This document shows positions 1 through 64,000 of a stretch of 64,000 bases of DNA, in pieces. Numbering within the stretch: the first letter of the stretch is position 1; every line of letters starts with the position of its first letter. The DNA is from Halopelagius longus (GTDB lineage Archaea; Halobacteriota; Halobacteria; Halobacteriales; Haloferacaceae). The DNA is taken from the NCBI RefSeq assembly GCF_900100875.1, contig NZ_FNKQ01000004.1:186001-250000 (forward strand). The letters run 5' to 3'. Made by a program: the position numbers and the translations under genes. The notes below the pieces were generated by a model, which had not been told where the DNA came from, searched no databases, and saw nothing but the letters and a program-made list of their open reading frames with translations.

Positions 1-1
1 G

Positions 2-277
2 GCGTTCGTCCTCCCCTACCTCGGTCACAACTTCGGCGTCGGCGAGGAGGCGGGGTCGGTGCTCGAGGCGTTGTCGGAGACGCACGGCGACCGGATGCTG
101 TTCGTCCACGAGGCGGACGTGACGAGTGCGATGCTCCGGGCGGCGAACGAGCGGTGGGACCTCAGAATCGAGTCCTACGAGACGGAGGCGGAACTCCTCG
201 ACCGCCTCAAACTGTTCGTCGCCGACGTGATGAACCGCGAACTCCACGGCGACCTCGACCCCCTCCACGAGTCGTAA
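2..277 (+). CDS. C-terminal part of a hypothetical haloarchaeal protein (5' end outside window)
   Basis: An open frame runs in from the left edge and ends in TAA. It reads about 91 residues, beginning AFVLPYLGHNFGVGEEAG and ending GDLDPLHES. The pattern of a 'LGxNxGVGxE' stretch followed by a 'FVHEADVTSAM' stretch resembles, from memory, small haloarchaeal proteins of the DUF7509 kind, whose role is unknown. That match is a recollection only. The internal GTG at position 59 is not needed as a start, because the frame is open upstream. Codon use is high-GC at third positions, as in a real gene. No function is assigned. Confidence 0.6.
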   Translation, partial: AFVLPYLGHNFGVGEEAGSVLEALSETHGDRMLFVHEADVTSAMLRAANERWDLRIESYETEAELLDRLKLFVADVMNRELHGDLDPLHES

Positions 278-830
278 ATCGCGTCCGCGACGGAGGTCTA
301 CGTCTCGCGTTCACTTGCAGGAGTGGAGGTGCGAACCTCTCTCGGACGACCGGTCGTACTGGGTGGAGACTTCGACTGCTGTACCGACGCGCCCCTTTAT
401 CTAATTTGTTATATTCGTGTCTCGATTCTCGACGGCGAATCCGCTCCATCGCCGCGAGTGTCTCTCGCCGTTTCCGTGCTCCGGAGAGGAAACGAACTGC
501 GGACGATACCGCGTTCTGGGCCCTATTTCGACGGATCGGAGACGTCGCGCCTCTCCTTTTCGCAAGAGACTTCCAGCCGCTATTCTCGTCGTCTACTGAA
601 TGAAGATATACGAACCGAAATTCCATATTTAGTCCATTCACGCCGATAAAACGAACAGTGTACCGAATGTCAGTTCGTATAATCTCGGATCAAATGAAGA
701 TCACTCAACTATCATTCGGCCGATGATAGGTCCCGAGTCGGAGACAGAAATACTCGTACTCCCTCCGAGAGCGTCGCCGTCCGTCGGTCAACCATCTTTA
801 TGTCCTGCGGGCGGTGGTACCTATCTATCC
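278..830. other. Non-coding stretch upstream of maeB
   Basis: This stretch of about 550 bases has no convincing gene. Short frames in it are arginine/serine-rich and not acidic like haloarchaeal proteins. AT-rich patches occur near 390-420 and 600-640. An inverted repeat lies at 709-729. A possible TATA-like element of maeB lies near 795. Confidence 0.5.
709..729. promoter_or_regulatory. Inverted repeat upstream of maeB
   Basis: CTATCAT and ATGATAG are perfect 7-base arms around a 7-base GC-rich spacer, about 100 bases before the maeB start. This could be an operator or a hairpin. No known factor is recognised. Confidence 0.3.
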
Positions 831-3086
831 ATGTCACTCGACGACGACGCGCGGGAGTACCACCGCGAGGACCCGCCGGGGAAGATAGAGATTTCGACGA
901 CCAAGCCGACGAACACCCAACGCGACCTGAGTCTCGCGTACTCGCCGGGCGTCGCCGCGCCGTGCCGCGACATCGACGGAGATTCGGAGGCGGCGTACGA
1001 GTACACCGCCAAGGGTAATCTCGTCGGCGTCGTCTCGGACGGATCCGCCGTCCTCGGACTCGGTGACATCGGCGCGCAGGCGTCGAAGCCCGTCATGGAG
1101 GGGAAGGGCGTCCTCTTCAAGCGGTTCGCAGACATCGACGTGTTCGACGTCGAACTCGACGCGAGCGACGTAGACGAGTTCGTCGGAACCGTCAGCGCGA
1201 TGGAACCGACGTTCGGCGGCATCAACTTGGAGGACATCAAGGCCCCCGAGTGTTTCGAGATAGAGGAACGACTCCGCGAGGAGATGTCCGTTCCCGTCTT
1301 CCACGACGACCAACACGGGACGGCGATCATCTCCGGGGCGGCCCTCCTCAACGCGGTCGATATCGCGGGCAAGGAGTTAGACGAGGTTCGGGTCACCTTC
1401 GCCGGGGCCGGCGCCGCCGCGACGGCCACCGCGCGCTTCTACGTCTCTCTCGGGGTCCGACCGGAGAACATCGTCATGTGCGACATCGACGGCGTCCTCA
1501 CGACCGAACGCGCGGAGGCCGGCGACCTGAACGAGTACAACCGCGAGTTCGCGCGCGACGTTCCCGCGGGCGGACTCGCGGAGGCGATGGAGGGTGCGGA
1601 CGTGTTCGTCGGCCTCTCCGCCGGCGGCATCGTCTCCCAAGAGATGGTGCGGTCGATGGCCGAGGACCCCATCATCTTCGCGATGGCGAACCCGGACCCC
1701 GAAATCGGCTACGAGGAGGCCAAAGAGGCCAGAGACGACACCGTGATTATGGCGACTGGTCGCTCGGACTACCCCAACCAAGTAAACAACGTGCTCGGGT
1801 TCCCGTTCATCTTCCGCGGCGCGTTGGACGCGCGAGCGACGGAGATAAACGAGGAGATGAAACGCGCCGCCGCCCACGCACTCGCGGACTTAGCCAAGCA
1901 GGACGTGCCAGACGCCGTCGTGAAGGCCTACAGCGACCAACCCCTCCAGTACGGCCCCGACTACGTCATCCCGAAACCGCTCGACACCCGCGTCCTGTTC
2001 GAGGTGTCCGCCGCCGTCGCGCAGGCGGCGATAAACAGCGGCGTCGCCCGGCGAGATATCGACTTGGAGACGTACCACGAGCAACTCGAAGCGCGCGTCG
2101 GGAAGTCCTTGGAGATGCTCCGCGTCGTCCTCAACAAAGCGCAGAACGACCCCAAGCGCGTCGTCCTCGCGGAGGGGAACGACGAGAAGATGATCCGCGC
2201 GGCCGCCCGGATGGAGTCGGAGGGAATCGCGACGCCCCTCCTCGTCGGCGACAGGGGAACCATCGAGTCGGTCGTCGAGACCCGCGGACTGGACTACGAC
2301 CCCCGCGTCGTCGACCCGACGGCGGACGAACTCGAGGAGTACGCCGACAGGCTCCACCGCCTCCGCCGCCGGAAGGGCCTGACCCGGCGCGAGGCCGCCG
2401 AACTCGTCCGAACCGACCCGAACTACCTCGCCAGCGTGATGGTCGAGGAGGGCGACGCCGACGCGATGCTGACCGGCCTGACGCACCACTACCCCTCGGC
2501 GCTTCGACCGCCGTTGCAGGTCGTCGGTACGAAGGAGGACGCCGACTACGCCGCCGGGGTGTACATGCTCACCGTCGCCGACCGGGTGATATTCTGCGCC
2601 GACGCGACGGTCAATCGGGACCCGGACGCCGACGTCCTCGCGGAAGTCGCCCGCCACACCGCCGACCTCGCGCGCCGGTTCAACGTCGACCCGCGCGTCG
2701 CGTTCCTCTCGTACTCGGACTTCGGAAGCGTCGATAACCCGGGGACGCGGAAACCTCGCGACGCGGCGCGGGCGTTGCGCGACGACCCGGCCGTCGAGTT
2801 CCCCGTCGACGGCGAGATGCAGGCCGACACCGCCGTCGTCGAGGACGTCCTCGCGGACTCCTACGAGTTCTCCGAACTGGACGGACCGGCGAACGTCCTC
2901 GTGTTCCCGAACCTGGAGGCGGGCAACGTCGGGTACAAACTCCTCCAACGACTCGGCGACGCCGAAGCCGTCGGCCCGATGCTCGTCGGCATGGACAAGC
3001 CCGTCCACGTCATCCAACGCGGCGACGAGGTGGGCGACATCGTCAATCTCGCGGCGGTGGCAGTCGTGGACGCCCAACAGGAGTAG
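831..3086 (+). CDS. maeB: NADP-dependent malic enzyme with phosphotransacetylase-like C-terminal domain
   Basis: Decarboxylates malate to pyruvate with NAD(P)H, in the cytosol. The product is 751 residues. Residues 1 to about 430 form the malic enzyme: [12 protein letters not shown] near the N-terminus, then [17 protein letters not shown], the [11 protein letters not shown] metal/substrate region, a GAGAAATA nucleotide loop, and [11 protein letters not shown]. From about residue 440 the chain follows the phosphotransacetylase fold ([16 protein letters not shown] onward), which in MaeB-type enzymes is regulatory. The frame is open up to 723, but I chose the ATG at 831 because family members begin near this point and the upstream residues look non-coding. 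It stands alone on its strand. Its 3' end is partly duplicated 100 bases downstream. In this locus it may convert malate, formed from pentose-derived 2-oxoglutarate, into pyruvate (inference). Confidence 0.93.
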
Positions 3087-3214
3087 AAACTGACCGAGCG
3101 GATATTTTTCGTCCAGGTTTTTGCGAGGAGTGGTGCGCGGAGCGCACCCGACGAAGCAAAAAGGTGGTCGCTCGACCTCGCGGCGGTGGCGGTGGTGGAC
3201 GCCCAACAGGAGTA
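3053..3214 (+). repeat. Direct repeat: duplicated 3' end of maeB
   Basis: The last ~34 bases of maeB (about 3053-3086, encoding the final residues [11 protein letters not shown] and stop) recur with two mismatches at about 3181-3214. The second copy is not attached to any gene. The two copies are separated by the hairpin at 3119-3161. Confidence 0.85.
3119..3161. terminator. Long hairpin downstream of maeB
   Basis: A perfect inner hairpin GGTGCGC-GGA-GCGCACC (3132-3148) sits inside an outer pair TTTTGC (3119-3124) and GCAAAA (3156-3161). It lies 30 bases after the maeB stop. It could be a terminator or a copy of a dispersed haloarchaeal palindromic element. Confidence 0.45.
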
Positions 3215-3358
3215 GGAGCGTCAGCGTCTCGTTTTCGACGGCGAACGGGAGTTTCCCGCTACGGCGACGACCCTCGCTGAACCGGCCGTTCTCCTTGTTC
3301 GCCGGACGGCCCTTTCGAGTCCCGGTAGATATATGATGGTCGTTCCTGATATTGCGGT

Positions 3359-4951
3359 ATGGCGTCGACAGTGGATGGTACGGACGAAACAGCATCGCAA
3401 CCGACCGGGAGGTCCGACGGCCAGTCGGACGTCCGGACGGACGACCAATCCGAGGAGTACTCGCGCCGGAAGTTCATGGAGACGGCCGCCGCGGCGAGTG
3501 CGGCGGGCGTGACGGCCCTCGCCGGGTGCAGTAGCGGCGACGGCGGTACCGACGGCAACGGCGAACAGGACTTCCTGTGGTGGACGATGCGGGGGTACAT
3601 CCCCGCGGAGACGGAGGCCATCAAGCAGACGGCCAAAGGGTACGAGGACGCCGCGGACGCGAACGTCAACGTCACCACCGAAGTCGTCGTCTGGGACCAA
3701 GTGTTCCAGGAGTGGAGTGCCTCCATCGAGGGCCGTTCGATGCCGAACGTCTCCGAGATGGCGTGCGAACACGCCGCCGACTTCGGTCAACGCGGCGCGG
3801 CGCGTCCGAACACGGAACTGTTCAACACGTACGACGACTGGTACGACACCATCTCGAAGTGGGGGCAGTTCGACGGCGAGTACTGGGGGATGCCGTGGTT
3901 CATGGAGCTTCGAACGAGCCACGTCAACATGAACCTCTTAGAGGAGGCGGGCGTCTCCAAGCCGCCGGAGACGTGGGCCGAACTCATCGAGACCGGACAG
4001 GCCGTCTCCGAGAACACCGACGCCTCCGGGTTCACGACGCCCGGTGCGACGGACTTCCCGACCGGTCAGAACCTGACGGCGATGACGCACCAGTCCGGCG
4101 GGTCGTTTTACGGCCACTCCGACGGGAAGTTCAGCGTCGAAATCGACAGTCCCGCGTCGCTGTTCGCCCACCTCTGGGCGCTGAGCCTCCGCGAGAAGTG
4201 GGACATCGCCCCCGGCGGTTGGGGCGGCATCGACAGCACCTCCGGCGAGGAACTCTACCGCGAGAGGCGGACGGCCATCGCTCACCTCCCGACGGACCTC
4301 GCTCGCAGTCTCGTCGACCCGCAGGAAGGCGTCTCCGACGAGAACAAGGAGTTGGCCGAGGCGACGGAACTGACGCCGATGCCGGCGGGGCCGAACGGCG
4401 AACGCCAGTCCTTCATGGGCGGCAGTTGCATGACGACGTTCAAGCAGAACGTCACCCGCCACGACATCGACGACAAGATTTCGCTCGGCTTCATGGACTA
4501 CATGACCCAACCCGACCAGTTGGACAAGTACTTCCCCGTCTCCGCGCCGAACTTCCTCCCCGTCCGGAGCGGACAGGAGGAGATGGAACTGTTCACCGAC
4601 AACCCGACGGAGATTCCGGACTCGTGGCTCGACGCCCGCCTCGAACAGGCCCCGAACGCGGTCCGCTACGGCGTCACCGGCGCGGGACGCGTCGCCCCGT
4701 TCATGGGTTCCGTCGAGAGCAACACGACCGGCTACTCGACGGCCATCTCGGGGATGATCGGTTCCGAGACGGACCCGAAGAAGGCGCTCAAGGCCATGGC
4801 CGACAAGGCTCGCTCGGGGATAAACAACGCCGACTACCTCGACTACGAGGTGGAGGCGCCCGAGGAACCGTCGCTCGATGACGCTCCCGACGAGGTCCAA
4901 CCGTGGATTACCGGCGACGGCGTGCCGAAAATCTACAACCCCTACGAGTAA
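3359..4951 (+). CDS. CUT1-type sugar-binding lipoprotein of ABC transporter 1
   Basis: Extracytoplasmic solute-binding protein, 530 residues, first gene of an ABC operon. The N-terminus is unusual: about 35 polar residues precede the twin-arginine motif RRKFMETAA, followed by a hydrophobic core and the lipobox LAGC, so a Tat-exported lipoprotein is expected. A Gly/Asp-rich linker follows, then a bacterial family-1 type sugar-binding fold (for example WKWD-like tryptophan-rich stretches around residues 160-185). The substrate cannot be read from the sequence. Next come two permeases (5009 and 5937), an ATPase (6915) and a membrane protein (8222), all on the same strand. The start codon lies about 25 bases after an AT-rich stretch (tagatatatga). 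Confidence 0.9.
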   Translation: MASTVDGTDETASQPTGRSDGQSDVRTDDQSEEYSRRKFMETAAAASAAGVTALAGCSSGDGGTDGNGEQDFLWWTMRGYIPAETEAIKQTAKGYEDAADANVNVTTEVVVWDQVFQEWSASIEGRSMPNVSEMACEHAADFGQRGAARPNTELFNTYDDWYDTISKWGQFDGEYWGMPWFMELRTSHVNMNLLEEAGVSKPPETWAELIETGQAVSENTDASGFTTPGATDFPTGQNLTAMTHQSGGSFYGHSDGKFSVEIDSPASLFAHLWALSLREKWDIAPGGWGGIDSTSGEELYRERRTAIAHLPTDLARSLVDPQEGVSDENKELAEATELTPMPAGPNGERQSFMGGSCMTTFKQNVTRHDIDDKISLGFMDYMTQPDQLDKYFPVSAPNFLPVRSGQEEMELFTDNPTEIPDSWLDARLEQAPNAVRYGVTGAGRVAPFMGSVESNTTGYSTAISGMIGSETDPKKALKAMADKARSGINNADYLDYEVEAPEEPSLDDAPDEVQPWITGDGVPKIYNPYE

Positions 4952-5008
4952 CGAGAGTCGTTCGATGGCAACCGCACACACAATGTACGCCTTTTCCCCA
5001 CGAGAGTA

Positions 5009-5935
5009 ATGGCAAGAAACACCTCGGCAGTCGGTGGAGTCACTATCCCGGAGGAGTACCAGTACTGGCTCTCGAAGGAGAGCCTCTGGGGGTGGCTGTT
5101 CCTACTGCCAACGTTGGCGGCGTTGGGTCTCATCAGCGTCGTCCCCATCCTCCGAGGTATCGTTCTGAGCTTCTACGAGTACGGCGGACTCAGAGAGGAC
5201 GTCTTCGTCGGGTTCGAGAACTACGCCCGCGTGTTCGCACTCCCGGACTTCTGGGTGGTGATGAAGAACACGTTCGTCTGGTCGTTCACGGCGGTGGTGT
5301 TGATGGCGATTTTGGGTCTGGGATTCGCCATCCTCCTGAACCGCGAGTTCAGAGGGCGCTCTATAGCGACGACGCTCCTCTTGCTCCCGTGGACGATTCC
5401 GTTCATCGCCGTCGCCCTGAACTGGACGCTGCTGTTCAACTACGAACTCGGGATGTTCAACGGGCTCCTCGAAGTGCTCGGGTTCCAAGGCGTCGAGTGG
5501 CTCGGCCGGTCGCGGTACGCGCTGTTTTCGGTGACGATGGCGTACGTCTGGCGGAACTTCCCGTTCTTCATGATCACCTTCCTCGCGGCGATGAAGGGTA
5601 TCCCGCAGGACCTCTACGAGGCGGCGCAGGTCGACGGCTCGACACGGCTCGACCTGTTCCGGCACATCACCCTTCCCTTCCTCCAGCCCATCGGCATCGT
5701 GACGACGCTCCTGCAGAGCCTGTGGACGCTCAACCACTTCACGCTCGTCTTCGTGATGACGAGCGGCGGTCCCGGAAACTCCTCTATGGTGTTGCCGGTG
5801 TACATCTACCGGCAGGCGTTCATCCAGAACAACTTCGGCGTCGCGGCGGCCATCGCCGTCGTGATGCTCGTCATCATGCTCGGCTACGGACTGGTCTACC
5901 TGCGGCTCTACGAGGACGAAGTCGGAGGGAAATAA
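5009..5935 (+). CDS. ABC sugar transporter 1 permease, MalF/UgpA-like
   Basis: Inner membrane permease of 308 residues with about six hydrophobic segments. The first is at residues ~28-50 (LFLLPTLAALGLISVV). The cytoplasmic EAA loop reads YEAAQVDGSTRLDLFRHITLP, where it would contact the ATPase. It lies 57 bases after the binding-protein gene and one base before the second permease, so an operon is clear. It belongs to the CUT1 family, which takes up di- and oligosaccharides or glycerol phosphate. The precise sugar is unknown. Confidence 0.92.
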   Translation: MARNTSAVGGVTIPEEYQYWLSKESLWGWLFLLPTLAALGLISVVPILRGIVLSFYEYGGLREDVFVGFENYARVFALPDFWVVMKNTFVWSFTAVVLMAILGLGFAILLNREFRGRSIATTLLLLPWTIPFIAVALNWTLLFNYELGMFNGLLEVLGFQGVEWLGRSRYALFSVTMAYVWRNFPFFMITFLAAMKGIPQDLYEAAQVDGSTRLDLFRHITLPFLQPIGIVTTLLQSLWTLNHFTLVFVMTSGGPGNSSMVLPVYIYRQAFIQNNFGVAAAIAVVMLVIMLGYGLVYLRLYEDEVGGK

Positions 5936-5936
5936 C

Positions 5937-6824
5937 ATGGCAAGCAAAACACGAGACACGGACGAACTGCTCGGCTTCGAGGTGTCCCCGAAGGTCGCAG
6001 CGTGGGCGAAGACGCTCGGCTTCCACGCGCTGCTTTGGTCGTCGATATTCGTCGTGCTGATGCCGGTGCTGTGGATGATAGTCGTCTCGCTGAATCAGGT
6101 GGCGTTCGACACGTTCATCCAGAACCCGGGGGCGTGGCTCGAAGGTGCGAACCTCGACGCCTACCGCCGCATGCTGTACGAGACGAACTTCATCGGGTGG
6201 TTCCGCAACAGCGTCATCGTCACGGTGGGTTCGACGGTGCTCAGCATCGTCATCTGTACGTTCGGCGCCTACAGCATCGGCCGACTCCGGTTCAAGGGTC
6301 GGAAGGCGGTGGCGACGTTCCTGTTGATGACGCAGATGTTCCCGCTCATCTTGGTGGCGGTGCCGCTGTTTCTCATCTTCCGCAACATCGGCCTGTTCAA
6401 CAGTCTCCTCGGCCTCACGATAGCGTACGTCGCGTTCGTGCTTCCGTTCTCCATCTGGATGCTGCGGGGGTTCTACGAGAACCTCCCCGAGGCGCTGGAG
6501 GAGGCGGCGATGATAGACGGGAGCACGCGCGTCGGCGCGGTCATCCGAGTCATCGTTCCCCTGTCGTCGCCGGCGATAGCGACCACCGCCATCTTCGCGT
6601 GGATCTTCGCGTGGAACGAGTTCGTGATGGCGCTCATCCTCATCAACGACGACGCGAAGACGACGCTGCCGCCGGGACTCAGTTCGTGGGTCGGTCAGTA
6701 CACCCTCCAGTGGGACCTGCTCATGGCCGGCGCCCTCGGCGCGACGCTTCCGTTGTTCATCATCCTGTTCTTCCTCCAGAAGTACATCATCAACGGCCTC
6801 GCCGAGGGTGCGGTCAAGACCTGA
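5937..6824 (+). CDS. ABC sugar transporter 1 permease, MalG/UgpE-like
   Basis: Second permease, 295 residues, about six membrane spans. The EAA loop is EEAAMIDGSTRVGAVIRVIVP near residue 185. The C-terminus has the usual MalG form (FFLQKYIINGLAEGAVK). The ATG follows the stop of the first permease by one base, implying coupled translation. It would form the membrane channel with the upstream partner. Confidence 0.92.
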   Translation: MASKTRDTDELLGFEVSPKVAAWAKTLGFHALLWSSIFVVLMPVLWMIVVSLNQVAFDTFIQNPGAWLEGANLDAYRRMLYETNFIGWFRNSVIVTVGSTVLSIVICTFGAYSIGRLRFKGRKAVATFLLMTQMFPLILVAVPLFLIFRNIGLFNSLLGLTIAYVAFVLPFSIWMLRGFYENLPEALEEAAMIDGSTRVGAVIRVIVPLSSPAIATTAIFAWIFAWNEFVMALILINDDAKTTLPPGLSSWVGQYTLQWDLLMAGALGATLPLFIILFFLQKYIINGLAEGAVKT

Positions 6825-6914
6825 CGGTCGCCCCGCGCCCCGGCTGATTCTCCCGCTCCGTTCGTGACGGCCAACAAAAATAATAAATAGTTACGTAAGA
6901 ATCGTCCATTAAGA

Positions 6915-8144
6915 ATGAGCCGAATCCTATTCGACAGCGTAACGAAGCGGTACGAGGGCGACGTCCTCGCCGTGGACGAGTTCGACCTCGAAATCGAGGA
7001 CGGGGAGTTCCTGACGCTCGTCGGTCCGAGCGGTTCCGGCAAATCGACGCTGCTCCGGATGCTCGCGGGCCTCGAAGAGATAACGGACGGCGAGATACGC
7101 ATCGGCGACACGCCGGTCAACCGGCTTCCGCCGCGCAAGCGGGACATCGCGATGGTGTTTCAGAACTACGCGCTGTACCCCCACCTCTCGGTGCGGGACA
7201 ACATGGCGTTCGGCCTCAAGCGCTCGACCGACCTCCCCGCCGAGGAAATAAACGAACGGGTGCGGGAGGCCGCCGAACTCATGGGCATCGGCGAACTCCT
7301 CGACCAGAAGCCGAAACATCTCTCCGGCGGTCAGCGTCAACGCGTGGCGACCGGTCGCGCCATCGTCCGCGACCCGGCCGTGTTCCTGTTCGACGAACCC
7401 CTCTCGAACCTCGATGCGAAACTCCGCAAGCACATGCGGACGGAACTCCAACGCCTCCAGCAGACGTTCGAGACGACGACGATCTACGTCACTCACGACC
7501 AAGAGGAGGCGATGACGATGAGCGACCGCATCGCCATCCTCAACCACGGAACGCTCCAGCAGGTGGGGCCGCCCCGCGAGGTGTACAACCGACCGAAGAA
7601 CACGTTCGTCGCGCAGTTCATCGGCAGCCCCTCGATGAACATGTTCGTCTCCGAACTGGACCTCTCGGGCGAGCAGGCCCGGTTCACGGGCGACATCGAA
7701 CTGCCGATTCCGAGGCGGCAGGCGGAGGCCATCGCCGCGCGAAGCGACGCCGACAGGTTCCTGTTGGGCGTCCGCCCGGAGCACATCCACGTCCACGAGA
7801 CGCCGACGGAGGAGTCGGTGCGGGCGTTCGTGGACATCATCGAACCCCTCGGGAGCAACGACCTGCTGTACTTCGACTTGGAGGACCACGTCGACGTCTC
7901 GTCCGTCGTCGCCGGAGGCATCGACATCGGCGCGGACGAGCAAGGCGACAGAGAGGAGTACAAGGTGTTCATCGAACCGGATTCGATTCCCCAGCGGTAC
8001 GAACGCAGCGACGACCCGGTGTATCTCACGTTCGACACGGAACACGTCCACGTGTTCGACCCGAACACCGGCGAGAACCTCAGTCTGAGCACCGCCTCGG
8101 TCGCCGAAGCCCAAACGGAGTCGGCGACGGGAGCGAGCGACTGA
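6915..8144 (+). CDS. ABC sugar transporter 1 ATPase, MalK/UgpC-like
   Basis: Nucleotide-binding subunit of 409 residues. Walker A is GPSGSGKST (residues ~38-46), the Q-loop is VFQNYALYP, the signature is LSGGQRQR, Walker B is VFLFDEP, and the switch histidine is in THDQEEA. A TOBE/OB C-terminal domain follows from about residue 240 (LGVRPEHIHV). It is slightly longer than typical MalK because of an acidic, low-complexity C-terminal tail. A 90-base gap after the permease holds an AT-rich stretch (aaaaataataaatagtt near 6876), so it may also have its own promoter. Confidence 0.92.
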   Translation: MSRILFDSVTKRYEGDVLAVDEFDLEIEDGEFLTLVGPSGSGKSTLLRMLAGLEEITDGEIRIGDTPVNRLPPRKRDIAMVFQNYALYPHLSVRDNMAFGLKRSTDLPAEEINERVREAAELMGIGELLDQKPKHLSGGQRQRVATGRAIVRDPAVFLFDEPLSNLDAKLRKHMRTELQRLQQTFETTTIYVTHDQEEAMTMSDRIAILNHGTLQQVGPPREVYNRPKNTFVAQFIGSPSMNMFVSELDLSGEQARFTGDIELPIPRRQAEAIAARSDADRFLLGVRPEHIHVHETPTEESVRAFVDIIEPLGSNDLLYFDLEDHVDVSSVVAGGIDIGADEQGDREEYKVFIEPDSIPQRYERSDDPVYLTFDTEHVHVFDPNTGENLSLSTASVAEAQTESATGASD

Positions 8145-8221
8145 CCTCATGACCGGTATCCGACGGACGAACGACGGCGACGAACCCGACCCGTGACCCC
8201 AGTATCCCCCACAGCACACCC

Positions 8222-8953
8222 ATGACCGTAGACGACATCACAGAGTACGGACGCGAGACGGACGCCGACTCGGAGGCCGCCGCGAACGTTCCGGAGCGGG
8301 GGGTCGGCGTCACCGACCGAACGTGGCGTCGACTCGGACACGAACTGACGAACGCCCGGAGCATCGCCGACTTCGTGGGGACCGTCGAGCGGTACGGATG
8401 GACGCCGCCGCTCCTCGCGCTAGCGCTTCTCGGTGTCGTGCGGGGCGTCTTCGCGTACCTCTCGGAACCGTTCGCCATGTCGCAGGGGTACGTCTTCGCC
8501 GGCTGGCAGTTGGCGCTCGGCATCAACCTCCTGTACGGCCTCTTCTTCGTCGGCTTCGTCTGCTTCTTCTACTTCGGCGTCGCCGGGGCCATCGCGGGCC
8601 ACCTCTCCGAGGAGACGGCCATGGAGACGGCGATGTTCAAAGTCGGCGGGTACCTGATGCTCCTGTTCGTCCCGGTGGTGGTCGTCAGCGCGGTGCTCGT
8701 CACCACCATCCCCGCGCCGGAGACCGTCGTCGCGGGCGCGGAACCCGTCTCGGAGGTCGTCGCGTCGCACGAGGCGGTGGCGAACAGCCCGCAGATGCGC
8801 ATCGTCGGGACGATGATGGCCGGGGTGTGGATACTCGTCGGATTCCTGCTGCTGCCGGTCGTGAGCGAACTGTACGGCATCGACAAGAAGCGGAGCGTCC
8901 TCTCGGTTCTCCCGGTGACGCTGGTCGCGGTCGTCGCGACGCAGCTACTCTAG
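8222..8953 (+). CDS. Multi-span membrane protein following ABC operon 1
   Basis: 243 residues: an acidic, soluble N-terminus of about 60 residues, then five to six hydrophobic segments (for example LLALALLGVVRGVFAYL, LLYGLFFVGFVCFFYFGVAGAI, LMLLFVPVVVVSAVLV). The layout recalls Yip1/DUF1282-type proteins, but I do not recognise it firmly. It sits 77 bases after the ATPase on the same strand, so it may be an accessory of the transporter. ABC operon 2 also carries an extra membrane protein (14587-15237). Confidence 0.7.
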   Translation: MTVDDITEYGRETDADSEAAANVPERGVGVTDRTWRRLGHELTNARSIADFVGTVERYGWTPPLLALALLGVVRGVFAYLSEPFAMSQGYVFAGWQLALGINLLYGLFFVGFVCFFYFGVAGAIAGHLSEETAMETAMFKVGGYLMLLFVPVVVVSAVLVTTIPAPETVVAGAEPVSEVVASHEAVANSPQMRIVGTMMAGVWILVGFLLLPVVSELYGIDKKRSVLSVLPVTLVAVVATQLL

Positions 8954-8967
8954 CCGTCTCCCGCCGT

Positions 8968-10632
8968 TCAGCCGTCCATCGCCCCTTCGGGGCCGGTCTC
9001 CGGGTCGTCGAGCACCCGGCCCGCCGTCGGCGGGCGTTCGTCGAGCAGCACCCCGTCGATTCGGACGAGGGCGGTGACGAACTCGACGGCGCGAATCAGC
9101 CCCGACACCCGAATCTGGTAGGGGTCCAGACCGCCGCCGTCGGCGGTCACGTCGTCGACGACGCTCCCGTCGCTAGATATCGCAGTCCGGCGGTGACCCG
9201 CCGCGTACCGCGAGCGCAGGTCGGCCAGCGCGTCCATCGGGTCCAGCCCGGCGTTTCTCGCCAGCGTCTTCGGGACGGATTCGAGCACGTCTGCGAAGCG
9301 CTCCACCGCGAGCTGCTCTCGTCCGCCGAACCGCGGCGCGAGTTCCCTGACCGCGTGCGCCGCCGCCGTCTCCGCGGCTCCCCCCGCGGGAAGCGCCTTC
9401 GGCGTTATGACGCACGCCCGGAGCGCGTTCTTGCTATCCCTGACGCGACGCTCCGCCTCCTCCGCGGCCGCCTGCGTTCCGCCGCGGACGACGAGCGTGC
9501 ACGCGGGCGACTCGGCGGCGGCGGGCGGTTCGAAGGCGACCCAGTCGTCGTCGCGGCCGGCGTCGCGGAACCGCACCGTCGCGTGACCGAGGATGTCGGG
9601 ATCGATTCGCTCGTTCGGGCGGACCGGTCCGCGGTGCGTCGCGCCGGTGGCCCGCTTGATGTACTCGAAGTCGGTGTGCTTGACGTTCCGAAGCAGTATC
9701 GCTCCGTGGCGGGCCAACTCCTTGGCGACGGCCATGTCCGCGTCGCCGGTCACGACCACCGCGACGGCCCCGGTCGCTGCGATGGTCGCCGCAATTCGCT
9801 CGCTGTCTCTGCTCCCGTTCGCTATCCGTTCGGTGTCGGCGTCGTCCTCGACGGAGACGTTCACGTTCGCCGAGAGGTTTCGGGGCTTGAGGCTCCCATC
9901 GACGAGCAACACCGGCCCCGTCGCCGGGAGGAGGCGTTCCCCGGTGACGACCGTCTCCGGGAGGACGACTCCGTCGACGAGCGTCGAGTCCGAGACGCTC
10001 CCGCCGGGGACGGCGACGGTCTTCGCGTGGTCGAGTCTAACGCTCCCGGTCTTCGGGTCGGAGACGCGTAGGACTGCATCGACCACCGTGTCGGCGAACT
10101 CGCCGAGTTGCCACTCTCCCTCCCGTCCGTTCGTCATCCCCGTCGTCGCGACGGCGCGCAGTCGGTCGCGGTCGAGTCGCCCGGCGGCGTTCGTCAGCGG
10201 AATCGTCGCCTCGTTCCACCGCTCTAAGGTCCGCTGAGCGCCGATGGAGAAGCCCTCTATCACGTCGTTCGGGTGGACGCCCCGGTCGACGAGGTCCATC
10301 GCCGCGGTCGTAAGCTCGGATGCGAGGAGGACGAACGTCGTCGACCCGTCGCCGTAGTCGGCCTCGTGGTTCTCGACGGCCCGAACGAAGCGCTGTGCGA
10401 CCGGATGGTCCGTCTCCCCTTCGAACTCCTCTACGATGGCGCTCCCGTCGTTGCTGACGAACCAGCGGAGTTCGTCGTCTGGCATCCGACGGACGACCAT
10501 CTTGTCCAACCCGAACGGTCCGAGCGTACTGCGGACCAGTCCGCCCATCTCCTCCGACGCGTCCCGTATCATCCGACGAGTCTCCGGACCGGGGACCGTC
10601 GACCAACCTGTGTATCGTTCGTTCGTAGCCAT
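8968..10632 (-). CDS. Divergent group II chaperonin (thermosome) paralogue
   Basis: 554 residues of the TCP-1/Cpn60 group II family, which folds proteins inside an ATP-driven double ring. Family landmarks are present but altered: LGPFGLDKM (usually LGPMGMDKM), NDGSAIVEE (usually NDGATIL), GDGSTT in the nucleotide site (usually GDGTT), a conserved Asp in VRDSKNALRA that aligns with the hydrolytic Asp, and PAGGAAE near residue 400. The C-terminus lacks the flexible GGM-rich tail of major thermosome subunits. It is convergent with the membrane protein gene at 8222. It is probably a minor or specialised chaperonin, with ATPase function likely retained. Confidence 0.88.
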   Translation of the reverse strand: MATNERYTGWSTVPGPETRRMIRDASEEMGGLVRSTLGPFGLDKMVVRRMPDDELRWFVSNDGSAIVEEFEGETDHPVAQRFVRAVENHEADYGDGSTTFVLLASELTTAAMDLVDRGVHPNDVIEGFSIGAQRTLERWNEATIPLTNAAGRLDRDRLRAVATTGMTNGREGEWQLGEFADTVVDAVLRVSDPKTGSVRLDHAKTVAVPGGSVSDSTLVDGVVLPETVVTGERLLPATGPVLLVDGSLKPRNLSANVNVSVEDDADTERIANGSRDSERIAATIAATGAVAVVVTGDADMAVAKELARHGAILLRNVKHTDFEYIKRATGATHRGPVRPNERIDPDILGHATVRFRDAGRDDDWVAFEPPAAAESPACTLVVRGGTQAAAEEAERRVRDSKNALRACVITPKALPAGGAAETAAAHAVRELAPRFGGREQLAVERFADVLESVPKTLARNAGLDPMDALADLRSRYAAGHRRTAISSDGSVVDDVTADGGGLDPYQIRVSGLIRAVEFVTALVRIDGVLLDERPPTAGRVLDDPETGPEGAMDG

Positions 10633-10710
10633 GGATACTTCGAGAGCGAATTACCGTGTCGATTCGGGCAGTTCCTAATAATTGTTCGGGATACCCGTCG
10701 ACGCGAGTCG

Positions 10711-10902
10711 TTACTGTATCAGGTAGTTGTCGTACGCCACCGCCGCGCCGAGGAGGACGAGCAGGCCGTACGCGACTTCGACGATGAGCGGTTCCCCTCT
10801 GCCGCGAAGCCAGAGGATGCCGACGGCGGCGACGAGGACGGTTGCGACGACGAGTGCTAAGAGGAATCCGACGTTACGCCGGTTTTCGAGGTTGACAGAC
10901 AT
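10711..10902 (-). CDS. Small two-span membrane protein
   Basis: 63 residues, starting MSVNLENRRNV, with two hydrophobic segments (VGFLLALVVATVLVAAVGILWL and VEVAYGLLVLLGAAVAY) joined by a short charged loop. I chose the ATG at 10902 over the TTG at 10908 because a TATA-like stretch (tttatttata on this strand, about 10922-10935) lies at the spacing expected for a near-leaderless start. Function unknown. Confidence 0.65.
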   Translation of the reverse strand: MSVNLENRRNVGFLLALVVATVLVAAVGILWLRGRGEPLIVEVAYGLLVLLGAAVAYDNYLIQ

Positions 10903-11320
10903 TAGCAAGGATTTGCCCGGCTCGGTATAAATAAATATTGGTCCACGTTGTCACGACTCGGTATCGATAGCCGCCGGAGAGAAACGGCGAGTGCGGTGAC
11001 GAACGGAACTGCGTTCCCCCGACGGTACTCGGGGGTTGCGCTCGACGGTATCGGGAGCGCTCACCGCGCTAGTCGAACGGGGGAGTTCACGAGCTACGAG
11101 GGGACAGGCGCATTTCCCCGTTCGACTACCAGGCACGGCGGTATGACTGACTCAGTTTTCACGCAGTCGGTCGCTGCTCGGCGACCAATCGAACCGTGTT
11201 CTGACAGAGTCATAATCATTTTGGTTGGTACAAATATCAGGAAGGAGTACTCTGGCCCCTGATCCCTTCGACGATTGTCGTAGTAATGCTTAAGTGAATA
11301 TCGAAATGCATTGGAACCGC
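10903..11320. other. Non-coding stretch between the small membrane gene and the zinc-ribbon gene
   Basis: No gene is supported. It holds the promoter of the upstream small gene (10922-10935) and AT-rich patches near 11210-11240 and 11285-11310 that probably drive the small gene at 11321. The one long frame across it is Arg/Ser/Thr-rich and not haloarchaeal in character. Confidence 0.5.
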
Positions 11321-11428
11321 ATGCGCTGCCCCGACTGCGACCAGAGCCTCACCGTTCACGAATCGTTCTACGACGACGAGTTCGTCTGCGAGTCATGCGG
11401 ATTCCACCTTCCGAGAGGCGCGGACTGA
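11321..11428 (+). CDS. 35-residue zinc-ribbon microprotein
   Basis: A very short gene starting MRCPDCDQSL and ending in TGA. It has two Cys pairs, CPDC (residues 3-6) and CESC (residues 27-30), spaced like a zinc ribbon with an acidic middle (YDDEF). A TATA-like ttaag element about 30 bases upstream suggests leaderless transcription. Haloarchaea encode many such two-CxxC microproteins. Function unknown. Confidence 0.65.
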   Translation: MRCPDCDQSLTVHESFYDDEFVCESCGFHLPRGAD

Positions 11429-12287
11429 GGAGACGCCGGTAACGGCCATCGCCGTGGGGTTCATCCCCGCGTAGCTCCTTCTCCGTCGGTCCACCCGCGC
11501 CCTCCGTCGGTTCGCTACCGATTCGCTCCGCGCCGGAGAGCGAGTGCCGTCCTCGTCGTACATCGGCGGCCCCAATACGTTCTGTGATAGAGAACGACCT
11601 TTCGGGGTCCGCCCGGCCGAACTGGCCGGTCGATGCCGCTCTGCGGACGCCGCCGCGCGGAGCGCCCCGAACGCTCGTGCCAGTTCTTCTCCGACGGAAA
11701 TCCGCCTCTGAACTGCGTTCCGTCATTTGTCGGTCGGCAGGCGTTCCCCATTCGATACTGACCACGGAAGGGGTTACAACTATAGGACTGTAATGATGCC
11801 CGTTACGAGCCTATGTCTGTAATCCGCCGTCTCGACGGAACGGCGTTCGGTACAGCTTCGTTCTCTATTTTAGAACGCTCCCGTCGATTAACTCGGGGTT
11901 CCGTCGGTGGGGGAGACGACTCACTCGGACGGTATTTCCCGACGGAGAAGGCGGCGCAACTGGGGTCGGTGAACGCGAACGAACTTCTCGACGAGGACGG
12001 AACTCTCGACGAAAGCGCCCTCGAAGAAGACCTCTCGGACGGTATCGGTCATCTGACCAGAATCGGCGGCGAGGGCGGTCTTCCGCCGAACGACCTGCGG
12101 TGGGGTCGCGTTGAGGAGACGAACGAAGGAGGTGCCGTCCGCCGGCCGGACGTACTTCACCGTGACGCGGGTCACGGACGCGAAGTAGCGCCGAGACAGT
12201 CGGTTCGCCTCCGCCGCTTCTCTCTTCCTCTCTTCTGTCGACCGTGGACGTTCGCGTCGCCGTCAGCCCGAACCGGTTCTGTCCCGT
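11429..12287. other. 859-base stretch with no firm gene; possible degenerate coding remnant at about 11910-12140
   Basis: Both strands have open frames across 11910-12175. The plus-strand reading contains an acidic segment (SVNANELLDEDGTLDESALEEDL), which suits a haloarchaeal protein. The minus-strand reading (84 residues, ending RREIPSE) also has GC-rich third positions. Neither has a clear start or a known family, so I call it a possible remnant. An inverted repeat lies at 11578-11596. Confidence 0.35.
11578..11596. promoter_or_regulatory. Inverted repeat GTTCT-N7-AGAAC, copy 1
   Basis: Arms CGTTCT and AGAACG with a 7-base spacer. The same core with the same spacing recurs at 36535-36551. 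No gene start lies directly downstream here. Confidence 0.25.
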
Positions 12288-13172
12288 TCAGACGACGACG
12301 GTGTCGTTGACGAGGCGTCCGATGTGGTCGATGTCGATGGTGACTCGGTCGCCCTCCGCGAGGGTGAACGTCTCCGGCGGGACGAGGGCGGTGCCGGTGA
12401 GTAACACGACCGTCTCGGGAAGGTCGTTGTGGCGGCCGAGGTACTCGACGAGGTTCTCGCAGGTGGTCGCCATCTCCCCCGTGGAGGTGGCGTCCTCGAA
12501 CACGACGTCGCCGTCGCGTTCGATGGTGAGAGACATCGAGAGGTCGTGGGGGTCCTCGACGGCGTCCTCGGTGGCGACGCAGGGACCGATGGCACAGCAG
12601 CGGTCGTACACCTTCGCCTGCGGGAGGTAGAGGGGGTTTTCGCCCTCGATGGACCGACTGGAGACGTCGTTGCCGACGGTGTAGCCGACCACCTCTCCGC
12701 GGTGGAGGACGACGCCCAGTTCCGGTTCCGGCACGTCCCACTCGGAGTCGCCGCGGATTCCGATGGAGTCGTTCGGACCGACCGTCCGCGACGGCGTCGC
12801 CTTCAGGAACAGTTCCGGCCGTTCGCTGTCGTAGACGTCGATGTACACTTCCGGCTTGCCGCTCTCGGCTTCGCGGGCCTGCTCGCTGATGCGGTAGGTG
12901 ACGCCCGCCGCCCACACCTCGTCTGCGACGACGGGAAGGAGCGCGTCGCCGTCCAAGTCGCCGGTTTCGAGGCGGTCGGCGTCCGGGATTCGGTCGCGTG
13001 CGATAGCGTCGATGGAACGGTCGCTGGCGTTCGCCGTGCGAGCGAGTTCGGTGAACGAGCCGAGGTCGTCCGACGCCGCCGTCAGGTCGTACGCGTCACC
13101 GCCGTCGTCGATGACGACGAGCGAATCTGAAGATGGCCTCTGCTTGCTACCAGGGAGTCGGTAATACCGCAT
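12288..13172 (-). CDS. xacE: 2-keto-3-deoxypentonate dehydratase, FAH family
   Basis: Dehydrates 2-keto-3-deoxy-xylonate/arabinonate to 2-oxoglutarate semialdehyde, the fourth step of oxidative pentose breakdown. 294 residues of the fumarylacetoacetate hydrolase fold. The core carries AAGVTYRISEQAREAESG, ERPELFLKATPSRTVGP, GDSEWDVPEPELGVVL and VGNDVSSRSIEGENPLYLPQ, with the acidic metal ligands in WDVPEPE and the following strand. These match archaeal KDX/KDA dehydratases. A TATA-like ttttaac sits about 25 bases before the ATG, so the transcript may be leaderless. It lies apart from xacA, xacD and xacF, downstream of ABC operon 2 on the same strand. Confidence 0.85.
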   Translation of the reverse strand: MRYYRLPGSKQRPSSDSLVVIDDGGDAYDLTAASDDLGSFTELARTANASDRSIDAIARDRIPDADRLETGDLDGDALLPVVADEVWAAGVTYRISEQAREAESGKPEVYIDVYDSERPELFLKATPSRTVGPNDSIGIRGDSEWDVPEPELGVVLHRGEVVGYTVGNDVSSRSIEGENPLYLPQAKVYDRCCAIGPCVATEDAVEDPHDLSMSLTIERDGDVVFEDATSTGEMATTCENLVEYLGRHNDLPETVVLLTGTALVPPETFTLAEGDRVTIDIDHIGRLVNDTVVV

Positions 13173-13397
13173 ACCCGTTCATGTACAGATATCGTTAAAA
13201 GAGTACCGAGTGCAAAACGCCGCGGAGGGGCTACGCAAGCACGAGCGTCGAGAAGACGGGACCGAGATGATACTGGCCACGGGAATCGTCGCCGCCGTCC
13301 GCGTTTCGAGCGTCGCCGCTCGGGTGACGCCGCCGATTCCCTTCGTCCGTCGGAATCCGGAATCGCTGACGGCAGCGGTGACGACCGCGGGAGCCGA

Positions 13398-14540
<1,143 letters not shown>

Positions 14541-14586
14541 TGTGTGTCCTCCGTGTGTCTCTGTTTGTCGTGTACGATCTCTCGGT

Positions 14587-15237
14587 TCATGTCTCTACTG
14601 TCTGTCCGTCCAGTCGGTCGATCTCCGAGACGGCGGTGACGAACTCGACGTGGAACGCGAAGGCCACGCCGGCGAACAGAAGCGCCAGCGCGACCGTCAG
14701 GAGCGACGACACGACGAACAGCACGACCGTCACCACGGCCAGCGCCACTGCGCCGACGGCGTGGCGGGCGGTCCATCGGTAGCCCGCCGTCACCGCGTCG
14801 GCGACGGTCTCGCCCTCCGCCAAGCCGACGAAGGTCGGCACCCACACGAGACAGATGTACGCTGCGGTGTAGACGCCGACCAGCGCCAGTAGCCCCGAGA
14901 CGAGCGTTCCCGTCGTGAGGTAGGTGACGCCGTACGTCGCCGCGATGGCGAGTATCGCGAGGGGGACGAGACCGATGAGCGTCGCGTGGACGAACTGCTC
15001 GCGAACGGTCGTCCACACCGCGTCTCCGTCGATGCCGTCGCCGTCGTCCTCGCGGAGCGACAGTACCGCGCGGTAGGCCCCCACCGTCGCGGGCCCGACG
15101 GTGACGACCGGAAGCGACGCGAAGAACCACCCGACACTGATGAGGACCACCGAGACCAGGTTGGCCCAGACGAACCGCCCCGTCGACTGTATCGTCGCGT
15201 GCAGGGGGTCGCGCCCGTCGAACTCCGCCGCGGTCAT
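14587..15237 (-). CDS. YesL/DUF624-like membrane protein in ABC operon 2
   Basis: 216 residues with five to six membrane spans. The N-terminal part (WANLVSVVLISVGWFF, SLPVVTVGPATVGAYRAV) has the 'SLPxVTxGPAT' form of DUF624, the family of Bacillus YesL, which is found with plant-polysaccharide ABC transporters. The role is unknown but linked by context to oligosaccharide uptake. The start is fixed by its ATGA overlap with the permease stop (15234-15237), so it is translationally coupled in the operon. Confidence 0.75.
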   Translation of the reverse strand: MTAAEFDGRDPLHATIQSTGRFVWANLVSVVLISVGWFFASLPVVTVGPATVGAYRAVLSLREDDGDGIDGDAVWTTVREQFVHATLIGLVPLAILAIAATYGVTYLTTGTLVSGLLALVGVYTAAYICLVWVPTFVGLAEGETVADAVTAGYRWTARHAVGAVALAVVTVVLFVVSSLLTVALALLFAGVAFAFHVEFVTAVSEIDRLDGQTVET

Positions 15238-16100
15238 TTGACCGTCCCCTGCGCTTCGACCGCCTTGATCAGATGCCGTTGCAGCAGCAGGAACACCAAC
15301 AGCAGCGGAAGCGACGCGATCACCGCGGAGGCCATCACGATACCGGGGTTGGCGATTCCCATGTTGTCCTGCAGAGTCACAAGCCCGATCGGGAGCGTGT
15401 AGAGGCTGCTGTCCTGCAGGATGACCAACGGCCACAGGAACGCGTTCCACGTCCAGATGAAGATGAACAGCCCGAGGGCCGCGAGCGCAGAGCGCATCAG
15501 CGGCAGGATGATGTGCGTGAAGATGCGCAACCGCGAGAAGCCGTCGAGGCGTGCGGCCTCCTCCAACTCCTCCGGGATGTCCCGGAAGAACTGATACAGC
15601 ATGAACACGCCCAGCGGGTTGGCGACGCTCGGTAACACGACGCCGAACAGGTTGTTCACCAGTCCGAGTTCGGCGACGATCAGGAACACCGGCACGAGGT
15701 TGACGATACCCGGAACGAGGAACGAGGCCACGATGACCGTGAAGACGACGTTCCGTCCCGGCCACTCCAAGCGCGTCAGCGAGTAGGCGATCATCGAGTC
15801 GATGATCAGCACCGTGACGGTGGTGAGAGTCGCGAGGATGATCGTGTTCACCGTCCACTGGACGATCTGGGAGTCCGAGAGGAGGAGCCGATACGCCTCG
15901 AACGTGATCTCGCTGGGGAACAGGTGCGGAACGGACGAGTAGATCTGCTCGCGCGGCTTGAGCGACGTCGTGAACATCCACCAGTACGGAAGGAGAAACA
16001 GGACGGCCATTCCGTACAGCACGACGTGGACGGCGATCGACCGAAGCCCCTGCTCGGAGAGCGAGACGTCGTCGAGGAGTCCACTCGATTCGGTACTCAT
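15234..16100 (-). CDS. ABC sugar transporter 2 permease, MalG-like
   Basis: 288 residues, about six spans. The EAA loop is LEEAARLDGFSRLRIFTHIILP around residue 180. The C-terminus ends LLQRHLIKAVEAQGTVK, typical of MalG/AraQ-type permeases. Four-base overlaps with the genes on both sides (15234-15237 and 16097-16100) show a tight operon. Confidence 0.92.
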   Translation of the reverse strand: MSTESSGLLDDVSLSEQGLRSIAVHVVLYGMAVLFLLPYWWMFTTSLKPREQIYSSVPHLFPSEITFEAYRLLLSDSQIVQWTVNTIILATLTTVTVLIIDSMIAYSLTRLEWPGRNVVFTVIVASFLVPGIVNLVPVFLIVAELGLVNNLFGVVLPSVANPLGVFMLYQFFRDIPEELEEAARLDGFSRLRIFTHIILPLMRSALAALGLFIFIWTWNAFLWPLVILQDSSLYTLPIGLVTLQDNMGIANPGIVMASAVIASLPLLLVFLLLQRHLIKAVEAQGTVK

Positions 16101-17020
16101 GACGTATCACTCCCGAGGACGTAGAAGTTGGTCGCAGACACTACGATCAGTATCATGAACAGGACGTAGCCGACCGCGGCCGCGTAGCCGAAGTCGCCGG
16201 TGCTGAACGCCGTGTTGTACAGGTACAGCACGACGGTCGTCGTCGAGAACGACGGGCCGCCCTGCGTCATGATGAACGGCTGGCCGAACACTTGGAACGA
16301 ACTGACGAACGTCGTGATGACGACGAAGATGAGCGGGTTCTTCATCTGCGGAATCGTGATGTCCCGCATCATCCGCCAACTGCTGGCGCCGTCCAACTTC
16401 GCGGCCTCGTAGAGCCTGTCGGAGACGTTCTGCCTCGCCGCCAGCAGGACGACGAAGTTGAACGCCAGCGACCACCAGACCGTCGCGATCACGATGGCGG
16501 GCATCGCGAGGTCCGTCGATATCAGCCAGTTCCCCGTATCGACGGGGAGGTAGTACGGAATGAGCCCGGTCTCGCTGAACAGGTCGCTCCACAGCAGTCC
16601 GATCACGGCGACGGTCAGCACGTACGGACTGAAGAAGATCATCCGTAGCAGCCACTGTCCCTTGACCTCGCGGTTGACGCCGAGTGCCAGCAGAAGCGAC
16701 AGCACGACGATGGTCGGAACGGTCAGCACCACGAAGTAGACCGTGTTCCGCAACGCCTGCCAGAACTGCGGGTCGTTCAGCAGGACCCGGTAGTTCTCGA
16801 ATCCGATGAACTCCGACTGCGCGGGGAAGACCGGATCCCAGTTGTGGAAGCTCATGAACAGCCCGAACAGTAGCGGGCCGAACAGGAACCCGCCGGCGAT
16901 GATGAGATACGGCAGCGCGAAGCCGATTCCGGCGAGTTGCTCGCGCCTCCGGCGAGACGTCATGTCGAGTCCGAAGCCGCCCTCGTCCGTTCCCTCGGAA
17001 CTCTGTTCTGGGAGCGCCAT
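16097..17020 (-). CDS. ABC sugar transporter 2 permease, MalF-like
   Basis: 307 residues. Spans include a first helix after about residue 30 (LAGIGFALPYLIIAGGFLFGPLLFGLF). The EAA loop reads YEAAKLDGASSWRMMRDITIP near residue 215. It lies six bases after the binding-protein gene and overlaps the next permease by four bases. AraP/UgpA-like CUT1 partners take up oligosaccharides. The sugar is inferred only from neighbours (arabinofuranosidase, lactonase). Confidence 0.92.
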   Translation of the reverse strand: MALPEQSSEGTDEGGFGLDMTSRRRREQLAGIGFALPYLIIAGGFLFGPLLFGLFMSFHNWDPVFPAQSEFIGFENYRVLLNDPQFWQALRNTVYFVVLTVPTIVVLSLLLALGVNREVKGQWLLRMIFFSPYVLTVAVIGLLWSDLFSETGLIPYYLPVDTGNWLISTDLAMPAIVIATVWWSLAFNFVVLLAARQNVSDRLYEAAKLDGASSWRMMRDITIPQMKNPLIFVVITTFVSSFQVFGQPFIMTQGGPSFSTTTVVLYLYNTAFSTGDFGYAAAVGYVLFMILIVVSATNFYVLGSDTS

Positions 17021-17026
17021 GGGTCG

Positions 17027-18295
17027 TTAGTCGAACACCCCGCGAACGCCGTTTGCGGCCTGTTTGACCCCCGTTTCGGGAGTGACGTCGTTCAACCGAA
17101 CCGACTGGATTCGCTGCCAGATCTCCTCGAGGTACTCCGTGTTCGAGTCCGTCCGCGGTTCGTACGCGAACTGGTCGTTCTGCGACATCTCGTAGAACGT
17201 CTGCACCGACTGCGACCACGCGTCACTGTTGCGAAGTTCGTCGCTCTCGAGGGCCGCCTTACTCGCCGGGAGGTGCCCCGCACCGGTGCCCCACTGGATG
17301 GCGTAGTTCTGCGTGAGTTCGCGGATGAACTTGATCGCCTTTTCTCGCCGCGCGTCGCTGCGAGATTCGTCGTACGGGATGATCAGTGTGTGACTGCTCG
17401 TGTTGGTCATGTGTTTCTCCGCGTCGGGCATCACCGCCGGCGCCGTCACCCCGAAGTCGAAGTCGGTGTCGCGAACGACGCTCAGGTGCCACGTGCCGTC
17501 GATTATAAAGCCCGCTTCGCCGTTGTTCCACGCTTCCCACCCGGCGGTGCCGTCCTGCGGCACCCAACCGCGTTCGTTGATAATCTCGTCTAAGTACCGC
17601 GCGACGGCGACGCCGTCCTCGTTGTCGAAGCCCGGTTCGTTGTCCTCGGTCAGTAGCGGACTGCCCATGCTCCGCACGAACATGTGGAACATCGCCGCCA
17701 GGATCGAATCGCCGTGGATCTGTCCGCCGATGTAGTCGGTGTTCTCCGTGATCGTCTGACAGACGTTCTGAAGCTTCTCCGGCGTGTCGGGCGGGGCTTC
17801 GGGATCGAGACCCGCCTCCTCGAAGACGTCCTTGTTCCACCACAGCCCGTACGGGTGGGCGTCGATCGGCACCCCGAGGAGTTCGCCGTCGAGCAGCACC
17901 TTGTCCATGATCGCGTCGGTGTAGATGCTCGTGTCGATCCGATCCGTCATCGGAACGACGTAGTCCTTGTACTCCTGGAGTCGCTCCGAGTGGAGTATCG
18001 CCACGTCGGGGACTTCCCCCGCGGCGAGGGCGGTGTACAAGCGGTTGTAGTACTCGTCCGGCGGCACTCGCTGCCGATTGACGTTCAGATCTGTGCTCTC
18101 GTTGATACTGTTGACCATCGACTCCATCACGGCCCCGTCGCCGCCACTGAACAGCGTCCAGTACGACAGTCCGCCGTCGTCGCTGGCACTGACGCGGTCG
18201 CTACATCCGGCAAACCCGGCGAGGCCGGCGGCACCCGCCGCCTGTAGGAACTTCCGCCGATTCGTCCAGTTACGTGTCTTGTCGGAACCTTTCAT
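17027..18295 (-). CDS. CUT1 sugar-binding lipoprotein of ABC transporter 2
   Basis: About 422 residues. A Tat motif NRRKFLQAAG is followed by a hydrophobic stretch and lipobox FAGC (around residue 31), so an exported lipoprotein is expected. The rest is a family-1 type solute-binding fold (SYWTLFSGGDGAVMESMV; DAHPYGLWWNKDVFEEAG, characteristic of sugar binders). I prefer the ATG at 18295 to a GTG at 18307. It heads the operon 17027-13398 and is divergent from the M24-like gene at 18475. Confidence 0.9.
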   Translation of the reverse strand: MKGSDKTRNWTNRRKFLQAAGAAGLAGFAGCSDRVSASDDGGLSYWTLFSGGDGAVMESMVNSINESTDLNVNRQRVPPDEYYNRLYTALAAGEVPDVAILHSERLQEYKDYVVPMTDRIDTSIYTDAIMDKVLLDGELLGVPIDAHPYGLWWNKDVFEEAGLDPEAPPDTPEKLQNVCQTITENTDYIGGQIHGDSILAAMFHMFVRSMGSPLLTEDNEPGFDNEDGVAVARYLDEIINERGWVPQDGTAGWEAWNNGEAGFIIDGTWHLSVVRDTDFDFGVTAPAVMPDAEKHMTNTSSHTLIIPYDESRSDARREKAIKFIRELTQNYAIQWGTGAGHLPASKAALESDELRNSDAWSQSVQTFYEMSQNDQFAYEPRTDSNTEYLEEIWQRIQSVRLNDVTPETGVKQAANGVRGVFD

Positions 18296-18450
18296 GGACG
18301 CTGTCACCTCGTGTCATCATCTTCCATCCTGGATGACAATTTATCAACGTCACATATATTTCTTCCCCCCTCCGCTCACGGCAGATACGTAGACATACGG
18401 ATATTTTCCCCCCGCCTACCAATCGGGGGACTCGCACCCAAACAATTTAT

Positions 18451-18467
18451 GCGACGCCCTTCGTCGC
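18451..18467. promoter_or_regulatory. Inverted repeat at the start of the M24-like gene
   Basis: GCGACG-CCCTT-CGTCGC lies 8 bases before the ATG at 18475 and just after a TATA-like caatttatg (18442-18450). A factor bound here would cover the transcription start, so this is a plausible operator. Confidence 0.35.
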
Positions 18468-18474
18468 GAGGGGT

Positions 18475-19578
18475 ATGACGGCGGTACGCGACCAGAAACT
18501 GACGCGTCTAGACGAGTTCATGGCCGAACGGGGATTGACGGAACTGTGGTTCCTCAGGCCGGCGAACTTCGCGTGGGTGACCGACGGCGGGAACTCGACG
18601 GTCGACCGCGCGGCGGACGCCGGGGTCGCCGCACTCGGCTACGACGGCGACGCGGTCCGAGCGCTCACGTCGAACAACGAGGCGGACCGCTTCCGCGAGG
18701 AAGAACTCCCGTCGGGGGTACCCGTCGAGACGTTCGAGTGGCACGAGTCGTCCCTCGCGGAGGCGGTGGCGCGTGCAAGCGCCGACAGCGCCGGTGCGGA
18801 CGTTCCGACGGTACCGGGTCTGGACCCCATCGACGCCTCGCGACTGCGGCTTCCGTTCACCGACCCGGACCGGCGGGTACTCGAACGCGCCGGCCGAGCG
18901 ACCGCCGACGCGGTCGAAACGGTGGCACGAAACGTCTCTCCGGACGATACCGAGCGTGCCGCGGCGGGACGACTCCGCGAGGAACTCTGGCGGCGGGGGC
19001 TCGAATCGCCGGTCGTCCTCGTCGGCGGCGCCGAACGCTCCCAGCGCCACCGACACTTCACGCCGACGGACGAACCGCTGGGCGAGTACGCACTTCTCAC
19101 CGTCGTTGCGGTCGAACGCGGCGTCAACATCGCCGTCACCCGGACCGTCGACTTCGACGCCCCGTCGTGGCTACGCGAGCGACACGACGACGCGAGTCGC
19201 GTCGCGGCGACGGCGATGGCGGCGACGCGGGAGGCGGCGACGACCGAGGACGGCGCCGCCGGCGACGTGTTCGGCGAGATACAGCGTGCGTACGCGGCCG
19301 TCGGCCGGGAAGACGAGTGGCGACGGCACCATCAGGGCGGCGCAATCGGGTTCGAGAGTCGGGAGTGGACCGCGACGCCGTCGGCCGACGCGCCCGTCGA
19401 AGCGCCCGCGCCGTACGCGTGGAACCCGACGGTACAGGGGGCGAAAACGGAAGACACCGTCCTCGTCTCGTCGGGCGGCGTCGACGTGGTCACCGATACC
19501 GGTTCGTGGCCCACCGCGGAGTACGAGGCCGTCGACTCCGACCTTCGAATCGACCTCCCGGTCCCGTTGTCCCGGTAA
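18475..19578 (+). CDS. M24 (pita-bread fold) family protein, probably lacking the metal site
   Basis: 367 residues with the creatinase/aminopeptidase-P architecture: an N-terminal creatinase-like domain (RLDEFMAERGLTELWFLRPANFAWVT pattern in the first 40 residues) and a C-terminal pita-bread domain with HHQGGAIGFESRE near residue 285 and NPTVQGAKTEDTVLV near residue 325. The region that should supply the two Asp metal ligands reads VVAVERGVNIAVTRTVDF, with no Asp at the first position, so metal-dependent peptidase activity is doubtful. It is divergent from ABC operon 2. It may be a non-peptidase member acting on a sugar-related or amidino compound. Function unassigned. Confidence 0.75.
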   Translation: MTAVRDQKLTRLDEFMAERGLTELWFLRPANFAWVTDGGNSTVDRAADAGVAALGYDGDAVRALTSNNEADRFREEELPSGVPVETFEWHESSLAEAVARASADSAGADVPTVPGLDPIDASRLRLPFTDPDRRVLERAGRATADAVETVARNVSPDDTERAAAGRLREELWRRGLESPVVLVGGAERSQRHRHFTPTDEPLGEYALLTVVAVERGVNIAVTRTVDFDAPSWLRERHDDASRVAATAMAATREAATTEDGAAGDVFGEIQRAYAAVGREDEWRRHHQGGAIGFESREWTATPSADAPVEAPAPYAWNPTVQGAKTEDTVLVSSGGVDVVTDTGSWPTAEYEAVDSDLRIDLPVPLSR

Positions 19579-19707
19579 CTTCTCGGCGGTCGCGAGGCGT
19601 CGCGAGCGTTCGCCGACGCAATCGGAGACAAGCCGCGGGAGACCCCGAGATGAACCACCGGAGAAGGAAGCGGACGGCCTGTCTCGACCGCCGCGACGGA
19701 AACGGGA

Positions 19708-20577
19708 CTACTCCGTCTCGATCCGCGAGCGGAACTCCTCGCGACCACCCGTTTCGAGCCCCGTTGCTCGGAAGAGTGCACCGGCCCCCTCACCTTCGCC
19801 GTCCCGGTCACCGCCGTCGAGTGCGGTCGTCAGGTACAGGTCGTCGTACTCGGGGCCGGCGAACGTCACCGACGACACCTTCCGCGCGGGGACGGTAATC
19901 TCCTCGACCGGCGTCCCGGTCGGGTCGTATCGGACTGCGCGGCCGCCGTTCCACCGGGCCGACCAGACGCAGTCGTCCTCGTCGACGGTCAGTCCGTCCG
20001 GAATCCCGTCGTCGGCCGTCTCGACGAACGTCCGCCGATTCGAGAGTTCGCCGGTCGTTCGGTCGTAGTCGAACGCGTAGATCCGGTGCGCCTCCGACTC
20101 GGTGAAGTAGAACGTCTCTCCGTCGCCGGAGAACCCCATCCCGTTTGCGATATCGACGTCCTCGACGACGGCCGTCACGGTGGCGTCGAGGTCGACCCGA
20201 TAGAGGTCGCCCAGCGAGTCCTCGCCGGGCATCGTCCCGCAGAACACCCGCCCCTCGGGGTCCGCGATGACGTCGTTGAACCGCGTGTCGGCGTCGACGC
20301 CGGTGACGAGTTCCGCCGATTCCGATCCGGGCTGCCACCGGCTGATCCGACCGTCCTCGAACAGTAACAGCGACCCGTCGGTCTGAATCGTGAAGCCGCC
20401 GATGGGCTGGTCGCCGGGGGCCTCGTACGCGAGCGTGTGCGTTCCGGCGTCCGGATCGAACCGGTACAGCTTCCCCGGCGGGATATCGACCCAGTACAGA
20501 CAGCCCTCGTCGGGATGCCAAAGCGGTCCTTCGCCGGTGTCGTTTCGTGTGTCCGCGACGCGTTCGAGTCGAGTCAC
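19708..20577 (-). CDS. SMP-30/gluconolactonase family lactonase (likely pentonolactonase)
   Basis: Would open xylono- or arabinonolactone to the acid, step two of the oxidative pentose route. 289 residues forming a six-bladed propeller. Expected metal ligands are visible: Glu in GEGPLWHP (about residue 16), Asn in RFNDV (about 103), Asn in IANGMGFS (about 149) and Asp in PDGLTVD (about 200). The start is GTG at 20577 with a TATA-like ggtatattc about 35 bases upstream. It is divergent from GH51. The neighbours and missing alternative lactonase support the role. The sequence alone does not fix the sugar. Confidence 0.82.
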   Translation of the reverse strand: MTRLERVADTRNDTGEGPLWHPDEGCLYWVDIPPGKLYRFDPDAGTHTLAYEAPGDQPIGGFTIQTDGSLLLFEDGRISRWQPGSESAELVTGVDADTRFNDVIADPEGRVFCGTMPGEDSLGDLYRVDLDATVTAVVEDVDIANGMGFSGDGETFYFTESEAHRIYAFDYDRTTGELSNRRTFVETADDGIPDGLTVDEDDCVWSARWNGGRAVRYDPTGTPVEEITVPARKVSSVTFAGPEYDDLYLTTALDGGDRDGEGEGAGALFRATGLETGGREEFRSRIETE

Positions 20578-20715
20578 GGCCGATACGTGGCGAGACTAGC
20601 ACTTGAATATACCTTCGGGAGCGACCGTCCGGCGTCCCGACCACAGCGGAGCGACCGGTTCGTCGGTCGTCCCCGCTCTCTCGGGTTCATGGGCCCGGAC
20701 TGACATAATCGAGGA

Positions 20716-20727
20716 ACTTATTATACT
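20716..20727 (+). promoter_or_regulatory. TATA element of the GH51 gene
   Basis: acttattatact is centred about 27 bases before the ATG at 20749. This fits a leaderless transcript and favours that ATG over the GTG at 20728, which would lie inside the promoter. Confidence 0.5.
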
Positions 20728-20748
20728 GTGCAAGAAAGACGAGTGCGG

Positions 20749-22257
20749 ATGGCTAACGCACGCATTACAGTCCATACTGCAGCGGGTATCGACCGCATCG
20801 AACCCGAAGTGCACGGACACTTCTCCGAGCACCTCGGGCGGTGCATCTACGAGGGGCTCTGGACCAGCGACAGCGCCGACGAGGGCGGCTTCCGAGAGGA
20901 CGTCGTCTCGCTCCTTTCGGACCTCGAGATTCCCGTTCTCCGCTGGCCCGGCGGCTGTTTCGCCGACGACTACCACTGGGAGGACGGCGTCGGTCCGCAG
21001 GAGGAACGACCGCGACGCCGGAACCTCTTCTGGGCGCAGGGGCCGGAGGAACTGCCCGAGGAGTCCAACGCCTTCGGCACCGACGAGTTCCTCGAACTGT
21101 GCGAGCGAATCGGGACGGAGCCGTACCTCGCGGCCAACGTCGGGTCGGGCGACCCCCAAGAGGCCGCCGACTGGGTCGAGTACTGCAACTACGACGGCGA
21201 CACCGAACTCGCGGACCGACGGCGCGAGAACGGTCACGAGGAGCCCTACGGCGTCAAGTACTGGGGGCTCGGCAACGAAAACTGGGGCTGCGGCGGACAG
21301 ATGACCCCCGAGCAGTACGCCCGCGAGTACCGGCGGTACGCGACGTACGTCGGGACGATGGACAACCTGATGCTCGATCACGAACTCGAGCTGATCGCCT
21401 GCGGCTTCGAGGGCCACGAGTGGAACCGCCGCTTCCTCGAGGAGGTCAACGGCTCCCCGTGGGGCGTGGAGTTCCCGCTCGATCACCTCACGCTGCACCA
21501 CTACTACGGACGGACGATGAACGTCCCCGAGGCCGACGAGGAGAAGTACGATCAGTTCCTCGTCGAGGCGCTCGAGATGGAGGACCACATCGAGCGAATC
21601 GCCGCGGCGATCAACGCGGTGGCGACGACCGACGACATCGGCGTCATCATCGACGAGTGGGGCTCGTGGCACCCCGAGGCCACGGCCGACAACGGACTCG
21701 AACAGCCGGGGACCGTCCTCGACGCGCTCTCGGCGGCGGCCGTCCTCGACGTCTTCAACGACCACAGCGACGTCCTGACGATGACGAACATCGCACAGAC
21801 GGTCAACGTCCTGCAGTGCCTCGTCGAAACCGACGAGGACGACGCGTGGGCGCGCCCGACGTACCGCGTCTTCGACCTGTACGCGCCGCACAAGGGTAAC
21901 GAGGCGGTGCAGACGTCGGTCGAGACGCCGACGCGCGGTCTCGACGGCGACGACGAGGACCGCGAACTACCGCTCGTCGGCGCGTCCGCGTCGGTCGCCG
22001 ACGACGAGACGTACGTCACCGTCACGAACCTCGACTGCCGCGAGCGGAAGACGGTCGACGTCACCCTCGAAGGGATGGACCTCGACTCCAAGTCCATCGA
22101 CGCCGAGATACTGTTCGAGGACCACGACCCCGACGCGGAGGTCGACGCCGACAACGCCGAGGAGTTCACCGCCGAGGAACTCGACGTGGCGGTCGACAGC
22201 GGTTCCCTGATCGCCGAGTTGCCGGCGTCGACGGTGGCCGGAATCTCGATCCGATAA
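20749..22257 (+). CDS. Alpha-L-arabinofuranosidase, GH51
   Basis: Removes terminal arabinofuranose from arabinan or arabinoxylan oligomers. 502 residues. The N-terminal part carries HGHFSEHLGRCIYEGLW and the (beta/alpha)8 barrel follows. The acid/base Glu is in WGLGNENWG (around residue 175), the nucleophile Glu in IIDEWGSWH (around residue 300), and a beta-sandwich with acidic surface ends the protein. No signal peptide is seen, so it should act in the cytosol on imported oligomers. Codon use is richer in GATC and CTCGAG than the first operon, hinting at a different origin. Start chosen from the promoter position. Confidence 0.93.
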   Translation: MANARITVHTAAGIDRIEPEVHGHFSEHLGRCIYEGLWTSDSADEGGFREDVVSLLSDLEIPVLRWPGGCFADDYHWEDGVGPQEERPRRRNLFWAQGPEELPEESNAFGTDEFLELCERIGTEPYLAANVGSGDPQEAADWVEYCNYDGDTELADRRRENGHEEPYGVKYWGLGNENWGCGGQMTPEQYAREYRRYATYVGTMDNLMLDHELELIACGFEGHEWNRRFLEEVNGSPWGVEFPLDHLTLHHYYGRTMNVPEADEEKYDQFLVEALEMEDHIERIAAAINAVATTDDIGVIIDEWGSWHPEATADNGLEQPGTVLDALSAAAVLDVFNDHSDVLTMTNIAQTVNVLQCLVETDEDDAWARPTYRVFDLYAPHKGNEAVQTSVETPTRGLDGDDEDRELPLVGASASVADDETYVTVTNLDCRERKTVDVTLEGMDLDSKSIDAEILFEDHDPDAEVDADNAEEFTAEELDVAVDSGSLIAELPASTVAGISIR

Positions 22258-22359
22258 TCCGAGCGCACCGCTTTTTCACCGGTACTGGTCAGTGAGAACG
22301 TTCGCCGGTCGGCATTCACCGCCGAGAACTGTCCGAAACGGGAAAAATAGGGCCGCGCG

Positions 22360-23403
22360 TTACTCGCGCAGTTCCGAGACGTCGAACACTGGCTTGCACG
22401 TCCCGCCCGCGAGGAACGTCTCGAACGCTTCGTCGGCGTCCAGAAGCGAGAAGCGGTCGTCGAGGAACGTCTCGTGGTCGACGTCCCCGGACTCGATCAT
22501 CCGAAGCGAGCGCTCGAAGTCCTCGTACATCGACGCGTACGAACACTGGAGGTCGATTTCGGACCGGACCAGCGGCGAGTACGGCATCGTCGTCTCGCCG
22601 GTCTGGCCGATCAGGACGATCTGACCGCCCTTCCGGACTTCGTCTACGGCCATCGTCAGTCCCGAGGGGTGGCCGGTCGTGTCGAAGACGACGTCGTAGC
22701 CGACGCCGTCGGTCAGTTCCTCGCGGTGGGCCTCCAGATCGTCCGCCTCGACGTTGATCGTTCGGAATCCGAGTTCCTCGGCGAGGGGGAGGCGGTAGTC
22801 GGTGTCCTGTCCGACGCCAGCGACGACCACCTCGCCGCCTTGTGCGTCTGCGATCTGCGCCGTCAGTTGTCCGATGGGCCCCGGTCCCGCGACCAATACT
22901 CGGTCGCCGGCCCCCACTCGCGAGTTCTGTATCACGGCGCGGGCGCCGATGCTCGTCGGTTCGACTAACGCCGCGTGGCGCGGGTCGACGCCGTCCGGAA
23001 CGGGGTGAAGCGCCGTTTCGGGGACGGCGATGTAGCCCGCGTACGCGCCGTCGTGGTCGACGCCCGTGATGACCGCGTTCTGGCAGACGTTCTCCTCGCC
23101 GATGCGGCACTGGTAGCACTCGCCGCAGCCCCGAATCGGGCGCTCGACGACGCGGTCACCGACGGAGAACGACGTGACCGCCTCGCCCGTCTCGACGACG
23201 CGGCCGGTGTACTCGTGGCCGATGATGTTCGGGAGGTTCATCCGCTCGAACGCGGACTCGAACTCGTAGATTCCGGCGTCGCTCCCGCAGAGACCGGCGT
23301 AGTCGACTTCGATAAGCGCCTCGTCGGCGTCGGGTTCCGGCTTCTCGACGTCGAGGAGTTCCATGGAACCGCTACTGCGACTAGTCTTACTGAGTCCTCG
23401 CAT
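22360..23403 (-). CDS. Zinc-dependent alcohol/sugar dehydrogenase (MDR family)
   Basis: 347 residues. The catalytic zinc region has GLCGSDAGIYEF and GHEYTGRVVETG; the structural zinc Cys cluster is CGECYQCRIGEENVC; the Rossmann loop is VLVAGPGPIGQL near residue 175. This is the threonine/sorbitol/galactitol dehydrogenase branch. The start ATG at 23403 gives the usual MDR opening (MRGLSKTS then MELLDVEKPEP). It lies among pentose genes and is divergent from the SDR at 23526. A pentose or polyol substrate, possibly L-arabinose or a sugar alcohol, is likely but not proven. Confidence 0.85.
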   Translation of the reverse strand: MRGLSKTSRSSGSMELLDVEKPEPDADEALIEVDYAGLCGSDAGIYEFESAFERMNLPNIIGHEYTGRVVETGEAVTSFSVGDRVVERPIRGCGECYQCRIGEENVCQNAVITGVDHDGAYAGYIAVPETALHPVPDGVDPRHAALVEPTSIGARAVIQNSRVGAGDRVLVAGPGPIGQLTAQIADAQGGEVVVAGVGQDTDYRLPLAEELGFRTINVEADDLEAHREELTDGVGYDVVFDTTGHPSGLTMAVDEVRKGGQIVLIGQTGETTMPYSPLVRSEIDLQCSYASMYEDFERSLRMIESGDVDHETFLDDRFSLLDADEAFETFLAGGTCKPVFDVSELRE

Positions 23404-23525
23404 AGTGGGACGTGCTACCGCGGTGACTATCAGACTGTCGGTCGGCGAAGACTGTGTCGCACCGCGTTCGTCGCGGAGTCCTCCGATACCGACAGTAATA
23501 ACGGTGATCGACACGCCTGTTCTGT

Positions 23526-24296
23526 ATGGCACCGTACGAGCACACTCCAGTTACTGTCGAGGACAAGCGCGCAGTCGTCGTCGGCGGCACGAGCGGAATC
23601 GGACAGGCGATCGCGCTCGGGTTCGCGAGCGAGGGCGCGGACGTCGTCGCGACCAGTCGGAGCGAGGAGAAAGTCGAATCGACGGCCGAGTCGATTCGAG
23701 AACTCGGAGCCGACACCGTAAGCGTGACCTGTGACGTGACGGACTCCGATTCGCTCGCCCGCGTCCGCGACCGGGCGGTCGAGGAGTTCGGCGGCATCGA
23801 CGTCGTCGTGGCATCCCAAGGAGCCATCTCTCGGGACTCCGTCCGGGAGATATCCGACGAGGAGTGGGACTTCGTCACCGACGTCGCCCTCGACGGCGTC
23901 CGCCGTGTGACGCAGGCGTTCGAACCCGCGATGGACTCGGGGTCGATCATCAACATCTCCTCGCTGGCGGCGACGCTCTCCATGTCGAACCTCCCGGCGT
24001 ACTCGGCGGCGAAAGGCGGCGTCGAGGCGTTCACCCGAGCGTCCGCGAAGGAACTCGCGCCCGACATCAGGGTGAACGCTATCGCTCCCGGCTTCGTCAT
24101 CACTCCCCAGAACGAGGAGACGTACGCTGAGGGGACGGAGAAACGAACGCGCATCGACGAGCGGACGCCCCTCGGCCGCGTCGCCGACCGTGAGGAGATC
24201 GTCGGCGCGGCGGTGTACCTCGGGAGCGACGCTTCCTCGTACGTCACCGGAGAGGTCGTGACCGTCGACGGCGGGTTCGCGGACAGCGCCTTCTGA
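23526..24296 (+). CDS. Short-chain dehydrogenase/reductase (classical SDR)
   Basis: 256 residues. The cofactor loop is GGTSGIGQAIA (a GTSGIG variant of TGxxxGxG) at residue ~19. CDVTDSDS follows. The catalytic Ser is in NISSLAAT and the Tyr/Lys pair in YSAAKGG. The C-terminal SDR seal VTGEVVTVDGG is present. By position between a sugar dehydrogenase and xacD, it may oxidise L-arabinose or a related sugar at C1, but the family is too broad to name the substrate. Confidence 0.82.
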   Translation: MAPYEHTPVTVEDKRAVVVGGTSGIGQAIALGFASEGADVVATSRSEEKVESTAESIRELGADTVSVTCDVTDSDSLARVRDRAVEEFGGIDVVVASQGAISRDSVREISDEEWDFVTDVALDGVRRVTQAFEPAMDSGSIINISSLAATLSMSNLPAYSAAKGGVEAFTRASAKELAPDIRVNAIAPGFVITPQNEETYAEGTEKRTRIDERTPLGRVADREEIVGAAVYLGSDASSYVTGEVVTVDGGFADSAF

Positions 24297-24463
24297 GCGC
24301 TTCGGGGTGGGACGCCGCCGATTCTTCGCCACCGGAGTGCGACGGCGTCGCGGCCCTCACGAACCGAGCGCCGAAAAGAGAAGTCGAAACCGACCGTCGG
24401 GGAGTTACCCGACCGATTCTCCGTCGAACTGAGTGACGCACGGCGTCACGTGCTCGACGAATT

Positions 24464-24532
24464 ACGCCTCGTCGAACAGCGCAAATCTGAGATTCGCCGG
24501 CTCGACGTCGGCTTACGCCTCGTCGAACAGCG
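24464..24532 (-). repeat. Direct repeat: duplicated 3' end of xacD
   Basis: The 20-base sequence ttacgcctcgtcgaacagcg, which encodes the stop and last residues of xacD (24513-24532), occurs again identically at 24464-24483, just downstream of the gene. This matches in kind the duplicated 3' end of maeB. Confidence 0.85.
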
Positions 24533-25751
24533 TCTCGCCCTCGACCATGTGTTCCTCGACGGCGTCTAAATCGAGCGTCAGACCGAGACCGGGCGTTTCG
24601 GGTATCTCCATGCGCCCCTCCTCGATGAGGTCGTCTTCCTCCACGAGGTCCTCCCACCAGTCGAGTTGGTAGGAGTGGTACTCGACGGCAAGCGAGTTGG
24701 GGATGGCCGCGGCGACCTGTGCGGAGGCCATCGTCCCGACGGGCGAGGAGACGTTGTGCATCGCGACCGGGATGTAGTACATGTCCGCGAGGTCGGCTAT
24801 CTTCCGCGTCTCCCGCATCCCGCCGACGCGGGGGAGGTCGGGCGCGACGATGTCGACCGCTTGGGGTTCCAGAAGCGTCCGTTGCCCGAACTTCCGGTAG
24901 ACGTTCTCCCCGACGGCGATGGGCGTCGAGGTGGAGTGCGTCACGTTCGCCTGCACGTCGTGGTTCTCCGGCGGCACGGGGTCTTCGAGCCACCAGACGT
25001 CGTACGGTTCGAGGGCCTCCGCGAGGCGCTTTGCGCTCCCGCCGGTGAACGACCAGTGGCAGTCGAAGGCGACGTCCGCGCGGTCGCCGACCGCCTCGGT
25101 GACGGCTTCGACGATTTCGACCTTGTGGTCGATTTCGGGGCCGCGCAGGTGGCGGTTCGCGCGGTCCTTCTCGTGGCCCGAGGGCACGTCGAGGTCGAAC
25201 TTGATGGCGTCGTAGCCGAGTTCCTCGACGACGCGCACGCCCTCCTCGGCGCAGGCTTCGGGGTTGGCCTCGTCCTCGGTGTGGAGGTCGCAGTAGATGC
25301 GCACCTCGTCGCGGTACTTCCCGCCGACGAGTTGGTAGGCGGGCACGTCGAGGAGTTTCCCGGCCACGTCGTGTAAGGCGATTTCGATGCCCGAGATGGC
25401 GGAGATGACCTTCCCCGAGATGGAGCCCTCGCCGGACATCTTCTGCACGAGGTGTTCGTAGAGGCGGTCGATGTCGAGGGGGTTCTCGCCGACGAGGAAC
25501 GGCTTCATCCGCTCTATGATGGCGGTGTCGCCGCCGCCCCAGTAGGACTCGCCGGTGCCGACGACGCCCGCGTCGGTGTAGACGCGAACCAGAATCCACG
25601 GGTAGTTACCGTCGACCATCGTCGTCTGCACGTCCGTAATCTCGGCGTCGCGGACCCCGCCGCGGTCGTTCGTGATGTTCATCGTCTCCGCGGAGAGGTC
25701 CCGCATCGTGTACTCCGCGTTCGGGTCGCGGAGCTTCGCGTGGTCAACCAT
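24513..25751 (-). CDS. xacD: D-xylonate/L-arabinonate dehydratase, enolase superfamily
   Basis: Dehydrates pentonates to 2-keto-3-deoxypentonate, step three of the oxidative route. 412 residues of the mandelate-racemase-like enolase superfamily: an N-terminal capping domain with TGESYWGGGD, then a barrel with a Lys general base region (YDAIKFDLDVP), metal ligands Asp in AFDCHWSF, Glu in WLEDPVPPEN and Glu in VGENVYR, and a His in VAMHNVSSPVG. It closely resembles the haloarchaeal xylonate dehydratase. It lies in the same orientation as xacA and 68 bases downstream of it. A TTTCGAAA palindrome occurs in the upstream gap. Confidence 0.9.
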   Translation of the reverse strand: MVDHAKLRDPNAEYTMRDLSAETMNITNDRGGVRDAEITDVQTTMVDGNYPWILVRVYTDAGVVGTGESYWGGGDTAIIERMKPFLVGENPLDIDRLYEHLVQKMSGEGSISGKVISAISGIEIALHDVAGKLLDVPAYQLVGGKYRDEVRIYCDLHTEDEANPEACAEEGVRVVEELGYDAIKFDLDVPSGHEKDRANRHLRGPEIDHKVEIVEAVTEAVGDRADVAFDCHWSFTGGSAKRLAEALEPYDVWWLEDPVPPENHDVQANVTHSTSTPIAVGENVYRKFGQRTLLEPQAVDIVAPDLPRVGGMRETRKIADLADMYYIPVAMHNVSSPVGTMASAQVAAAIPNSLAVEYHSYQLDWWEDLVEEDDLIEEGRMEIPETPGLGLTLDLDAVEEHMVEGETLFDEA

Positions 25752-25819
25752 TACGAATGGAGTGTTTCGAAAGGGAGATAGTAAAACTTGTGACTCGTCA
25801 ACTCACGGACGAGACCGAC

Positions 25820-26911
25820 TTACTCGACCGATATCTCGGCGCCCGTCTCCGCCGCCTCGTAGATGGCCGCGATGGCCCGCATATCGACGAGTCCGTGTTC
25901 GCCGTCGGGCGCGACGGGTTCCCCTCGGATGACGCGGTCGGCGAAGTAGTCGAACTCCTCGATCATCTGGTCGCCGAACAGGTCCCGTCGACCGTCGTCG
26001 ACTTCGATCGTCTCCCCGTCCGGCTTTCGGAGCGTGAGCGTCTGGGAGGCCTGTCCGAGGAACGTCTCTTCGAGCGTCAACACGCCGTCCGTCCCGATGA
26101 CGCGGAGACCGCCCGCACTCGTCCCGTGTTGACTCGCCGTGCAGGCGGCGTACGTTCCGTCGTCGAACTGCACGGTGAACGTCGCGTGTTGGTCCGGAAC
26201 GTCTCGGAACGCCTCGTCCTCGGAGTGCATCTGGGCGGTCACGCTGACGGGGTCGGCGTCGAGGACGAACCGGGCGGTGTTGAGCGGGTAGATGCCGATG
26301 TCCATGATCGTCGCGCCGTACCCGGCGAGTTCGGGGTCGAGTCGCCACTGGTCCGGGTCGCCGGAGACGAGCGAGAGCATCTGTTGCTCCATGTGCCCTT
26401 GGACGGTGACGGGGTCGCCGATGGCCCCCTCGGCGACGAGTTCTCGCATCTGGCGCACCTGCGGGTCCGTCTGCATGCGGTAGGCGACCATCAGCGGAAC
26501 GTCCGCCGTCGCCGAGACGAGTTCCTCGGCGCGTTCGACCGACGCCTCCATCGGCTTCTCGCAGAGGATGGCCTTCCCGTGTTCGGCCGCCGCCGCCGCG
26601 TACTGCAGGTGCCGGGCGTTGGGCGTACACACGTACACCGCGTCGTACTCGTCGGTCGCCTCGCCCGCCACGAACTCGTCGTAGGTGAGTGCCGTCTCGA
26701 TAGTCTCCCTCTCCGAGACGAGTTCGGCACCCTTCTCGTGCGTACTGCTCACGACGACGGTCGTCTCGCAGAACTCGGACGCTTCGACGGCGGGTATCGC
26801 CTGCTCGCGCGTCCACCACCCCAGTCCGATCATGGCGAGGCGGAGCGTCCCCGACTCCAGTTCCTCCCAGTCGCGGTCTCTGGCGCTCTCTAGGTAGTCA
26901 TCGACTGACAT
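25820..26911 (-). CDS. xacA: D-xylose 1-dehydrogenase (NADP), Gfo/Idh/MocA family
   Basis: Oxidises xylose to xylonolactone, first step of the pathway. 363 residues. The Rossmann fold begins [19 protein letters not shown] (residues ~23-41), with the catalytic Lys in [10 protein letters not shown]. The C-terminal sheet domain contains [13 protein letters not shown]. The WW after GxG and the [11 protein letters not shown] segment match the haloarchaeal xylose dehydrogenases of Haloarcula and Haloferax. I chose the ATG at 26911 because the residues upstream are not conserved-looking. It is divergent from xacF across 109 bases. Confidence 0.9.
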
Positions 26912-26992
26912 AGTACGAACGTTCCCTGCGACCGACAAAAGTGTAGTGGACTGCCCGCGGGCCGGTCGGTCCTCTACGAAACCGTAACAACC

Positions 26993-27000
26993 GTATATCT
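26993..27000 (+). promoter_or_regulatory. TATA element of xacF
   Basis: gtatatct lies 28 bases before the ATG at 27021, the spacing of a leaderless haloarchaeal promoter. It supports that start over a GTG at 27006. The palindrome GAACGTTC sits near the xacA end of the same gap. Confidence 0.5.
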
Positions 27001-27020
27001 GAACTGTGATAGTGTACCCG

Positions 27021-28469
27021 ATGACGGAAACCAGACGCAACTACGTGAACGGAGAGTGGGTCGAATCGGAGACGGGCGAGACGATCGACGTCGAGAATCC
27101 GGCGGACCCGAGCGTGACAGTCGCGCGGTATCAGCAGTCGAACGAATCCGACGCGGCCGACGCCGTAGACGCCGCCGCGAGCGCCCAAGACGAGTGGGCG
27201 AACACCCCCGGCCCGGAACGCGGCCGCATCCTCCGCGAGGCGGGGACCCTCCTCGCCCAACGGAAGGAGGAACTCACCGACATGCTCGTCGCCGAGGAGG
27301 GGAAGGCCCGCCCCGAGGCGGCCGGCGAGGTGCAACGCGCCATCGACATCTTCCACTACTTCTCGACGAAGGCCGCCGACCTCGGCGGCACGGTGAAGGG
27401 CGCGAGCGGACGGGGAACGAACCTCTACACCCGGAAGGAGCCCGTCGGCGTGGCCGCCCTCATCACGCCGTGGAACTACCCCATCGCCATCCCCGCGTGG
27501 AAGCTCGCACCGGCGCTCGCGGCGGGTAACACCGTCGTCCTGAAGCCCGCGTCGCTGGCACCCGGCGTCGCACTGGAACTCGCGAAAGCGCTCGACGAGG
27601 CCGGACTCCCGGACGGCGTTCTCAACGTCGTCACCGGTCCCGGCAGCGAAGTCGGTTCCGAGTTCATCGGGAACGACGCCGTCGACGCCGTCTCCTTCAC
27701 GGGGAGCGGTCAGGTCGGCGAGATGGTGTACGACCAAGCCACCGACGCCGGCAAGCGCGCCCAGACCGAACTCGGCGGGAAGAACCCGACGGTCGTCGCC
27801 AGTTCCGCGGATCCCGCGGAGGCGGCCGAAATCGTCGCCAGCGGCGGATTCGGAACCACCGGTCAGTCTTGTACCGCCTGCTCCCGCGCCATCGTCCACG
27901 AGGACGTCAAAGACGAGTTCGTCGCCGAACTCGCGGACCGCGCCGAGTCCATCGACATCGGTCCCGGAAACGAACACGAGATGGGCCCGCAGGTCAGCGC
28001 CGGCGAACGCGACTCCACCCTCGAGTACATCGAGGTGGCCGAAAACGAAGGTGCGACGCTCGTCGCCGGCGGCGGCGTCCCCGAGGGCGACGAAGTCGAG
28101 GAAGGGCACTTCGTCGAACCGACCGTCTTCACCGACGTCGACCCCGACATGCGAATCGCCCAAGAGGAGGTGTTCGGCCCCGTCGTCGCCGTCATCGAAG
28201 TGAGCGACTTCGAGGAGGGTATCGAGGTGGCCAACGGCGTCGAGTACGGCCTCTCCGCGAGCGTCGTCACCGACGACCACACCGAGGCGAACCGCTTCCT
28301 CGAGGAGGCGGAGGCGGGCGTCGTGAAGGTCAACGAGAAGACGACCGGCCTCGAACTCCACGTCCCCTTCGGCGGGTTCAAACGCTCGTCCTCGGAGACG
28401 TGGCGCGAACAGGGCGACGCCGGACTGGAGTTCTACACCATCGAGAAGACCGTCTACGACAACTACTGA
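27021..28469 (+). CDS. xacF: 2-oxoglutarate semialdehyde dehydrogenase
   Basis: Oxidises 2-oxoglutarate semialdehyde to 2-oxoglutarate, the last step of the oxidative pentose pathway. 482 residues of the aldehyde dehydrogenase family: NAD(P) site in [18 protein letters not shown] (around residues 150-170), FTGSGQVG, the general base Glu in ELGGKNP, and the nucleophile Cys in [12 protein letters not shown] (around residue 285). The C-terminal oligomerisation part has [11 protein letters not shown] and PFGGFKRSS. It is divergent from xacA and shares its promoter region. Confidence 0.9.
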
Positions 28470-28561
28470 ATCCGACCGTTCGCCGAATCCGAACCGTCGG
28501 GCGGAACGCGAGTCGGAGCGCCGTCGCGCCGTCGCGGTTCCGCGGTCCGTCCGATGTCTCT

Positions 28562-28672
28562 CGGTAGTTGCCGTCGAACTCGGCGACGTTCGTCGCGCTG
28601 AGACCGCGCGGAGAACTCGCCGTGGGGGTCCTCGCTGACGCGACTCGCGGAAGATGAGACGCGTATCGCTCT
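28562..28672 (-). pseudogene. Remnant of an IclR regulator gene (3' end), copy 1
   Basis: This stretch aligns with the last ~105 bases of the intact IclR gene at 39292 (compare 28563-28670 with 39294-39400), with shared blocks such as gagaactcgccgtgg and tcgctgacgcgactcgcgg. Small indels break the frame. On this strand it still reads RVSEDPHGEFSA against [13 protein letters not shown] in the intact gene. No N-terminal part is present. It sits between xacF and xacK. Confidence 0.8.
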
Positions 28673-28867
28673 CCTTTCGACGATAGCTGTTCTTTTTAGA
28701 CGGCTGCGGACGCGACAGCCGAGAGATATCGGCGACGGCCGTTCCGGCGTCGGTGGCGGCCGTCGCAGTGTCGGTGACGAGTCTCTATCGACGTGACGGC
28801 CGAGCGCATACGGCGCGTCCGTTCGCTCGAACGCGAACGGAGAGTAGGGGGGAAGAGCGCGACGACG

Positions 28868-30019
28868 CTACGGCGTGGCGAACCGTCCGCTGCTCTCTAC
28901 GCGGCGGTTGTGGACGGCCTCGCCGGTCGTCTGGTCGAACACGTGGACCATCTCCGGCGGAATCCTGACGACGACGGTGGAGCCCTCCTCGACCGCACGC
29001 GGTTCCTCCGTGACGGCGACCAGATCGTCCTCCGTCCGGTCGTCCGAGAACGACAGGTGGACGATGTTCTCGTTACCCATCGGTTCGACGACGGTCGCGA
29101 CCATCTCGAACTCGTGGCCGGAGTCGTCGCCGACGCGCGCCCTCGGCAGCACCTCGATGTCCTCCGGACGCACGCCGACGACGGCGTCATCGACGCCCTC
29201 GGTCGCCGCGATGATGTCGTCGTCGAGTTCGTAGTTCAGGGTGTCGCCGACGAACGTCGCCCCCGATATCCGCCCGTGCAGGAAGTTCATCGAGGGCTCC
29301 CCGATGAACTCGGCGACGAACAGGTTCGACGGCTCGTGGTACAGTTCCAGCGGTTCGCCCAACTGCTGGAGTTTGCCGTCGTTCATCACGGCGATGCGGT
29401 CGCCCATCGTCATCGCCTCCGTCTGGTCGTGCGTGACGTACACCGTCGTGACGCCAAGTTGCTCCTGTAGCTGCTGGAGTTCGGTGCGCATCTGCGCCCG
29501 GAGCTTCGCGTCCAGATTCGACAGCGGCTCGTCCATCAGGAACACTTCCGGGTCCCGTACGATGGCGCGACCGAGCGCGACACGCTGCTGTTGCCCGCCG
29601 GACAACTGACCGGGCTTTCGGTCGAGCAGGTCTACGATGCCCATCATCCCCGCAACCTCTTCGACGCGCTCGGAGATATCGGCGTCCGACATCTCCGTCG
29701 ACTCCTCCAGTCCGAAGGACATGTTGCGTTCGGCCGTCAGGTGCGGGTACAACGCGTAGGACTGGAACACCATCGCGATGTCTCGATCCTGCGTCTTGAC
29801 GTCGTTCAACACCCGGTCGCCGAGTCGAATCTCGCCGTCCGTCACCGTTTCGAGGCCGGCGATCATCCGGAGCGTGGTGGACTTCCCGCATCCGGAGGGG
29901 CCGACGAGGACGAGGAACTCGCCGTCCGCGATGTCGATCGAGACGTCTTCGACCGCGACGACCTCCGACTCGCCGTCGCCGAACACCTTCGTCACGTCGT
30001 CGAGTGCCAGTCGGGACAC
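28868..30019 (-). CDS. xacK: Xylose/arabinose ABC transporter ATPase XacK
   Basis: 383 residues. Walker A GPSGCGKST (residues ~40-48), Q-loop VFQSYALYP, signature LSGGQQQR, Walker B VFLMDEP, switch THDQTEA, then a C-terminal TOBE pair (VGVRPEDIEVLP; IPPEMVHVFD). The opening LALDDVTKVFGDGESEVVAVEDVS matches the form of Haloferax XacK. It is the last gene of the xacGHIJK operon, two bases after xacJ. It shares long nucleotide-identical blocks with xacJ (for example 29475-29569). Two different ATPases in one CUT1 operon suggest a heterodimer. Confidence 0.92.
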   Translation of the reverse strand: MSRLALDDVTKVFGDGESEVVAVEDVSIDIADGEFLVLVGPSGCGKSTTLRMIAGLETVTDGEIRLGDRVLNDVKTQDRDIAMVFQSYALYPHLTAERNMSFGLEESTEMSDADISERVEEVAGMMGIVDLLDRKPGQLSGGQQQRVALGRAIVRDPEVFLMDEPLSNLDAKLRAQMRTELQQLQEQLGVTTVYVTHDQTEAMTMGDRIAVMNDGKLQQLGEPLELYHEPSNLFVAEFIGEPSMNFLHGRISGATFVGDTLNYELDDDIIAATEGVDDAVVGVRPEDIEVLPRARVGDDSGHEFEMVATVVEPMGNENIVHLSFSDDRTEDDLVAVTEEPRAVEEGSTVVVRIPPEMVHVFDQTTGEAVHNRRVESSGRFATP

Positions 30020-30729
30020 GGTCAGACCGTCACCTCCCGTTCGGATTCGAAGCGACGGTTGTGGAGCGCTTCGCCGGTCCGCGCGTCGAACACGTGGACC
30101 GTCTCGGGGTCGATACCGACGATCACTCGCATCCCCGGTTGGGGGTCGTCGGTGCCGCCGACGACGGCTTGCAAGAGGGTCTCCGTGCCCGTCTCGTCGA
30201 CGGGGTTGAGGTAGACGATGTTCTGATTGCCGTGCGGTTCGACGACAGCCACCTCCATCAGGAACTGGTGGTCGTCGAGCGTCGCCTCGGCTCCGTCGCG
30301 GGCGGGGTGGAGTTCGACGTCCTCGGGGCGGACGCCGAGCACCACTTCGGAGGCGCCGTCGACGTGCTCTCGAATCTGCTCGTCGAACGGGTACTCGATG
30401 TGCTCGCCGCGGTAGACGCCGTCGTCGTACGTTCCCTCGAGGAAGTTCATCATCGGCTCGCCGATGAAGCCGGCGACGAACCGGTTCGCCGGGGCGTGGT
30501 ACAGTTCCAGCGGTTCGCCGACCTGCTGGAGTTCGCCGTCGTTCATCACGGCGATGCGGTCGCCCATCGTCATCGCCTCCGTCTGATTGTGCGTGACGTA
30601 CACCGTCGTGACGCCGAATCGGTTCTGGAGCCGTTGGAGTTCGGTGCGCATCTGCGCCCGGAGCTTCGCGTCCAGATTCGACAGCGGCTCGTCCATCAGG
30701 AACACTTCCGGGTCCCGTACGATGGCGCG
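29475..30729 (-). repeat. 95-base identical blocks in xacK and xacJ
   Basis: Positions 29475-29569 (xacK) and 30635-30729 (xacJ) are identical base for base as I read them, though the surrounding gene parts differ. Two further identical stretches of about 50 bases cover the Walker A region and the THxQTEA-to-ribosomal-side segment. Confidence 0.8.
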
Positions 30730-31167
30730 GCCGAGGGCGACGCGCTGTTGCTGTCCGCCCGAGAGTTCGTCGGGTTTACGGTCGAGGAGGTTCGCGATAC
30801 CGAGCATCTCTCCGATCTCTTCGACGCGCTCGTCGCGCTCCTCGGCCGTGTACCCCTCCTCCTCTTCGAGGCCGAAGCGCATGTTCTGTCGGACGGTCAT
30901 GTGCGGATACAGCGCGTAGTCCTGGAACACCATCGCGATGTCCCGGTTCTGCGGGACGCGGTAGTTCATGTGGTCGCCCGCGATGTAGATGTCGCCGGAA
31001 CTTTCGGACTCCAGCCCGGCGAGACACCGAAGCGTGGTGGACTTCCCGCATCCGGAGGGGCCGACGAGGACGAGGAACTCTCCGTCCTCGATGTCGAGGC
31101 TCAGCCCGTCGACCGCCGTCGTGCTTCCGAACCGCTTCGTCAGGTTGTCGATCTCGATTTCTCCCAT
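30022..31167 (-). CDS. xacJ: Xylose/arabinose ABC transporter ATPase XacJ
   Basis: 381 residues. Walker A GPSGCGKST, Q-loop VFQDYALYP, signature LSGGQQQR, Walker B VFLMDEP, switch THNQTEA, then TOBE (LGVRPEDVELHP; IDPETVHVFD). The stretch IAGDHMNYRVPQNRDIAMVF and the EEEEGYTAEERDERV insert match Haloferax XacJ. It lies two bases after xacI and two bases before xacK, so it is translationally tight in the operon. Confidence 0.93.
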   Translation of the reverse strand: MGEIEIDNLTKRFGSTTAVDGLSLDIEDGEFLVLVGPSGCGKSTTLRCLAGLESESSGDIYIAGDHMNYRVPQNRDIAMVFQDYALYPHMTVRQNMRFGLEEEEGYTAEERDERVEEIGEMLGIANLLDRKPDELSGGQQQRVALGRAIVRDPEVFLMDEPLSNLDAKLRAQMRTELQRLQNRFGVTTVYVTHNQTEAMTMGDRIAVMNDGELQQVGEPLELYHAPANRFVAGFIGEPMMNFLEGTYDDGVYRGEHIEYPFDEQIREHVDGASEVVLGVRPEDVELHPARDGAEATLDDHQFLMEVAVVEPHGNQNIVYLNPVDETGTETLLQAVVGGTDDPQPGMRVIVGIDPETVHVFDARTGEALHNRRFESEREVTV

Positions 31168-31169
31168 GA

Positions 31170-32102
31170 TTATCCACTCTCCGTCTGCAGACCCTTAGCG
31201 AACTGTTCGGCGAAGGCGACGTAAATGATGAGCGTCGGGATGGCGGCCAGGAACGACGCCGACATCCGAATCCCGAAGTCGATACCCGACGTCGAGGCGC
31301 CGACGGCCGGGAGGATGAGCGTGACCGGTGCCTCGGGCGTGTCCGCGCCCGTGACCAGCGTGAACGCGAAGAGGAACTCGTTGTAGATCTGGGTGAACTG
31401 GTAGATGAAGACGACGCCGAACATCGGCTTCGAGATGGGCAGGACGATGCGCCGGTATATCTTCGTGATGGACGCGCCGTCGATCTTTCCCGCCTCGACG
31501 AGCGAGTTCGGGAGGCTCTGGTAGTACGACCGGAACAGTATCGTGCAGATCGGAATCCCGTAGGCGATGTGAGTGATTATCAGCGGTACGAGGTTCGCGT
31601 GGTACCCCTGCAGGAACGGGAGCGTCTGGAACAGGGGGGTGATCATCGACGCGAGCGGGAAGATGTTGTTCCAGAACCGCGACAGCGGCACCAAGACGGC
31701 TTGGTACGGCATGAAGATGCCGATGAGGAACAGCGCCAGCATCAGGATCTGGGCGCGCCAGTCGACCATCGTGAGCCCGTAGGCGGCCATGCTCCCTAAC
31801 AGGACGCTACCGAGCGTCGCCGGGATGGCCATGAAAAGCGAGTTGAAGAACGCCCCCGAGAGCCTGTCGAACGCGAACCGGAGGTTCCCGAGCGTGAATC
31901 CCTCTCCTGTCGGCGGCACGAGCGGTATCGACCGGGCGACGGCTTCGTTCGTCTTCAGCGCCGTCATCAGGCCCGTCTCCAGCGGTGCGAGGAAGAAGCC
32001 GATGAAGAGTATCACCAGCGTATACTGGGCGATTCGACCGAGGTTCCAGTCCTCGACGAACGAGGCGACGTCGATTCCGCCGTCAGAGGTTGATTGCGAC
32101 AT
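31170..32102 (-). CDS. xacI: Xylose/arabinose ABC transporter permease XacI (MalG-like)
   Basis: 310 residues, about six spans. The EAA loop is VEAGKIDGASITKIYRRIVLP around residue 210. The start ATG at 32102 gives MSQSTSDGG with a short cytosolic lead before the first span (LVILFIGFFLAPLETGL); the frame upstream overlaps xacH and is not used. It lies two bases after xacH. A fragment similar to the region 31441-31575 of this gene occurs at 39137-39261. Confidence 0.9.
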   Translation of the reverse strand: MSQSTSDGGIDVASFVEDWNLGRIAQYTLVILFIGFFLAPLETGLMTALKTNEAVARSIPLVPPTGEGFTLGNLRFAFDRLSGAFFNSLFMAIPATLGSVLLGSMAAYGLTMVDWRAQILMLALFLIGIFMPYQAVLVPLSRFWNNIFPLASMITPLFQTLPFLQGYHANLVPLIITHIAYGIPICTILFRSYYQSLPNSLVEAGKIDGASITKIYRRIVLPISKPMFGVVFIYQFTQIYNEFLFAFTLVTGADTPEAPVTLILPAVGASTSGIDFGIRMSASFLAAIPTLIIYVAFAEQFAKGLQTESG

Positions 32103-32104
32103 GT

Positions 32105-33055
32105 TCAGAGACTCCCTTGCTTGTACTGGTAGTAGAGGTACGGTGCGATGACTCCCAGCGCCAAGAGGAGCAGGTAGGTGGCGATGGCGGCCGAGTAGGC
32201 CCACTTACCGAACTTGAACGCCTGCCGAACCATCAGCGTCGCGAGGATGTCGGTGCCGTTCGGAGGGCGGTACCGGCCCGTGAGCGCGTACAGGAACGTG
32301 AACGCCTTGAGGGCGAACACCATCAGGATGACGGCGGCGCTGACCGACGACTCCTTGAGTTGCGGGATGATGATGCGAAGGTACGTCTTGACCGTGCTCG
32401 CGCCGTCGACGCGAGCAGCCTCGAACTGGTCGTCCGGGAGCGACTGGAGTCCGGCGAGGTAGACGACCATCGTGTACCCGCTGAACTGCCAGATGAGCGC
32501 GAATATCACCGACCCGAGCGCGATGGACGGGTTTCCGATCCAGTCTATCGGCTCGAAGCCGAGCGCGGTCACGATGATGTTGAGAAGCCCGTTCTGTTGG
32601 TTGAACATCCAGAGCCACATCTGCGCCGTGACGACGAACGAGAGACTCATCGGGAGCAGATAGATGGTCTGAATCTTGTCCTTGTACCGGATGCCGTGGT
32701 CCAAAAGTACCGCCAAGAACAGACCGAGAAGCAGACAGACCGTCGTGAATACGACGAGGAGCACGAAGTTGTTCTGCGCGGCCTGCCTGAAGGCGTCGCT
32801 AGCCAACGCCTGTCGATACATCTCGAAGTCCAGAGTGCTGTAATCCGGCGGAGTCAGTCCTTTCGCGTCGGTCAGGGAGATTGAGAGGTTGAACCCGATG
32901 CCGCCGTACACGGCGATTCCCATGATGAGGAACGGAATCCCCCAGTACGGCGACGACCGGACGAAGTCGCTGTTCAGGAAGTACCTGAGCTTCCTCTCCC
33001 AGCCCACCTCCTCGGACGACGACGAGGTCGTTTCGGTCGTTTCGGTCGTACCCAT
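32105..33055 (-). CDS. xacH: Xylose/arabinose ABC transporter permease XacH (MalF-like)
   Basis: 316 residues with about six spans (first: WGIPFLIMGIAVYGGIGFNL). The EAA loop is FEAARVDGASTVKTYLRIIIP near residue 220. The N-terminus has a run of Thr/Glu/Ser (TETTETTSSSSEE) before the first span. It follows the binding-protein gene xacG by 53 bases and pairs with XacI to form the channel. Confidence 0.9.
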   Translation of the reverse strand: MGTTETTETTSSSSEEVGWERKLRYFLNSDFVRSSPYWGIPFLIMGIAVYGGIGFNLSISLTDAKGLTPPDYSTLDFEMYRQALASDAFRQAAQNNFVLLVVFTTVCLLLGLFLAVLLDHGIRYKDKIQTIYLLPMSLSFVVTAQMWLWMFNQQNGLLNIIVTALGFEPIDWIGNPSIALGSVIFALIWQFSGYTMVVYLAGLQSLPDDQFEAARVDGASTVKTYLRIIIPQLKESSVSAAVILMVFALKAFTFLYALTGRYRPPNGTDILATLMVRQAFKFGKWAYSAAIATYLLLLALGVIAPYLYYQYKQGSL

Positions 33056-33108
33056 CGGTAAGAGTGTTCAGGTCCGTCGTAATAAATTGTGTTGTTAGTG
33101 TGATTACG

Positions 33109-34443
33109 CTATCCCGAGACGGCTTTGAGGAGCGCATCCGCGGCCGCGTTGACGTCGTACGGACCCATCATGTGTTCGCTCATCGCCGTCTTGCAGTTAC
33201 CCATCTGCTCCGGCGGGACTGCCAGTCCGTGCGCGATGGTCGGCGGGTACTTCTCCGAACTGGTGAGGTCCTTGTACGTCATGGCGATGAAGTCGCTCAG
33301 TTCGCTCGGGTCGATGTCGGTTCGAAGCGGAACCGAACCTTTCAGGTTGTTGAAGGCTATCTGCGCCTTCTTCGTGCCGACGAACTTCTCCCACGCGATG
33401 GTCTCCTCCTTGGAGGGGTTGTTCATCGGCGCGACGATGGAGTCGAGGTGGTAGCAGTACACGCCCTCCGTGCCCGGGAACGGAATCCACCCCCAATGCT
33501 CCTGATAGTTGAACGAATCGTTCGAGCGGAACTGCCCCGCCAGCCAGTTGCCTTGGTGCATGCAGGCGACTTCGCCGTTTATCATCTTCCCGCCCACGTC
33601 GGTGAAACTGACCGAGGAAGCGTCCGAGGTGATGTAGTTCTGCTGGATATCCTTGACCGTCTTCAGCGCTTCGACGATCTTCTGTTTGTCTCCGTTCCCC
33701 TCGATGAACTTCGTGTACGCGTCGACGCCGGACTGGCTCATGAGGACCTGCGCCCAGAGTTGGAGCACTGTCCACGGCGCCTTCATCGCCTGACCCATCG
33801 GCGTCACGTCCGTCTCCTCCTGAATCGTCTTGAGCGCCGACAGCAACGCGTCCATCGAGTCGAGGCTCTTCGGGTCGACGCCGGCGTCCTCGAACACCTT
33901 GATGTTGTAGAACAGGTTGTTCATCCGGTGGGACCCCAGCGGGACGGTGGGCATCTTGTCGTTGAAGGTGCAGAGTTCGACGGCTCGGTCCTGCATCACG
34001 TCCTTGTACCCCTCGGCCTCCCAGACGTCCTTCTCGAGGTCCATGAGGTGACCCCGATAGCGCTCTAAGTTGTTCCCCGGCCAGTTGGCGAAGGAACTCA
34101 TCGGGTTGTTGTTCACCATCCGGCGGAGGATGGTCGCGTTCAGATTGACGTTCGCGCTCGCCCCGACGGCCTGAAAGTTCGTCTCCATGTCGGGGTACTC
34201 CTCGTTGAACGCCTCGATGAGGGCGCTCACCGCGGCTTCGCCGTCGCCGCCGGACCAGCCGTGGAGCACTTCGAGCGTCTCGTTCCACTCTCCGCTGCCG
34301 CCGCCGCCGCTTCCGTTCGTCGTGCCGCCTTCTCCCCCGCCGTTCCCGCCGGCACAGCCCGCCAACCCGGCGGCGAGTCCGGTGCCGAGCGCGGCTATAT
34401 ACGTCCGTCTGTCCGTTTCGGGACCTGCGTCATGTTTAACCAT
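33109..34443 (-). CDS. xacG: Xylose/arabinose-binding lipoprotein XacG
   Basis: 444 residues. The N-terminus has RRTYIAALG followed by a hydrophobic stretch and lipobox LAGC (around residue 30), so it is a Tat-type lipoprotein anchored outside the membrane. A Gly-rich linker (GGNGGGEGG) follows. The mature part is a family-1 solute-binding fold (EVLHGWSGGDGEAAVSALIEAF, the pattern of the glucose/xylose binders). It is the first gene of xacGHIJK. A TATA-like tttaatatc lies about 30 bases before the start. Confidence 0.88.
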   Translation of the reverse strand: MVKHDAGPETDRRTYIAALGTGLAAGLAGCAGGNGGGEGGTTNGSGGGGSGEWNETLEVLHGWSGGDGEAAVSALIEAFNEEYPDMETNFQAVGASANVNLNATILRRMVNNNPMSSFANWPGNNLERYRGHLMDLEKDVWEAEGYKDVMQDRAVELCTFNDKMPTVPLGSHRMNNLFYNIKVFEDAGVDPKSLDSMDALLSALKTIQEETDVTPMGQAMKAPWTVLQLWAQVLMSQSGVDAYTKFIEGNGDKQKIVEALKTVKDIQQNYITSDASSVSFTDVGGKMINGEVACMHQGNWLAGQFRSNDSFNYQEHWGWIPFPGTEGVYCYHLDSIVAPMNNPSKEETIAWEKFVGTKKAQIAFNNLKGSVPLRTDIDPSELSDFIAMTYKDLTSSEKYPPTIAHGLAVPPEQMGNCKTAMSEHMMGPYDVNAAADALLKAVSG

Positions 34444-34592
34444 GTACTACCGCCTGTTAGTTGAGAGATATTAAACCCACCGAAAGAAGTAATTGTTTAT
34501 TCAAATAAGAAGGTGTAATTAATGGGGAGAGCGGCCGTGCCCATCGGCACTTCTCTCCGTGACTCGGCGGGCGGCCCGGCGACGCTGCGCCC

Positions 34593-36161
34593 TCACCACG
34601 GCCGGCCGTCGTCCGCGGGCTGGACGGTCTTCACGAAGTCGAACGACCACCGCTGGTTGGCGTCGCCGGTCCAGTCGTACTGGACGACGTCGGCGCCGTC
34701 CTCCGTCGAGGCGTTCAGCACGTCCGCCACCTTTCCCGAGTTGACGTTCCGGAGTCTGTACGTGCCGTCGCCGTTCTCCACAATCTCCCACTTCTGCGAG
34801 GGACCCGTCCACCACCCCCACTGCTGGAGGCTCGCGCCGTTCGCCGTCGACCCGTCCGTCACGTCGAGCGCGCGGTTGCTGTTCTGGTTGACGATGCGGT
34901 ACTCGCCGCCGCCGACGTACTCGACCCACCAGCGCTGGCAGGCGCATCCGCTGTTCGACCACTGCCGGACGTTGTCTCCGTCGGCCGTCCCCGCGTCGGC
35001 GACCTCCAGCAGTTTCCCGCTGTTTTCGTTCGCGATTCGGTAGATGCCGTCGTCGAGGACGCCGGTGTCGTTCGCGTTCGGCTCCACCGACTGGAGGCTC
35101 GGCGTCTTGTCGCCGGCGATGAGAGGCCAGTCGTCCTCGGTCCACTCGACCCTGTCGAGGAAGAACTGCCGCGCGGGGACGTCGTCGACGTACTCCTGAT
35201 CGTTGCGGTCGTAGGCGTGGTAGACGAACCAGTCCCGGCCGTTATCGTCGGTCGCGATGTCGCCGTGACCCGGCGCGGCGAAGCGACTGTTGGCCGTGAG
35301 TTGTGCGACGCCGGCGTTGTTCGCGTCGTAGTTCAGCATGTCGGTCCCGGAGGGGTCGGTGTAGGGGCCGAAGAGACTCTGTGACCGCCCGACCTCTACT
35401 TCGTAGGTGCTGCTGTACCCGTCGCAGCACGTCCCGGTCGCGACGAACAGATACCAGTACCCGTTCCGCCGGAAGACGCAGGTCCCCTCGTACGCTTGGC
35501 CGGCAACCTGCTGGAGCGTCGACGGCTTCCAGTCCTGCAGGTCGGCGGTGAGTTCCGTCACGTAGATGCCCTGAAAACTCCCCCAGAACAGGTACGGCGT
35601 GCCGTCGTGTTCGACGAAGTAGCCGTCGATGCTACCTCCGCCCTCGTGATCGTTGTCGCCGAGTATCTGTCCGTAGTCCGTGAACGGACCGTCGGGCGTG
35701 TCCGACTTGGCGAGGCCGATGCCGAACTCGCCGCTCTCCCACGGCCGCGGCGACAGCGAGTAGAACATGACCCACTCGCCGTCGTAATAGTGGATGTCCG
35801 GCGCCCAGATGGACCCGTACGTCCACCCCGGTCGCGAATCGAACGCCTCCCCGACGTACGTCCACTCGTGGAGGTTGTCCGACCGGAGTATCGGTATCAG
35901 AAGCTCCTCGGAGTCGTTGCTCCCGTCGCTCCGGTCCATGTTCGTCCCGTACGCCCACCACGTACCGCTGTCGTCGCGATGGATGGTCGGATCCGGGAAG
36001 TGCGGCCCGTACAGTTCGTTGTGATAGTGCGTCGATCCGTCCGTCGTCGCCGAAACCGTCTCGCTGGCGCGCCCGGCCGCGGCCGTGCCTGCGATACCGG
36101 TGCCGATAACTTTCAGAACGCTGCGCCTATCGAACCGTCGCTTGCCATGACTGTCTGTCAT
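34593..36161 (-). CDS. Exported GH43 arabinanase-type glycosidase with ricin-type lectin domain
   Basis: 522 residues. A twin-arginine signal (FDRRSVLKVIGTG) marks export, with no lipobox. Residues ~35-340 form the GH43 five-bladed propeller: catalytic Asp in FPDPTI, the pKa-modulating Asp in GSIDGYF, acid Glu in YEGTCVF, and SIWAPDIHYYDG. From about residue 365 a beta-trefoil carries three repeats, each opening YRI/YRL-NxNSG and ending QRW, QKW or QRW, typical of carbohydrate-binding ricin domains (CBM13). It would attack arabinan or arabinoxylan outside the cell. In-frame starts exist at 36179 (GTG), 36170 and 36161. A TATA-like ttatgtattt at about 36183-36192 favours 36161. It is the only clearly secreted glycosidase here. 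Confidence 0.9.
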   Translation of the reverse strand: MTDSHGKRRFDRRSVLKVIGTGIAGTAAAGRASETVSATTDGSTHYHNELYGPHFPDPTIHRDDSGTWWAYGTNMDRSDGSNDSEELLIPILRSDNLHEWTYVGEAFDSRPGWTYGSIWAPDIHYYDGEWVMFYSLSPRPWESGEFGIGLAKSDTPDGPFTDYGQILGDNDHEGGGSIDGYFVEHDGTPYLFWGSFQGIYVTELTADLQDWKPSTLQQVAGQAYEGTCVFRRNGYWYLFVATGTCCDGYSSTYEVEVGRSQSLFGPYTDPSGTDMLNYDANNAGVAQLTANSRFAAPGHGDIATDDNGRDWFVYHAYDRNDQEYVDDVPARQFFLDRVEWTEDDWPLIAGDKTPSLQSVEPNANDTGVLDDGIYRIANENSGKLLEVADAGTADGDNVRQWSNSGCACQRWWVEYVGGGEYRIVNQNSNRALDVTDGSTANGASLQQWGWWTGPSQKWEIVENGDGTYRLRNVNSGKVADVLNASTEDGADVVQYDWTGDANQRWSFDFVKTVQPADDGRPW

Positions 36162-36215
36162 GCGTCCCATTACCGTCACGCCAAATACATAATGTTTTTT
36201 GAGATAGAAATGGTC

Positions 36216-36227
36216 TCGAAGCTTCGA
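36216..36227. promoter_or_regulatory. Palindrome upstream of the GH43 promoter
   Basis: TCGAAGCTTCGA is a perfect 12-base palindrome, about 25 bases upstream of the TATA-like element of GH43. It could be an activator or repressor site. Confidence 0.3.
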
Positions 36228-36534
36228 CAGAAAGGAGAGCAGAGCGAATTTACAACCGTCACGCCCGCGACGGTGTCCACTTCCGGATGGTAGGTTGCCG
36301 GTCCAGTCGGCCGATGATGGCGGTGCTGTCGGCCGTCAAGAGGCCAACACGCCAGTCATCTTCCCAGAATTGATGTTCGAAATCAGATACCTCCCCGAGG
36401 CACCCCTCGCGTCCGTCGCCAGTGAGGAGAACGTCGTCCCGAAAACGCCTTCTCTCGTCGCCGACCGCGTCTTGAACCGACCGCGATTGGAGCGTCCGAA
36501 GTGTGGGGACTTTGGATCAGTCGGTGTTCCCTCT

Positions 36535-36551
36535 GTTCTCTAGTACAGAAC
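36535..36551. promoter_or_regulatory. Inverted repeat GTTCT-N7-AGAAC, copy 2
   Basis: Arms GTTCT and AGAAC are separated by 7 bases, as at 11578-11596. The promoter region of the IclR gene carries a related half-site, ttctgttctacaaaac, near 40083. Confidence 0.25.
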
Positions 36552-36652
36552 GAACTCGGGCAGTAGGAACGGCGTTCGTTACGGACGTAGGTTCGTAACG
36601 GCCTTTGAGGCGGACGAGTCAGTGGTCCGACAGACGGTCCGGACGAGGGGTA

Positions 36653-36852
36653 GTTTCGAAATAGAGAACGGATTCTTCGTGGTTGATGATGAGTGCGACG
36701 ACGCTCGTCGCACCGAGAACCTGTTCGGAGAACTCGCCGTGGAGGCCGTCGATCGCGTCGTACAGTTCCCCTCGCGAACCGATGCTCCGGGGTCGCTTCC
36801 GTTCGAGGCCGTGTCGCTTGATTACCTCCTCGACGCGCGACTCCGGGAGGTG
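36653..36852 (-). pseudogene. Remnant of an IclR regulator gene, copy 2, with internal deletion
   Basis: Compared with the intact IclR gene, 36653-36745 matches 39270-39361 (including about 20 bases of 3' untranslated sequence), then about 140 bases are missing. 36746-36852 matches about 39500-39607 (shared gtcgatcgcgtcgtacagtt and ttccgttcgaggccgtgt). The stop codon region is mutated. The remnant ends abruptly at an ABC-ATPase tail in the opposite orientation. Confidence 0.85.
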
Positions 36853-36854
36853 TC

Positions 36855-37070
36855 TTCGAACAGGTCGGCTCGTTCGACATCGTTCACCTCACTCTCGGCG
36901 AGGGCGATGAGGAGTTGCTCGCGCAAGTACCGGGATCCCGCCACTTCGACCACGGCGATACGATCGGCGTCGCTATCGACCCGGACCGGATCCACCTGTT
37001 CGACGAAACCGAAGACGCCGTGTACAACCCGCCACTCCACTCCGAACAACAGGTCAAACAGCTCAGATAG
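36855..37070 (+). pseudogene. Orphan C-terminal fragment of an ABC-transporter ATPase
   Basis: An open frame of 71 residues with no start reads FEQVGSFDIVHLTLGEGDEE, then HGDTIGVAIDPDRIHLFDE and ends at a TAG. This is the last part of a MalK/UgpC TOBE domain (compare IPPEMVHVFD and IDPETVHVFD in XacK/XacJ). No Walker motifs remain. It is plus-strand, directly upstream of GH127, and abuts the IclR remnant. Confidence 0.85.
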
Positions 37071-37188
37071 CCCCCTGTACCATTAATAAGAGGTGGCCGA
37101 CAATACCGTTCGCACTGGCGCGAACCGCACCGCTCGGCCGGCGACACCGGATCGATCTATCGAATCAACGACAGCTCACTGAAACAGA

Positions 37189-39114
37189 ATGAGCGAACAC
37201 GAGCAGACAACAGACGAGATCAAGCTATCGGACGTCGAAATCGATGACGGGTTCTGGTCTCCCTGGGTGACCCGGAACCGCGACGTGACGATCGAATATC
37301 AGTACGAACAGCTCGAAGAATCGGGGACGCTGGAGAACTTCCGCCGCGCCCGCGACGGGAAAGAAGGCGGCTTCCAGGGGATGTGGTTCCAGGATAGCGA
37401 CGCCTACAAGTGGCTCGAAGCGGCGAGTTACGAGCTCGCGAAGACCGACGATCCTGCTCTTCGAGAGCGGGTCGACGAAGTGATCGAGCTAGTTGCCGCT
37501 GCACAGGAGGACACCGGCTACATCAACACGTACTTCCAGCTCGTCGAGCCGGAGATGAAGTGGACGAACCTCAACATCATGCACGAGCTGTACTGTGCCG
37601 GTCATCTGATCGAGGCCGCAGTCGCTCACTACGAGGCCACCGGCGAGGAGTCACTGCTCGACGTGGCCATCAACTTCGCTGACCACGTGGACGACGTCTT
37701 CGGTGACCGGATCGACGGCGTTCCCGGACACGAAGGGATCGAGCTCGCACTCGTCAGGCTCTATCGGGTTACGGACGACGAGCGCTATCTCGACCTTGCA
37801 CAGTACTTCGTCGACCTCCGAGGCCACGACGACCGTCTCGAATGGGAACTCGAACACTCCGACGAAATCGGTGGCCACTCGTGGGACGACGGCGCACTCA
37901 TTCCTGCTGCGGGCGGGGGAAGTCTGTTCCTCGACGAGGACGGCGAGTACGTCGGCACGTACGCGCAGGCCCACGCTCCTGTCCGGGAACAGGAGACAGT
38001 CGAGGGACACTCGGTGCGAGCGATGTATCTCTTCGCGGGGGTCACTGACCTCGTGGCGGAGACGGACGATGAGGAGTTGTTCGAGGCGATGAAACGCCTC
38101 TGGGAGAATATGACGACGAAGCGGATGTACGTGACCGGGGGCATCGGCCCCGAACGCGAGCACGAGGGCTTCACCGAGGACTACGACCTCAGGAACGAGG
38201 ATGCCTACGCCGAGACGTGTGCGGCCATCGGGAGCATCTTTTGGAACCAGCGACTGCTCGAACTCACGGGCGAGGCGAAGTACGCGGACGTGATCGAGCG
38301 GACACTGTACAACGGGTTCCTCGCCGGCGTCTCGCTGGACGGTACGCGGTTCTTCTACGAGAACCCCCTGGAGAGTTCGGGTGACCACCATCGCAAGGGG
38401 TGGTTCACCTGCGCCTGTTGTCCGCCGAACGCCGCGCGCCTGTTCGCGTCGCTCGGACAGTACGTCTACTCGAACGTCGACGGGTCGCTCACTGTCAACC
38501 AGTACGTCGGCAGCACAGTGACGACGACCGTCGACGGGACCGAGGTCGAACTCACCCAGTCGAGCTCGCTGCCTTGGTCCGGTGAGGTCACACTCACTGT
38601 CGACGCTGACGGGCCGGTCCCGGTCCGCCTTCGGATCCCCGAGTGGACGACCGACGCGTCCGTCTTGATCGACGGAGAGGAAGTCGACCAGAGCGGCGAG
38701 GAGTACGTCGAACTCGACGGTGAGTGGGGCGGCGACCGGATCGAGATCCGCTTCGAACGGGAAACCGAACTAGTCCGTGCTCATCCCGCGGTCGAGAGCG
38801 ATGCGGGCCGAGTCGCCGTCGAACGGGGCCCGCTCGTCTACTGCGCCGAAGCAGTCGACAACGATCGACCACTCCATCAATACGCACTCGCTTCAGACGG
38901 CGCTATCGACGCGGAGCACCGCAACGACCTGCTCGATGGAGTGACCATCCTCGAAGCCGATGCGAAGGTGCCGGCGTTGGACGGATGGGAAGGGACGCTG
39001 TACCGCCGCGACGACGAGACGGACACCGAGTCCGCACAGCTCACGATGGTCCCCTACTATCTGTGGGACAACCGAGAACCCGGCGAGATGCAGGTGTGGA
39101 CCCGCGTCGAGTAG
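37189..39114 (+). CDS. Beta-L-arabinofuranosidase, GH127
   Basis: 641 residues of the GH127 (former DUF1680) family, which removes beta-linked L-arabinofuranose. An (alpha/alpha)6 barrel is followed by beta-sandwich domains. Key residues: Glu and Cys in AETCAAIGSIFWNQRL (around residue 343), and the Cys pair in FTCACCPPNAARL (around residue 407). In characterised members these bind zinc and provide the Cys nucleophile. No signal peptide, so it is cytosolic. Its codons carry visibly more A/T at third positions than the neighbours (for example gatcgagctagttgccgctgcaca), suggesting transfer. It is flanked left by an ABC-ATPase tail and right by a permease fragment. Confidence 0.93.
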   Translation: MSEHEQTTDEIKLSDVEIDDGFWSPWVTRNRDVTIEYQYEQLEESGTLENFRRARDGKEGGFQGMWFQDSDAYKWLEAASYELAKTDDPALRERVDEVIELVAAAQEDTGYINTYFQLVEPEMKWTNLNIMHELYCAGHLIEAAVAHYEATGEESLLDVAINFADHVDDVFGDRIDGVPGHEGIELALVRLYRVTDDERYLDLAQYFVDLRGHDDRLEWELEHSDEIGGHSWDDGALIPAAGGGSLFLDEDGEYVGTYAQAHAPVREQETVEGHSVRAMYLFAGVTDLVAETDDEELFEAMKRLWENMTTKRMYVTGGIGPEREHEGFTEDYDLRNEDAYAETCAAIGSIFWNQRLLELTGEAKYADVIERTLYNGFLAGVSLDGTRFFYENPLESSGDHHRKGWFTCACCPPNAARLFASLGQYVYSNVDGSLTVNQYVGSTVTTTVDGTEVELTQSSSLPWSGEVTLTVDADGPVPVRLRIPEWTTDASVLIDGEEVDQSGEEYVELDGEWGGDRIEIRFERETELVRAHPAVESDAGRVAVERGPLVYCAEAVDNDRPLHQYALASDGAIDAEHRNDLLDGVTILEADAKVPALDGWEGTLYRRDDETDTESAQLTMVPYYLWDNREPGEMQVWTRVE

Positions 39115-39136
39115 CGATCTCGGCGAGGTCAGAGTG

Positions 39137-39261
39137 AGGACGATGCGCCGGCACATCTTCGTGAGAGACGCGCCGTCTATCTCTCCCGCTCGACGAGCGA
39201 GGTCGGGATGCTCTAGTACTACTGTCAGAGTACGTGCAGACCGGAACCCCGTCGGCAATGA
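39137..39261 (-). pseudogene. Fragment of an XacI-like permease gene
   Basis: It aligns with 31441-31575 of xacI, including aggacgatgcgccgg and the EAA-loop codons. On this strand it still reads IDGASLTKMCRRIVL against IDGASITKIYRRIVL in XacI. Indels and an in-frame stop destroy it. It begins 22 bases after the GH127 stop and ends just before the 3' region of the IclR gene. Confidence 0.85.
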
Positions 39262-39291
39262 GGGTGCGGTTTCGAAATCGAGAACGGATAC

Positions 39292-40047
39292 TCAGTAGTT
39301 GATGTTGAGTTCGACGACGTTCGCCGCGCTGAGAACCTGTTCGGAGAACTCGCCGTGGAGATGGTCGTCGCTGACGCGACTCGCGGGGGCGGAGACGCTT
39401 ATCGCGCCCAACACCTTGTCGGAGGAGGTTTTGACGGGCGCAGCGACGCAGCGCAACCCTTCGAGACGCTCCCCGTCGTCGATGGCGTAGCCGCGTTCGC
39501 GGATGTCGTCGATCGCGTCGTACAGTTCCTCGCGAGTGCCGATGCTCCGCGGCGTCTTCCGTTCGAGGCCGTGTTGCTCGATTATCTCCTCGACGCGGGA
39601 CTCCGGCAGGTGCGCGAGGATGGCCTTTCCCAGCGCCGTGGTGTGGAGGTGAGTGCGCAGTCCGGCGTAGGTGTCTAAGTCCACGGCTTGATCGCCCTTC
39701 GAGCGCATCAGGTAGACGCCCATCCCCTGCTCTTCGACCAGCAGATTGGCGAGTTCGCCCGTCTTGGCGGCGATGGACTTCACCTCCGGTTCCGCGACTT
39801 GGTAGAACTCCATCGATTTCCGGATGTTGCCGCCGAGTTCGAGGAACTTCAACCCGAGTCGGTAGTCGTCGTCGTCCTTCAACACGTACTGGTGCTTCCG
39901 GAGCGTCGAGAGGTGACTGTGCACCGCGCTCTTCCCCATGTCGAGGCTGTCCGCCAACTCGGTCACACCGCAGGGACCACGTTCGGCCAACTCGTTTATG
40001 AGGGCGAGGGTCTTCTCGGTGGTCTTCACCGGGTGCTTGGCGTCCAT
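39292..40047 (-). CDS. IclR-family transcriptional regulator (candidate XacR)
   Basis: 251 residues. An N-terminal winged helix ([41 protein letters not shown] pattern, residues ~8-55) is followed by the IclR effector domain (about 75-250) with [25 protein letters not shown] and RCVAAPV. Such regulators sense sugar-related ligands. Its place among pentose genes, and truncated copies of it beside xacK and GH127, make it a candidate for the xac regulator XacR, but the sequence does not prove that. A TATA-like aaaagttaatg lies upstream near 40075. Confidence 0.9.
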
Positions 40048-40494
40048 GATTAATCAATAATATCACTCCATTCTCATTAACTTTTCTGTTCTACAAAACG
40101 GACGCTGGGCGTACCGGTGGACTGTTCGCCGTGAGGGAACCACCTGTGACCCGACGCGGTGTGCGACGCCCTGCTATCCCTCCTCGGACGAGAGGGAGTG
40201 GCGGGGGCGTCTTCACTTGTCGCGGTGGAGTCGTCGGATATCTCTCTCGCCGGAGACAACTCGAAGCCAACGCAGGCGATAGTGCCGCTTTCTGGATATA
40301 TGTTTTTGTACTTCGATGCCTCTCACAGGAATCGGTCGAACGCTCGGATCCGTGTGGTCGCTTCGCGGCGCGGCGCTTCGGTGCGAACGGGTCGGGCGGT
40401 GCCGTGGTTCGTCGCAGTTACTGCCCTCGTCCGGCCGTCTTCCTCCTCAAAATATGTGAGGGATTTACTACCCTCGCCCGGCTTTGGGAGTTCG
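40048..40494. other. Non-coding stretch between IclR and GH42
   Basis: The GH42 reading frame stays open back to 40159, but the extra residues are not typical of the family and Arg/Ser-rich. It holds the IclR promoter (around 40048-40085) and AT-rich elements at 40447-40470 that suit the GH42 start. Confidence 0.5.
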
Positions 40495-42519
40495 ATGAAC
40501 ACGGGAGTCTGTTACTTTCCCGAGCACTGGGACCGCGAGCAGTGGGAAGCTGATATCGAGCGGATGGCGGAATCGGGGATCGAGTACGTCCGCATGGCCG
40601 AGTTCTCCTGGAACCGGATGGAGCCCGAACCGGGGGTGTACGAGTTCGAGTGGTTAGAGGAGGCCGTAAACCTCGTCGGCGACTCCGGGATGAAAGCGGT
40701 ACTCTGTACGCCCACGGCGACGCCGCCGAAGTGGCTTCTCGACGAGTACCCGAGTATCCGCCAAGAAGGGCGGGATGGTACGCCCCGCGAGTTCGGTAGC
40801 CGTCGGCACTACTGCTTTAACTCGCCGGTGTACCGGAGGGAGAGTCGTCGGATCATAGAGAAGATGGCGGCTCGCTTCGCGGACGACGAGTACGTCGCCG
40901 GTTGGCAGACAGACAACGAGTTCGGCTGTCACGATACGACGCGTTGCTACTGTGACGATTGCGCTTCGGCGTTCAGGACGTGGCTCCGGGAGAAGTACGA
41001 CTCCGTCGACGCCCTCAACGAGGCGTGGGGGAACGCGTTCTGGAGCCAAGAGTACGGGTCGTTCGCCGAGGTCGACCTCCCGGGTCCGACGCCCGCGCAG
41101 GACCAACACCACCCGTCTCGCCTGTTGGAGTACAAGCGGTTTGCGTCCGACAGTGTCGCGGAGTACAATCGGCTTCACACGGGGATTCTGCGGGAGGCGA
41201 ACTCCGAGTGGTTCGTCACTCACAACTTCATGGGCAACTTCCCCGACATCGACGCCTTCTCCGTGAGCGAGGATCTGAGCTTCGCGGCCTGGGACTGCTA
41301 TCCGACGCTCTTCAGCCAGCAGATACCGGATGCGCCGGACCCCGCCTCGGAGGAGGGAGCCACGTTCCAGCGGGTCGGGGACCCGGATATGATCGGTATG
41401 AACCACGCACTCTACCGCGGCGCGAGCGACGGGCCATTCTGGGTGATGGAGAGCCAGTCCGGCGACATCCGTGCGTATCCGTATTCGGCGGAACCCGCCG
41501 ACGGGATGGTCCGACTCTGGTCCCACCAAGCGGTCGCTCACGGCTGTGACGTCGTCTCGTACTTTCGCTGGCGACGATGCCGCTTCGGACAGGAGCAGTA
41601 CTGGGGCGGACTGAACAACTACGACGGTTCACCGGACCGGGGCCTCGCGGAGGCGACGGAAGCCGCCGAGGACTTCGCGGAACTCCCGAATCTCGATGCG
41701 CCGTCCGGGGACGTGGCGATGCTCGTAGATTACGATAGCCTCTGGGCGCTCGAAACCGAACCCCACACGCCCGAATTCCACTACTTCGCGCACCTTCGAG
41801 CGTACTACCGAGCGTTTCGCTCCCGGGGCGTGACCGTGGACCTCGTGCCGGCGAGCAGGGACGTGAGCGAGTACGCGGCGGTCGTCGCACCGTCGCTGCA
41901 CCTCGTCGATCAGGAACTCTCCGAGCGGTTGGCCGAGTACGTTTCCGACGGCGGCGAACTGCTTTTGACGATCCGAACCGCGATGAAGGACGAGTACCAC
42001 AAACTCCGAGACGAACTCGCACCCGGTCCGCTAGCGGAGCCTCTGGGCGCGCGCGTCGGGCAACACGAGAGTCTCGCACCCGGCCTGGAGAAACGGGTCA
42101 GGTACGACGGTGAGACCTACGAGTACAGGACGTGGGCGGAGTGGCTCACCGCGGACGAAGCGACCGTCGTCGGCCGACACGAGACCGGTGTCGCCGAAGG
42201 CGAACCGGCTATCGTCAGGAACGACTACGGTAACGGACACGCCGCGTACGCCGGCGTTTGGCCGGAAGCGGAACTCGCCGACGCGATTACGACGACTCTC
42301 CTCGAACGGGCCGACGTTCCGTTCGGCGAACGCCTCCCCGAGTTCGTTCGACTCGCCGAACGCGACGGCTACACGTGGGTCCTGAACTTCCGAGCGGAGC
42401 CTCTCGAGATTGACCCCGGAAACCGAACCCCGACGCTCGGCGGGACGACGATTCGTGGCCGCGATCTCGCCATCGTTGACGCACCGCCGCACGAGATAGA
42501 CCTCATTGAGGAAGGGTGA
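40495..42519 (+). CDS. Beta-galactosidase-type glycosidase, GH42
   Basis: 674 residues. An N-terminal barrel begins TGVCYFPEHWDREQWEAD and continues with the R-AEFSW signature. The acid/base Glu is in WQTDNEFGCHDT (about residue 147), the nucleophile Glu in WVMESQSGD (about residue 319), and zinc-binding Cys occur in the YCFNSP and CHDTTRCYCDDC segment. A trimerisation domain and a small C-terminal beta-domain follow. It hydrolyses beta-galactosides or, in some members, alpha-L-arabinopyranosides. No signal peptide. Haloarchaeal Bga belongs to this family. Start placed at the ATG where homologues begin. Confidence 0.92.
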   Translation: MNTGVCYFPEHWDREQWEADIERMAESGIEYVRMAEFSWNRMEPEPGVYEFEWLEEAVNLVGDSGMKAVLCTPTATPPKWLLDEYPSIRQEGRDGTPREFGSRRHYCFNSPVYRRESRRIIEKMAARFADDEYVAGWQTDNEFGCHDTTRCYCDDCASAFRTWLREKYDSVDALNEAWGNAFWSQEYGSFAEVDLPGPTPAQDQHHPSRLLEYKRFASDSVAEYNRLHTGILREANSEWFVTHNFMGNFPDIDAFSVSEDLSFAAWDCYPTLFSQQIPDAPDPASEEGATFQRVGDPDMIGMNHALYRGASDGPFWVMESQSGDIRAYPYSAEPADGMVRLWSHQAVAHGCDVVSYFRWRRCRFGQEQYWGGLNNYDGSPDRGLAEATEAAEDFAELPNLDAPSGDVAMLVDYDSLWALETEPHTPEFHYFAHLRAYYRAFRSRGVTVDLVPASRDVSEYAAVVAPSLHLVDQELSERLAEYVSDGGELLLTIRTAMKDEYHKLRDELAPGPLAEPLGARVGQHESLAPGLEKRVRYDGETYEYRTWAEWLTADEATVVGRHETGVAEGEPAIVRNDYGNGHAAYAGVWPEAELADAITTTLLERADVPFGERLPEFVRLAERDGYTWVLNFRAEPLEIDPGNRTPTLGGTTIRGRDLAIVDAPPHEIDLIEEG

Positions 42520-42751
42520 CGAACCTTCCCGTCGGCGGTTTTCGCTACCGGAGTGGTGGACCGACTCCGCCCCGGCGATTGTGTAACTTCTTTTGTGAAT
42601 TCCCACTCGGTTCGAGCGTGCGCGAACCGCACCGACGCTTTCGGGACACGGTAGCGCACAGCACGCCCCTCGGCGGTCAGTCGCCGCGCGTCCCGGTGGT
42701 ACGGAGTCCCGAGTCCGGGGTTACTTTACGACCGGCTGCGAGCCTCTCGGT

Positions 42752-43540
42752 ATGACGACGAGAGAGACGCTCTCCGTGGATGCGGCCTACGAGGGAGCCG
42801 AGTACGCGAACCGGCACTTCCGGTCCGACCTGACCGTCGAGCGAAAGTCGAGCAAGACGGACGTCGTCACGGACATCGACCGGGCGACGCAGCGTCGGGT
42901 CGTGTCGGTCATCCGCGACCAGTTCCCGGACGACGCCGTCGTCGGCGAGGAGGAAGACGAGCGAAAGACCGTCCCCGAGGAGGGGTACGCGTGGATAATC
43001 GACCCCATCGACGGGACGCAGAACTACACCCGCGGGATGCACGACTGGGTGACCAGCGTCGCCGTCGTCGAGGACGGGACGCCCCTGAGTGCGGTCAACG
43101 TCGCCCCGGCGCGCGGGGAGACGTACCGGGCGACGGAGAACGGCACGCGGTGCGACGGACGACCCGTCTCGGTGACCGACGCGACGGACCCCGAGACGTT
43201 CGTCGTCGCCCCGACGCTTCGGTGGACGGCCGAGAACGCCGACACCGTCGGGTCGCTCTCGAAGATACTCACCGAACGGTTCGGCGAGGTGCGGCGACTC
43301 GGCTCGGCGCAGTTGACGCTCTCGATGGTCGCCTCCGGCGCTCTCGACGCCGCCGTCGCCTTCGACGAGGACCCGAACGCGTGGGACACCGTCGCCGGCG
43401 CATATCACGTCACGCAGGCGGGCGGCACCGTCACGGACCTCGACGGCGACCCGTGGCGGCCCCACGCCCGCGGTATCGTCGCCTCGAACGGCCACGCCCA
43501 CGACGCTCTCCTCGACGCGGTGAACGCGGCCTCCGAGTGA
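42752..43540 (+). CDS. Inositol monophosphatase/fructose-1,6-bisphosphatase family protein
   Basis: 262 residues. Metal site motifs: GEEEDE (about residue 68), DPIDGTQNY (about residue 88), and WDTVAGAYHV (about residue 211). These place it in the IMPase/FBPase/PAP-phosphatase family. It would release phosphate from a sugar or inositol phosphate. Which substrate cannot be told. It lies after GH42 on the same strand, with a 232-base gap. Confidence 0.88.
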   Translation: MTTRETLSVDAAYEGAEYANRHFRSDLTVERKSSKTDVVTDIDRATQRRVVSVIRDQFPDDAVVGEEEDERKTVPEEGYAWIIDPIDGTQNYTRGMHDWVTSVAVVEDGTPLSAVNVAPARGETYRATENGTRCDGRPVSVTDATDPETFVVAPTLRWTAENADTVGSLSKILTERFGEVRRLGSAQLTLSMVASGALDAAVAFDEDPNAWDTVAGAYHVTQAGGTVTDLDGDPWRPHARGIVASNGHAHDALLDAVNAASE

Positions 43541-43567
43541 GAGACGGTACCGGCGGTTCGCCAGCGT

Positions 43568-44359
43568 TCAGGTGAGGGGTGTCGCCTCGCGCTTGTACTC
43601 GGCGAACGCCGCCGCGGCCCACGAGACGGCGTCGTCGTCGTCCGTCTCCACGAGAGCGCGCGGTTCGTACTCCTCGTGGGCGACGAACTGCGCCGTGTCG
43701 TCGATGAGCGCGACGCCGTAGCGAACCGGTCCCTCGTGGACGTACACCCGGTATCTTCCGGTCGCCGCCATCTCGTCGTACAGCGACGCGTACCGCGATT
43801 TCGTCCGGAGCGTCTCCGCCACCTCGGGTTCGACCACGAGTTCCGCCCGCGCCCCGTGGCCGACGATTCGGTCGCGGAGCGTCTCCTGTGCGTGAAGGCC
43901 GGTGAACGGCACCGCCATCCGGCACTCGTCCATCTCCTTCAGCGCGCGGACGTGGCGGTTGCGCACCGCGTACGGGTCCGGCGGGTCCGCGCAGAGGAGG
44001 TCCGCGTCCGCGAGGCACCGAACGTCCGCGCCGAACTCCTCTCGGGGGACGAACCGCAGAAACGGGGACAGTCGCTCCGTGATTTCGACCACCTCGCGAA
44101 ACTCCTCGAACGACCGCGCCACGGCGTCGCCGGCCGTCGTAATTCTGTACGTCCGTCCCGACCGCCGGACCCACCCCGCGGCGGCGAGCGTGTCGAGATT
44201 TCGCTGGAGCGTCGTCCGAGAGACGTCGACGCACTCCGCGAGTTCGCGCCTGCGGAGCTCCCGACGACGCATCAACTCCACGAGTAGCGTCGCCCGCGCC
44301 GTCGAACGCGCCAGAAGCGCGATGCGCTCCACCGCGGCGTCCGCCTCGGTGTCACTCAC
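43568..44359 (-). CDS. Winged-helix regulator with DUF1724-like (methanogen regulator) domain
   Basis: 263 residues. A winged helix at residues ~20-75 (RRRELAECVDVSRTTLQRNLDTLAAAGWV pattern) is followed by an alpha/beta domain with FLRFVPREEFGADVRCLADADL, as in archaeal transcription factors such as HVO_A0114. The ligand is unknown. It is convergent with the IMPase gene and stands alone. Confidence 0.85.
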   Translation of the reverse strand: MSDTEADAAVERIALLARSTARATLLVELMRRRELRRRELAECVDVSRTTLQRNLDTLAAAGWVRRSGRTYRITTAGDAVARSFEEFREVVEITERLSPFLRFVPREEFGADVRCLADADLLCADPPDPYAVRNRHVRALKEMDECRMAVPFTGLHAQETLRDRIVGHGARAELVVEPEVAETLRTKSRYASLYDEMAATGRYRVYVHEGPVRYGVALIDDTAQFVAHEEYEPRALVETDDDDAVSWAAAAFAEYKREATPLT

Positions 44360-44506
44360 ACTAGCGACGGTATGTCGATGAGTGCCATAAGTGTGAGTAG
44401 CTGTCGGAAAACGGAGCGATACCCCGCGTCCGAAGCCGTATTCCAGTCCGACGGACCCCGACCGGACCCGAACGCCGACCGAAAGATGCGGAAGGCCGAG
44501 AGCGGA

Positions 44507-45340
44507 TCAGAAGCTGTTGTTCCGGACGGTCGAGGGAGAGACTATCCGCTCGTCGAGGTACACTTCCACGTTGTACGAGGAATCGCCCGGGTCGAGGCTC
44601 AACTCCTCGACCGATCCGCAGAAGAGGTAGCGGTCGCCGAGGTATGTCAGCCCGCCAGCGTCCTCGGGGAGCGGTCCCGTCTCGTCGGCGGCGGTGAGAG
44701 TCCCGTCGTCGTTTTCGACCGGTTCGTCGTCGTCGTCGGCGGCGAAGTTCCCGCCCACGGTGTCGGGGTTCAACGTACCCTCCATCTGGATGGTGTACTC
44801 GGTGGGACCGTTGGCCGCGATGGTGAAGAGGTTCAACTCTCCCTCCTCGGTCTGCCACTCCGGTACGTCGGAGGGTGCCACCGGGTCGCCGTTGTAGTAG
44901 ACGTTCACGTCGTAGCCGGAGTCTTCCACGTCGAACTGCATGTACCCGAACGTTCGGTATCGGTCGCCGAGGTACGTCGTCCCGCCGGCGTCCTCGGGTA
45001 ACGGCCCCGTGACGTCCGTGATGGCCGCGTTGTACGGACCCGGCCCGTCGCCGGGTTCGTCGTCCTCGTCGGCGGAGAAGTCGCCCCCCACCGTGTCGGC
45101 CTCCAACGTCCCGTCGACGGTGAACTCGTACTCCACCGGCCCGTTGGCGGTGACCATCAACGTGTGGACGTCGTCCGATCCGTCAGATCCCCCCGCCGCG
45201 ACGCTTCCGACCGGGAGACTCGCCGCCCCCAGTCCGACGACGGCCGCCTTCATCGCCGTCCGACGGTCGAACGCCGCGCCCCTCGTCCCCAACTCGGGGA
45301 GACCGTCCGCTCTCCTCGATTGCTTGTCTTTGTCTGTCAT
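44507..45340 (-). CDS. Tat-exported protein with two repeated domains (paralogue of the next gene)
   Basis: 277 residues. Tat signal (FDRRTAMKAAVVGLG, ending around VAAGGS). The mature part has two copies of a ~105-residue unit, each opening 'ANGPxEYxxxxxGTLxxDTVGGxF(S/A)AD(E/D)DDEP', then TGPLPEDAGG-TYLGDRY, and closing with a strand such as VNVYYNGDPV or VEVYLDERIV. The acidic AD-DDDEP loop looks suited to ion binding. No catalytic motif is seen. It is a haloarchaeal surface or secreted protein of unknown role. ATG at 45340. Confidence 0.8.
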   Translation of the reverse strand: MTDKDKQSRRADGLPELGTRGAAFDRRTAMKAAVVGLGAASLPVGSVAAGGSDGSDDVHTLMVTANGPVEYEFTVDGTLEADTVGGDFSADEDDEPGDGPGPYNAAITDVTGPLPEDAGGTTYLGDRYRTFGYMQFDVEDSGYDVNVYYNGDPVAPSDVPEWQTEEGELNLFTIAANGPTEYTIQMEGTLNPDTVGGNFAADDDDEPVENDDGTLTAADETGPLPEDAGGLTYLGDRYLFCGSVEELSLDPGDSSYNVEVYLDERIVSPSTVRNNSF

Positions 45341-45515
45341 ACCACTTACTGATGACAACGCCGAGACAGATAACTGCTCCCGGCGTTCGTCGTGCACGGC
45401 GTGCACGGTGACCGCGGGGTGAACACCGTCGAAGGCGTGCGAGCGCGCGACTTCCCTCTCGCGGTGACGAAAAAGGAAAAATATTCTCCTGCGGCGCGGG
45501 CGCGTCTCGGCCGGG

Positions 45516-46364
45516 TCAGAATCGGTTCTCGCGGACGACCTCCGGGTCGACCGGCTTCTCGTCGAGGAAGACGTACGTCTCGTGGGACGAGTCGCTCAGT
45601 TGGAGGTCCAACGTCTCGACGGACCCCGAGAACAGGTACCGGTCCCCGAGCACGGTCGTCGCGCCGGCATCCGCCGGAAGCGGTCCCGTCGTGCCCGCGG
45701 CGGTGAACGTCCCGTCGTCGTTCTCCGTCGGCGCGTCGTCGTCGTCCGCCGAGAAGTTCCCGCCCTTCCGGTCGGGCGTCATCTCCGGTTCGACCTGCAG
45801 TTCGTACGACGTGGGGCCGTTCGCCGCTATCGTCACCGTGTGCAGGCTGGGGTCCGTCAACTGCATGCGGTTCAGTTCCTCTGGTGTTACGAGCGTCTCG
45901 TCGATGTAGACGTTCGCCTCGTAGTCGGGGTGCGCATCGAGGGTGAGGTGGACGTAGTAATCGACGAGAAACCGGTCGCCGTGGAACGCTGTCCCGCCCG
46001 CGTTCTCCAACGTCGGCCCCGTCTCGTCTTTCACCGTGTAGACGCTGGGACTGTTCTCGACGTAGTGCGGTTCGTCGTCCTCGTCGGCGGAGAAGTCGCC
46101 GTGCTCCGTGTCCGCCTCCATCGTCCCGTCGACGGTGAACTCGTACTCCAACGGCCCGTTCGCCGTTATCATCAGCGAGTGCAGGTCGTCGGACTGGGCG
46201 TCCGTCCGCGACGACGCCGCGGCGGTTCCCCACGGAAGCGTCACCGCGCCGAGTCCGGCGACGGCCGTCTTTATCGCCGTCCGCCGGTCGAACACGACTC
46301 CCGACGAGTCGCCGTGCGGGTTCGCGCTGTCCTCCGCAGCCGTCCGAAGGTCGTCGCGTGTCAT
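45516..46364 (-). CDS. Tat-exported protein with two repeated domains (paralogue)
   Basis: 282 residues. Tat signal FDRRTAIKTAVAGLG. Two copies of the same unit as in the gene at 44507: first copy ITANGPLEYEFTVDGTMEAD with FSADEDDEP and TGPTLENAGGTAF; second copy IAANGPTSYELQVEPEM with FSADDDDAP and TGPLPADAGATTVLGDRY. It ends VDPEVVRENRF, close to VSPSTVRNNSF in the neighbour. It lies 175 bases before the paralogue on the same strand, a clear tandem duplication. A TATA-like gttatatg lies about 30 bases upstream of the ATG. Confidence 0.8.
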   Translation of the reverse strand: MTRDDLRTAAEDSANPHGDSSGVVFDRRTAIKTAVAGLGAVTLPWGTAAASSRTDAQSDDLHSLMITANGPLEYEFTVDGTMEADTEHGDFSADEDDEPHYVENSPSVYTVKDETGPTLENAGGTAFHGDRFLVDYYVHLTLDAHPDYEANVYIDETLVTPEELNRMQLTDPSLHTVTIAANGPTSYELQVEPEMTPDRKGGNFSADDDDAPTENDDGTFTAAGTTGPLPADAGATTVLGDRYLFSGSVETLDLQLSDSSHETYVFLDEKPVDPEVVRENRF

Positions 46365-47022
46365 TGGTCCGCCATAGCTAACAGCCTCTGGACATATAAC
46401 GCTGTACGGCAGTCCCAGTCCGGCCGAAGTGACGGTCCCGACCTGCAGGCATTCGAAAGTTAAAACAACCGTCGAGACGTACCCACACCTACCGATCCGT
46501 GGCCTCGCTATCCGACCGAGGCCCCGTCCTGCGATTCTCCCTCCTGCTCCCTCCAGAAATATACTGCGCGTGATATTTATCGCGTCCGCCGCGTTCGCAG
46601 GCTACGACGGCCGACCGATTCCGACTCGCCCGCGGACTCGGTCCGGGGGAGCGTCGGCCGCCGCTTACAACTGCGCGACCAGTCGGCCGAACCCCCGGTC
46701 GTCGCCGTCCGAGGTGCGTTCGACGACGAACAGTCGGCACCGGGCCTCGGGGCCGTCCTTACTAATCCCGCGAGCGACGAATGTGTCCCTTAACTCCACT
46801 TTAACGCAGGATTGAGTGTCCGTCCCGCCGAGTCGCCAGCGCGGGCCGCCGCGGGACGCGGTCGAAGCGAGAACTGGCCGTCTTCGGCGGAGAAGCCTCG
46901 GAGATCTCGAACAGCGCTCGGCTGTGCGCGAGAGGCCCTCCAATATTTCAGGGTTAATAGGTCTTATGCACTCTATTTCGCACGAAAGCACTTATTCCGC
47001 CCGCGGTAATGCTCTCGAAAGG
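46365..47022. other. Non-coding stretch; possible 44-residue ORF on the minus strand
   Basis: No gene is firmly supported. A minus-strand GTG-started frame ending at 46665 reads VELRDTFVARGISKDGPEAR and then about 24 more residues. It is weakly gene-like with GC-rich third positions, but has no family I know. AT-rich elements at 46945-46970 probably serve the glycosyltransferase gene. Confidence 0.4.
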
Positions 47023-47952
47023 ATGGACAGAACGGCCGCGACGGGCGAGGCGAGTCGAACGGTACCCGAAGAGACCGGGCGGACAGACGCGCTGATAGTG
47101 ATTCCGGCGTACAACGAGGCGGCGACCATCGGGAGCGTGGTACTGGAGGCGCGGACCGTCGCGGAGGAAGTTCTCGTGGTGGACGACGGGAGCACGGACG
47201 CGACGGCAGAACTCGCCGCGGCGGCGGGCGCGCGCGTCATCCGACACGACACCAACCGGGGGAAGGGGACGGCCATCGAGAACGCCTTCGAGTACGCCCG
47301 CGAGAACGACTGGCAGTATCTCGTCCTCTTGGACGGCGACTGGCAACACCGGCCGAAGGAGGCCGACGCGTTGCTCACGGCGTGCGCGGAGGGGCCCGCC
47401 AACATCGTCATCGGGAGTCGGTACCTCGACGGGAATCGAGGCGAGACGGCCCTGTACCGCCGCGTCGGCCAGCGAGTCCTCGACGGCATCACCGAAGCGA
47501 ACACGGGGTACTCCGTCACCGACTCCCAGTCTGGCTTTCGCGCGTTCGACCGAACCGCAATCGAGACGGTGGCGGTGACCGACGCCGGATTCGGCGTCGA
47601 ATCTCAGATGCTCGAGTCGGCCAGCGAACGCGGCCTGACGGTCGACGAAGTGCCGATATCCGTCAACTACGACGTTCCCGACCCGAACACGTCGAACCCC
47701 GTCCGTCACGGCTTCTCCGTCGCGGTGCGACTCCTCCGGACGGGCGGCATCCGCTACCCCCGGTTCTTCCTCGGCGCGCCCGGTGCGCTACTGGCGGTAG
47801 TCGGGTTCGTCGGCGTCTGGTGGACCGTCACCGCCGAGGCGACGTGGACGCTCTCGCTTCTCGTCGGACTCCTCCTCAGTTCGCTCCTCTGTCTCTGCGG
47901 CGTCGTCCTGACGACGATGTCCGTGCGGACGACGCGCGCCGGACGACACTGA
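47023..47952 (+). CDS. Membrane-anchored family 2 glycosyltransferase (dolichol-phosphate sugar transferase-like)
   Basis: 309 residues. The GT2 domain begins DALIVIPAYNEAATIGSVV, then VVDDGSTDAT and the DxD-type LLDGDWQH with GSRY downstream. From about residue 240 two hydrophobic helices (GAPGALLAVVGFVGVWWTV and TLSLLVGLLLSSLLCLCGVVL) anchor it. This layout matches DPM1/AglJ-like enzymes that charge dolichol phosphate for N-glycosylation, or a related lipid-linked sugar. The long frame to 46816 is open, but the ATG at 47023 fits the family start. Confidence 0.88.
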   Translation: MDRTAATGEASRTVPEETGRTDALIVIPAYNEAATIGSVVLEARTVAEEVLVVDDGSTDATAELAAAAGARVIRHDTNRGKGTAIENAFEYARENDWQYLVLLDGDWQHRPKEADALLTACAEGPANIVIGSRYLDGNRGETALYRRVGQRVLDGITEANTGYSVTDSQSGFRAFDRTAIETVAVTDAGFGVESQMLESASERGLTVDEVPISVNYDVPDPNTSNPVRHGFSVAVRLLRTGGIRYPRFFLGAPGALLAVVGFVGVWWTVTAEATWTLSLLVGLLLSSLLCLCGVVLTTMSVRTTRAGRH

Positions 47953-48008
47953 CCCGCCCTCGCGGGAGAGACGAAGCACATTTCCGGGCGGCGCGAGGGG
48001 AGTTCGGT

Positions 48009-48428
48009 ATGTCCGACCTTCGCGCGCACCACACCGGCATCACCGTCGACGACCTCGACCGCTCCGTGGAGTTCTACGGCGACGTGCTCGGGTTCGACGT
48101 CCTCGACCGCTTCACCGTCTCGGGCGACGCCTTCGCCACCGCCGTCGGCGTGGACGGTGCGACGGGACGGTTCGCTCACTTGGACGCCGACGGTTCCCGA
48201 GTCGAACTCGTCGAGTACGACCCCGCCGGGGAGGACGTTCCGACCGATGAGGTTAACCACTCCGGCGCGAAGCACCTCGGTTTCGCCGTCGAGGACGTCG
48301 ACGCGTTCTACGAGTCGCTTCCCGACGGGGTGGAGACGCTGAGCGAACCGCAGACGACCGAAAGCGGGTCGCGCATCTGCTTTCTCCGCGACCCCGAATC
48401 GAACCTCGTCGAGATAATCGAAGCCTAA
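48009..48428 (+). CDS. Glyoxalase/VOC superfamily protein
   Basis: 139 residues with two beta-alpha-beta-beta-beta modules. The first begins AHHTGITVDDLDRSVEFYGDVLG and the second KHLGFAVEDVDAFYESL. Metal ligand candidates are a His in HHTGI, Glu in VELVEYD, His in KHLGF and Glu in NLVEIIE, as in lactoylglutathione lyase or methylmalonyl-CoA epimerase relatives. Substrate unknown. It lies 56 bases before the E1-alpha gene on the same strand. Confidence 0.85.
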   Translation: MSDLRAHHTGITVDDLDRSVEFYGDVLGFDVLDRFTVSGDAFATAVGVDGATGRFAHLDADGSRVELVEYDPAGEDVPTDEVNHSGAKHLGFAVEDVDAFYESLPDGVETLSEPQTTESGSRICFLRDPESNLVEIIEA

Positions 48429-48483
48429 GCGCCGTCGGAACCGACCGGGCACTTCTTGTCGTCCCTCCGCGAACGGAGGAGAG

Positions 48484-49602
48484 ATGGCATCGACGGACGA
48501 CCTCTTCTCGCGCGACCCCGACGACCGGGTGCGGGTGCTGGACGCCGAGGGGAACGTAGTCGCGCCCGAACTCGTGCCCGAACTGGACGACGAGACGTTC
48601 GTGGCGATGTACCGCGACATGCGCTTCTGTCGCCGGTTCGACGAGCGGATGATAAGCCTCCAACGGCAGGGGCGGATGGGGACGTACTCCTCGCTGGCGG
48701 GGCAGGAGGGCTCTCAGATCGGTTCCACCTACGCGCTCGCCCCCGAGGACGTAATCGCCTACCAGTACCGCGAACACGGCGCCGTGGTCGCGCGCGGATT
48801 CCCGTGGGAGTACCTCCTCTACTGGGCGGGACACGAACGCGGCAACGCCGAACTCGCCGACATCGACGTCTTCCCCCTCAACATCACCATCGCCGACCAC
48901 CTGCCGCACGTCGTCGGGATGGCGATGGCGACGAAACTCCGCGACGAAGACCGGGTGGCGGTGGCGCACTTCGGCGACGGCGCGACGTCGGAGGGCGACT
49001 TCCACGAAGCGCTCAACTTCGCGGGCGTGTACGACGTCCCCGCCCTGTTCGTCTGCAACAACAACCAGTGGGCCATCTCCACGCCCCGGGAGCGTCAGAC
49101 GGCGAGTCGGACGTTCGCGCAGAAGGCGCGCGCCTACGGGTTCGAGGGGATTCAGGTCGACGGGATGGACCCGCTTGCGACGTACGTCGTGACGCGGGCG
49201 GCCCGCGAGAAGGCGCGGTCGGAGGCGGGCGAACGTCCGCGCCCGACGCTCATCGAGGCGGTCCAGTACCGCTACGGCGCGCACACGACGGCGGACGACC
49301 CCTCGGCGTACCGCGACGAGGATGAAGTCGAGGAGTGGCGGCGGAAGGACCCCCTCGACCGCTTCGAGTCGTTCCTGCGCGAGACGGGCCGCCTCACCGA
49401 CGAACGCGTCGCGGCGATAGACGAGGAGATAGAGGAGACGTTGGCGGACGCCGTCGAACGCTTTGAGGCCCACGAGGCGGACCCCGAGGAGATGTTCGAG
49501 TACGCATACGAGGGCGAGACGCCGACGATTCGGGAACAGCGAGAGCGGTTCCGCGAACTCCGCGACCGGTACGGCGACGAGGCGTTCCTGCGGGACGAGT
49601 AG
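48484..49602 (+). CDS. Pyruvate/2-oxoacid dehydrogenase E1 component alpha subunit (stand-alone)
   Basis: 372 residues of the thiamine-diphosphate E1-alpha family. It carries YQYREHGAVVARG, the TPP/Mg motif GDGATSEGDFHEALNFAG ending NNNQWAIS (around residues 162-200) and the phosphorylation-loop equivalent RYGAHTTADDPSAYR. No E1-beta, E2 or E3 gene is adjacent. The next gene is an F420 oxidoreductase. So the partner must be encoded elsewhere, or this E1-alpha has another role. The substrate (pyruvate, branched-chain acid or acetoin) is not determined. Confidence 0.87.
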   Translation: MASTDDLFSRDPDDRVRVLDAEGNVVAPELVPELDDETFVAMYRDMRFCRRFDERMISLQRQGRMGTYSSLAGQEGSQIGSTYALAPEDVIAYQYREHGAVVARGFPWEYLLYWAGHERGNAELADIDVFPLNITIADHLPHVVGMAMATKLRDEDRVAVAHFGDGATSEGDFHEALNFAGVYDVPALFVCNNNQWAISTPRERQTASRTFAQKARAYGFEGIQVDGMDPLATYVVTRAAREKARSEAGERPRPTLIEAVQYRYGAHTTADDPSAYRDEDEVEEWRRKDPLDRFESFLRETGRLTDERVAAIDEEIEETLADAVERFEAHEADPEEMFEYAYEGETPTIREQRERFRELRDRYGDEAFLRDE

Positions 49603-49742
49603 CCGAGGCGGGCAGCGATTCGGTTCGCGCGGTCGGTTCTATCGAGGGCCGGACTGCCGTCCATAGGCAAGCAGTGGACTTAGTGACATAACAGGCCGAG
49701 TGCTTCGAAAGGTCGGCACCAGACCGACCGCTTCGACCTCTC

Positions 49743-50699
49743 ATGACCGAAATCGGCTACACCTTGTCGAGCGAGGAGCACAGTCCCACCGACCTCGTAG
49801 AGCACGCAAAGCGCGCTGAGGAGGTCGGCTTCGACTTCCTCTCCATCTCTGACCACTACCACCCGTGGATAGACGCCCAAGGGAACGCGCCGTTCGCGTG
49901 GACGGCCCTCGGCGGCGTCGCGGAGGGGACCGACGACATCGACGTCGGCGTCGGCGTCACCCCGCCGATACTCCGCTATCACCCGGCGCTGTACGCGCAG
50001 ATGGCCGCGACGACGGCGGCGATGTTCGACGGGCGGCAGTTCTTCGCGGGCGTCGGGACGGGGGAGAACCTCAACGAACACATCTACGGCGACCGTTGGC
50101 CGGAACACGAGGTCAGACTGGAGATGCTCGAAGAGGCCGTCGACGTCGTCCGGAAACTGTGGACGGGCGAACGGGTCAGTCACCACGGGAAGCACTACAC
50201 CGTCGAGAACGCGCGACTGTACACGCTCCCCGACGAGCAACCGCCCATCTGCGTGTCGGCGTACGGGGAGCACGCCGCGAAATCGGCGGCCGAAATCGGC
50301 GACGGCTTCTGGTCGGTCGGACCGCAGGACGTAATCGAGACGTGGGAGGAACACGGCGGCGAGGGGCCGCGACTCTGCCAACTCCACGCTTGCGTCGCCG
50401 AGACCGAAGAGGAAGGTATCTCCACCGCCCACGAGAAGTGGCGCAACTCGGGACTGCCGGGCGAACTGAGCGCGATTCTTCCGACGCCGACGCACTTCGA
50501 GCAAGCGACGCAGATGGTCTCCGAGGAGGACATCGCGGAGGGCAGCATCATGACCGGCCCCGACGCCCAACAGCACATCGACAGCATCCAAGAGGCTCTC
50601 GACGCGGGCTACGACCACGTCTACATCCATCAGATCGGCGACGACCAAGAGGCGGTGTTCGACCTCTACGAGGAGGAAGTCCTCCCGTCGTTCTCGTAA
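49743..50699 (+). CDS. F420-dependent LLM-class oxidoreductase (TIGR03557-like)
   Basis: 318 residues of the luciferase-like TIM barrel. It starts EIGYTLSSEEHSPTDLVEHA, with LSISDHYHPW, VGVGVTPPILRYHP, FFAGVGTGENLNEH and GDGFWSVGP. This is the F420-linked glucose-6-phosphate dehydrogenase-like branch. It should transfer hydride from coenzyme F420H2 or to F420. The substrate is unknown. Confidence 0.88.
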   Translation: MTEIGYTLSSEEHSPTDLVEHAKRAEEVGFDFLSISDHYHPWIDAQGNAPFAWTALGGVAEGTDDIDVGVGVTPPILRYHPALYAQMAATTAAMFDGRQFFAGVGTGENLNEHIYGDRWPEHEVRLEMLEEAVDVVRKLWTGERVSHHGKHYTVENARLYTLPDEQPPICVSAYGEHAAKSAAEIGDGFWSVGPQDVIETWEEHGGEGPRLCQLHACVAETEEEGISTAHEKWRNSGLPGELSAILPTPTHFEQATQMVSEEDIAEGSIMTGPDAQQHIDSIQEALDAGYDHVYIHQIGDDQEAVFDLYEEEVLPSFS

Positions 50700-50763
50700 G
50701 TAGAGGTGACATTCTGCATCACCTGCCAGATAGTATATATTATATCCTTTTAATTGAAAGAAC

Positions 50764-51057
50764 ATGACCGACCAACTGTTCGACCTGACCGGGTTCCAGC
50801 GCGACACGCTCACCGTGATCGCGGGCCTCGAGGAGCCCTCGGGCCAAGAGGTAAAGCAAGAACTCGAGAAGAAACACGACGACATCAACCACGGCCGACT
50901 CTACCCGAACCTCGACGCCCTCGTCGAGGAGGAGTACGTCGAGAAAGGACAGATAGACCGGCGGACGAACTACTACGAGTTGACCGAAAAGGGAGAGGTG
51001 GCCCTCGTAAACCGCCGGGAGTGGGAGAACTCGGTAGTGCCGCCCCTCGGCGAGTAA
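50764..51057 (+). CDS. PadR-family winged-helix regulator
   Basis: 97 residues: FQRDTLTVIAGLEEPSGQEV then LYPNLDALVEEEYVEKG and NYYELTEKG, the typical PadR wing. It is a small dimeric DNA-binding protein with no ligand domain. A strong TATA stretch (atagtatatattatatcc, about 50731-50748) lies upstream. The stop is followed by a long non-coding gap. Confidence 0.88.
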   Translation: MTDQLFDLTGFQRDTLTVIAGLEEPSGQEVKQELEKKHDDINHGRLYPNLDALVEEEYVEKGQIDRRTNYYELTEKGEVALVNRREWENSVVPPLGE

Positions 51058-51727
51058 CCGGCCGAAGCCGTCGTTCGAGACGGCGGTGTCTTCGTCGGAG
51101 CGCCGGGTAGAATCCGGAAGCGGCGTCGTCCCTTCACTCCGGTCGAGTAGCCGTGTCTTCGGGGGAGAGTTGCCGTCCGCTCCGACCGTTCGTCGAACCG
51201 ACCGGGCAGAGTCACACCGCGGCCGTCCCGGTTCGGCGAAATCCTCACTCGCCTCGGTAGCGCACTCCTGAGTGCCGACGCTCCTGTCTTTCGTCCGAGC
51301 ACCGTCGAACTCGCCCTCGCCGACGGCGCCGGTCGCCGCCCTCGCCGGTATCGCGGTTGAACCGGGACCGTCGCTCCGACTCTCGCCGGAGACGGTCCAC
51401 CTCTCCCTCCATCTCCACATCCGATGATTTCGCACATGTCTTCTGATCACCCGATACTAATTCAGAACTCGACATTTTTAGAATCCGCTAATAGAATTAT
51501 TGAATTGGCGTGTATACCGATAACGAGGAATGAATCGGAATTCAGACCTCGAACTACCTATCGTTACGAATCTATTCCGACAGGATGCTTACACCCATTG
51601 TGAGAGGTTAAACTGTGTGTTTGTCTCCTTACTCCCCCGTATAGTAAAATAATGGCTACCGGACGCACGGATCGCGCGGCGACGAACTCGACGAACCGGT
51701 CGGAAAGATGGAAGGGGGTTTGTCGTC
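51058..51727. other. 670-base non-coding stretch
   Basis: No gene is seen. The left part is GC-rich. The right part (51440-51655) is AT-rich with stretches such as atttttagaatccgctaatagaattattgaatt, unlike the surrounding DNA. It could be decayed or foreign DNA. Confidence 0.5.
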
Positions 51728-53815
51728 TTACACGTCCACCTCGAACGTCGCCCGGATGTCGCGCGATGAGCGACCGACGAGGACGGCGTTCGTCCCCTCC
51801 GGGACCGTCCACCCGTCGTCCTCGTCGTAGTACGCGAAGTCCTCGCGGGCCAGCGAGACGCCCACCGTCGCCGAGGCTCCGGGTTCGAGCGTCACGCTCT
51901 CGAAGCCGACGAGTTCGCGGTCGGGGACGGCGACCGGCGCCGCCGATGTCCGAGCGTAGGCTTGAACGACTTCTTTGCCGGGTCGGTCGGCGACGTTGCG
52001 GACGTCGACCGCGAGTTCGAATCCGTCGTCGGTCTCGCTAATCGTCGCGTCGTCGTACTCGAACGTCGCGTACGAGTGGCCGTGTCCGAACGGGAACAGC
52101 GGTTCGATGTCCCGGTCGTCGAAGTAGCGGTAGCCGACGAAGACGCCCTCGTCGTAGTGGGCCTTCCCCTCTACCCCCGGGAAGGCCTCCTCGTCGGCCG
52201 TCGGATAGTCCTCGGCGGACCGGCCGAACGTAACGGGGAGCCGACCGCCCGGGTCCGCGTCGCCGAACAAGATGTCCGCGAGTGCGTCGCCGTCGGCCTG
52301 CCCGGGGTACCACGTTTCGAGGACGGCATCGACCGATTCGAGCCACGGCATCTCGACGGGACCGCTCGTCCGGAGGACGACGACCGTTCGCTCTGCGGCC
52401 TCGGCCACGGCCGATATCAACTCGTTCTGGTCGCCGGGGAGCGCCATGTGCGCTCTGTCTTTGAACTCCGTGGCGTCGTCTTGAGCGACGACGACGGCGC
52501 AGTCGGCGTCTTCGGCGGCCGTCACCGCGTCGTCGATGCTCGCCTCCGCGTCCCCGGTCGGTCCGCCCTCGTCGGCGAAGAAGGACGACTCGGCTATCGG
52601 CGGCACGCCGCGCTCGAACGAGAGGGACGCCGCTCGCTCTCGAAGTCCGTCGAGCGGACTGGTGTCGGTGAAGGGCGTCACCTCGGAGGAGCCGCCGCCG
52701 CCGAGTTTGGCGGCGTCTGCGTTCGGTCCGACGAGCGCGACGGAGTCCGAGTCGTCGAGCGGTAACGCGTCGTCGTTGGTCAGCAGGACCGTCCCCTCGA
52801 CGGCGACGTCTCGGGCCAACTCGCGGTGTTCGGACGTGTCGAGCGCACCCTCGCTCCCGTCGTCGTCGAACCGACCGATCGCTTCCAACACGCGCAGGAG
52901 TCGCGAAACCTTCTCGTCGAGAACCTCCTCCGGAACCTCTCCGGATTCGACCGCCTCTCGGAGCGGGTCCCCGAAGTACGCCGGGACGTCCGGCATGGGC
53001 GGCAACTCCCCGCCGTCGTCCGAGGGGTCTGCGTCTTCGACCGCCTCCTCCGGGAGGTACGCTTCGAGTTCGACTCCGGGCATCTCCAAGTCGAGGCCGG
53101 ACAGCGCCGCGTCGACGGTACTCCGCGTCCCCCACCAGTCGGAGACGACCAACCCGTCGAACCCCCACTCGCCCTTCAGCACGTCCGAGAGGAGGTACTC
53201 GTGGTCGCTCATGTGGACGCCGTTGACCCGGTTGTACGCGGTCATCACCGACAGGACGTCGGCCTCCTCGACCGCGGCGCGGAACGCCGGTAGGTACATC
53301 TCGCGTAACGCTCGTTCGCCGACCTCGGCGCTCACCTCGTAGCGGTTCGTCTCCTGGTTGTTCGCGACGTAGTGTTTGACCGTCGCCGCGACGCCCTCGG
53401 ACTGGATTCCCTCGATTGTCCCGACGCCCATCCGGGAGGTGAGGTGCGGGTCTTCGCTGTAGTACTCGAAGTTTCGACCGCCCCGAGGCGTCCGAACGAT
53501 GTTGACACCCGGGCCGAGAACGACGTCTTGGTCGTGTGCGGCCGCCTCCCGGCCGAGTGCGACCCCGAACGACCGAGCCAGTTCCGGGTTCCACGAGGAC
53601 GCGAGCGCGATGGACGAGGGGAACGCGGTCGCCTGCTCCCCCATCGCTCGCACGCCGAGCGGACCGTCGACCATCGTCAGCGGCGGGATGCCGACCCGTT
53701 CGTTGCCGGGGACGTAGCCCGTCGCCTTCCCGTCCGGGTCGAGCGTCCCGTGGACCAGTTCTATCTTCTCTTCCAGCGTGAGGCCGTCGACGAGTGAGCT
53801 GGCGTCGGTCTCCAT
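51728..53815 (-). CDS. Glycoside hydrolase family 3 (beta-glucosidase/beta-xylosidase type)
   Basis: 695 residues. The N-terminal barrel holds GPGVNIVRTPRGGRNFEYYSEDP, KHYVANNQE and the nucleophile Asp in GLVVSDWWGT (about residue 230). The C-terminal alpha/beta sandwich and a fibronectin-like domain (LVGFESVTLEPGASATVGV) follow. No signal peptide, so cytosolic. Members split xylo- or gluco-oligomers or alpha-L-arabinosides. The place near the pentose block suggests a xylosidase or arabinosidase role. A Shine-Dalgarno-like ggaggag lies about 9 bases before the ATG. Confidence 0.92.
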   Translation of the reverse strand: METDASSLVDGLTLEEKIELVHGTLDPDGKATGYVPGNERVGIPPLTMVDGPLGVRAMGEQATAFPSSIALASSWNPELARSFGVALGREAAAHDQDVVLGPGVNIVRTPRGGRNFEYYSEDPHLTSRMGVGTIEGIQSEGVAATVKHYVANNQETNRYEVSAEVGERALREMYLPAFRAAVEEADVLSVMTAYNRVNGVHMSDHEYLLSDVLKGEWGFDGLVVSDWWGTRSTVDAALSGLDLEMPGVELEAYLPEEAVEDADPSDDGGELPPMPDVPAYFGDPLREAVESGEVPEEVLDEKVSRLLRVLEAIGRFDDDGSEGALDTSEHRELARDVAVEGTVLLTNDDALPLDDSDSVALVGPNADAAKLGGGGSSEVTPFTDTSPLDGLRERAASLSFERGVPPIAESSFFADEGGPTGDAEASIDDAVTAAEDADCAVVVAQDDATEFKDRAHMALPGDQNELISAVAEAAERTVVVLRTSGPVEMPWLESVDAVLETWYPGQADGDALADILFGDADPGGRLPVTFGRSAEDYPTADEEAFPGVEGKAHYDEGVFVGYRYFDDRDIEPLFPFGHGHSYATFEYDDATISETDDGFELAVDVRNVADRPGKEVVQAYARTSAAPVAVPDRELVGFESVTLEPGASATVGVSLAREDFAYYDEDDGWTVPEGTNAVLVGRSSRDIRATFEVDV

Positions 53816-54139
53816 CTTACCGCTCCTCCGTGTACTGCATACGGCAGATGATAATCGAGTAAAAATGATAAGGGCGCGTCCTTCGGAGAGTATTGCTGAT
53901 TGGTCGACAGCTCGGACTCCCTGACTCTACGTTTACGCGACCTCGGAGGAATCGAGTACTGCGGAACGACCGGAAGTACTCGGACGGCGTCGATCCGGCA
54001 GTTCCCCGGACGCGACGAACCTAGAGCGGCGAAACCGGTCGAGAAATTACAGCGGTAGTCCTGTAACGGACCGTCCGATTCGGGAGTGCACTGGCGGCGG
54101 CGAGCGAGTGAACGACGGCGCTCAGACGGGGGCGGAGAC
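53816..54139. other. Non-coding stretch upstream of GH3
   Basis: It holds the GH3 promoter on the minus strand (AT-rich at 53855-53872) and otherwise no gene. The 3' end of the SLC13 gene borders it. Confidence 0.5.
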
Positions 54140-55549
54140 TCAGAAGAACACCGCGAACACGCCGATCTGGAGGGGGACGAGAACGAGCAACGTCGCCACC
54201 GCGATAGCGGCGGACATCCGCGTCAGTTCGACGGTGTCGACGACGCCCATGCCGAGGATGGCGACGAGGACGGCCGACTGGTAGGGGAAGAAGTAGGTGT
54301 TGAGCGCCGCGGCTTCCATCATCGCCACGGGGACCAACGGGACGCCGGCGCTCTCCGCGAACGACGCGAGGACGGGCGTGAGGACGCTGGCGACGGCCAT
54401 CCCCTCCATGACGAGCGTGAGCAACTGGGCGATCAGAACGACGAACAGGAGGACGATCGGGAACGAGGCATCGCTGGGCAGGTACGACAGCAGTTCGCCG
54501 GCGGCGAGGTCGGTGAATCCGGTCCGCCGGAGGCCCTCGGCGACGGCGAAGATCGCACCCAAGAAAAACAGGATCGAGAAGTCGGCGTCGGCGACGGCTT
54601 CGGAGCCGACGACGCCGATTCGCGGGGCGAAGGCGAGGACGGCGACCGCGAGCGCGCCGAACAACGGGTGGAGGCCGTGGAGGGAGTCCGTCATCCAGAC
54701 GGCGACGCCCACCAGGAGGAACGCCAGCATGCGCAACTCGTCGGCCGACACCGTCACGACCTCCGTACGCTCGGGGGGAACGACGGCGTCCCGGTCGCGC
54801 GGCCGGTACAGGAGGTAGGCGACGGCGACGACGATCAGCACCCGGCCGACGCTCATCACGGGCGCGAGCCAGCGCAGCCACTCGGTCCACGAGATGGCCG
54901 GACCGCCGCTGGATTCGACCAGTCCCGTGACGATGATGTTCGGCAGGGCTCCGGTCAGGATACCCGAGGCACCGTAGAACGTAGCGAACAGGGGACCGAG
55001 AAAGAGGCCGACCTTCGGCCGTCGCTCGGTGAACAGGTCGCCCAGCGAGATCAGGATCGGTCCGAGGATGAGCACGCGGACGAGCGAGGAGGGAACGAGC
55101 ACAGCCAATCCGAGGCTGGCGACGCAGAGGCCGACCAGCAGGTAACGGTAGGCGACCACCGCGTCGGTCAGCACTCGGTCGGGCGTTCGGTTGCGGGCGA
55201 GCAGTTCCACCAGTTCCGCTAACCCACTCTGGCGGACGGCCCCGCCGATGAGGATGCCGACGACGACCAGCCACGTCGCCGGTTTCTGGAAGCCGGTCAG
55301 CGCCAGATCCGTCGAGAACGCGACCCCGATCAGACCGAGACAGACGAGCGCGGTGAACCACGGATCGACGGGCGACCCGATCCACAGCGCGACGCAGAAC
55401 ACGGTGATAGCCAGCATGAGCGTCGCGTCGGCCGCAAGCGGGGCGAACTCGAACACCCCCACCGCGGCCAGCAACCCCGCAGGCAGTGACAGCCACGCGG
55501 GATCGACATCCGGCAGGTCGACTTCGATCTCACGTATACCGTCTGACAT
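54140..55549 (-). CDS. SLC13/DASS-type anion transporter (Na+/dicarboxylate or sulfate)
   Basis: 469 residues with 11 to 13 hydrophobic segments. Two inverted-repeat halves are visible, with motif-like LTGALPNIIVTG and MEAAALNTYFFPYQSA, the SNT-type loops of DASS/CitT transporters. It would move a divalent anion such as malate, succinate or sulfate with sodium. With 2-oxoglutarate and malic enzyme in the window a dicarboxylate role is attractive but unproven. An inverted repeat lies 27 bases upstream of the start. Confidence 0.85.
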   Translation of the reverse strand: MSDGIREIEVDLPDVDPAWLSLPAGLLAAVGVFEFAPLAADATLMLAITVFCVALWIGSPVDPWFTALVCLGLIGVAFSTDLALTGFQKPATWLVVVGILIGGAVRQSGLAELVELLARNRTPDRVLTDAVVAYRYLLVGLCVASLGLAVLVPSSLVRVLILGPILISLGDLFTERRPKVGLFLGPLFATFYGASGILTGALPNIIVTGLVESSGGPAISWTEWLRWLAPVMSVGRVLIVVAVAYLLYRPRDRDAVVPPERTEVVTVSADELRMLAFLLVGVAVWMTDSLHGLHPLFGALAVAVLAFAPRIGVVGSEAVADADFSILFFLGAIFAVAEGLRRTGFTDLAAGELLSYLPSDASFPIVLLFVVLIAQLLTLVMEGMAVASVLTPVLASFAESAGVPLVPVAMMEAAALNTYFFPYQSAVLVAILGMGVVDTVELTRMSAAIAVATLLVLVPLQIGVFAVFF

Positions 55550-56128
55550 CGTCGGAGGGTGACCGTCCGACCGTAATCACTCTGTCGGAGTGATGATTCC
55601 GGGAATCTTCGTCACCCCGAGCCAATTTCCGACAGCGAACGGACGAGACGGACTCTCAGGGTCGTATCCGTCCACACGTCCGACGGTGGACCGACGAGTG
55701 TACCGGGTACATCGAGCTACTTTTGTATGATTATATATGTGTGGACGTTGGCTATATCCATAATGTTCTTATATTAATTTCATATAGATCTTGTTCCCAG
55801 TTATCTGAACGAGATCTCGTGAGAACATCGACAAACCAGATTCTTCTCCGTGAGATGCTCATCTCTTCAACACACGTCCCGAAGATAGAGCGATGACGGC
55901 CGATGAGTTGAGTTGGAGGGAGAGATCCGAAAATCCGCCGACAGATCGCCGTTATTCCGGAACGGCCTACGTGATCGTGAGAACGAATTTAGGGTCGTCT
56001 CACTACGGTTAGTCGTAATTAATTAGACTAACGACGCGGAAGAGGCGGCCGATGAAACGGTGGTCCGGAAGGACCGGGGCGGGGTCGGACATCCTTCGAC
56101 ACGGTAGCCAGATACTGTACGTTATCGC
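55550..56128. other. AT-rich non-coding stretch
   Basis: About 580 bases without a gene. 55720-55800 is strongly AT-rich (atgattatatatg and related). A perfect inverted repeat GTTAGTC...GACTAAC with an 11-base AT-rich spacer lies at 56008-56032. It could be an att-like or regulatory site, but nothing else supports that. Confidence 0.45.
55576..55594. promoter_or_regulatory. Inverted repeat upstream of the SLC13 gene
   Basis: ATCACTC-TGTCG-GAGTGAT, perfect 7-base arms, lies 27 bases before the minus-strand start at 55549. A regulator bound here would sit on the promoter. Confidence 0.4.
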
Positions 56129-56746
56129 CTAGCAGGTCACTCTCGCGATTCGTCCGTCTCGGAGCCACGTCTCGTACGCCCCAGTGAGATTCCGAGAGTC
56201 GCGTAGTCGCAGGAACGTGTGCGGGAACGCGCCGGGAAGCATCACGTCCAAGGTGTACACCGGAGCATCCTCCAATCCTCCGTCTTCCCGTCGCGGACGG
56301 ACGAGGGGAGGAAACTCACTGCCGAAGGAGGGTGCGTGACCCGCTTGGTGAACCCGGAGAACGCGCGGCGCGTTCGGACAGACGTACACCTCGTCACCGA
56401 GAGTGTACCCCCGAAGGAACCGTGTGCCTATCCAGACGCGAAGCCCTCTGAGGAACGACCCCGACCGAACGTCGCGTTCGGGGCTACCGCCGGCCCCGTG
56501 GTGGGCGTCGAAGGCCTTGAGATAGCGGTACCAATCGAGTTCGTACTCCACGAGCGTTGCGTCGGAGATGTCCTCCGCTGGCGGCGCGGAACCTGCGTTC
56601 CCCGATTCTGCCGACGAGGTCAGTCGGTGCCAGACCGAGAGAAGGGCAATCGCGGAGAGACCGACGGCGAGAGCGCCGACGGTGCGAGAGAGGTCGCGCA
56701 GAACCCCGCGGCGAACGCTCGATTTACACGGCCTAGGTGGGGACAT
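56129..56746 (-). CDS. Membrane-anchored hypothetical protein
   Basis: 205 residues. A short, basic N-terminus is followed by one hydrophobic helix (TVGALAVGLSAIALLSVW, residues ~23-40), then an Ala/Ser-rich linker and an external domain with DWYRYLKAFDAHHGAGGS, RVWIGTRFLRGYTLGDEVYV and HTFLRLRDSRNLTGAY. Tyr- and Trp-rich. I do not recognise a family. The frame is open further upstream, but the ATG at 56746 precedes the only plausible anchor. It is divergent from the formyltransferase gene. Confidence 0.6.
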   Translation of the reverse strand: MSPPRPCKSSVRRGVLRDLSRTVGALAVGLSAIALLSVWHRLTSSAESGNAGSAPPAEDISDATLVEYELDWYRYLKAFDAHHGAGGSPERDVRSGSFLRGLRVWIGTRFLRGYTLGDEVYVCPNAPRVLRVHQAGHAPSFGSEFPPLVRPRREDGGLEDAPVYTLDVMLPGAFPHTFLRLRDSRNLTGAYETWLRDGRIARVTC

Positions 56747-56828
56747 GAACGCGAACTCCTCGTACGGTGGAATAGGTTTTGTGTTACTCGAGCGAAAATC
56801 TTTCTTGCCGAGTTCACCTAGTTCGGCC

Positions 56829-57602
56829 GTGCAGGTCGTCCTATTCACGAGCGAGGAACCCCTGTATCTCCCCCAGTACATCGAGCCGATTCTCGACGCG
56901 CACGCCGCCGACGTGGACCGTCTCGTAATCGCGCCGTTCGACGCACCGCTCTCACGACAAGTTCGGGAACAGTTCGGCATGTACGGGCCCCGAGCGGGTT
57001 TCCGAATGGCAGTCCGCTATCTTCGCGGGCACGCCCTCGATGCGCTGGGCCGCCATCTCGGTATACAGATAGGTGGATACCACTCCGTCGCCGCAGTTGC
57101 TCGGGCACACGGAGTACCCGTCGAGCGTGTAGCCGACGTGTCGAACCCCGCGTTTATCGAGCGTATGCGGGCACTCGACCCCGACGTGATTCTCTCGGTC
57201 GTCGCCGGCCAACGTCTGCCGCCCGAACTAATCGACCGTTCGAACGACGCGATCAACTTACACGGTTCGTTGCTCCCGAAGTATCGCGGCCGAGCGACGG
57301 CGTTCTGGCCCCTCTACTACGGCGACGATCGCACGGGCGTCACCGCCCACCGGATGACCGAGCAGTTCGACGCCGGACCCGTTATCGCACGGCGTGCGTT
57401 CTCCATCGAACCCACGGACACGGTCGACTCGGTGTACCGGAAGTTGTCGGCGACGGGCGCGTCCCTCGCAGTCGATCTCCTCGACAGCTATCCGGACCTC
57501 CCTGAGGCGTCACCGAACGAGACGACTGCCGACGACTATCACAGCCTTCCCGGACCCGATGAACGACGGCGATTCCGGAACCGAGGAAACGAGTTCCTCT
57601 GA
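56829..57602 (+). CDS. Formyltransferase-family protein (Fmt/sugar N-formyltransferase-like)
   Basis: 257 residues starting GTG (QVVLFTSEEPLYLP). The Rossmann-like formyltransferase fold carries the loop INLHGSLLPKYRGRATAFW (Asn, His and the SLLP loop of N10-formyltetrahydrofolate enzymes) and DAGPVIARRAF with the catalytic Asp equivalent. It is short for methionyl-tRNA formyltransferase (about 300 residues, with a C-terminal domain). Archaea do not formylate initiator tRNA, so a sugar- or amine-formylating role is more likely. An in-frame ATG at 56745 is less likely. Confidence 0.8.
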   Translation: MQVVLFTSEEPLYLPQYIEPILDAHAADVDRLVIAPFDAPLSRQVREQFGMYGPRAGFRMAVRYLRGHALDALGRHLGIQIGGYHSVAAVARAHGVPVERVADVSNPAFIERMRALDPDVILSVVAGQRLPPELIDRSNDAINLHGSLLPKYRGRATAFWPLYYGDDRTGVTAHRMTEQFDAGPVIARRAFSIEPTDTVDSVYRKLSATGASLAVDLLDSYPDLPEASPNETTADDYHSLPGPDERRRFRNRGNEFL

Positions 57603-57749
57603 TCCGGTCACTCCCCGTCTTGCTGAGCACTCCGAACGCGAGCGTGGGCGTCGACGGCGAGGCTTCGAGACATCGTTCGCCGAGGACGCGGTAACCCGTC
57701 CGTTAGCAGTCGTTGGTAGTACGGTTTCTCGATTCGGCGAGATCTGGAA

Positions 57750-58217
57750 TCAGTTCCCGAGGAATCGGTTCAGCTCGCTAAACTCGTCGGGCGACAGGAT
57801 GACCTCGGTATCGAACGCATCGAACCCCTCGAAGTCGTCGTCGATCGTCAACACAGTGTTCGCCCCTTCGTCGATCGCTACTTGAGCGTAGTACCCGTCC
57901 CAACCACCGACGTTTGCTTCACTCACCCGAGAAAATCCGCCCCGAACGACGTCTTCGGGCATCCCGTCGTACCACCGGATTCGCTTCGCGTCCATAAAAT
58001 TCTGGAGCAGTCGAGACGCGTCAGCGTTCGAACGACCGTAGTACGTCGTCAGGACGGTATGCGCTCCGAACAGCGCGGGATACGGAACAACGGCATCTAT
58101 CTCGCCGGCGATGGCATCTCGGACGTACGAGAGCGCAGAATCACGAACCGGGGCCGTCGTGTGTGCGAGAGCGATCACTCCGACATCGAAAAGATACGGA
58201 CCACCGTCGTTACTCAT
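57750..58217 (-). CDS. PIN-domain protein, probable toxin (VapC-like)
   Basis: 155 residues. PIN ribonuclease fold: first Asp in YLFDVGVIALAH, third in GWDGYYAQVA, fourth in LTIDDDFEGFD. The second acidic residue, normally Glu in the 'PALxE' position, appears replaced (PYPALFGAHTVL), so activity may rely on a different residue. It overlaps the upstream AbrB gene by 8 bases, as toxin-antitoxin pairs do. Confidence 0.8.
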   Translation of the reverse strand: MSNDGGPYLFDVGVIALAHTTAPVRDSALSYVRDAIAGEIDAVVPYPALFGAHTVLTTYYGRSNADASRLLQNFMDAKRIRWYDGMPEDVVRGGFSRVSEANVGGWDGYYAQVAIDEGANTVLTIDDDFEGFDAFDTEVILSPDEFSELNRFLGN

Positions 58218-58494
58218 CGCTGTTTTTCTCCGCCCCTCTTCGAACAGCATCTCTGTGTTTTCGGGCGATTGGGTCGGGTGCTTCGGTGAGCGGCGTCGTC
58301 TCCCCTCGCTCCGAAGACGTCTCAGCAACGAGTTGCTCCATCCGTTCGAGAACTTCGTCGGGGTCGTCTTCCGGTTCGACGACTGCTTTCCCGTCTTCCT
58401 CGCGGATGTCTACCTCTGTACCCGGAGTGATACCGAGACGCTCTCGCACCTCCTTCGGGAGAACGATTCGCCCTTTGGAATCCACCTTGGTCAT
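58210..58494 (-). CDS. AbrB/MazE-type DNA-binding protein, probable antitoxin (VapB-like)
   Basis: 94 residues. The N-terminus TKVDSKGRIVLPKEVRERLG with TPGTEVDI is a swapped-hairpin AbrB domain. The acidic C-terminal half (EPEDDPDEVLERMEQLVAET) probably grips the partner PIN protein. I chose the ATG at 58494, since the frame extends further with non-family residues. A perfect inverted repeat sits just upstream. Confidence 0.82.
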   Translation of the reverse strand: MTKVDSKGRIVLPKEVRERLGITPGTEVDIREEDGKAVVEPEDDPDEVLERMEQLVAETSSERGETTPLTEAPDPIARKHRDAVRRGAEKNSDE

Positions 58495-58495
58495 A

Positions 58496-58514
58496 TTCCC
58501 ACTTAGCGTGGGAA
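58496..58514. promoter_or_regulatory. Inverted repeat at the start of the AbrB-PIN pair
   Basis: TTCCCAC-TTAGC-GTGGGAA, perfect 7-base arms with 5-base spacer, is two bases upstream of the antitoxin ATG. This is the expected place for an autoregulatory operator. Confidence 0.55.
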
Positions 58515-58633
58515 CGAGCATATTCGTTTTGATTAGAACGCTGATTCCATTCCTCGATCTATAGTCGATACGGACCGGACCCATGTGATCGTGTGTCAGA
58601 ACTACTTTGCAACGAGGCTCCGTAGACGATGCT

Positions 58634-58921
58634 ATGGTTGCGACGCGACGCTTAGTGATCGACGTATTGAAACCGTACGAACCGCCGACGCTCGCCTTTA
58701 CCCAGCAGGTCGCAGAGGCAGACAGCGTTGCCGGCGTCAACGCGACGCTCATCGAACTCGACAAGAAGGTCCAGAATCTGAAACTCACCATCGAGGGCGA
58801 AGCGATCGACTACGACGCTGTCGAGGCCATCGTCGAGGACCTCGGTGGGACGATTCATTCGGTCGACCAGGTCGCGTGCGGAGAGTACATCGTCGAAGAT
58901 GCACCGACTCCCCAAGACTGA
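58634..58921 (+). CDS. DUF211 family protein
   Basis: 95 residues with the archaeal DUF211 pattern: RRLVIDVLKPYEP, VAGVNATLIELDKKVQNLKLTIEG and VEDLGGTIHSVDQV. It is a small ferredoxin-like fold of unknown biochemical role, often placed beside membrane proteins. It overlaps the next gene by one base (TGATG), so the two are translated together. Confidence 0.87.
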   Translation: MVATRRLVIDVLKPYEPPTLAFTQQVAEADSVAGVNATLIELDKKVQNLKLTIEGEAIDYDAVEAIVEDLGGTIHSVDQVACGEYIVEDAPTPQD

Positions 58922-59508
58922 TGGGCGCGAAACCCGACTCGGAGTCGCTTTCCGAACGAATCGGGCTCGACAAGATCGGGCCGATCGCGCGGCGGTACTT
59001 CGTCTCCAACGGCTTCGACGGCGCACTGACTGGCGTCGGGGTCACCGTCGGCGCGTATCTCTCGGGGGTACCGGACGGGTTCACCGTCATCAAGATCGGT
59101 CTCGGCGGTGCCGTCGGTCTCACGACCTCCGGCGTCTGGAGCGTTTGGGAGATCGAACGCGCCGAGATGCGCGCTGAAATCCACGATATCGAAGATGCGA
59201 TGCTCACCGATCTGAGCGAGACGAAGATCGAACGCGACAAAACCAGCACGCAGGTCGTCAACGCGCTTATGAGCGGACTCGGACCGTTGTTTGGCCTCGT
59301 GTTACCGCTCACTCCGTTTCTGTTCGAAGGGGCGCTCCTCTCGTTGTTCGAGGCCACCGTCCTCTCGGTGGCCGTCGCGGTCGGTGTGCTGTTCGCCTTC
59401 GGGGCCTACATGGCGTCGATCTCTCGCCAGCGGTGGTACGTCGCCGGAATCCGGATGGGACTCGCCGGTCTCGTCGTCGCAATCATCAGTATCTTCCTTC
59501 CCGGATAG
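58921..59508 (+). CDS. VIT1/CCC1-like membrane protein (TIGR00267-like)
   Basis: 195 residues. Two membrane spans (GFDGALTGVGVTVGAYLSG; IKIGLGGAVGLTTSGVWSVW), a charged cytoplasmic middle with EMRAEIHDIEDAMLTDLSETKIERDK, then three more spans (PLFGLVLPLTPFLFEGALLSL onward). The layout is that of the VIT1/CCC1 iron/manganese transporters. Coupled to DUF211 by overlap. Confidence 0.78.
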   Translation: MGAKPDSESLSERIGLDKIGPIARRYFVSNGFDGALTGVGVTVGAYLSGVPDGFTVIKIGLGGAVGLTTSGVWSVWEIERAEMRAEIHDIEDAMLTDLSETKIERDKTSTQVVNALMSGLGPLFGLVLPLTPFLFEGALLSLFEATVLSVAVAVGVLFAFGAYMASISRQRWYVAGIRMGLAGLVVAIISIFLPG

Positions 59509-59743
59509 AGTGCGTTCTCTTCTCCGTTTTCGAATGTCGAGCGCTCCGGTCGCGGCCGATTGCGGAGTCTCACAAACGCGGCGTTCAGAGGTCCAGTACT
59601 CGCTCTCGCGAACTATGGATGGGGGAATTCGCCGTTCGCGTCGATATACTAAACTGCATTCAGAAGGCGTACCGGCCACACCGTATTCTCGGGCTTGGTG
59701 TTATGACGGAAAGTAAATTACCTCTATCTGCCATCTTCGCAGC

Positions 59744-59914
59744 ATGGAACGCAGACTACTCAATACAATCTTCGGGATAGCGATGGTGGTGGTAGGGTTG
59801 GTGCAGGCGGCTCTCTTTGCCAAGCAAAGCCAATGGGTACCTACCGGTTTGGGCATATTCTACTCGCTACTCGGTATCGTTTATCTCTGGACCGAGGTGT
59901 ACACTGCTGACTAA
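59744..59914 (+). CDS. Small two-span membrane protein
   Basis: 56 residues beginning MERRLLNTIFGIAMVVVG. Two hydrophobic segments (IFGIAMVVVGLVQAALFA and GLGIFYSLLGIVYLW) with a short linker. A TATA-like aagtaaatta lies about 27 bases before the ATG. Function unknown. Confidence 0.6.
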   Translation: MERRLLNTIFGIAMVVVGLVQAALFAKQSQWVPTGLGIFYSLLGIVYLWTEVYTAD

Positions 59915-60037
59915 CACCGTTTGCGAGCTTACTCTGCTGAGTACACCCTCTCCATTCAACACGCTGATTTCGATAAATATGGTGAGATCAACTCCCAGTG
60001 TCGGTATGATGGCTGTTCCGCCGTCGATGCAGTATCG

Positions 60038-61471
60038 TTAGTCCGCGTGTTCCGTCTGGCTCGTCCCGTTTCCTATCGCGGTCCGAACGTTCGAGGCGCT
60101 TCGTTCGAGGAGTTCGCGAACGCTGTCGCGACGCTTGACGAACAGTCCGACGCCGAGAACGGCGTAGACGACGGTGTAGGCGTAGAGGATAGAGATGCTG
60201 ATCGTCGTCGTAGTCGGTTCGGTGTAGGTCTGAATCACGTAGAACTCCGCGAGAACCTGTGTCGCAAACAGGACGAGTAGTACAGCGGCCTCACGCATAC
60301 TAATCTCGAAGTTCGTCAGGAGAGCGATCGCAAAGAGGCTCTGGGCGGCGGTGATCCAGATTTCCGCCGCCTGTTTCGGATCGAACGAGAGCGTTCCGAT
60401 AGCACCGGCCGAGATAGAGTAGACGACAGCGAGCGTGCCGATGAGCAACGTCCACTGATTGAGCTTCGAGGAGATGAGAGCGTTGAAGCCAGCGGTCGAG
60501 CGGGCTTTGTTGACGAGGTAGGCGACGACGATAAGCTCGGGACTCTCCGAGGCGAGCGGTGCGAGCCACTGAATCATGAAGAACTCGGGGATGCCGTACT
60601 GAAGCCCCAACTGTTCTAGCCCCTCGGCGAACGGGTGGACCGCAGTGAAGATTATCACGCCCGAAAATACGAACCCGAAGATGATGACCGCGATGCGCCG
60701 CCCTTTCGGATACTGGTGGAAGTAGGCGGGGACACCGATGTGTTCCTCGGACGCACCGGCGTCACCCCGGATCACGACGACGATATATAGCAGGAACAGT
60801 CCGACGAGAAAGAGCGTATCGACCGGCCCGATACCGCCACTGAGCGGGATGACGAAGGCGTAGGCGGTCGCGACGAGTAAGAACGCGATCTCGGTCGCGA
60901 TGTCCCGGTCGAGACTGACCGCATCCGCGAGAAATCCTGAGCGGTAGTCGACCGCTGCGTCGCCAGTGCGCTTTGCGCGGTAGACCGTGAACAGTGCGAT
61001 ACCCGACCACCCGAGGCCGATGAGAATTCGGTTCGCACCGGTCATGTTGGCCACCGCGAGGTTGGCGGCCTCACTAGATCCGGCACCGGCCTGCCACGCG
61101 TAGAGGGCGTCGACGGCGTACTCGGGTGCCACCGCAAGCACCGCAAGCACCGCGATGGCGAACGCCTGCGGGACGTCTTTTTCGGCGGTCTCGGCCGCCC
61201 ACGCCAGCAGGAACGCTGCACCCACGATTGCGAGCCCACCGACGAGGACGGCCATCCCGGGCGTAATATTCTCGCCCGGATGTACGGTTCCGTACCCACC
61301 GGACGAGACGAACGTCCCGATCCACGGCACTGTCAATACTAGCGCGACGGCAACCGCGACGAGCGGATGGCGAAACCGATTGAGCACTAGTTCGATAACG
61401 GTCCGAGAGATACCTACCTCTTGTGCCCAAATAGTCGTCTCTCTGGGTCCGAGCGTCCCCTCTAGATACAA
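60038..61471 (-). CDS. Sodium/calcium exchanger family membrane protein (CaCA)
   Basis: 477 residues, about 11 to 12 spans, two halves. The alpha-repeat acidic motifs are VAPEYAVDALYAW (around residue 113) and ASESPELIVVAYL (around residue 305), resembling the GSSxPE/EASxPE sites of cation antiporters. It would exchange Ca2+ or another divalent cation for Na+ or H+. The first ~25 residues (with WAQEVGISRTV) look untypical, so the true start may be an internal GTG near LNRFRHPL. Confidence 0.85.
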   Translation of the reverse strand: MYLEGTLGPRETTIWAQEVGISRTVIELVLNRFRHPLVAVAVALVLTVPWIGTFVSSGGYGTVHPGENITPGMAVLVGGLAIVGAAFLLAWAAETAEKDVPQAFAIAVLAVLAVAPEYAVDALYAWQAGAGSSEAANLAVANMTGANRILIGLGWSGIALFTVYRAKRTGDAAVDYRSGFLADAVSLDRDIATEIAFLLVATAYAFVIPLSGGIGPVDTLFLVGLFLLYIVVVIRGDAGASEEHIGVPAYFHQYPKGRRIAVIIFGFVFSGVIIFTAVHPFAEGLEQLGLQYGIPEFFMIQWLAPLASESPELIVVAYLVNKARSTAGFNALISSKLNQWTLLIGTLAVVYSISAGAIGTLSFDPKQAAEIWITAAQSLFAIALLTNFEISMREAAVLLVLFATQVLAEFYVIQTYTEPTTTTISISILYAYTVVYAVLGVGLFVKRRDSVRELLERSASNVRTAIGNGTSQTEHAD

Positions 61472-61764
61472 CCTCCAACGTGTCTCCAGTTGTTTCCTCT
61501 CTTCGGGAGCTCCTATCTCGTGATGGATTCAAACTGCTGCGTAGCGGTTCGTGCAGCGTCACTGAGGCGAATATCCGAGGCCTCCGTGGTTGTTTCCGCT
61601 GTTCGACACGGCACGGTTGAGGCCTCCCGAGGAGTTCATCAGAATTGGATCACCAGTTGCCGATAGATGCGGAATCCGATGCGAATCCGAGATACGGAGT
61701 ACGTGGGCTTTAAATACGACAGCTCACCAATACGTTCTAATCAGAAGGTAGAGATAACCTAGAT

Positions 61765-62643
61765 ATGTCCACCCCGGATGGACCCTCCACAAAGAATCAG
61801 GCGTTAGTGGCTGCGCTTCAGTGGGGTCTGGTTCAGCTGTTCGTCCTCGATACACTCGGACGACTCCTCCAAAACTATTACCGCGCGACGACGGACGCGT
61901 TCTTTCCACCCGATTGGGTGGCATCGATTCAGTTTGCCGCCCCGCTAGGCCTCCTCGTCGGCGGTATCGGCGGCTATCGGTGGGTAACGAGCGGTCAACT
62001 CGCGACGTCGGCGTCGGCGCACCGCAAGCGTGTGGTCTTCGTCGGGTCGCTCCTTGCAGGCTGGACACTCGCTATCGTCCCGACACTGGCGTTTCAGTGG
62101 TTCCTCGGAGATCAGCTGTTCTCGATCCCGTATTTCGTCCTTCCGACCCTCACGGCGGTCGCGGTCTTCGTCGGCTCGCACCTACTCGCCTATCGCGTCG
62201 ACTCGGAATCGTATCGCCGCCACCGGACCCGACTCCTCGGCGCGGTCAAAGGCGCGTTTGCGGGGCTGATGATCGGAATGATCGGGTTCGTCGCGTACGC
62301 TGGCTATCTCGCTGCGACTCGAACTACCTATAGTCTCAGCGGCGGCCCCGGAATCGTCGTGGTCGTGGGCCTCAGTGCAATCGCCGGCTACGTGTTGACC
62401 GATACGGAACGGAGCGGAGACCGGTCTGCAGAATTTATCGTCCTCTTGATCCTGTTCGTTCTCGCGTTCAGTCTCGTGACGACCCTCAGTATGGTCGTAC
62501 TCAAAGTCGTCGGGGTGCCTCTCCTCGGACTCGCTTCGTCGTTCGTCTGGCCCCTCATCCCGCTCGTCTTAGCGCTCACAGCGGCCGGGTACTTGACGTA
62601 CGGAGTCCAGACGACGTTCTATCGACGATTCGTCGGTCGGTAA
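61765..62643 (+). CDS. Multi-span membrane protein of unknown function
   Basis: 292 residues with seven to eight hydrophobic segments (for example IQFAAPLGLLVGGIGGY, VVFVGSLLAGWTLAIVP, FAGLMIGMIGFVAYAGYL, VVVVGLSAIAGYVL, IVLLILFVLAFSLV). No family recognised. The C-terminus ends in a basic tail (YRRFVGR). The neighbour upstream is the CaCA exchanger on the other strand. Confidence 0.65.
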   Translation: MSTPDGPSTKNQALVAALQWGLVQLFVLDTLGRLLQNYYRATTDAFFPPDWVASIQFAAPLGLLVGGIGGYRWVTSGQLATSASAHRKRVVFVGSLLAGWTLAIVPTLAFQWFLGDQLFSIPYFVLPTLTAVAVFVGSHLLAYRVDSESYRRHRTRLLGAVKGAFAGLMIGMIGFVAYAGYLAATRTTYSLSGGPGIVVVVGLSAIAGYVLTDTERSGDRSAEFIVLLILFVLAFSLVTTLSMVVLKVVGVPLLGLASSFVWPLIPLVLALTAAGYLTYGVQTTFYRRFVGR

Positions 62644-63168
62644 TCGGTGTCTAGACAGCGGCGTTGTCGAGATCGATGGTCCGTGATACGTGTCGGAGAG
62701 CTGTGTGATATATTGTGCGTATCGCTCACGCGATCGTCCCGGTCTGGGCGATGCGCGCAACGTTTTATAATCTAGTTGATGTTTGTTCGCCCAACCCCTC
62801 AGAACGGGAGAGAACGAGACTCACAACCACCGTAACGCTAATTGTCGAGCCCGCGGCGAGCAGTCCCGTTGGATCAGGAACGAACAGCGGTCCAAAGAAA
62901 CGCTCCGCGAAGATTCCACCCAGGAGACGGAGCGCTGTATGGATTGTCCGACGAGCCACGATCTGAGAACTGTACTACCGACTATGTGTCTTCCATTTGG
63001 AGTGTAACGTGTGGTAAAAGAACGACCAGAGTGGACTTGCACTATTTATTCAATACAGAATCCAGTTTCCTCTGTGTTTACTACTGCTACGGCTACCGCG
63101 ATGTCCGCTCAGCGGGGTCGGAAACGTATCGGAACACCCAACAGTCATAACCGTATAGAGGTGTCTGA
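62644..63168. other. AT-richer non-coding stretch
   Basis: No gene is supported. Several short frames exist on both strands but they are Arg/Ser-rich or out of context. A TATA-like ccgtatag at about 63150 precedes the propeller gene at 63169. Confidence 0.45.
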
Positions 63169-64000
63169 ATGCCCTCCTGTAGACGTCGATTTCTCCAATC
63201 TATCGGGCTCGCGATTGCGGGTCTGACCCACGGAGCACCCGTTGCGGACGCTGTCGAAGCGAGTCCCGACTCCGGCCTCGATTGGCCGATGGCGCGGTAC
63301 GACCCGGCCGGAACCGGTCATCACCCGACGGCGTCTGGCCCCACCGATACCGTCTCGATTCGGTGGACGCACGATGCACCCGAGTGGTTTCTCGGAACGA
63401 CGTCACTCGTTCGGCGCGGCGATACCCTCTACGCAGTCGGCAACGGACTGCTCGCACTCGACAGCGAGTCCGGAGACCGTCAGTTCGGACGTGCCGGCCC
63501 GTATCAATCGTCTCCGGCACTCGCTCCAGCGCCGGCCTACAACACCGACACGCTCGCGGTGACTGCCCCATCCGGGGTCTTCGGATTGAACGCCGGCGGC
63601 GGATTCACGATTCCCCTCTTGAACCGTCCCGTCGGGGTCGAACGGTGGGCCGGGCCGCAGTCGGCAGGTGGGGGGTTCTTCGGCCCGGCGGAAGCGGACA
63701 CTCCGGTCACCGCTGACGGGGTGATTTACGCGGCACTCCCCGGGACGAACTCCGTCGCCGCACTCGACCCGAACAACGGTCGGGTCCTGTGGCGGAGAAC
63801 CCACCACGAAGACGACCCAGTAAGCGCAGAGATCAATCGTCCCGCCGTGTCGGATGGACTCGTCTTCGTCACGAACTGGCCCAAGCAGGCGGCCGCGTAT
63901 CACGCCGAGACCGGCGCACGACAGTGGCTGGTCGAACTCGACGACCAGTTGCTCCTCCCGCCGGTCGCGACTGAACACGGAGTCGTTGTCCCGTCTCGGG
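63169..64000 (+). CDS. Tat-exported PQQ-type beta-propeller protein (3' end outside window)
   Basis: The frame starts ATG at 63169 and is open to the window edge (277 residues seen). The N-terminus SCRRRFLQSIGLAIAGLTHG is a Tat signal. Propeller blades repeat in the PQQ form: LYAVGNGLLALDSESGD, VIYAALPGTNSVAALDPNNGRVLWRR, LVFVTNWPKQAAAYHAETGARQW. It may be an outer-surface dehydrogenase-like or scaffold protein. No ligand residues can be judged from the part present. Confidence 0.8.
   Translation, partial: MPSCRRRFLQSIGLAIAGLTHGAPVADAVEASPDSGLDWPMARYDPAGTGHHPTASGPTDTVSIRWTHDAPEWFLGTTSLVRRGDTLYAVGNGLLALDSESGDRQFGRAGPYQSSPALAPAPAYNTDTLAVTAPSGVFGLNAGGGFTIPLLNRPVGVERWAGPQSAGGGFFGPAEADTPVTADGVIYAALPGTNSVAALDPNNGRVLWRRTHHEDDPVSAEINRPAVSDGLVFVTNWPKQAAAYHAETGARQWLVELDDQLLLPPVATEHGVVVPSR

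Follow-up and report, generated by a model that had tools for sequence, protein, structure and literature searches.

The analysed stretch of DNA, here called the window, comprises 64,000 nucleotides of a 306-kb contig in a 3.87-Mb haloarchaeal genome (contig C4, positions 186001–250000). It contains a pentose island that hosts a scar of gene fragments around a GH127 gene. The left part of the island encodes AbfA (20728–22257), XacD (24513–25751) and, on the plus strand, XacF (27006–28469), followed by a minus-strand relic of an XacR 3′ end (28560–28669) with 80% identity to the intact XacR over 115 columns and 74% to XacR of Halogeometricum pallidum. The intact genes K, J, I, H and G of an XacGHIJK-like ABC transporter, assigned by Pfam and NCBIfam matches, come next on the minus strand (28868–34443) and share 64–80% amino acid identity with the matching operon in the relatives G444 and G126. 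An intact gene for a GH43 arabinanase with a ricin-type lectin domain (34593–36179, minus strand; PF04616, 173 bits; PF14200, 132 bits) completes this part. Upstream of it, on the same strand, positions 36294–36410 weakly resemble a second ricin-lectin domain and may be a remnant of one (E about 3e-4 in a very small search); a Pfam search of these positions gave no match.

In the scar itself, the 3′ half of an xacR gene with its native 3′ flank (XacR′, 36653–36852, minus strand) abuts the C-terminal tail, i.e. the OB/TOBE part, of a MalK-type ABC ATPase (36852–37070, plus strand). A putative promoter (37083–37125) and the intact GH127 gene (37189–39114, 641 aa) follow on the plus strand. A stretch from the interior of an XacI-like permease gene (I′, 39137–39266) and a complete XacR (XacR′′, 39269–40047, CDS 39292–40047), both on the minus strand, then lead to a GH42 gene (40159–42519). 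This agrees with the first-pass annotation, which had listed a truncated IclR copy, a plus-strand ABC-ATPase tail, GH127, an XacI-like permease fragment and an intact IclR gene to the right, with the IclR 3′ ends as direct repeats around the insert. No integrase, transposase, replication gene or terminal repeats were found among the repeats and named genes from 36.2 to 40.2 kb, a range that includes the 2.6-kb insert.

Copies of xacR and the permease piece

XacR′′ is the only complete XacR in this island and carries both the IclR helix-turn-helix (PF09339, 39.5 bits) and the effector domain (PF01614, 134 bits). XacR′ aligns with it in the same orientation in two blocks, 36653–36751 with 39269–39367 (86% DNA identity, E about 1e-28) and 36738–36852 with 39498–39612 (85%, E about 1e-32), i.e. 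85–86% to 39269–39612 overall. Missing from the relic are 144 nt of its interior and the stop codon; it is cut at the joint to the ATPase tail and has no DNA-binding domain left. In the gene tree, XacR′ is sister to XacR′′ (94.5/94), with practically all change on the relic branch. The discordant sites of XacR′ fall mostly at bases that are fixed in relatives and are spread evenly over the three codon positions (9/8/9), as in a neutral relic. Neither sliding identity nor discordant sites nor the tree revealed a stretch of XacR′ or XacR′′ that resembles another lineage, which speaks against an IclR sequence from the donor of GH127.

The permease piece I′ matches positions 31441–31575 of the intact XacI-like gene with 82% identity and three indels (E = 4e-32); it is closer to this permease of the window than to those of G444 and G126 (76% each). 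Since XacR′ is sister to the host XacR and I′ is nearest to the host XacI, neither shows a sign of having come from the lineage of the GH127 donor, as the first-pass annotation had implied for the IclR and permease sequences. Both are copies from the host lineage.

XacR 3′ ends thus occur three times, all oriented alike, at 28560, 36653 and 39269. The one at 28560–28669 had been missed in the first-pass annotation. As 10 of 14 related loci have xacF on the plus strand followed by XacR on the minus strand (at most 0.5 kb apart in three), the relic beside xacF probably marks the original xacR site. The intact gene lies 10.7 kb away from xacF, where only the relic is found, so that it was filed as XacR by its sequence alone. 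This third relic indicates that xacR was duplicated more than once and that the region was rearranged at least twice, which means that other orders of events would also fit.

The flanks of the copies are distinguished by a palindrome, GTTCT-N7-AGAAC, which occurs seven times in the window (0.44 expected). A pair of these palindromes is found downstream of xacR, about 6 and 100–180 nt past the stop codon, in 11 of 14 related loci, and a further one lies about 31–37 nt ahead of the xacR start in relatives; all flanks tested hold 26 sites downstream, as compared to 1.3 expected. The motif is a candidate for the XacR operator. The XacR publications consulted name no binding motif. The downstream pair sits between convergent genes, a placing that a role as operator leaves without explanation. 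Two more near-perfect copies occur at 11579–11595 and 11860–11876, in a region (10.9–12.2 kb) that holds no long named genes. XacR′ retains both downstream palindromes (36653–36669 and 36535–36551) at near-native spacing, and its flank on the left is therefore native. XacR′′ retains only the first (39269–39285); the remaining native flank is replaced by I′.

The ATPase tail and GH127 as a travelling unit

The GH127 protein is covered by three domain models, PF07944 (384.6 bits) and the middle and C-terminal domains PF20736 and PF20737, all above their cut-offs, and is predicted to be a β-L-arabinofuranosidase. Its motifs YAETC (340–344) and CACCPPN (408–414) align with those of the solved GH127 structure 4QJY and presumably represent the conserved Glu/Cys zinc and nucleophile motif of the family. 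A model for aceric acid hydrolase (NF049879) was rejected, with 477 bits against a curated cut-off of 950. A search of the literature available on GH127 in haloarchaea returned nothing of use. The A/T-richer codons that had been ascribed to this gene correspond to a GC3 of 0.80, which is indeed lower than that of most neighbours (0.84–0.91); GH42 lies lower still (0.78), and GC3 is thus a weak argument for foreign origin.

The tail ahead of GH127 reads open over 72 codons (stop at 37068–37070) with 59% amino acid identity over 66 aa to residues 295–360 of a MalK-type ATPase from Halarchaeum, and it scores 22.0 bits with Pfam TOBE_2 (cut-off 21). The nucleotide-binding domain with its Walker motifs is absent; in its place stands XacR′, joined to the tail with homology of no more than about 3 nt. 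At the DNA level, the tail is 75–79% identical to the stretch that immediately precedes GH127 on two Haladaptatus plasmids (E 2e-54 for one of them), extending over 268 nt in Haladaptatus pallidirubidus (79%) and 265 nt in Haladaptatus salinisoli (75%), while about 50 nt are left in Halogeometricum pallidum. According to the alignment, one of the Haladaptatus tails is interrupted by a stop codon in frame and has lost one base, and the other has lost one base as well, i.e. these tails are decaying. A headless tail upstream of GH127 is hence common to the window and three other genomes from two families. It occurs in two genomes each of the Haloferacaceae (171 examined) and the Haladaptataceae (28 examined) and is absent from every other GH127 locus examined.

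In a tree of 44 GH127 sequences, the four with a tail form one clade (99/93), and the tail-less GH127 of G191 is sister to it, outside the clade. Together with the absence of the tail elsewhere, this is most simply read as a single loss of the ATPase head, after which the tail would have been carried along passively. The unit of tail and GH127 is accordingly older than its arrival in the window. Its spacer, with a TTAATA box at 37083 and a palindrome at 37108–37125, is likewise conserved in Halogeometricum pallidum and both Haladaptatus, an indication that a promoter travels with the unit. The palindrome, a perfect GTTCGC-N6-GCGAAC in the window, lies at the putative GH127 start site and is altered on both arms in the Haladaptatus versions (ATTCGC..GTGAAT and ATTTGC..GAAAAT). 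This motif was dismissed as a general operator, as its 12 matches in the window hardly exceed the 10.8 expected.

An intact ATPase ahead of GH127, for which the first-pass annotation had proposed to look, exists in the same genome. On contig C5, an intact 360-aa ATPase of the tail's family is encoded directly upstream of GH127, and this pair presumably shows the ancestral order. It belongs to a second arabinose locus (7942–13509), in which the ATPase is followed by two GH127 genes, with a binding protein and permeases encoded divergently. The GH127 from C5 was rejected as the direct donor, since it shares only 67% amino acid identity with that of the window and groups as sister to Halobonum in the tree.

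The age of the insertion was approached via fourfold degenerate sites. Between the window and Halogeometricum pallidum, GH127 differs at 19.3% of these sites (57/296), as compared to 35.4% (311/878) in five neighbours from the xac region, namely xacD, xacF, SDR, c22360 and XacR (p = 1e-7, or p = 0.03 if xacD is the only gene compared). GH127 and its neighbours differ equally in the Haladaptatus pair (18.1% and 17.9%, p = 0.93), so that GH127 is not intrinsically slow. The lower divergence therefore indicates that GH127 moved after the lineages of the window and of Halogeometricum pallidum had split. Taken with the shared tail and the single clade, it bears out the proposal of the first-pass annotation that ATPase tail and GH127 formed the donor unit. 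There is no support for AbfA, which lies 15 kb away, as a member of the same transfer, its fourfold difference to Haladaptatus being 0.47–0.52 as compared to 0.37 for GH127.

Assembly of the scar and known systems

We consider it probable that a unit of truncated ATPase tail, GH127 promoter and intact GH127 has spread between haloarchaeal families and was integrated here through one crossover with the xacR already in place. The ATPase head would have been lost once, ahead of this spread, so that the tail persists as a passive vestige by which the unit can be recognised. The incoming DNA, perhaps in a circular or plasmid form, would have contained, linked to the unit, a 3′ piece of a host-type xacR and a piece of xacI, and the crossover would have placed it into the xac pentose island. 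Direct target repeats surround the insert, and the left xacR is cut and keeps the native flank, while the right one is complete and has a new flank, a geometry that fits integration by a single crossover. Without positions 36653–39268, the gene order would match that of relatives. An empty site with the order GH43-XacR-GH42 did not turn up in any relative among the loci examined, and the integration step is read from this geometry. The homologous recombination at IclR put forward in the first-pass annotation is plausible and partly supported by the arrangement of the copies, but would have used xacR sequence of the host type. The joint between XacR′ and the tail is non-homologous and must predate or accompany integration. 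Further points against a single crossover are I′, which calls for an additional joining event without explanation, and the lack of an integrase, replication gene or transposase in the 2.6-kb insert.

The joint and the host origin of XacR′ and I′ would be accommodated by another course of events, which is possible yet clearly less probable. Here, xacR and xacI would have been copied within the island by unequal exchange between repeats, in line with the three equally oriented XacR 3′ ends, and the tail and GH127 would later have dropped into the decaying copy by non-homologous joining, replacing the interval between XacR′ and I′. The order XacR′-unit-I′-XacR′′ indeed echoes XacR-K-J-I. Such a course needs at least two events for the cut left and complete right copies, where one crossover suffices, and it gives no reason for the native flank being found on the left copy only. 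More doubtful is the idea that haloarchaeal pentose islands repeatedly recombine in the 3′ half of xacR. Serial integrations at this site would have taken up first the transporter-GH43 block and then the tail and GH127, and separately the tail and GH127 beside XacR of Halogeometricum pallidum, perhaps with help from the conserved palindromes behind xacR.

In the latter organism, GH127 is convergent to XacR at a distance of 460 nt and sister to the GH127 of the window, as would be expected if GH127 had stood beside xacR in a common ancestor and had later been rearranged. Such vertical inheritance is nevertheless unlikely, given that GH127 shows about half the fourfold divergence of its neighbours and passes the rate control, that the unit is absent from G248 of the same genus as the window and from other members of the genus of Halogeometricum pallidum, and that the flanking joints differ between the two loci. 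Least of all do we expect the fragments to be functional. The tail would then have been retained for a small protein or a leader with regulatory effect, and the XacR fragment would act as a small regulator. Although the tail is open and an ORF also covers the XacR relic, this would be hard to reconcile with the stop and frameshifts in the Haladaptatus tails, the mere 50 nt or so in Halogeometricum pallidum, and the evenly spread changes in XacR′ at otherwise fixed sites in a fragment without DNA-binding domain.

With single-crossover integration as the preferred reading, the locus is an ordinary gene-transfer scar that is unusually well resolved. It illustrates the piecewise assembly of haloarchaeal pentose islands, and it cautions that fragments next to sugar genes may be inherited baggage rather than local damage. 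Under its own putative promoter, GH127 probably acts on arabinan together with the resident GH43, AbfA and the xac pathway. The solved GH127 chains 4QJY and 3WKX match the window protein over the full length of its domains, including the aligned YAETC and CACCPPN motifs; unlike these, GH127 of the type found in the window is haloarchaeal and patchily distributed over families, and its activity is predicted from sequence.

XacR and the xac pentose cluster have been described in Haloferax volcanii (Johnsen et al. 2015, as cited in PMC10448506). Like that cluster, the window contains xacD, xacF, XacR and an XacGHIJK-like transporter. In most relatives xacF is convergent to XacR, whereas in the window a relic lies beside xacF and the working XacR follows only beyond the transporter, GH43 and GH127. 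The xac locus of Halogeometricum pallidum shares with the window a GH127 (90% amino acid identity) that is convergent to XacR beside xacF, as well as a short remnant of the tail, but has a single XacR, no I′ and no direct repeats around GH127. A C-terminal XacK relic (11243–11467 of that locus, 68% amino acid identity) adjoins its XacR, which suggests that an XacGHIJK-like operon was once present and then lost. The Haladaptatus plasmids NZ_CP085307 and NZ_CP085330, with the order tail-GH127-AbfA, share headless tail, promoter region and GH127 with the window in collinear order, between 36851 and about 39130 of the latter. They differ in their longer tails, one of which starts at ATPase residue 264, in AbfA directly downstream, and in the lack of IclR repeats. 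The scar is a clear example of a useless remnant that travels with an enzyme gene and thereby makes a single transfer unit traceable over two families.

Follow-up and report, generated by a model that had tools for sequence, protein, structure and literature searches.

Tandem secreted-type proteins of two modules in Halopelagius longus belong to an uncatalogued, widespread haloarchaeal domain family

Carbohydrate-binding modules (CBMs) in general offer a likeness for the proteins described here, as the unit from which these are built is a small predicted beta domain that is repeated and, in relatives, fused with beta-helix or lyase domains. Unlike CBMs, however, the unit has no Pfam CBM match and no clear structural match, and the likeness is one of kind, not of family. 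Other C-terminal modules (CBM6/35/36, DNRLRE, and F5/8) are reported on some haloarchaeal PL8 lyases (PMC13260240). Two sets of haloarchaeal proteins resemble the present ones in sequence: (i) the repeats appended to beta-helix and polysaccharide lyase 14 (PL14) proteins (e.g., L016, L035, and L054), which share the motifs [DE]xxD and GD[RA][YF] as well as the closing strands; and (ii) two Halobaculum proteins (NZ_CP126157.1 and NZ_CP119991.1), in which two ANGP-type units are accompanied by a third, degenerate one. The units described here differ from the former in adding ANGP near strand 1, D24, R68, and a segment at positions 55-65 (numbered from the first residue of gene 2 unit 2), and their proteins are free-standing. 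In contrast to the latter, they lack an N-terminal vWA fusion, which was identified by Pfam on one Halobaculum protein and by annotation on both. Among the papers and excerpts returned by a literature search, none was recognized as dealing with the unit's domain, which says nothing of the literature at large.

Two tandem genes and their four units

The window, i.e., the whole 64,000-nucleotide stretch of H. longus DNA that was analysed, contains two tandem genes for secreted-type proteins of two modules each; these belong to an uncatalogued, widespread haloarchaeal domain family and are not a new kind of system. A preliminary description of this DNA had listed two genes, each with a Tat signal and two units of about 105 residues; both genes are present at the stated positions, on the minus strand, each with a twin-arginine motif and two such units (Table 1). 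It had further claimed that the units are four copies of one domain, to be given up if the units failed to align or matched a named domain. All six unit pairs align strongly, with 41-62% identity and z-scores of 17-35 over shuffles; alignment scores range from 174.5 to 345, vs. a shuffle maximum of 38 (300 shuffles per pair). Between the two genes, identity is 62% for the second units and 50% for the first; between the units of one gene, it is 41% in gene 1 and 52% in gene 2. The shared markers that had been named were confirmed in part by eye. ANGP-x-x-Y occurs in all four units, as does the acidic loop ADxDDxP (ADEDDEP, ADDDDAP, ADEDDEP, and ADDDDEP), whereas TGPLPEDAGG is exact in only two of the four, the others reading TGPTLENAGG and TGPLPADAGA. 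The four units hold one tryptophan in all, located in a linker. A profile scan of the window's open reading frames longer than 60 residues, up to an E-value of 10, returned nothing beyond the four units.

Table 1. Window positions of the two genes, their putative signals, and their units.
Feature	Position	Strand	Content	Basis
Gene 1 (P0001)	45516..46364	(-)	282 aa; twin-arginine segment and two units	
Gene 1 putative twin-arginine signal region	46215..46364	(-)	FDRRTAIKTAVAGLG; RR at 27	By eye and hydrophobic peak
Gene 1 unit 1	45843..46181	(-)	Residues 62-174, including linker	Unit alignment
Gene 1 unit 2	45519..45842	(-)	Residues 175-282	Unit alignment
Gene 2 (P0002)	44507..45340	(-)	277 aa; twin-arginine segment and two units	
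Gene 2 putative twin-arginine signal region	45194..45340	(-)	FDRRTAMKAAVVGLG; RR at 26	By eye and hydrophobic peak
Gene 2 unit 1	44834..45166	(-)	Residues 59-169, including linker	Unit alignment
Gene 2 unit 2	44510..44833	(-)	Residues 170-277; modelled with AlphaFold2	Unit alignment

Both proteins begin with a twin-arginine segment that reads RRTAxKxAVxGLG by eye. Since this segment comes after the ATG at 45340, that codon and not the GTG at 45406 was taken, as a judgement call, as the start of gene 2. Past residue 60, neither protein has a hydrophobic stretch (the best 19-residue Kyte-Doolittle means are 0.51 in P0001 and 0.41 in P0002), and no cysteine lies close to the signal, as P0001 has none at all and P0002 only C241. 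For these reasons, a membrane segment or a lipobox is not predicted in either protein. A PGF-type sorting end is also absent from both sequences, so that sequence inspection and hydropathy give none of the three features by which a cell-surface anchor would be recognized (lipobox cysteine, transmembrane segment, PGF-type end). Both proteins are probably exported folded via the Tat pathway, and, judging from sequence, we infer that they are soluble, with no visible anchor or catalytic domain. Thus, of the "duplicated surface module" that had been suggested, the duplicated module of secreted type stands, but the assignment to the surface is not supported, given the lack of a membrane segment and of a lipobox cysteine. 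Six of ten free-standing two-unit proteins carry VRxNxF at the extreme C-terminus.

No named family scores above its cut-off with the unit. In Pfam, the sole match is PF25292 (E-value 0.12; 12.2 bits vs. a cut-off of 26.8), in NCBIfam the match reaches 16.1 bits vs. cut-offs of 331 and 110, and in PHROGs there is no match up to an E-value of 0.1; a known named family was therefore rejected, in these libraries, as the identity of the unit. A sequence match in the PDB (7on6, E-value 0.0044) was set aside, as it spans residues 29-62, mainly signal and linker, and no stretch passes alone. A viral origin was likewise rejected: nothing was found in viral contigs, phages, or PHROGs, and the best E-value against viral structure models was 0.21. 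Modelling of a single unit, a check proposed in the preliminary description, gave a confident all-beta prediction of eight strands and two short helices for gene 2 unit 2 (AlphaFold2, 13 rows; pLDDT 90.5, pTM 0.81). The model of both units together is moderate (pLDDT 77.2, pTM 0.64), and the arrangement of the units was left uninterpreted. Searched with Foldseek against the PDB, the unit model returned nothing below an E-value of 0.13, and its best VIA Z of 4.5 falls inside the range that the tool itself states to be uninformative. Cellulosomal CBMs are among the many tied weak rows, and so are pilins and adhesins. The unit is thus confidently predicted to be all-beta, with no relative found by fold, though a new fold is not claimed; the predicted strands suggest that it is probably a beta-sandwich.

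The wider haloarchaeal family and its partner domains

By sequence profile, the window unit falls as a subfamily within a broader haloarchaeal domain, itself uncatalogued, and is not private to the two genes. A profile of 24 ANGP units recovers the divergent repeats of L016 (1.3e-23), L017 (7.2e-21), and L012 (3.9e-8), these being full-sequence E-values in a small search space of 20 loci. Conversely, a profile of five divergent units alone recovers P0001 (1.6e-15) and P0002 (2.3e-12), both at Z 5000, and lists no decoy among 102 that were shuffled or reversed, although for the P0002 first unit alone the E-value is just 0.017. Since the profiles match both ways, the window unit belongs to the wider domain. 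The search for the unit in other archaea, as had been suggested, found relatives by combined profile in at least 145 of 391 genomes of the class and at least 55 of 86 genera; both are lower bounds, with 12 candidates scored per genome. In a draw from the phylum, 20 of 294 genomes match, all of which are listed as the own genome, the same taxonomic family, or the same order. Most relatives are borne by larger proteins, in which between one and four copies are clear.

An alignment of 94 distinct units (24 with ANGP and 70 without), limited to those of at least about 85 model positions and a domain E-value no higher than 1e-4, defines what is common to the domain. Y13 is present in 94/94 units, D or E at position 36 in 94/94, D67 in 93/94, G53 and G66 in 92/94 each, and G73 in 90/94; an acid (D or E) stands at position 33 in 84/94. 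The two-way profile match, together with the near-invariant Y13, D/E36, G53, G66, and D67, is what places a unit in the wider family, and the near-invariant Y13, D36, G53, G66, D67, and G73 may well be structural. To these the ANGP group adds ANGP itself, D24 (23/24), R68 (24/24), and segment 55-65. This segment, the PLPEDAGG region, is missing from 67 of the 70 non-ANGP units, and two of the three exceptions come from L027, a protein placed with the window subfamily by the unit tree. In the non-ANGP units, aspartate does not rank among the four commonest residues at position 24. Two further acidic positions are biased by subfamily: position 43 is acidic in 13/24 ANGP units vs. 62/70 others, and position 94 in 23/24 vs. 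43/70.

The partners of the domain were identified by a Pfam scan of 29 of 38 larger proteins, the other nine being L008, L036, L037, L038, L041, L043, L044, L045, and L048; L051:3-1040 (acetyltransferase, 13.9-bit match) was scanned and excluded from the 29. Some of the scanned proteins are mutually related and 12 stretches were hand-picked from a class-wide listing. The count of right-handed beta-helices, 17 of 29 (12 above the Pfam cut-off and 5 below it at an E-value of 0.001 or less), is a raw count. Other partners are polysaccharide lyase 14 (one protein), PQQ_2 propellers (two), and vWA (two). Seven of the 29 have nothing accepted above the cut-off; some frames came from stretches that had been cut, and truncation may account for such a result. 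Among the larger proteins, matches to Ntox25 and VASt were rejected as weak and under the Pfam cut-off, and ECSIT_C in L050, a weaker beta-helix protein, was taken as a putative composition artefact, although it slightly exceeds its cut-off (30.0 vs. 29.6 bits, over acidic repeats). The order of unit and partner varies, the units being ahead of the beta-helix in L032 and behind it in L054. Three of four plasmid proteins with a divergent unit are recorded as "polysaccharide lyase". A beta-helix by itself is no proof of enzyme activity. L046 and L057 are related to each other (42% over 405 residues), and the part that precedes their units has no Pfam match.

Among the proteins inspected, the ANGP subfamily has vWA and PQQ-type propellers as its only partners. 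The protein was matched in 10 of 170 genomes of the taxonomic family, and the subfamily is present in seven of these, the own genome (G000), G013, G015, G028, G029, G035, and G063. Reading of the frames gave ten free-standing two-unit proteins in five genomes (own, 3; G028, 2; G029, 1; G035, 3; G063, 1), whereas in G013 and G015 a vWA domain precedes two ANGP units. The third such protein of the own genome (G000:C1:422374-423174) is 50% identical; of two genome-contig scans, the first found no relative and the second three loci. The last three of these ten genomes gave weak matches (9.6e-6, 2.1e-5, and 2.5e-4), in long frames where the clear divergent repeats number four, three, and two. In the class draw, close units are found behind PQQ-type propellers in G367 (ANGP) and G373 (SNGP).

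Candidate functions and the surrounding genes

Of the functions considered, non-catalytic binding is judged the likeliest, only slightly ahead of a structural role at the surface. By analogy, the pair is tentatively proposed to be a secreted, non-catalytic accessory or binding module, perhaps CBM-like, that is used free-standing. This reading is preferred because units sit before or after beta-helix partners, as accessory binding modules do. Each unit would fold independently as an all-beta domain, and the free-standing pair, exported folded through the Tat pathway, would be outside the cell without a catalytic domain. Two tandem modules could then provide avidity for a polymer, either an extracellular polysaccharide or the glycosylated envelope, and the pair would act like a free-standing carbohydrate-binding module, with the ligand and the binding role both hypothetical. 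A bolder form of this proposal, which appears doubtful, is that the domain family, haloarchaea-only as seen here and absent from the libraries searched, is the clade's substitute for bacterial CBMs, with the ANGP subfamily as its free-standing, secreted, bivalent, lectin-like form that has no enzyme.

The unit could instead be a structural spacer or a module of the surface, Ig-like or pilin-like and free of ligand, that gives secreted proteins acidic, salt-stable length, the free pair being a component of the envelope. Somewhat less probable than accessory binding, this would explain why the best-conserved positions hold turn glycines, a tyrosine, and acids, which maintenance of a fold predicts; pilins and adhesins among the weak fold rows, the diversity of partners (vWA included), and the placement of units on either side of a partner are also in its favor. 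A two-unit protein that has neither partner nor visible anchor would, however, be an odd spacer, and the retention and multiplication of copies, to three such genes in the own genome, also counts against this reading. The acids themselves point to another, rather improbable role, in which the acidic loop (positions 33 and 36) and D67 form a putative site for calcium or another divalent cation that folds the unit or bridges acidic polymers. The conservation of these three positions in the 94 distinct units agrees with such a site, and further acidic positions (24, 43, and 94) are kept in one subfamily only. On the other hand, no calcium-binding family was matched in Pfam or NCBIfam, and high acidity is normal for haloarchaeal proteins. 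On sequence, the conserved acids at 33, 36, and 67 fit a cation site and would also fit a structural role.

The genes around the pair raise one more candidate. The sugar-utilisation region at window positions 30022-53815 includes, by Pfam, a solute-binding protein, GH43 with a ricin-type lectin, GH127, GH42, and GH3, and by eye an ABC ATPase, a permease, and an IclR-like regulator. With these neighbours, and with a third paralogue that adjoins a pectinesterase, the pair might be a dedicated part of an arabinan/hemicellulose-type locus, though this is the least probable of the readings. Six of the seven subfamily genomes are without pectinesterase and six without GH127, the own genome being the exception in each case; the frequencies in the taxonomic family are 22/170 and 13/170, respectively, so that 1/7 is at chance level for both, and seven genomes make a weak test. 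A role specific to arabinan or pectin was accordingly left as unsupported. In the other subfamily genomes, copies lie beside unrelated genes. Because there is no enrichment of pectinesterase or GH127 and copies elsewhere have unrelated neighbours, the sugar-hydrolase context of the window is probably incidental.

A conserved operon was also rejected, as the script-called genes of window positions 30001-62000 include no neighbour common to the other two-unit loci compared. Four other loci do have neighbours in common (Haloferax profundi L063, G028, G029, and G063), and in each of these genomes tryptophan biosynthesis genes, recognized by eye, adjoin one copy. Two single-gene resemblances were taken as putative chance: one gene (59% over 219 residues) is common to the third paralogue's locus (L067) and a G028 copy (L069), and a pdhA-like gene (45% over 351) to the Halobaculum litoreum vWA locus and the window. 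The gene immediately downstream of the pair, on its strand at window positions 43571-44359, encodes a regulator whose N-terminal domain is HVO_A0261 and whose middle domain is FilR1. At L067:7333-9507, the third two-unit paralogue is followed immediately, on the same strand, by the pectinesterase gene. The own genome has three strong GH127 matches; among the other 169 genomes of the taxonomic family, 12 show a match of any strength, and several of these are weak.

The free-standing pair is a small protein suited to tests of the ligand and of salt or metal dependence. The domain is often joined to beta-helix and lyase-type proteins yet is unmatched by Pfam, NCBIfam, and PHROGs models as searched, and its definition, at the spread given above among sampled haloarchaeal genomes, would annotate non-catalytic parts of many haloarchaeal proteins.

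The order of duplications

The unit tree places the ten first units of the free-standing proteins in one group (support 82/93), which also takes in one second unit, that of L009, on the longest branch. Seven second units form another group (84/89), and the second units of both window genes are unplaced. Neither the first-unit nor the second-unit label forms a single clean side of the tree, each requiring two changes. Duplication of the unit before copying of the gene is favoured by this tree, though not proven. Nor does it show the window genes to be more closely related to each other than to any other copy. By the same tree, L027 acquired its two units independently. Tandem copies also occur in G035, where two of the three free-standing two-unit genes are adjacent, and the G029 copy (L005, G029:C1:1369813-1370577) is cut early, relative to its relatives, by an in-frame TGA.
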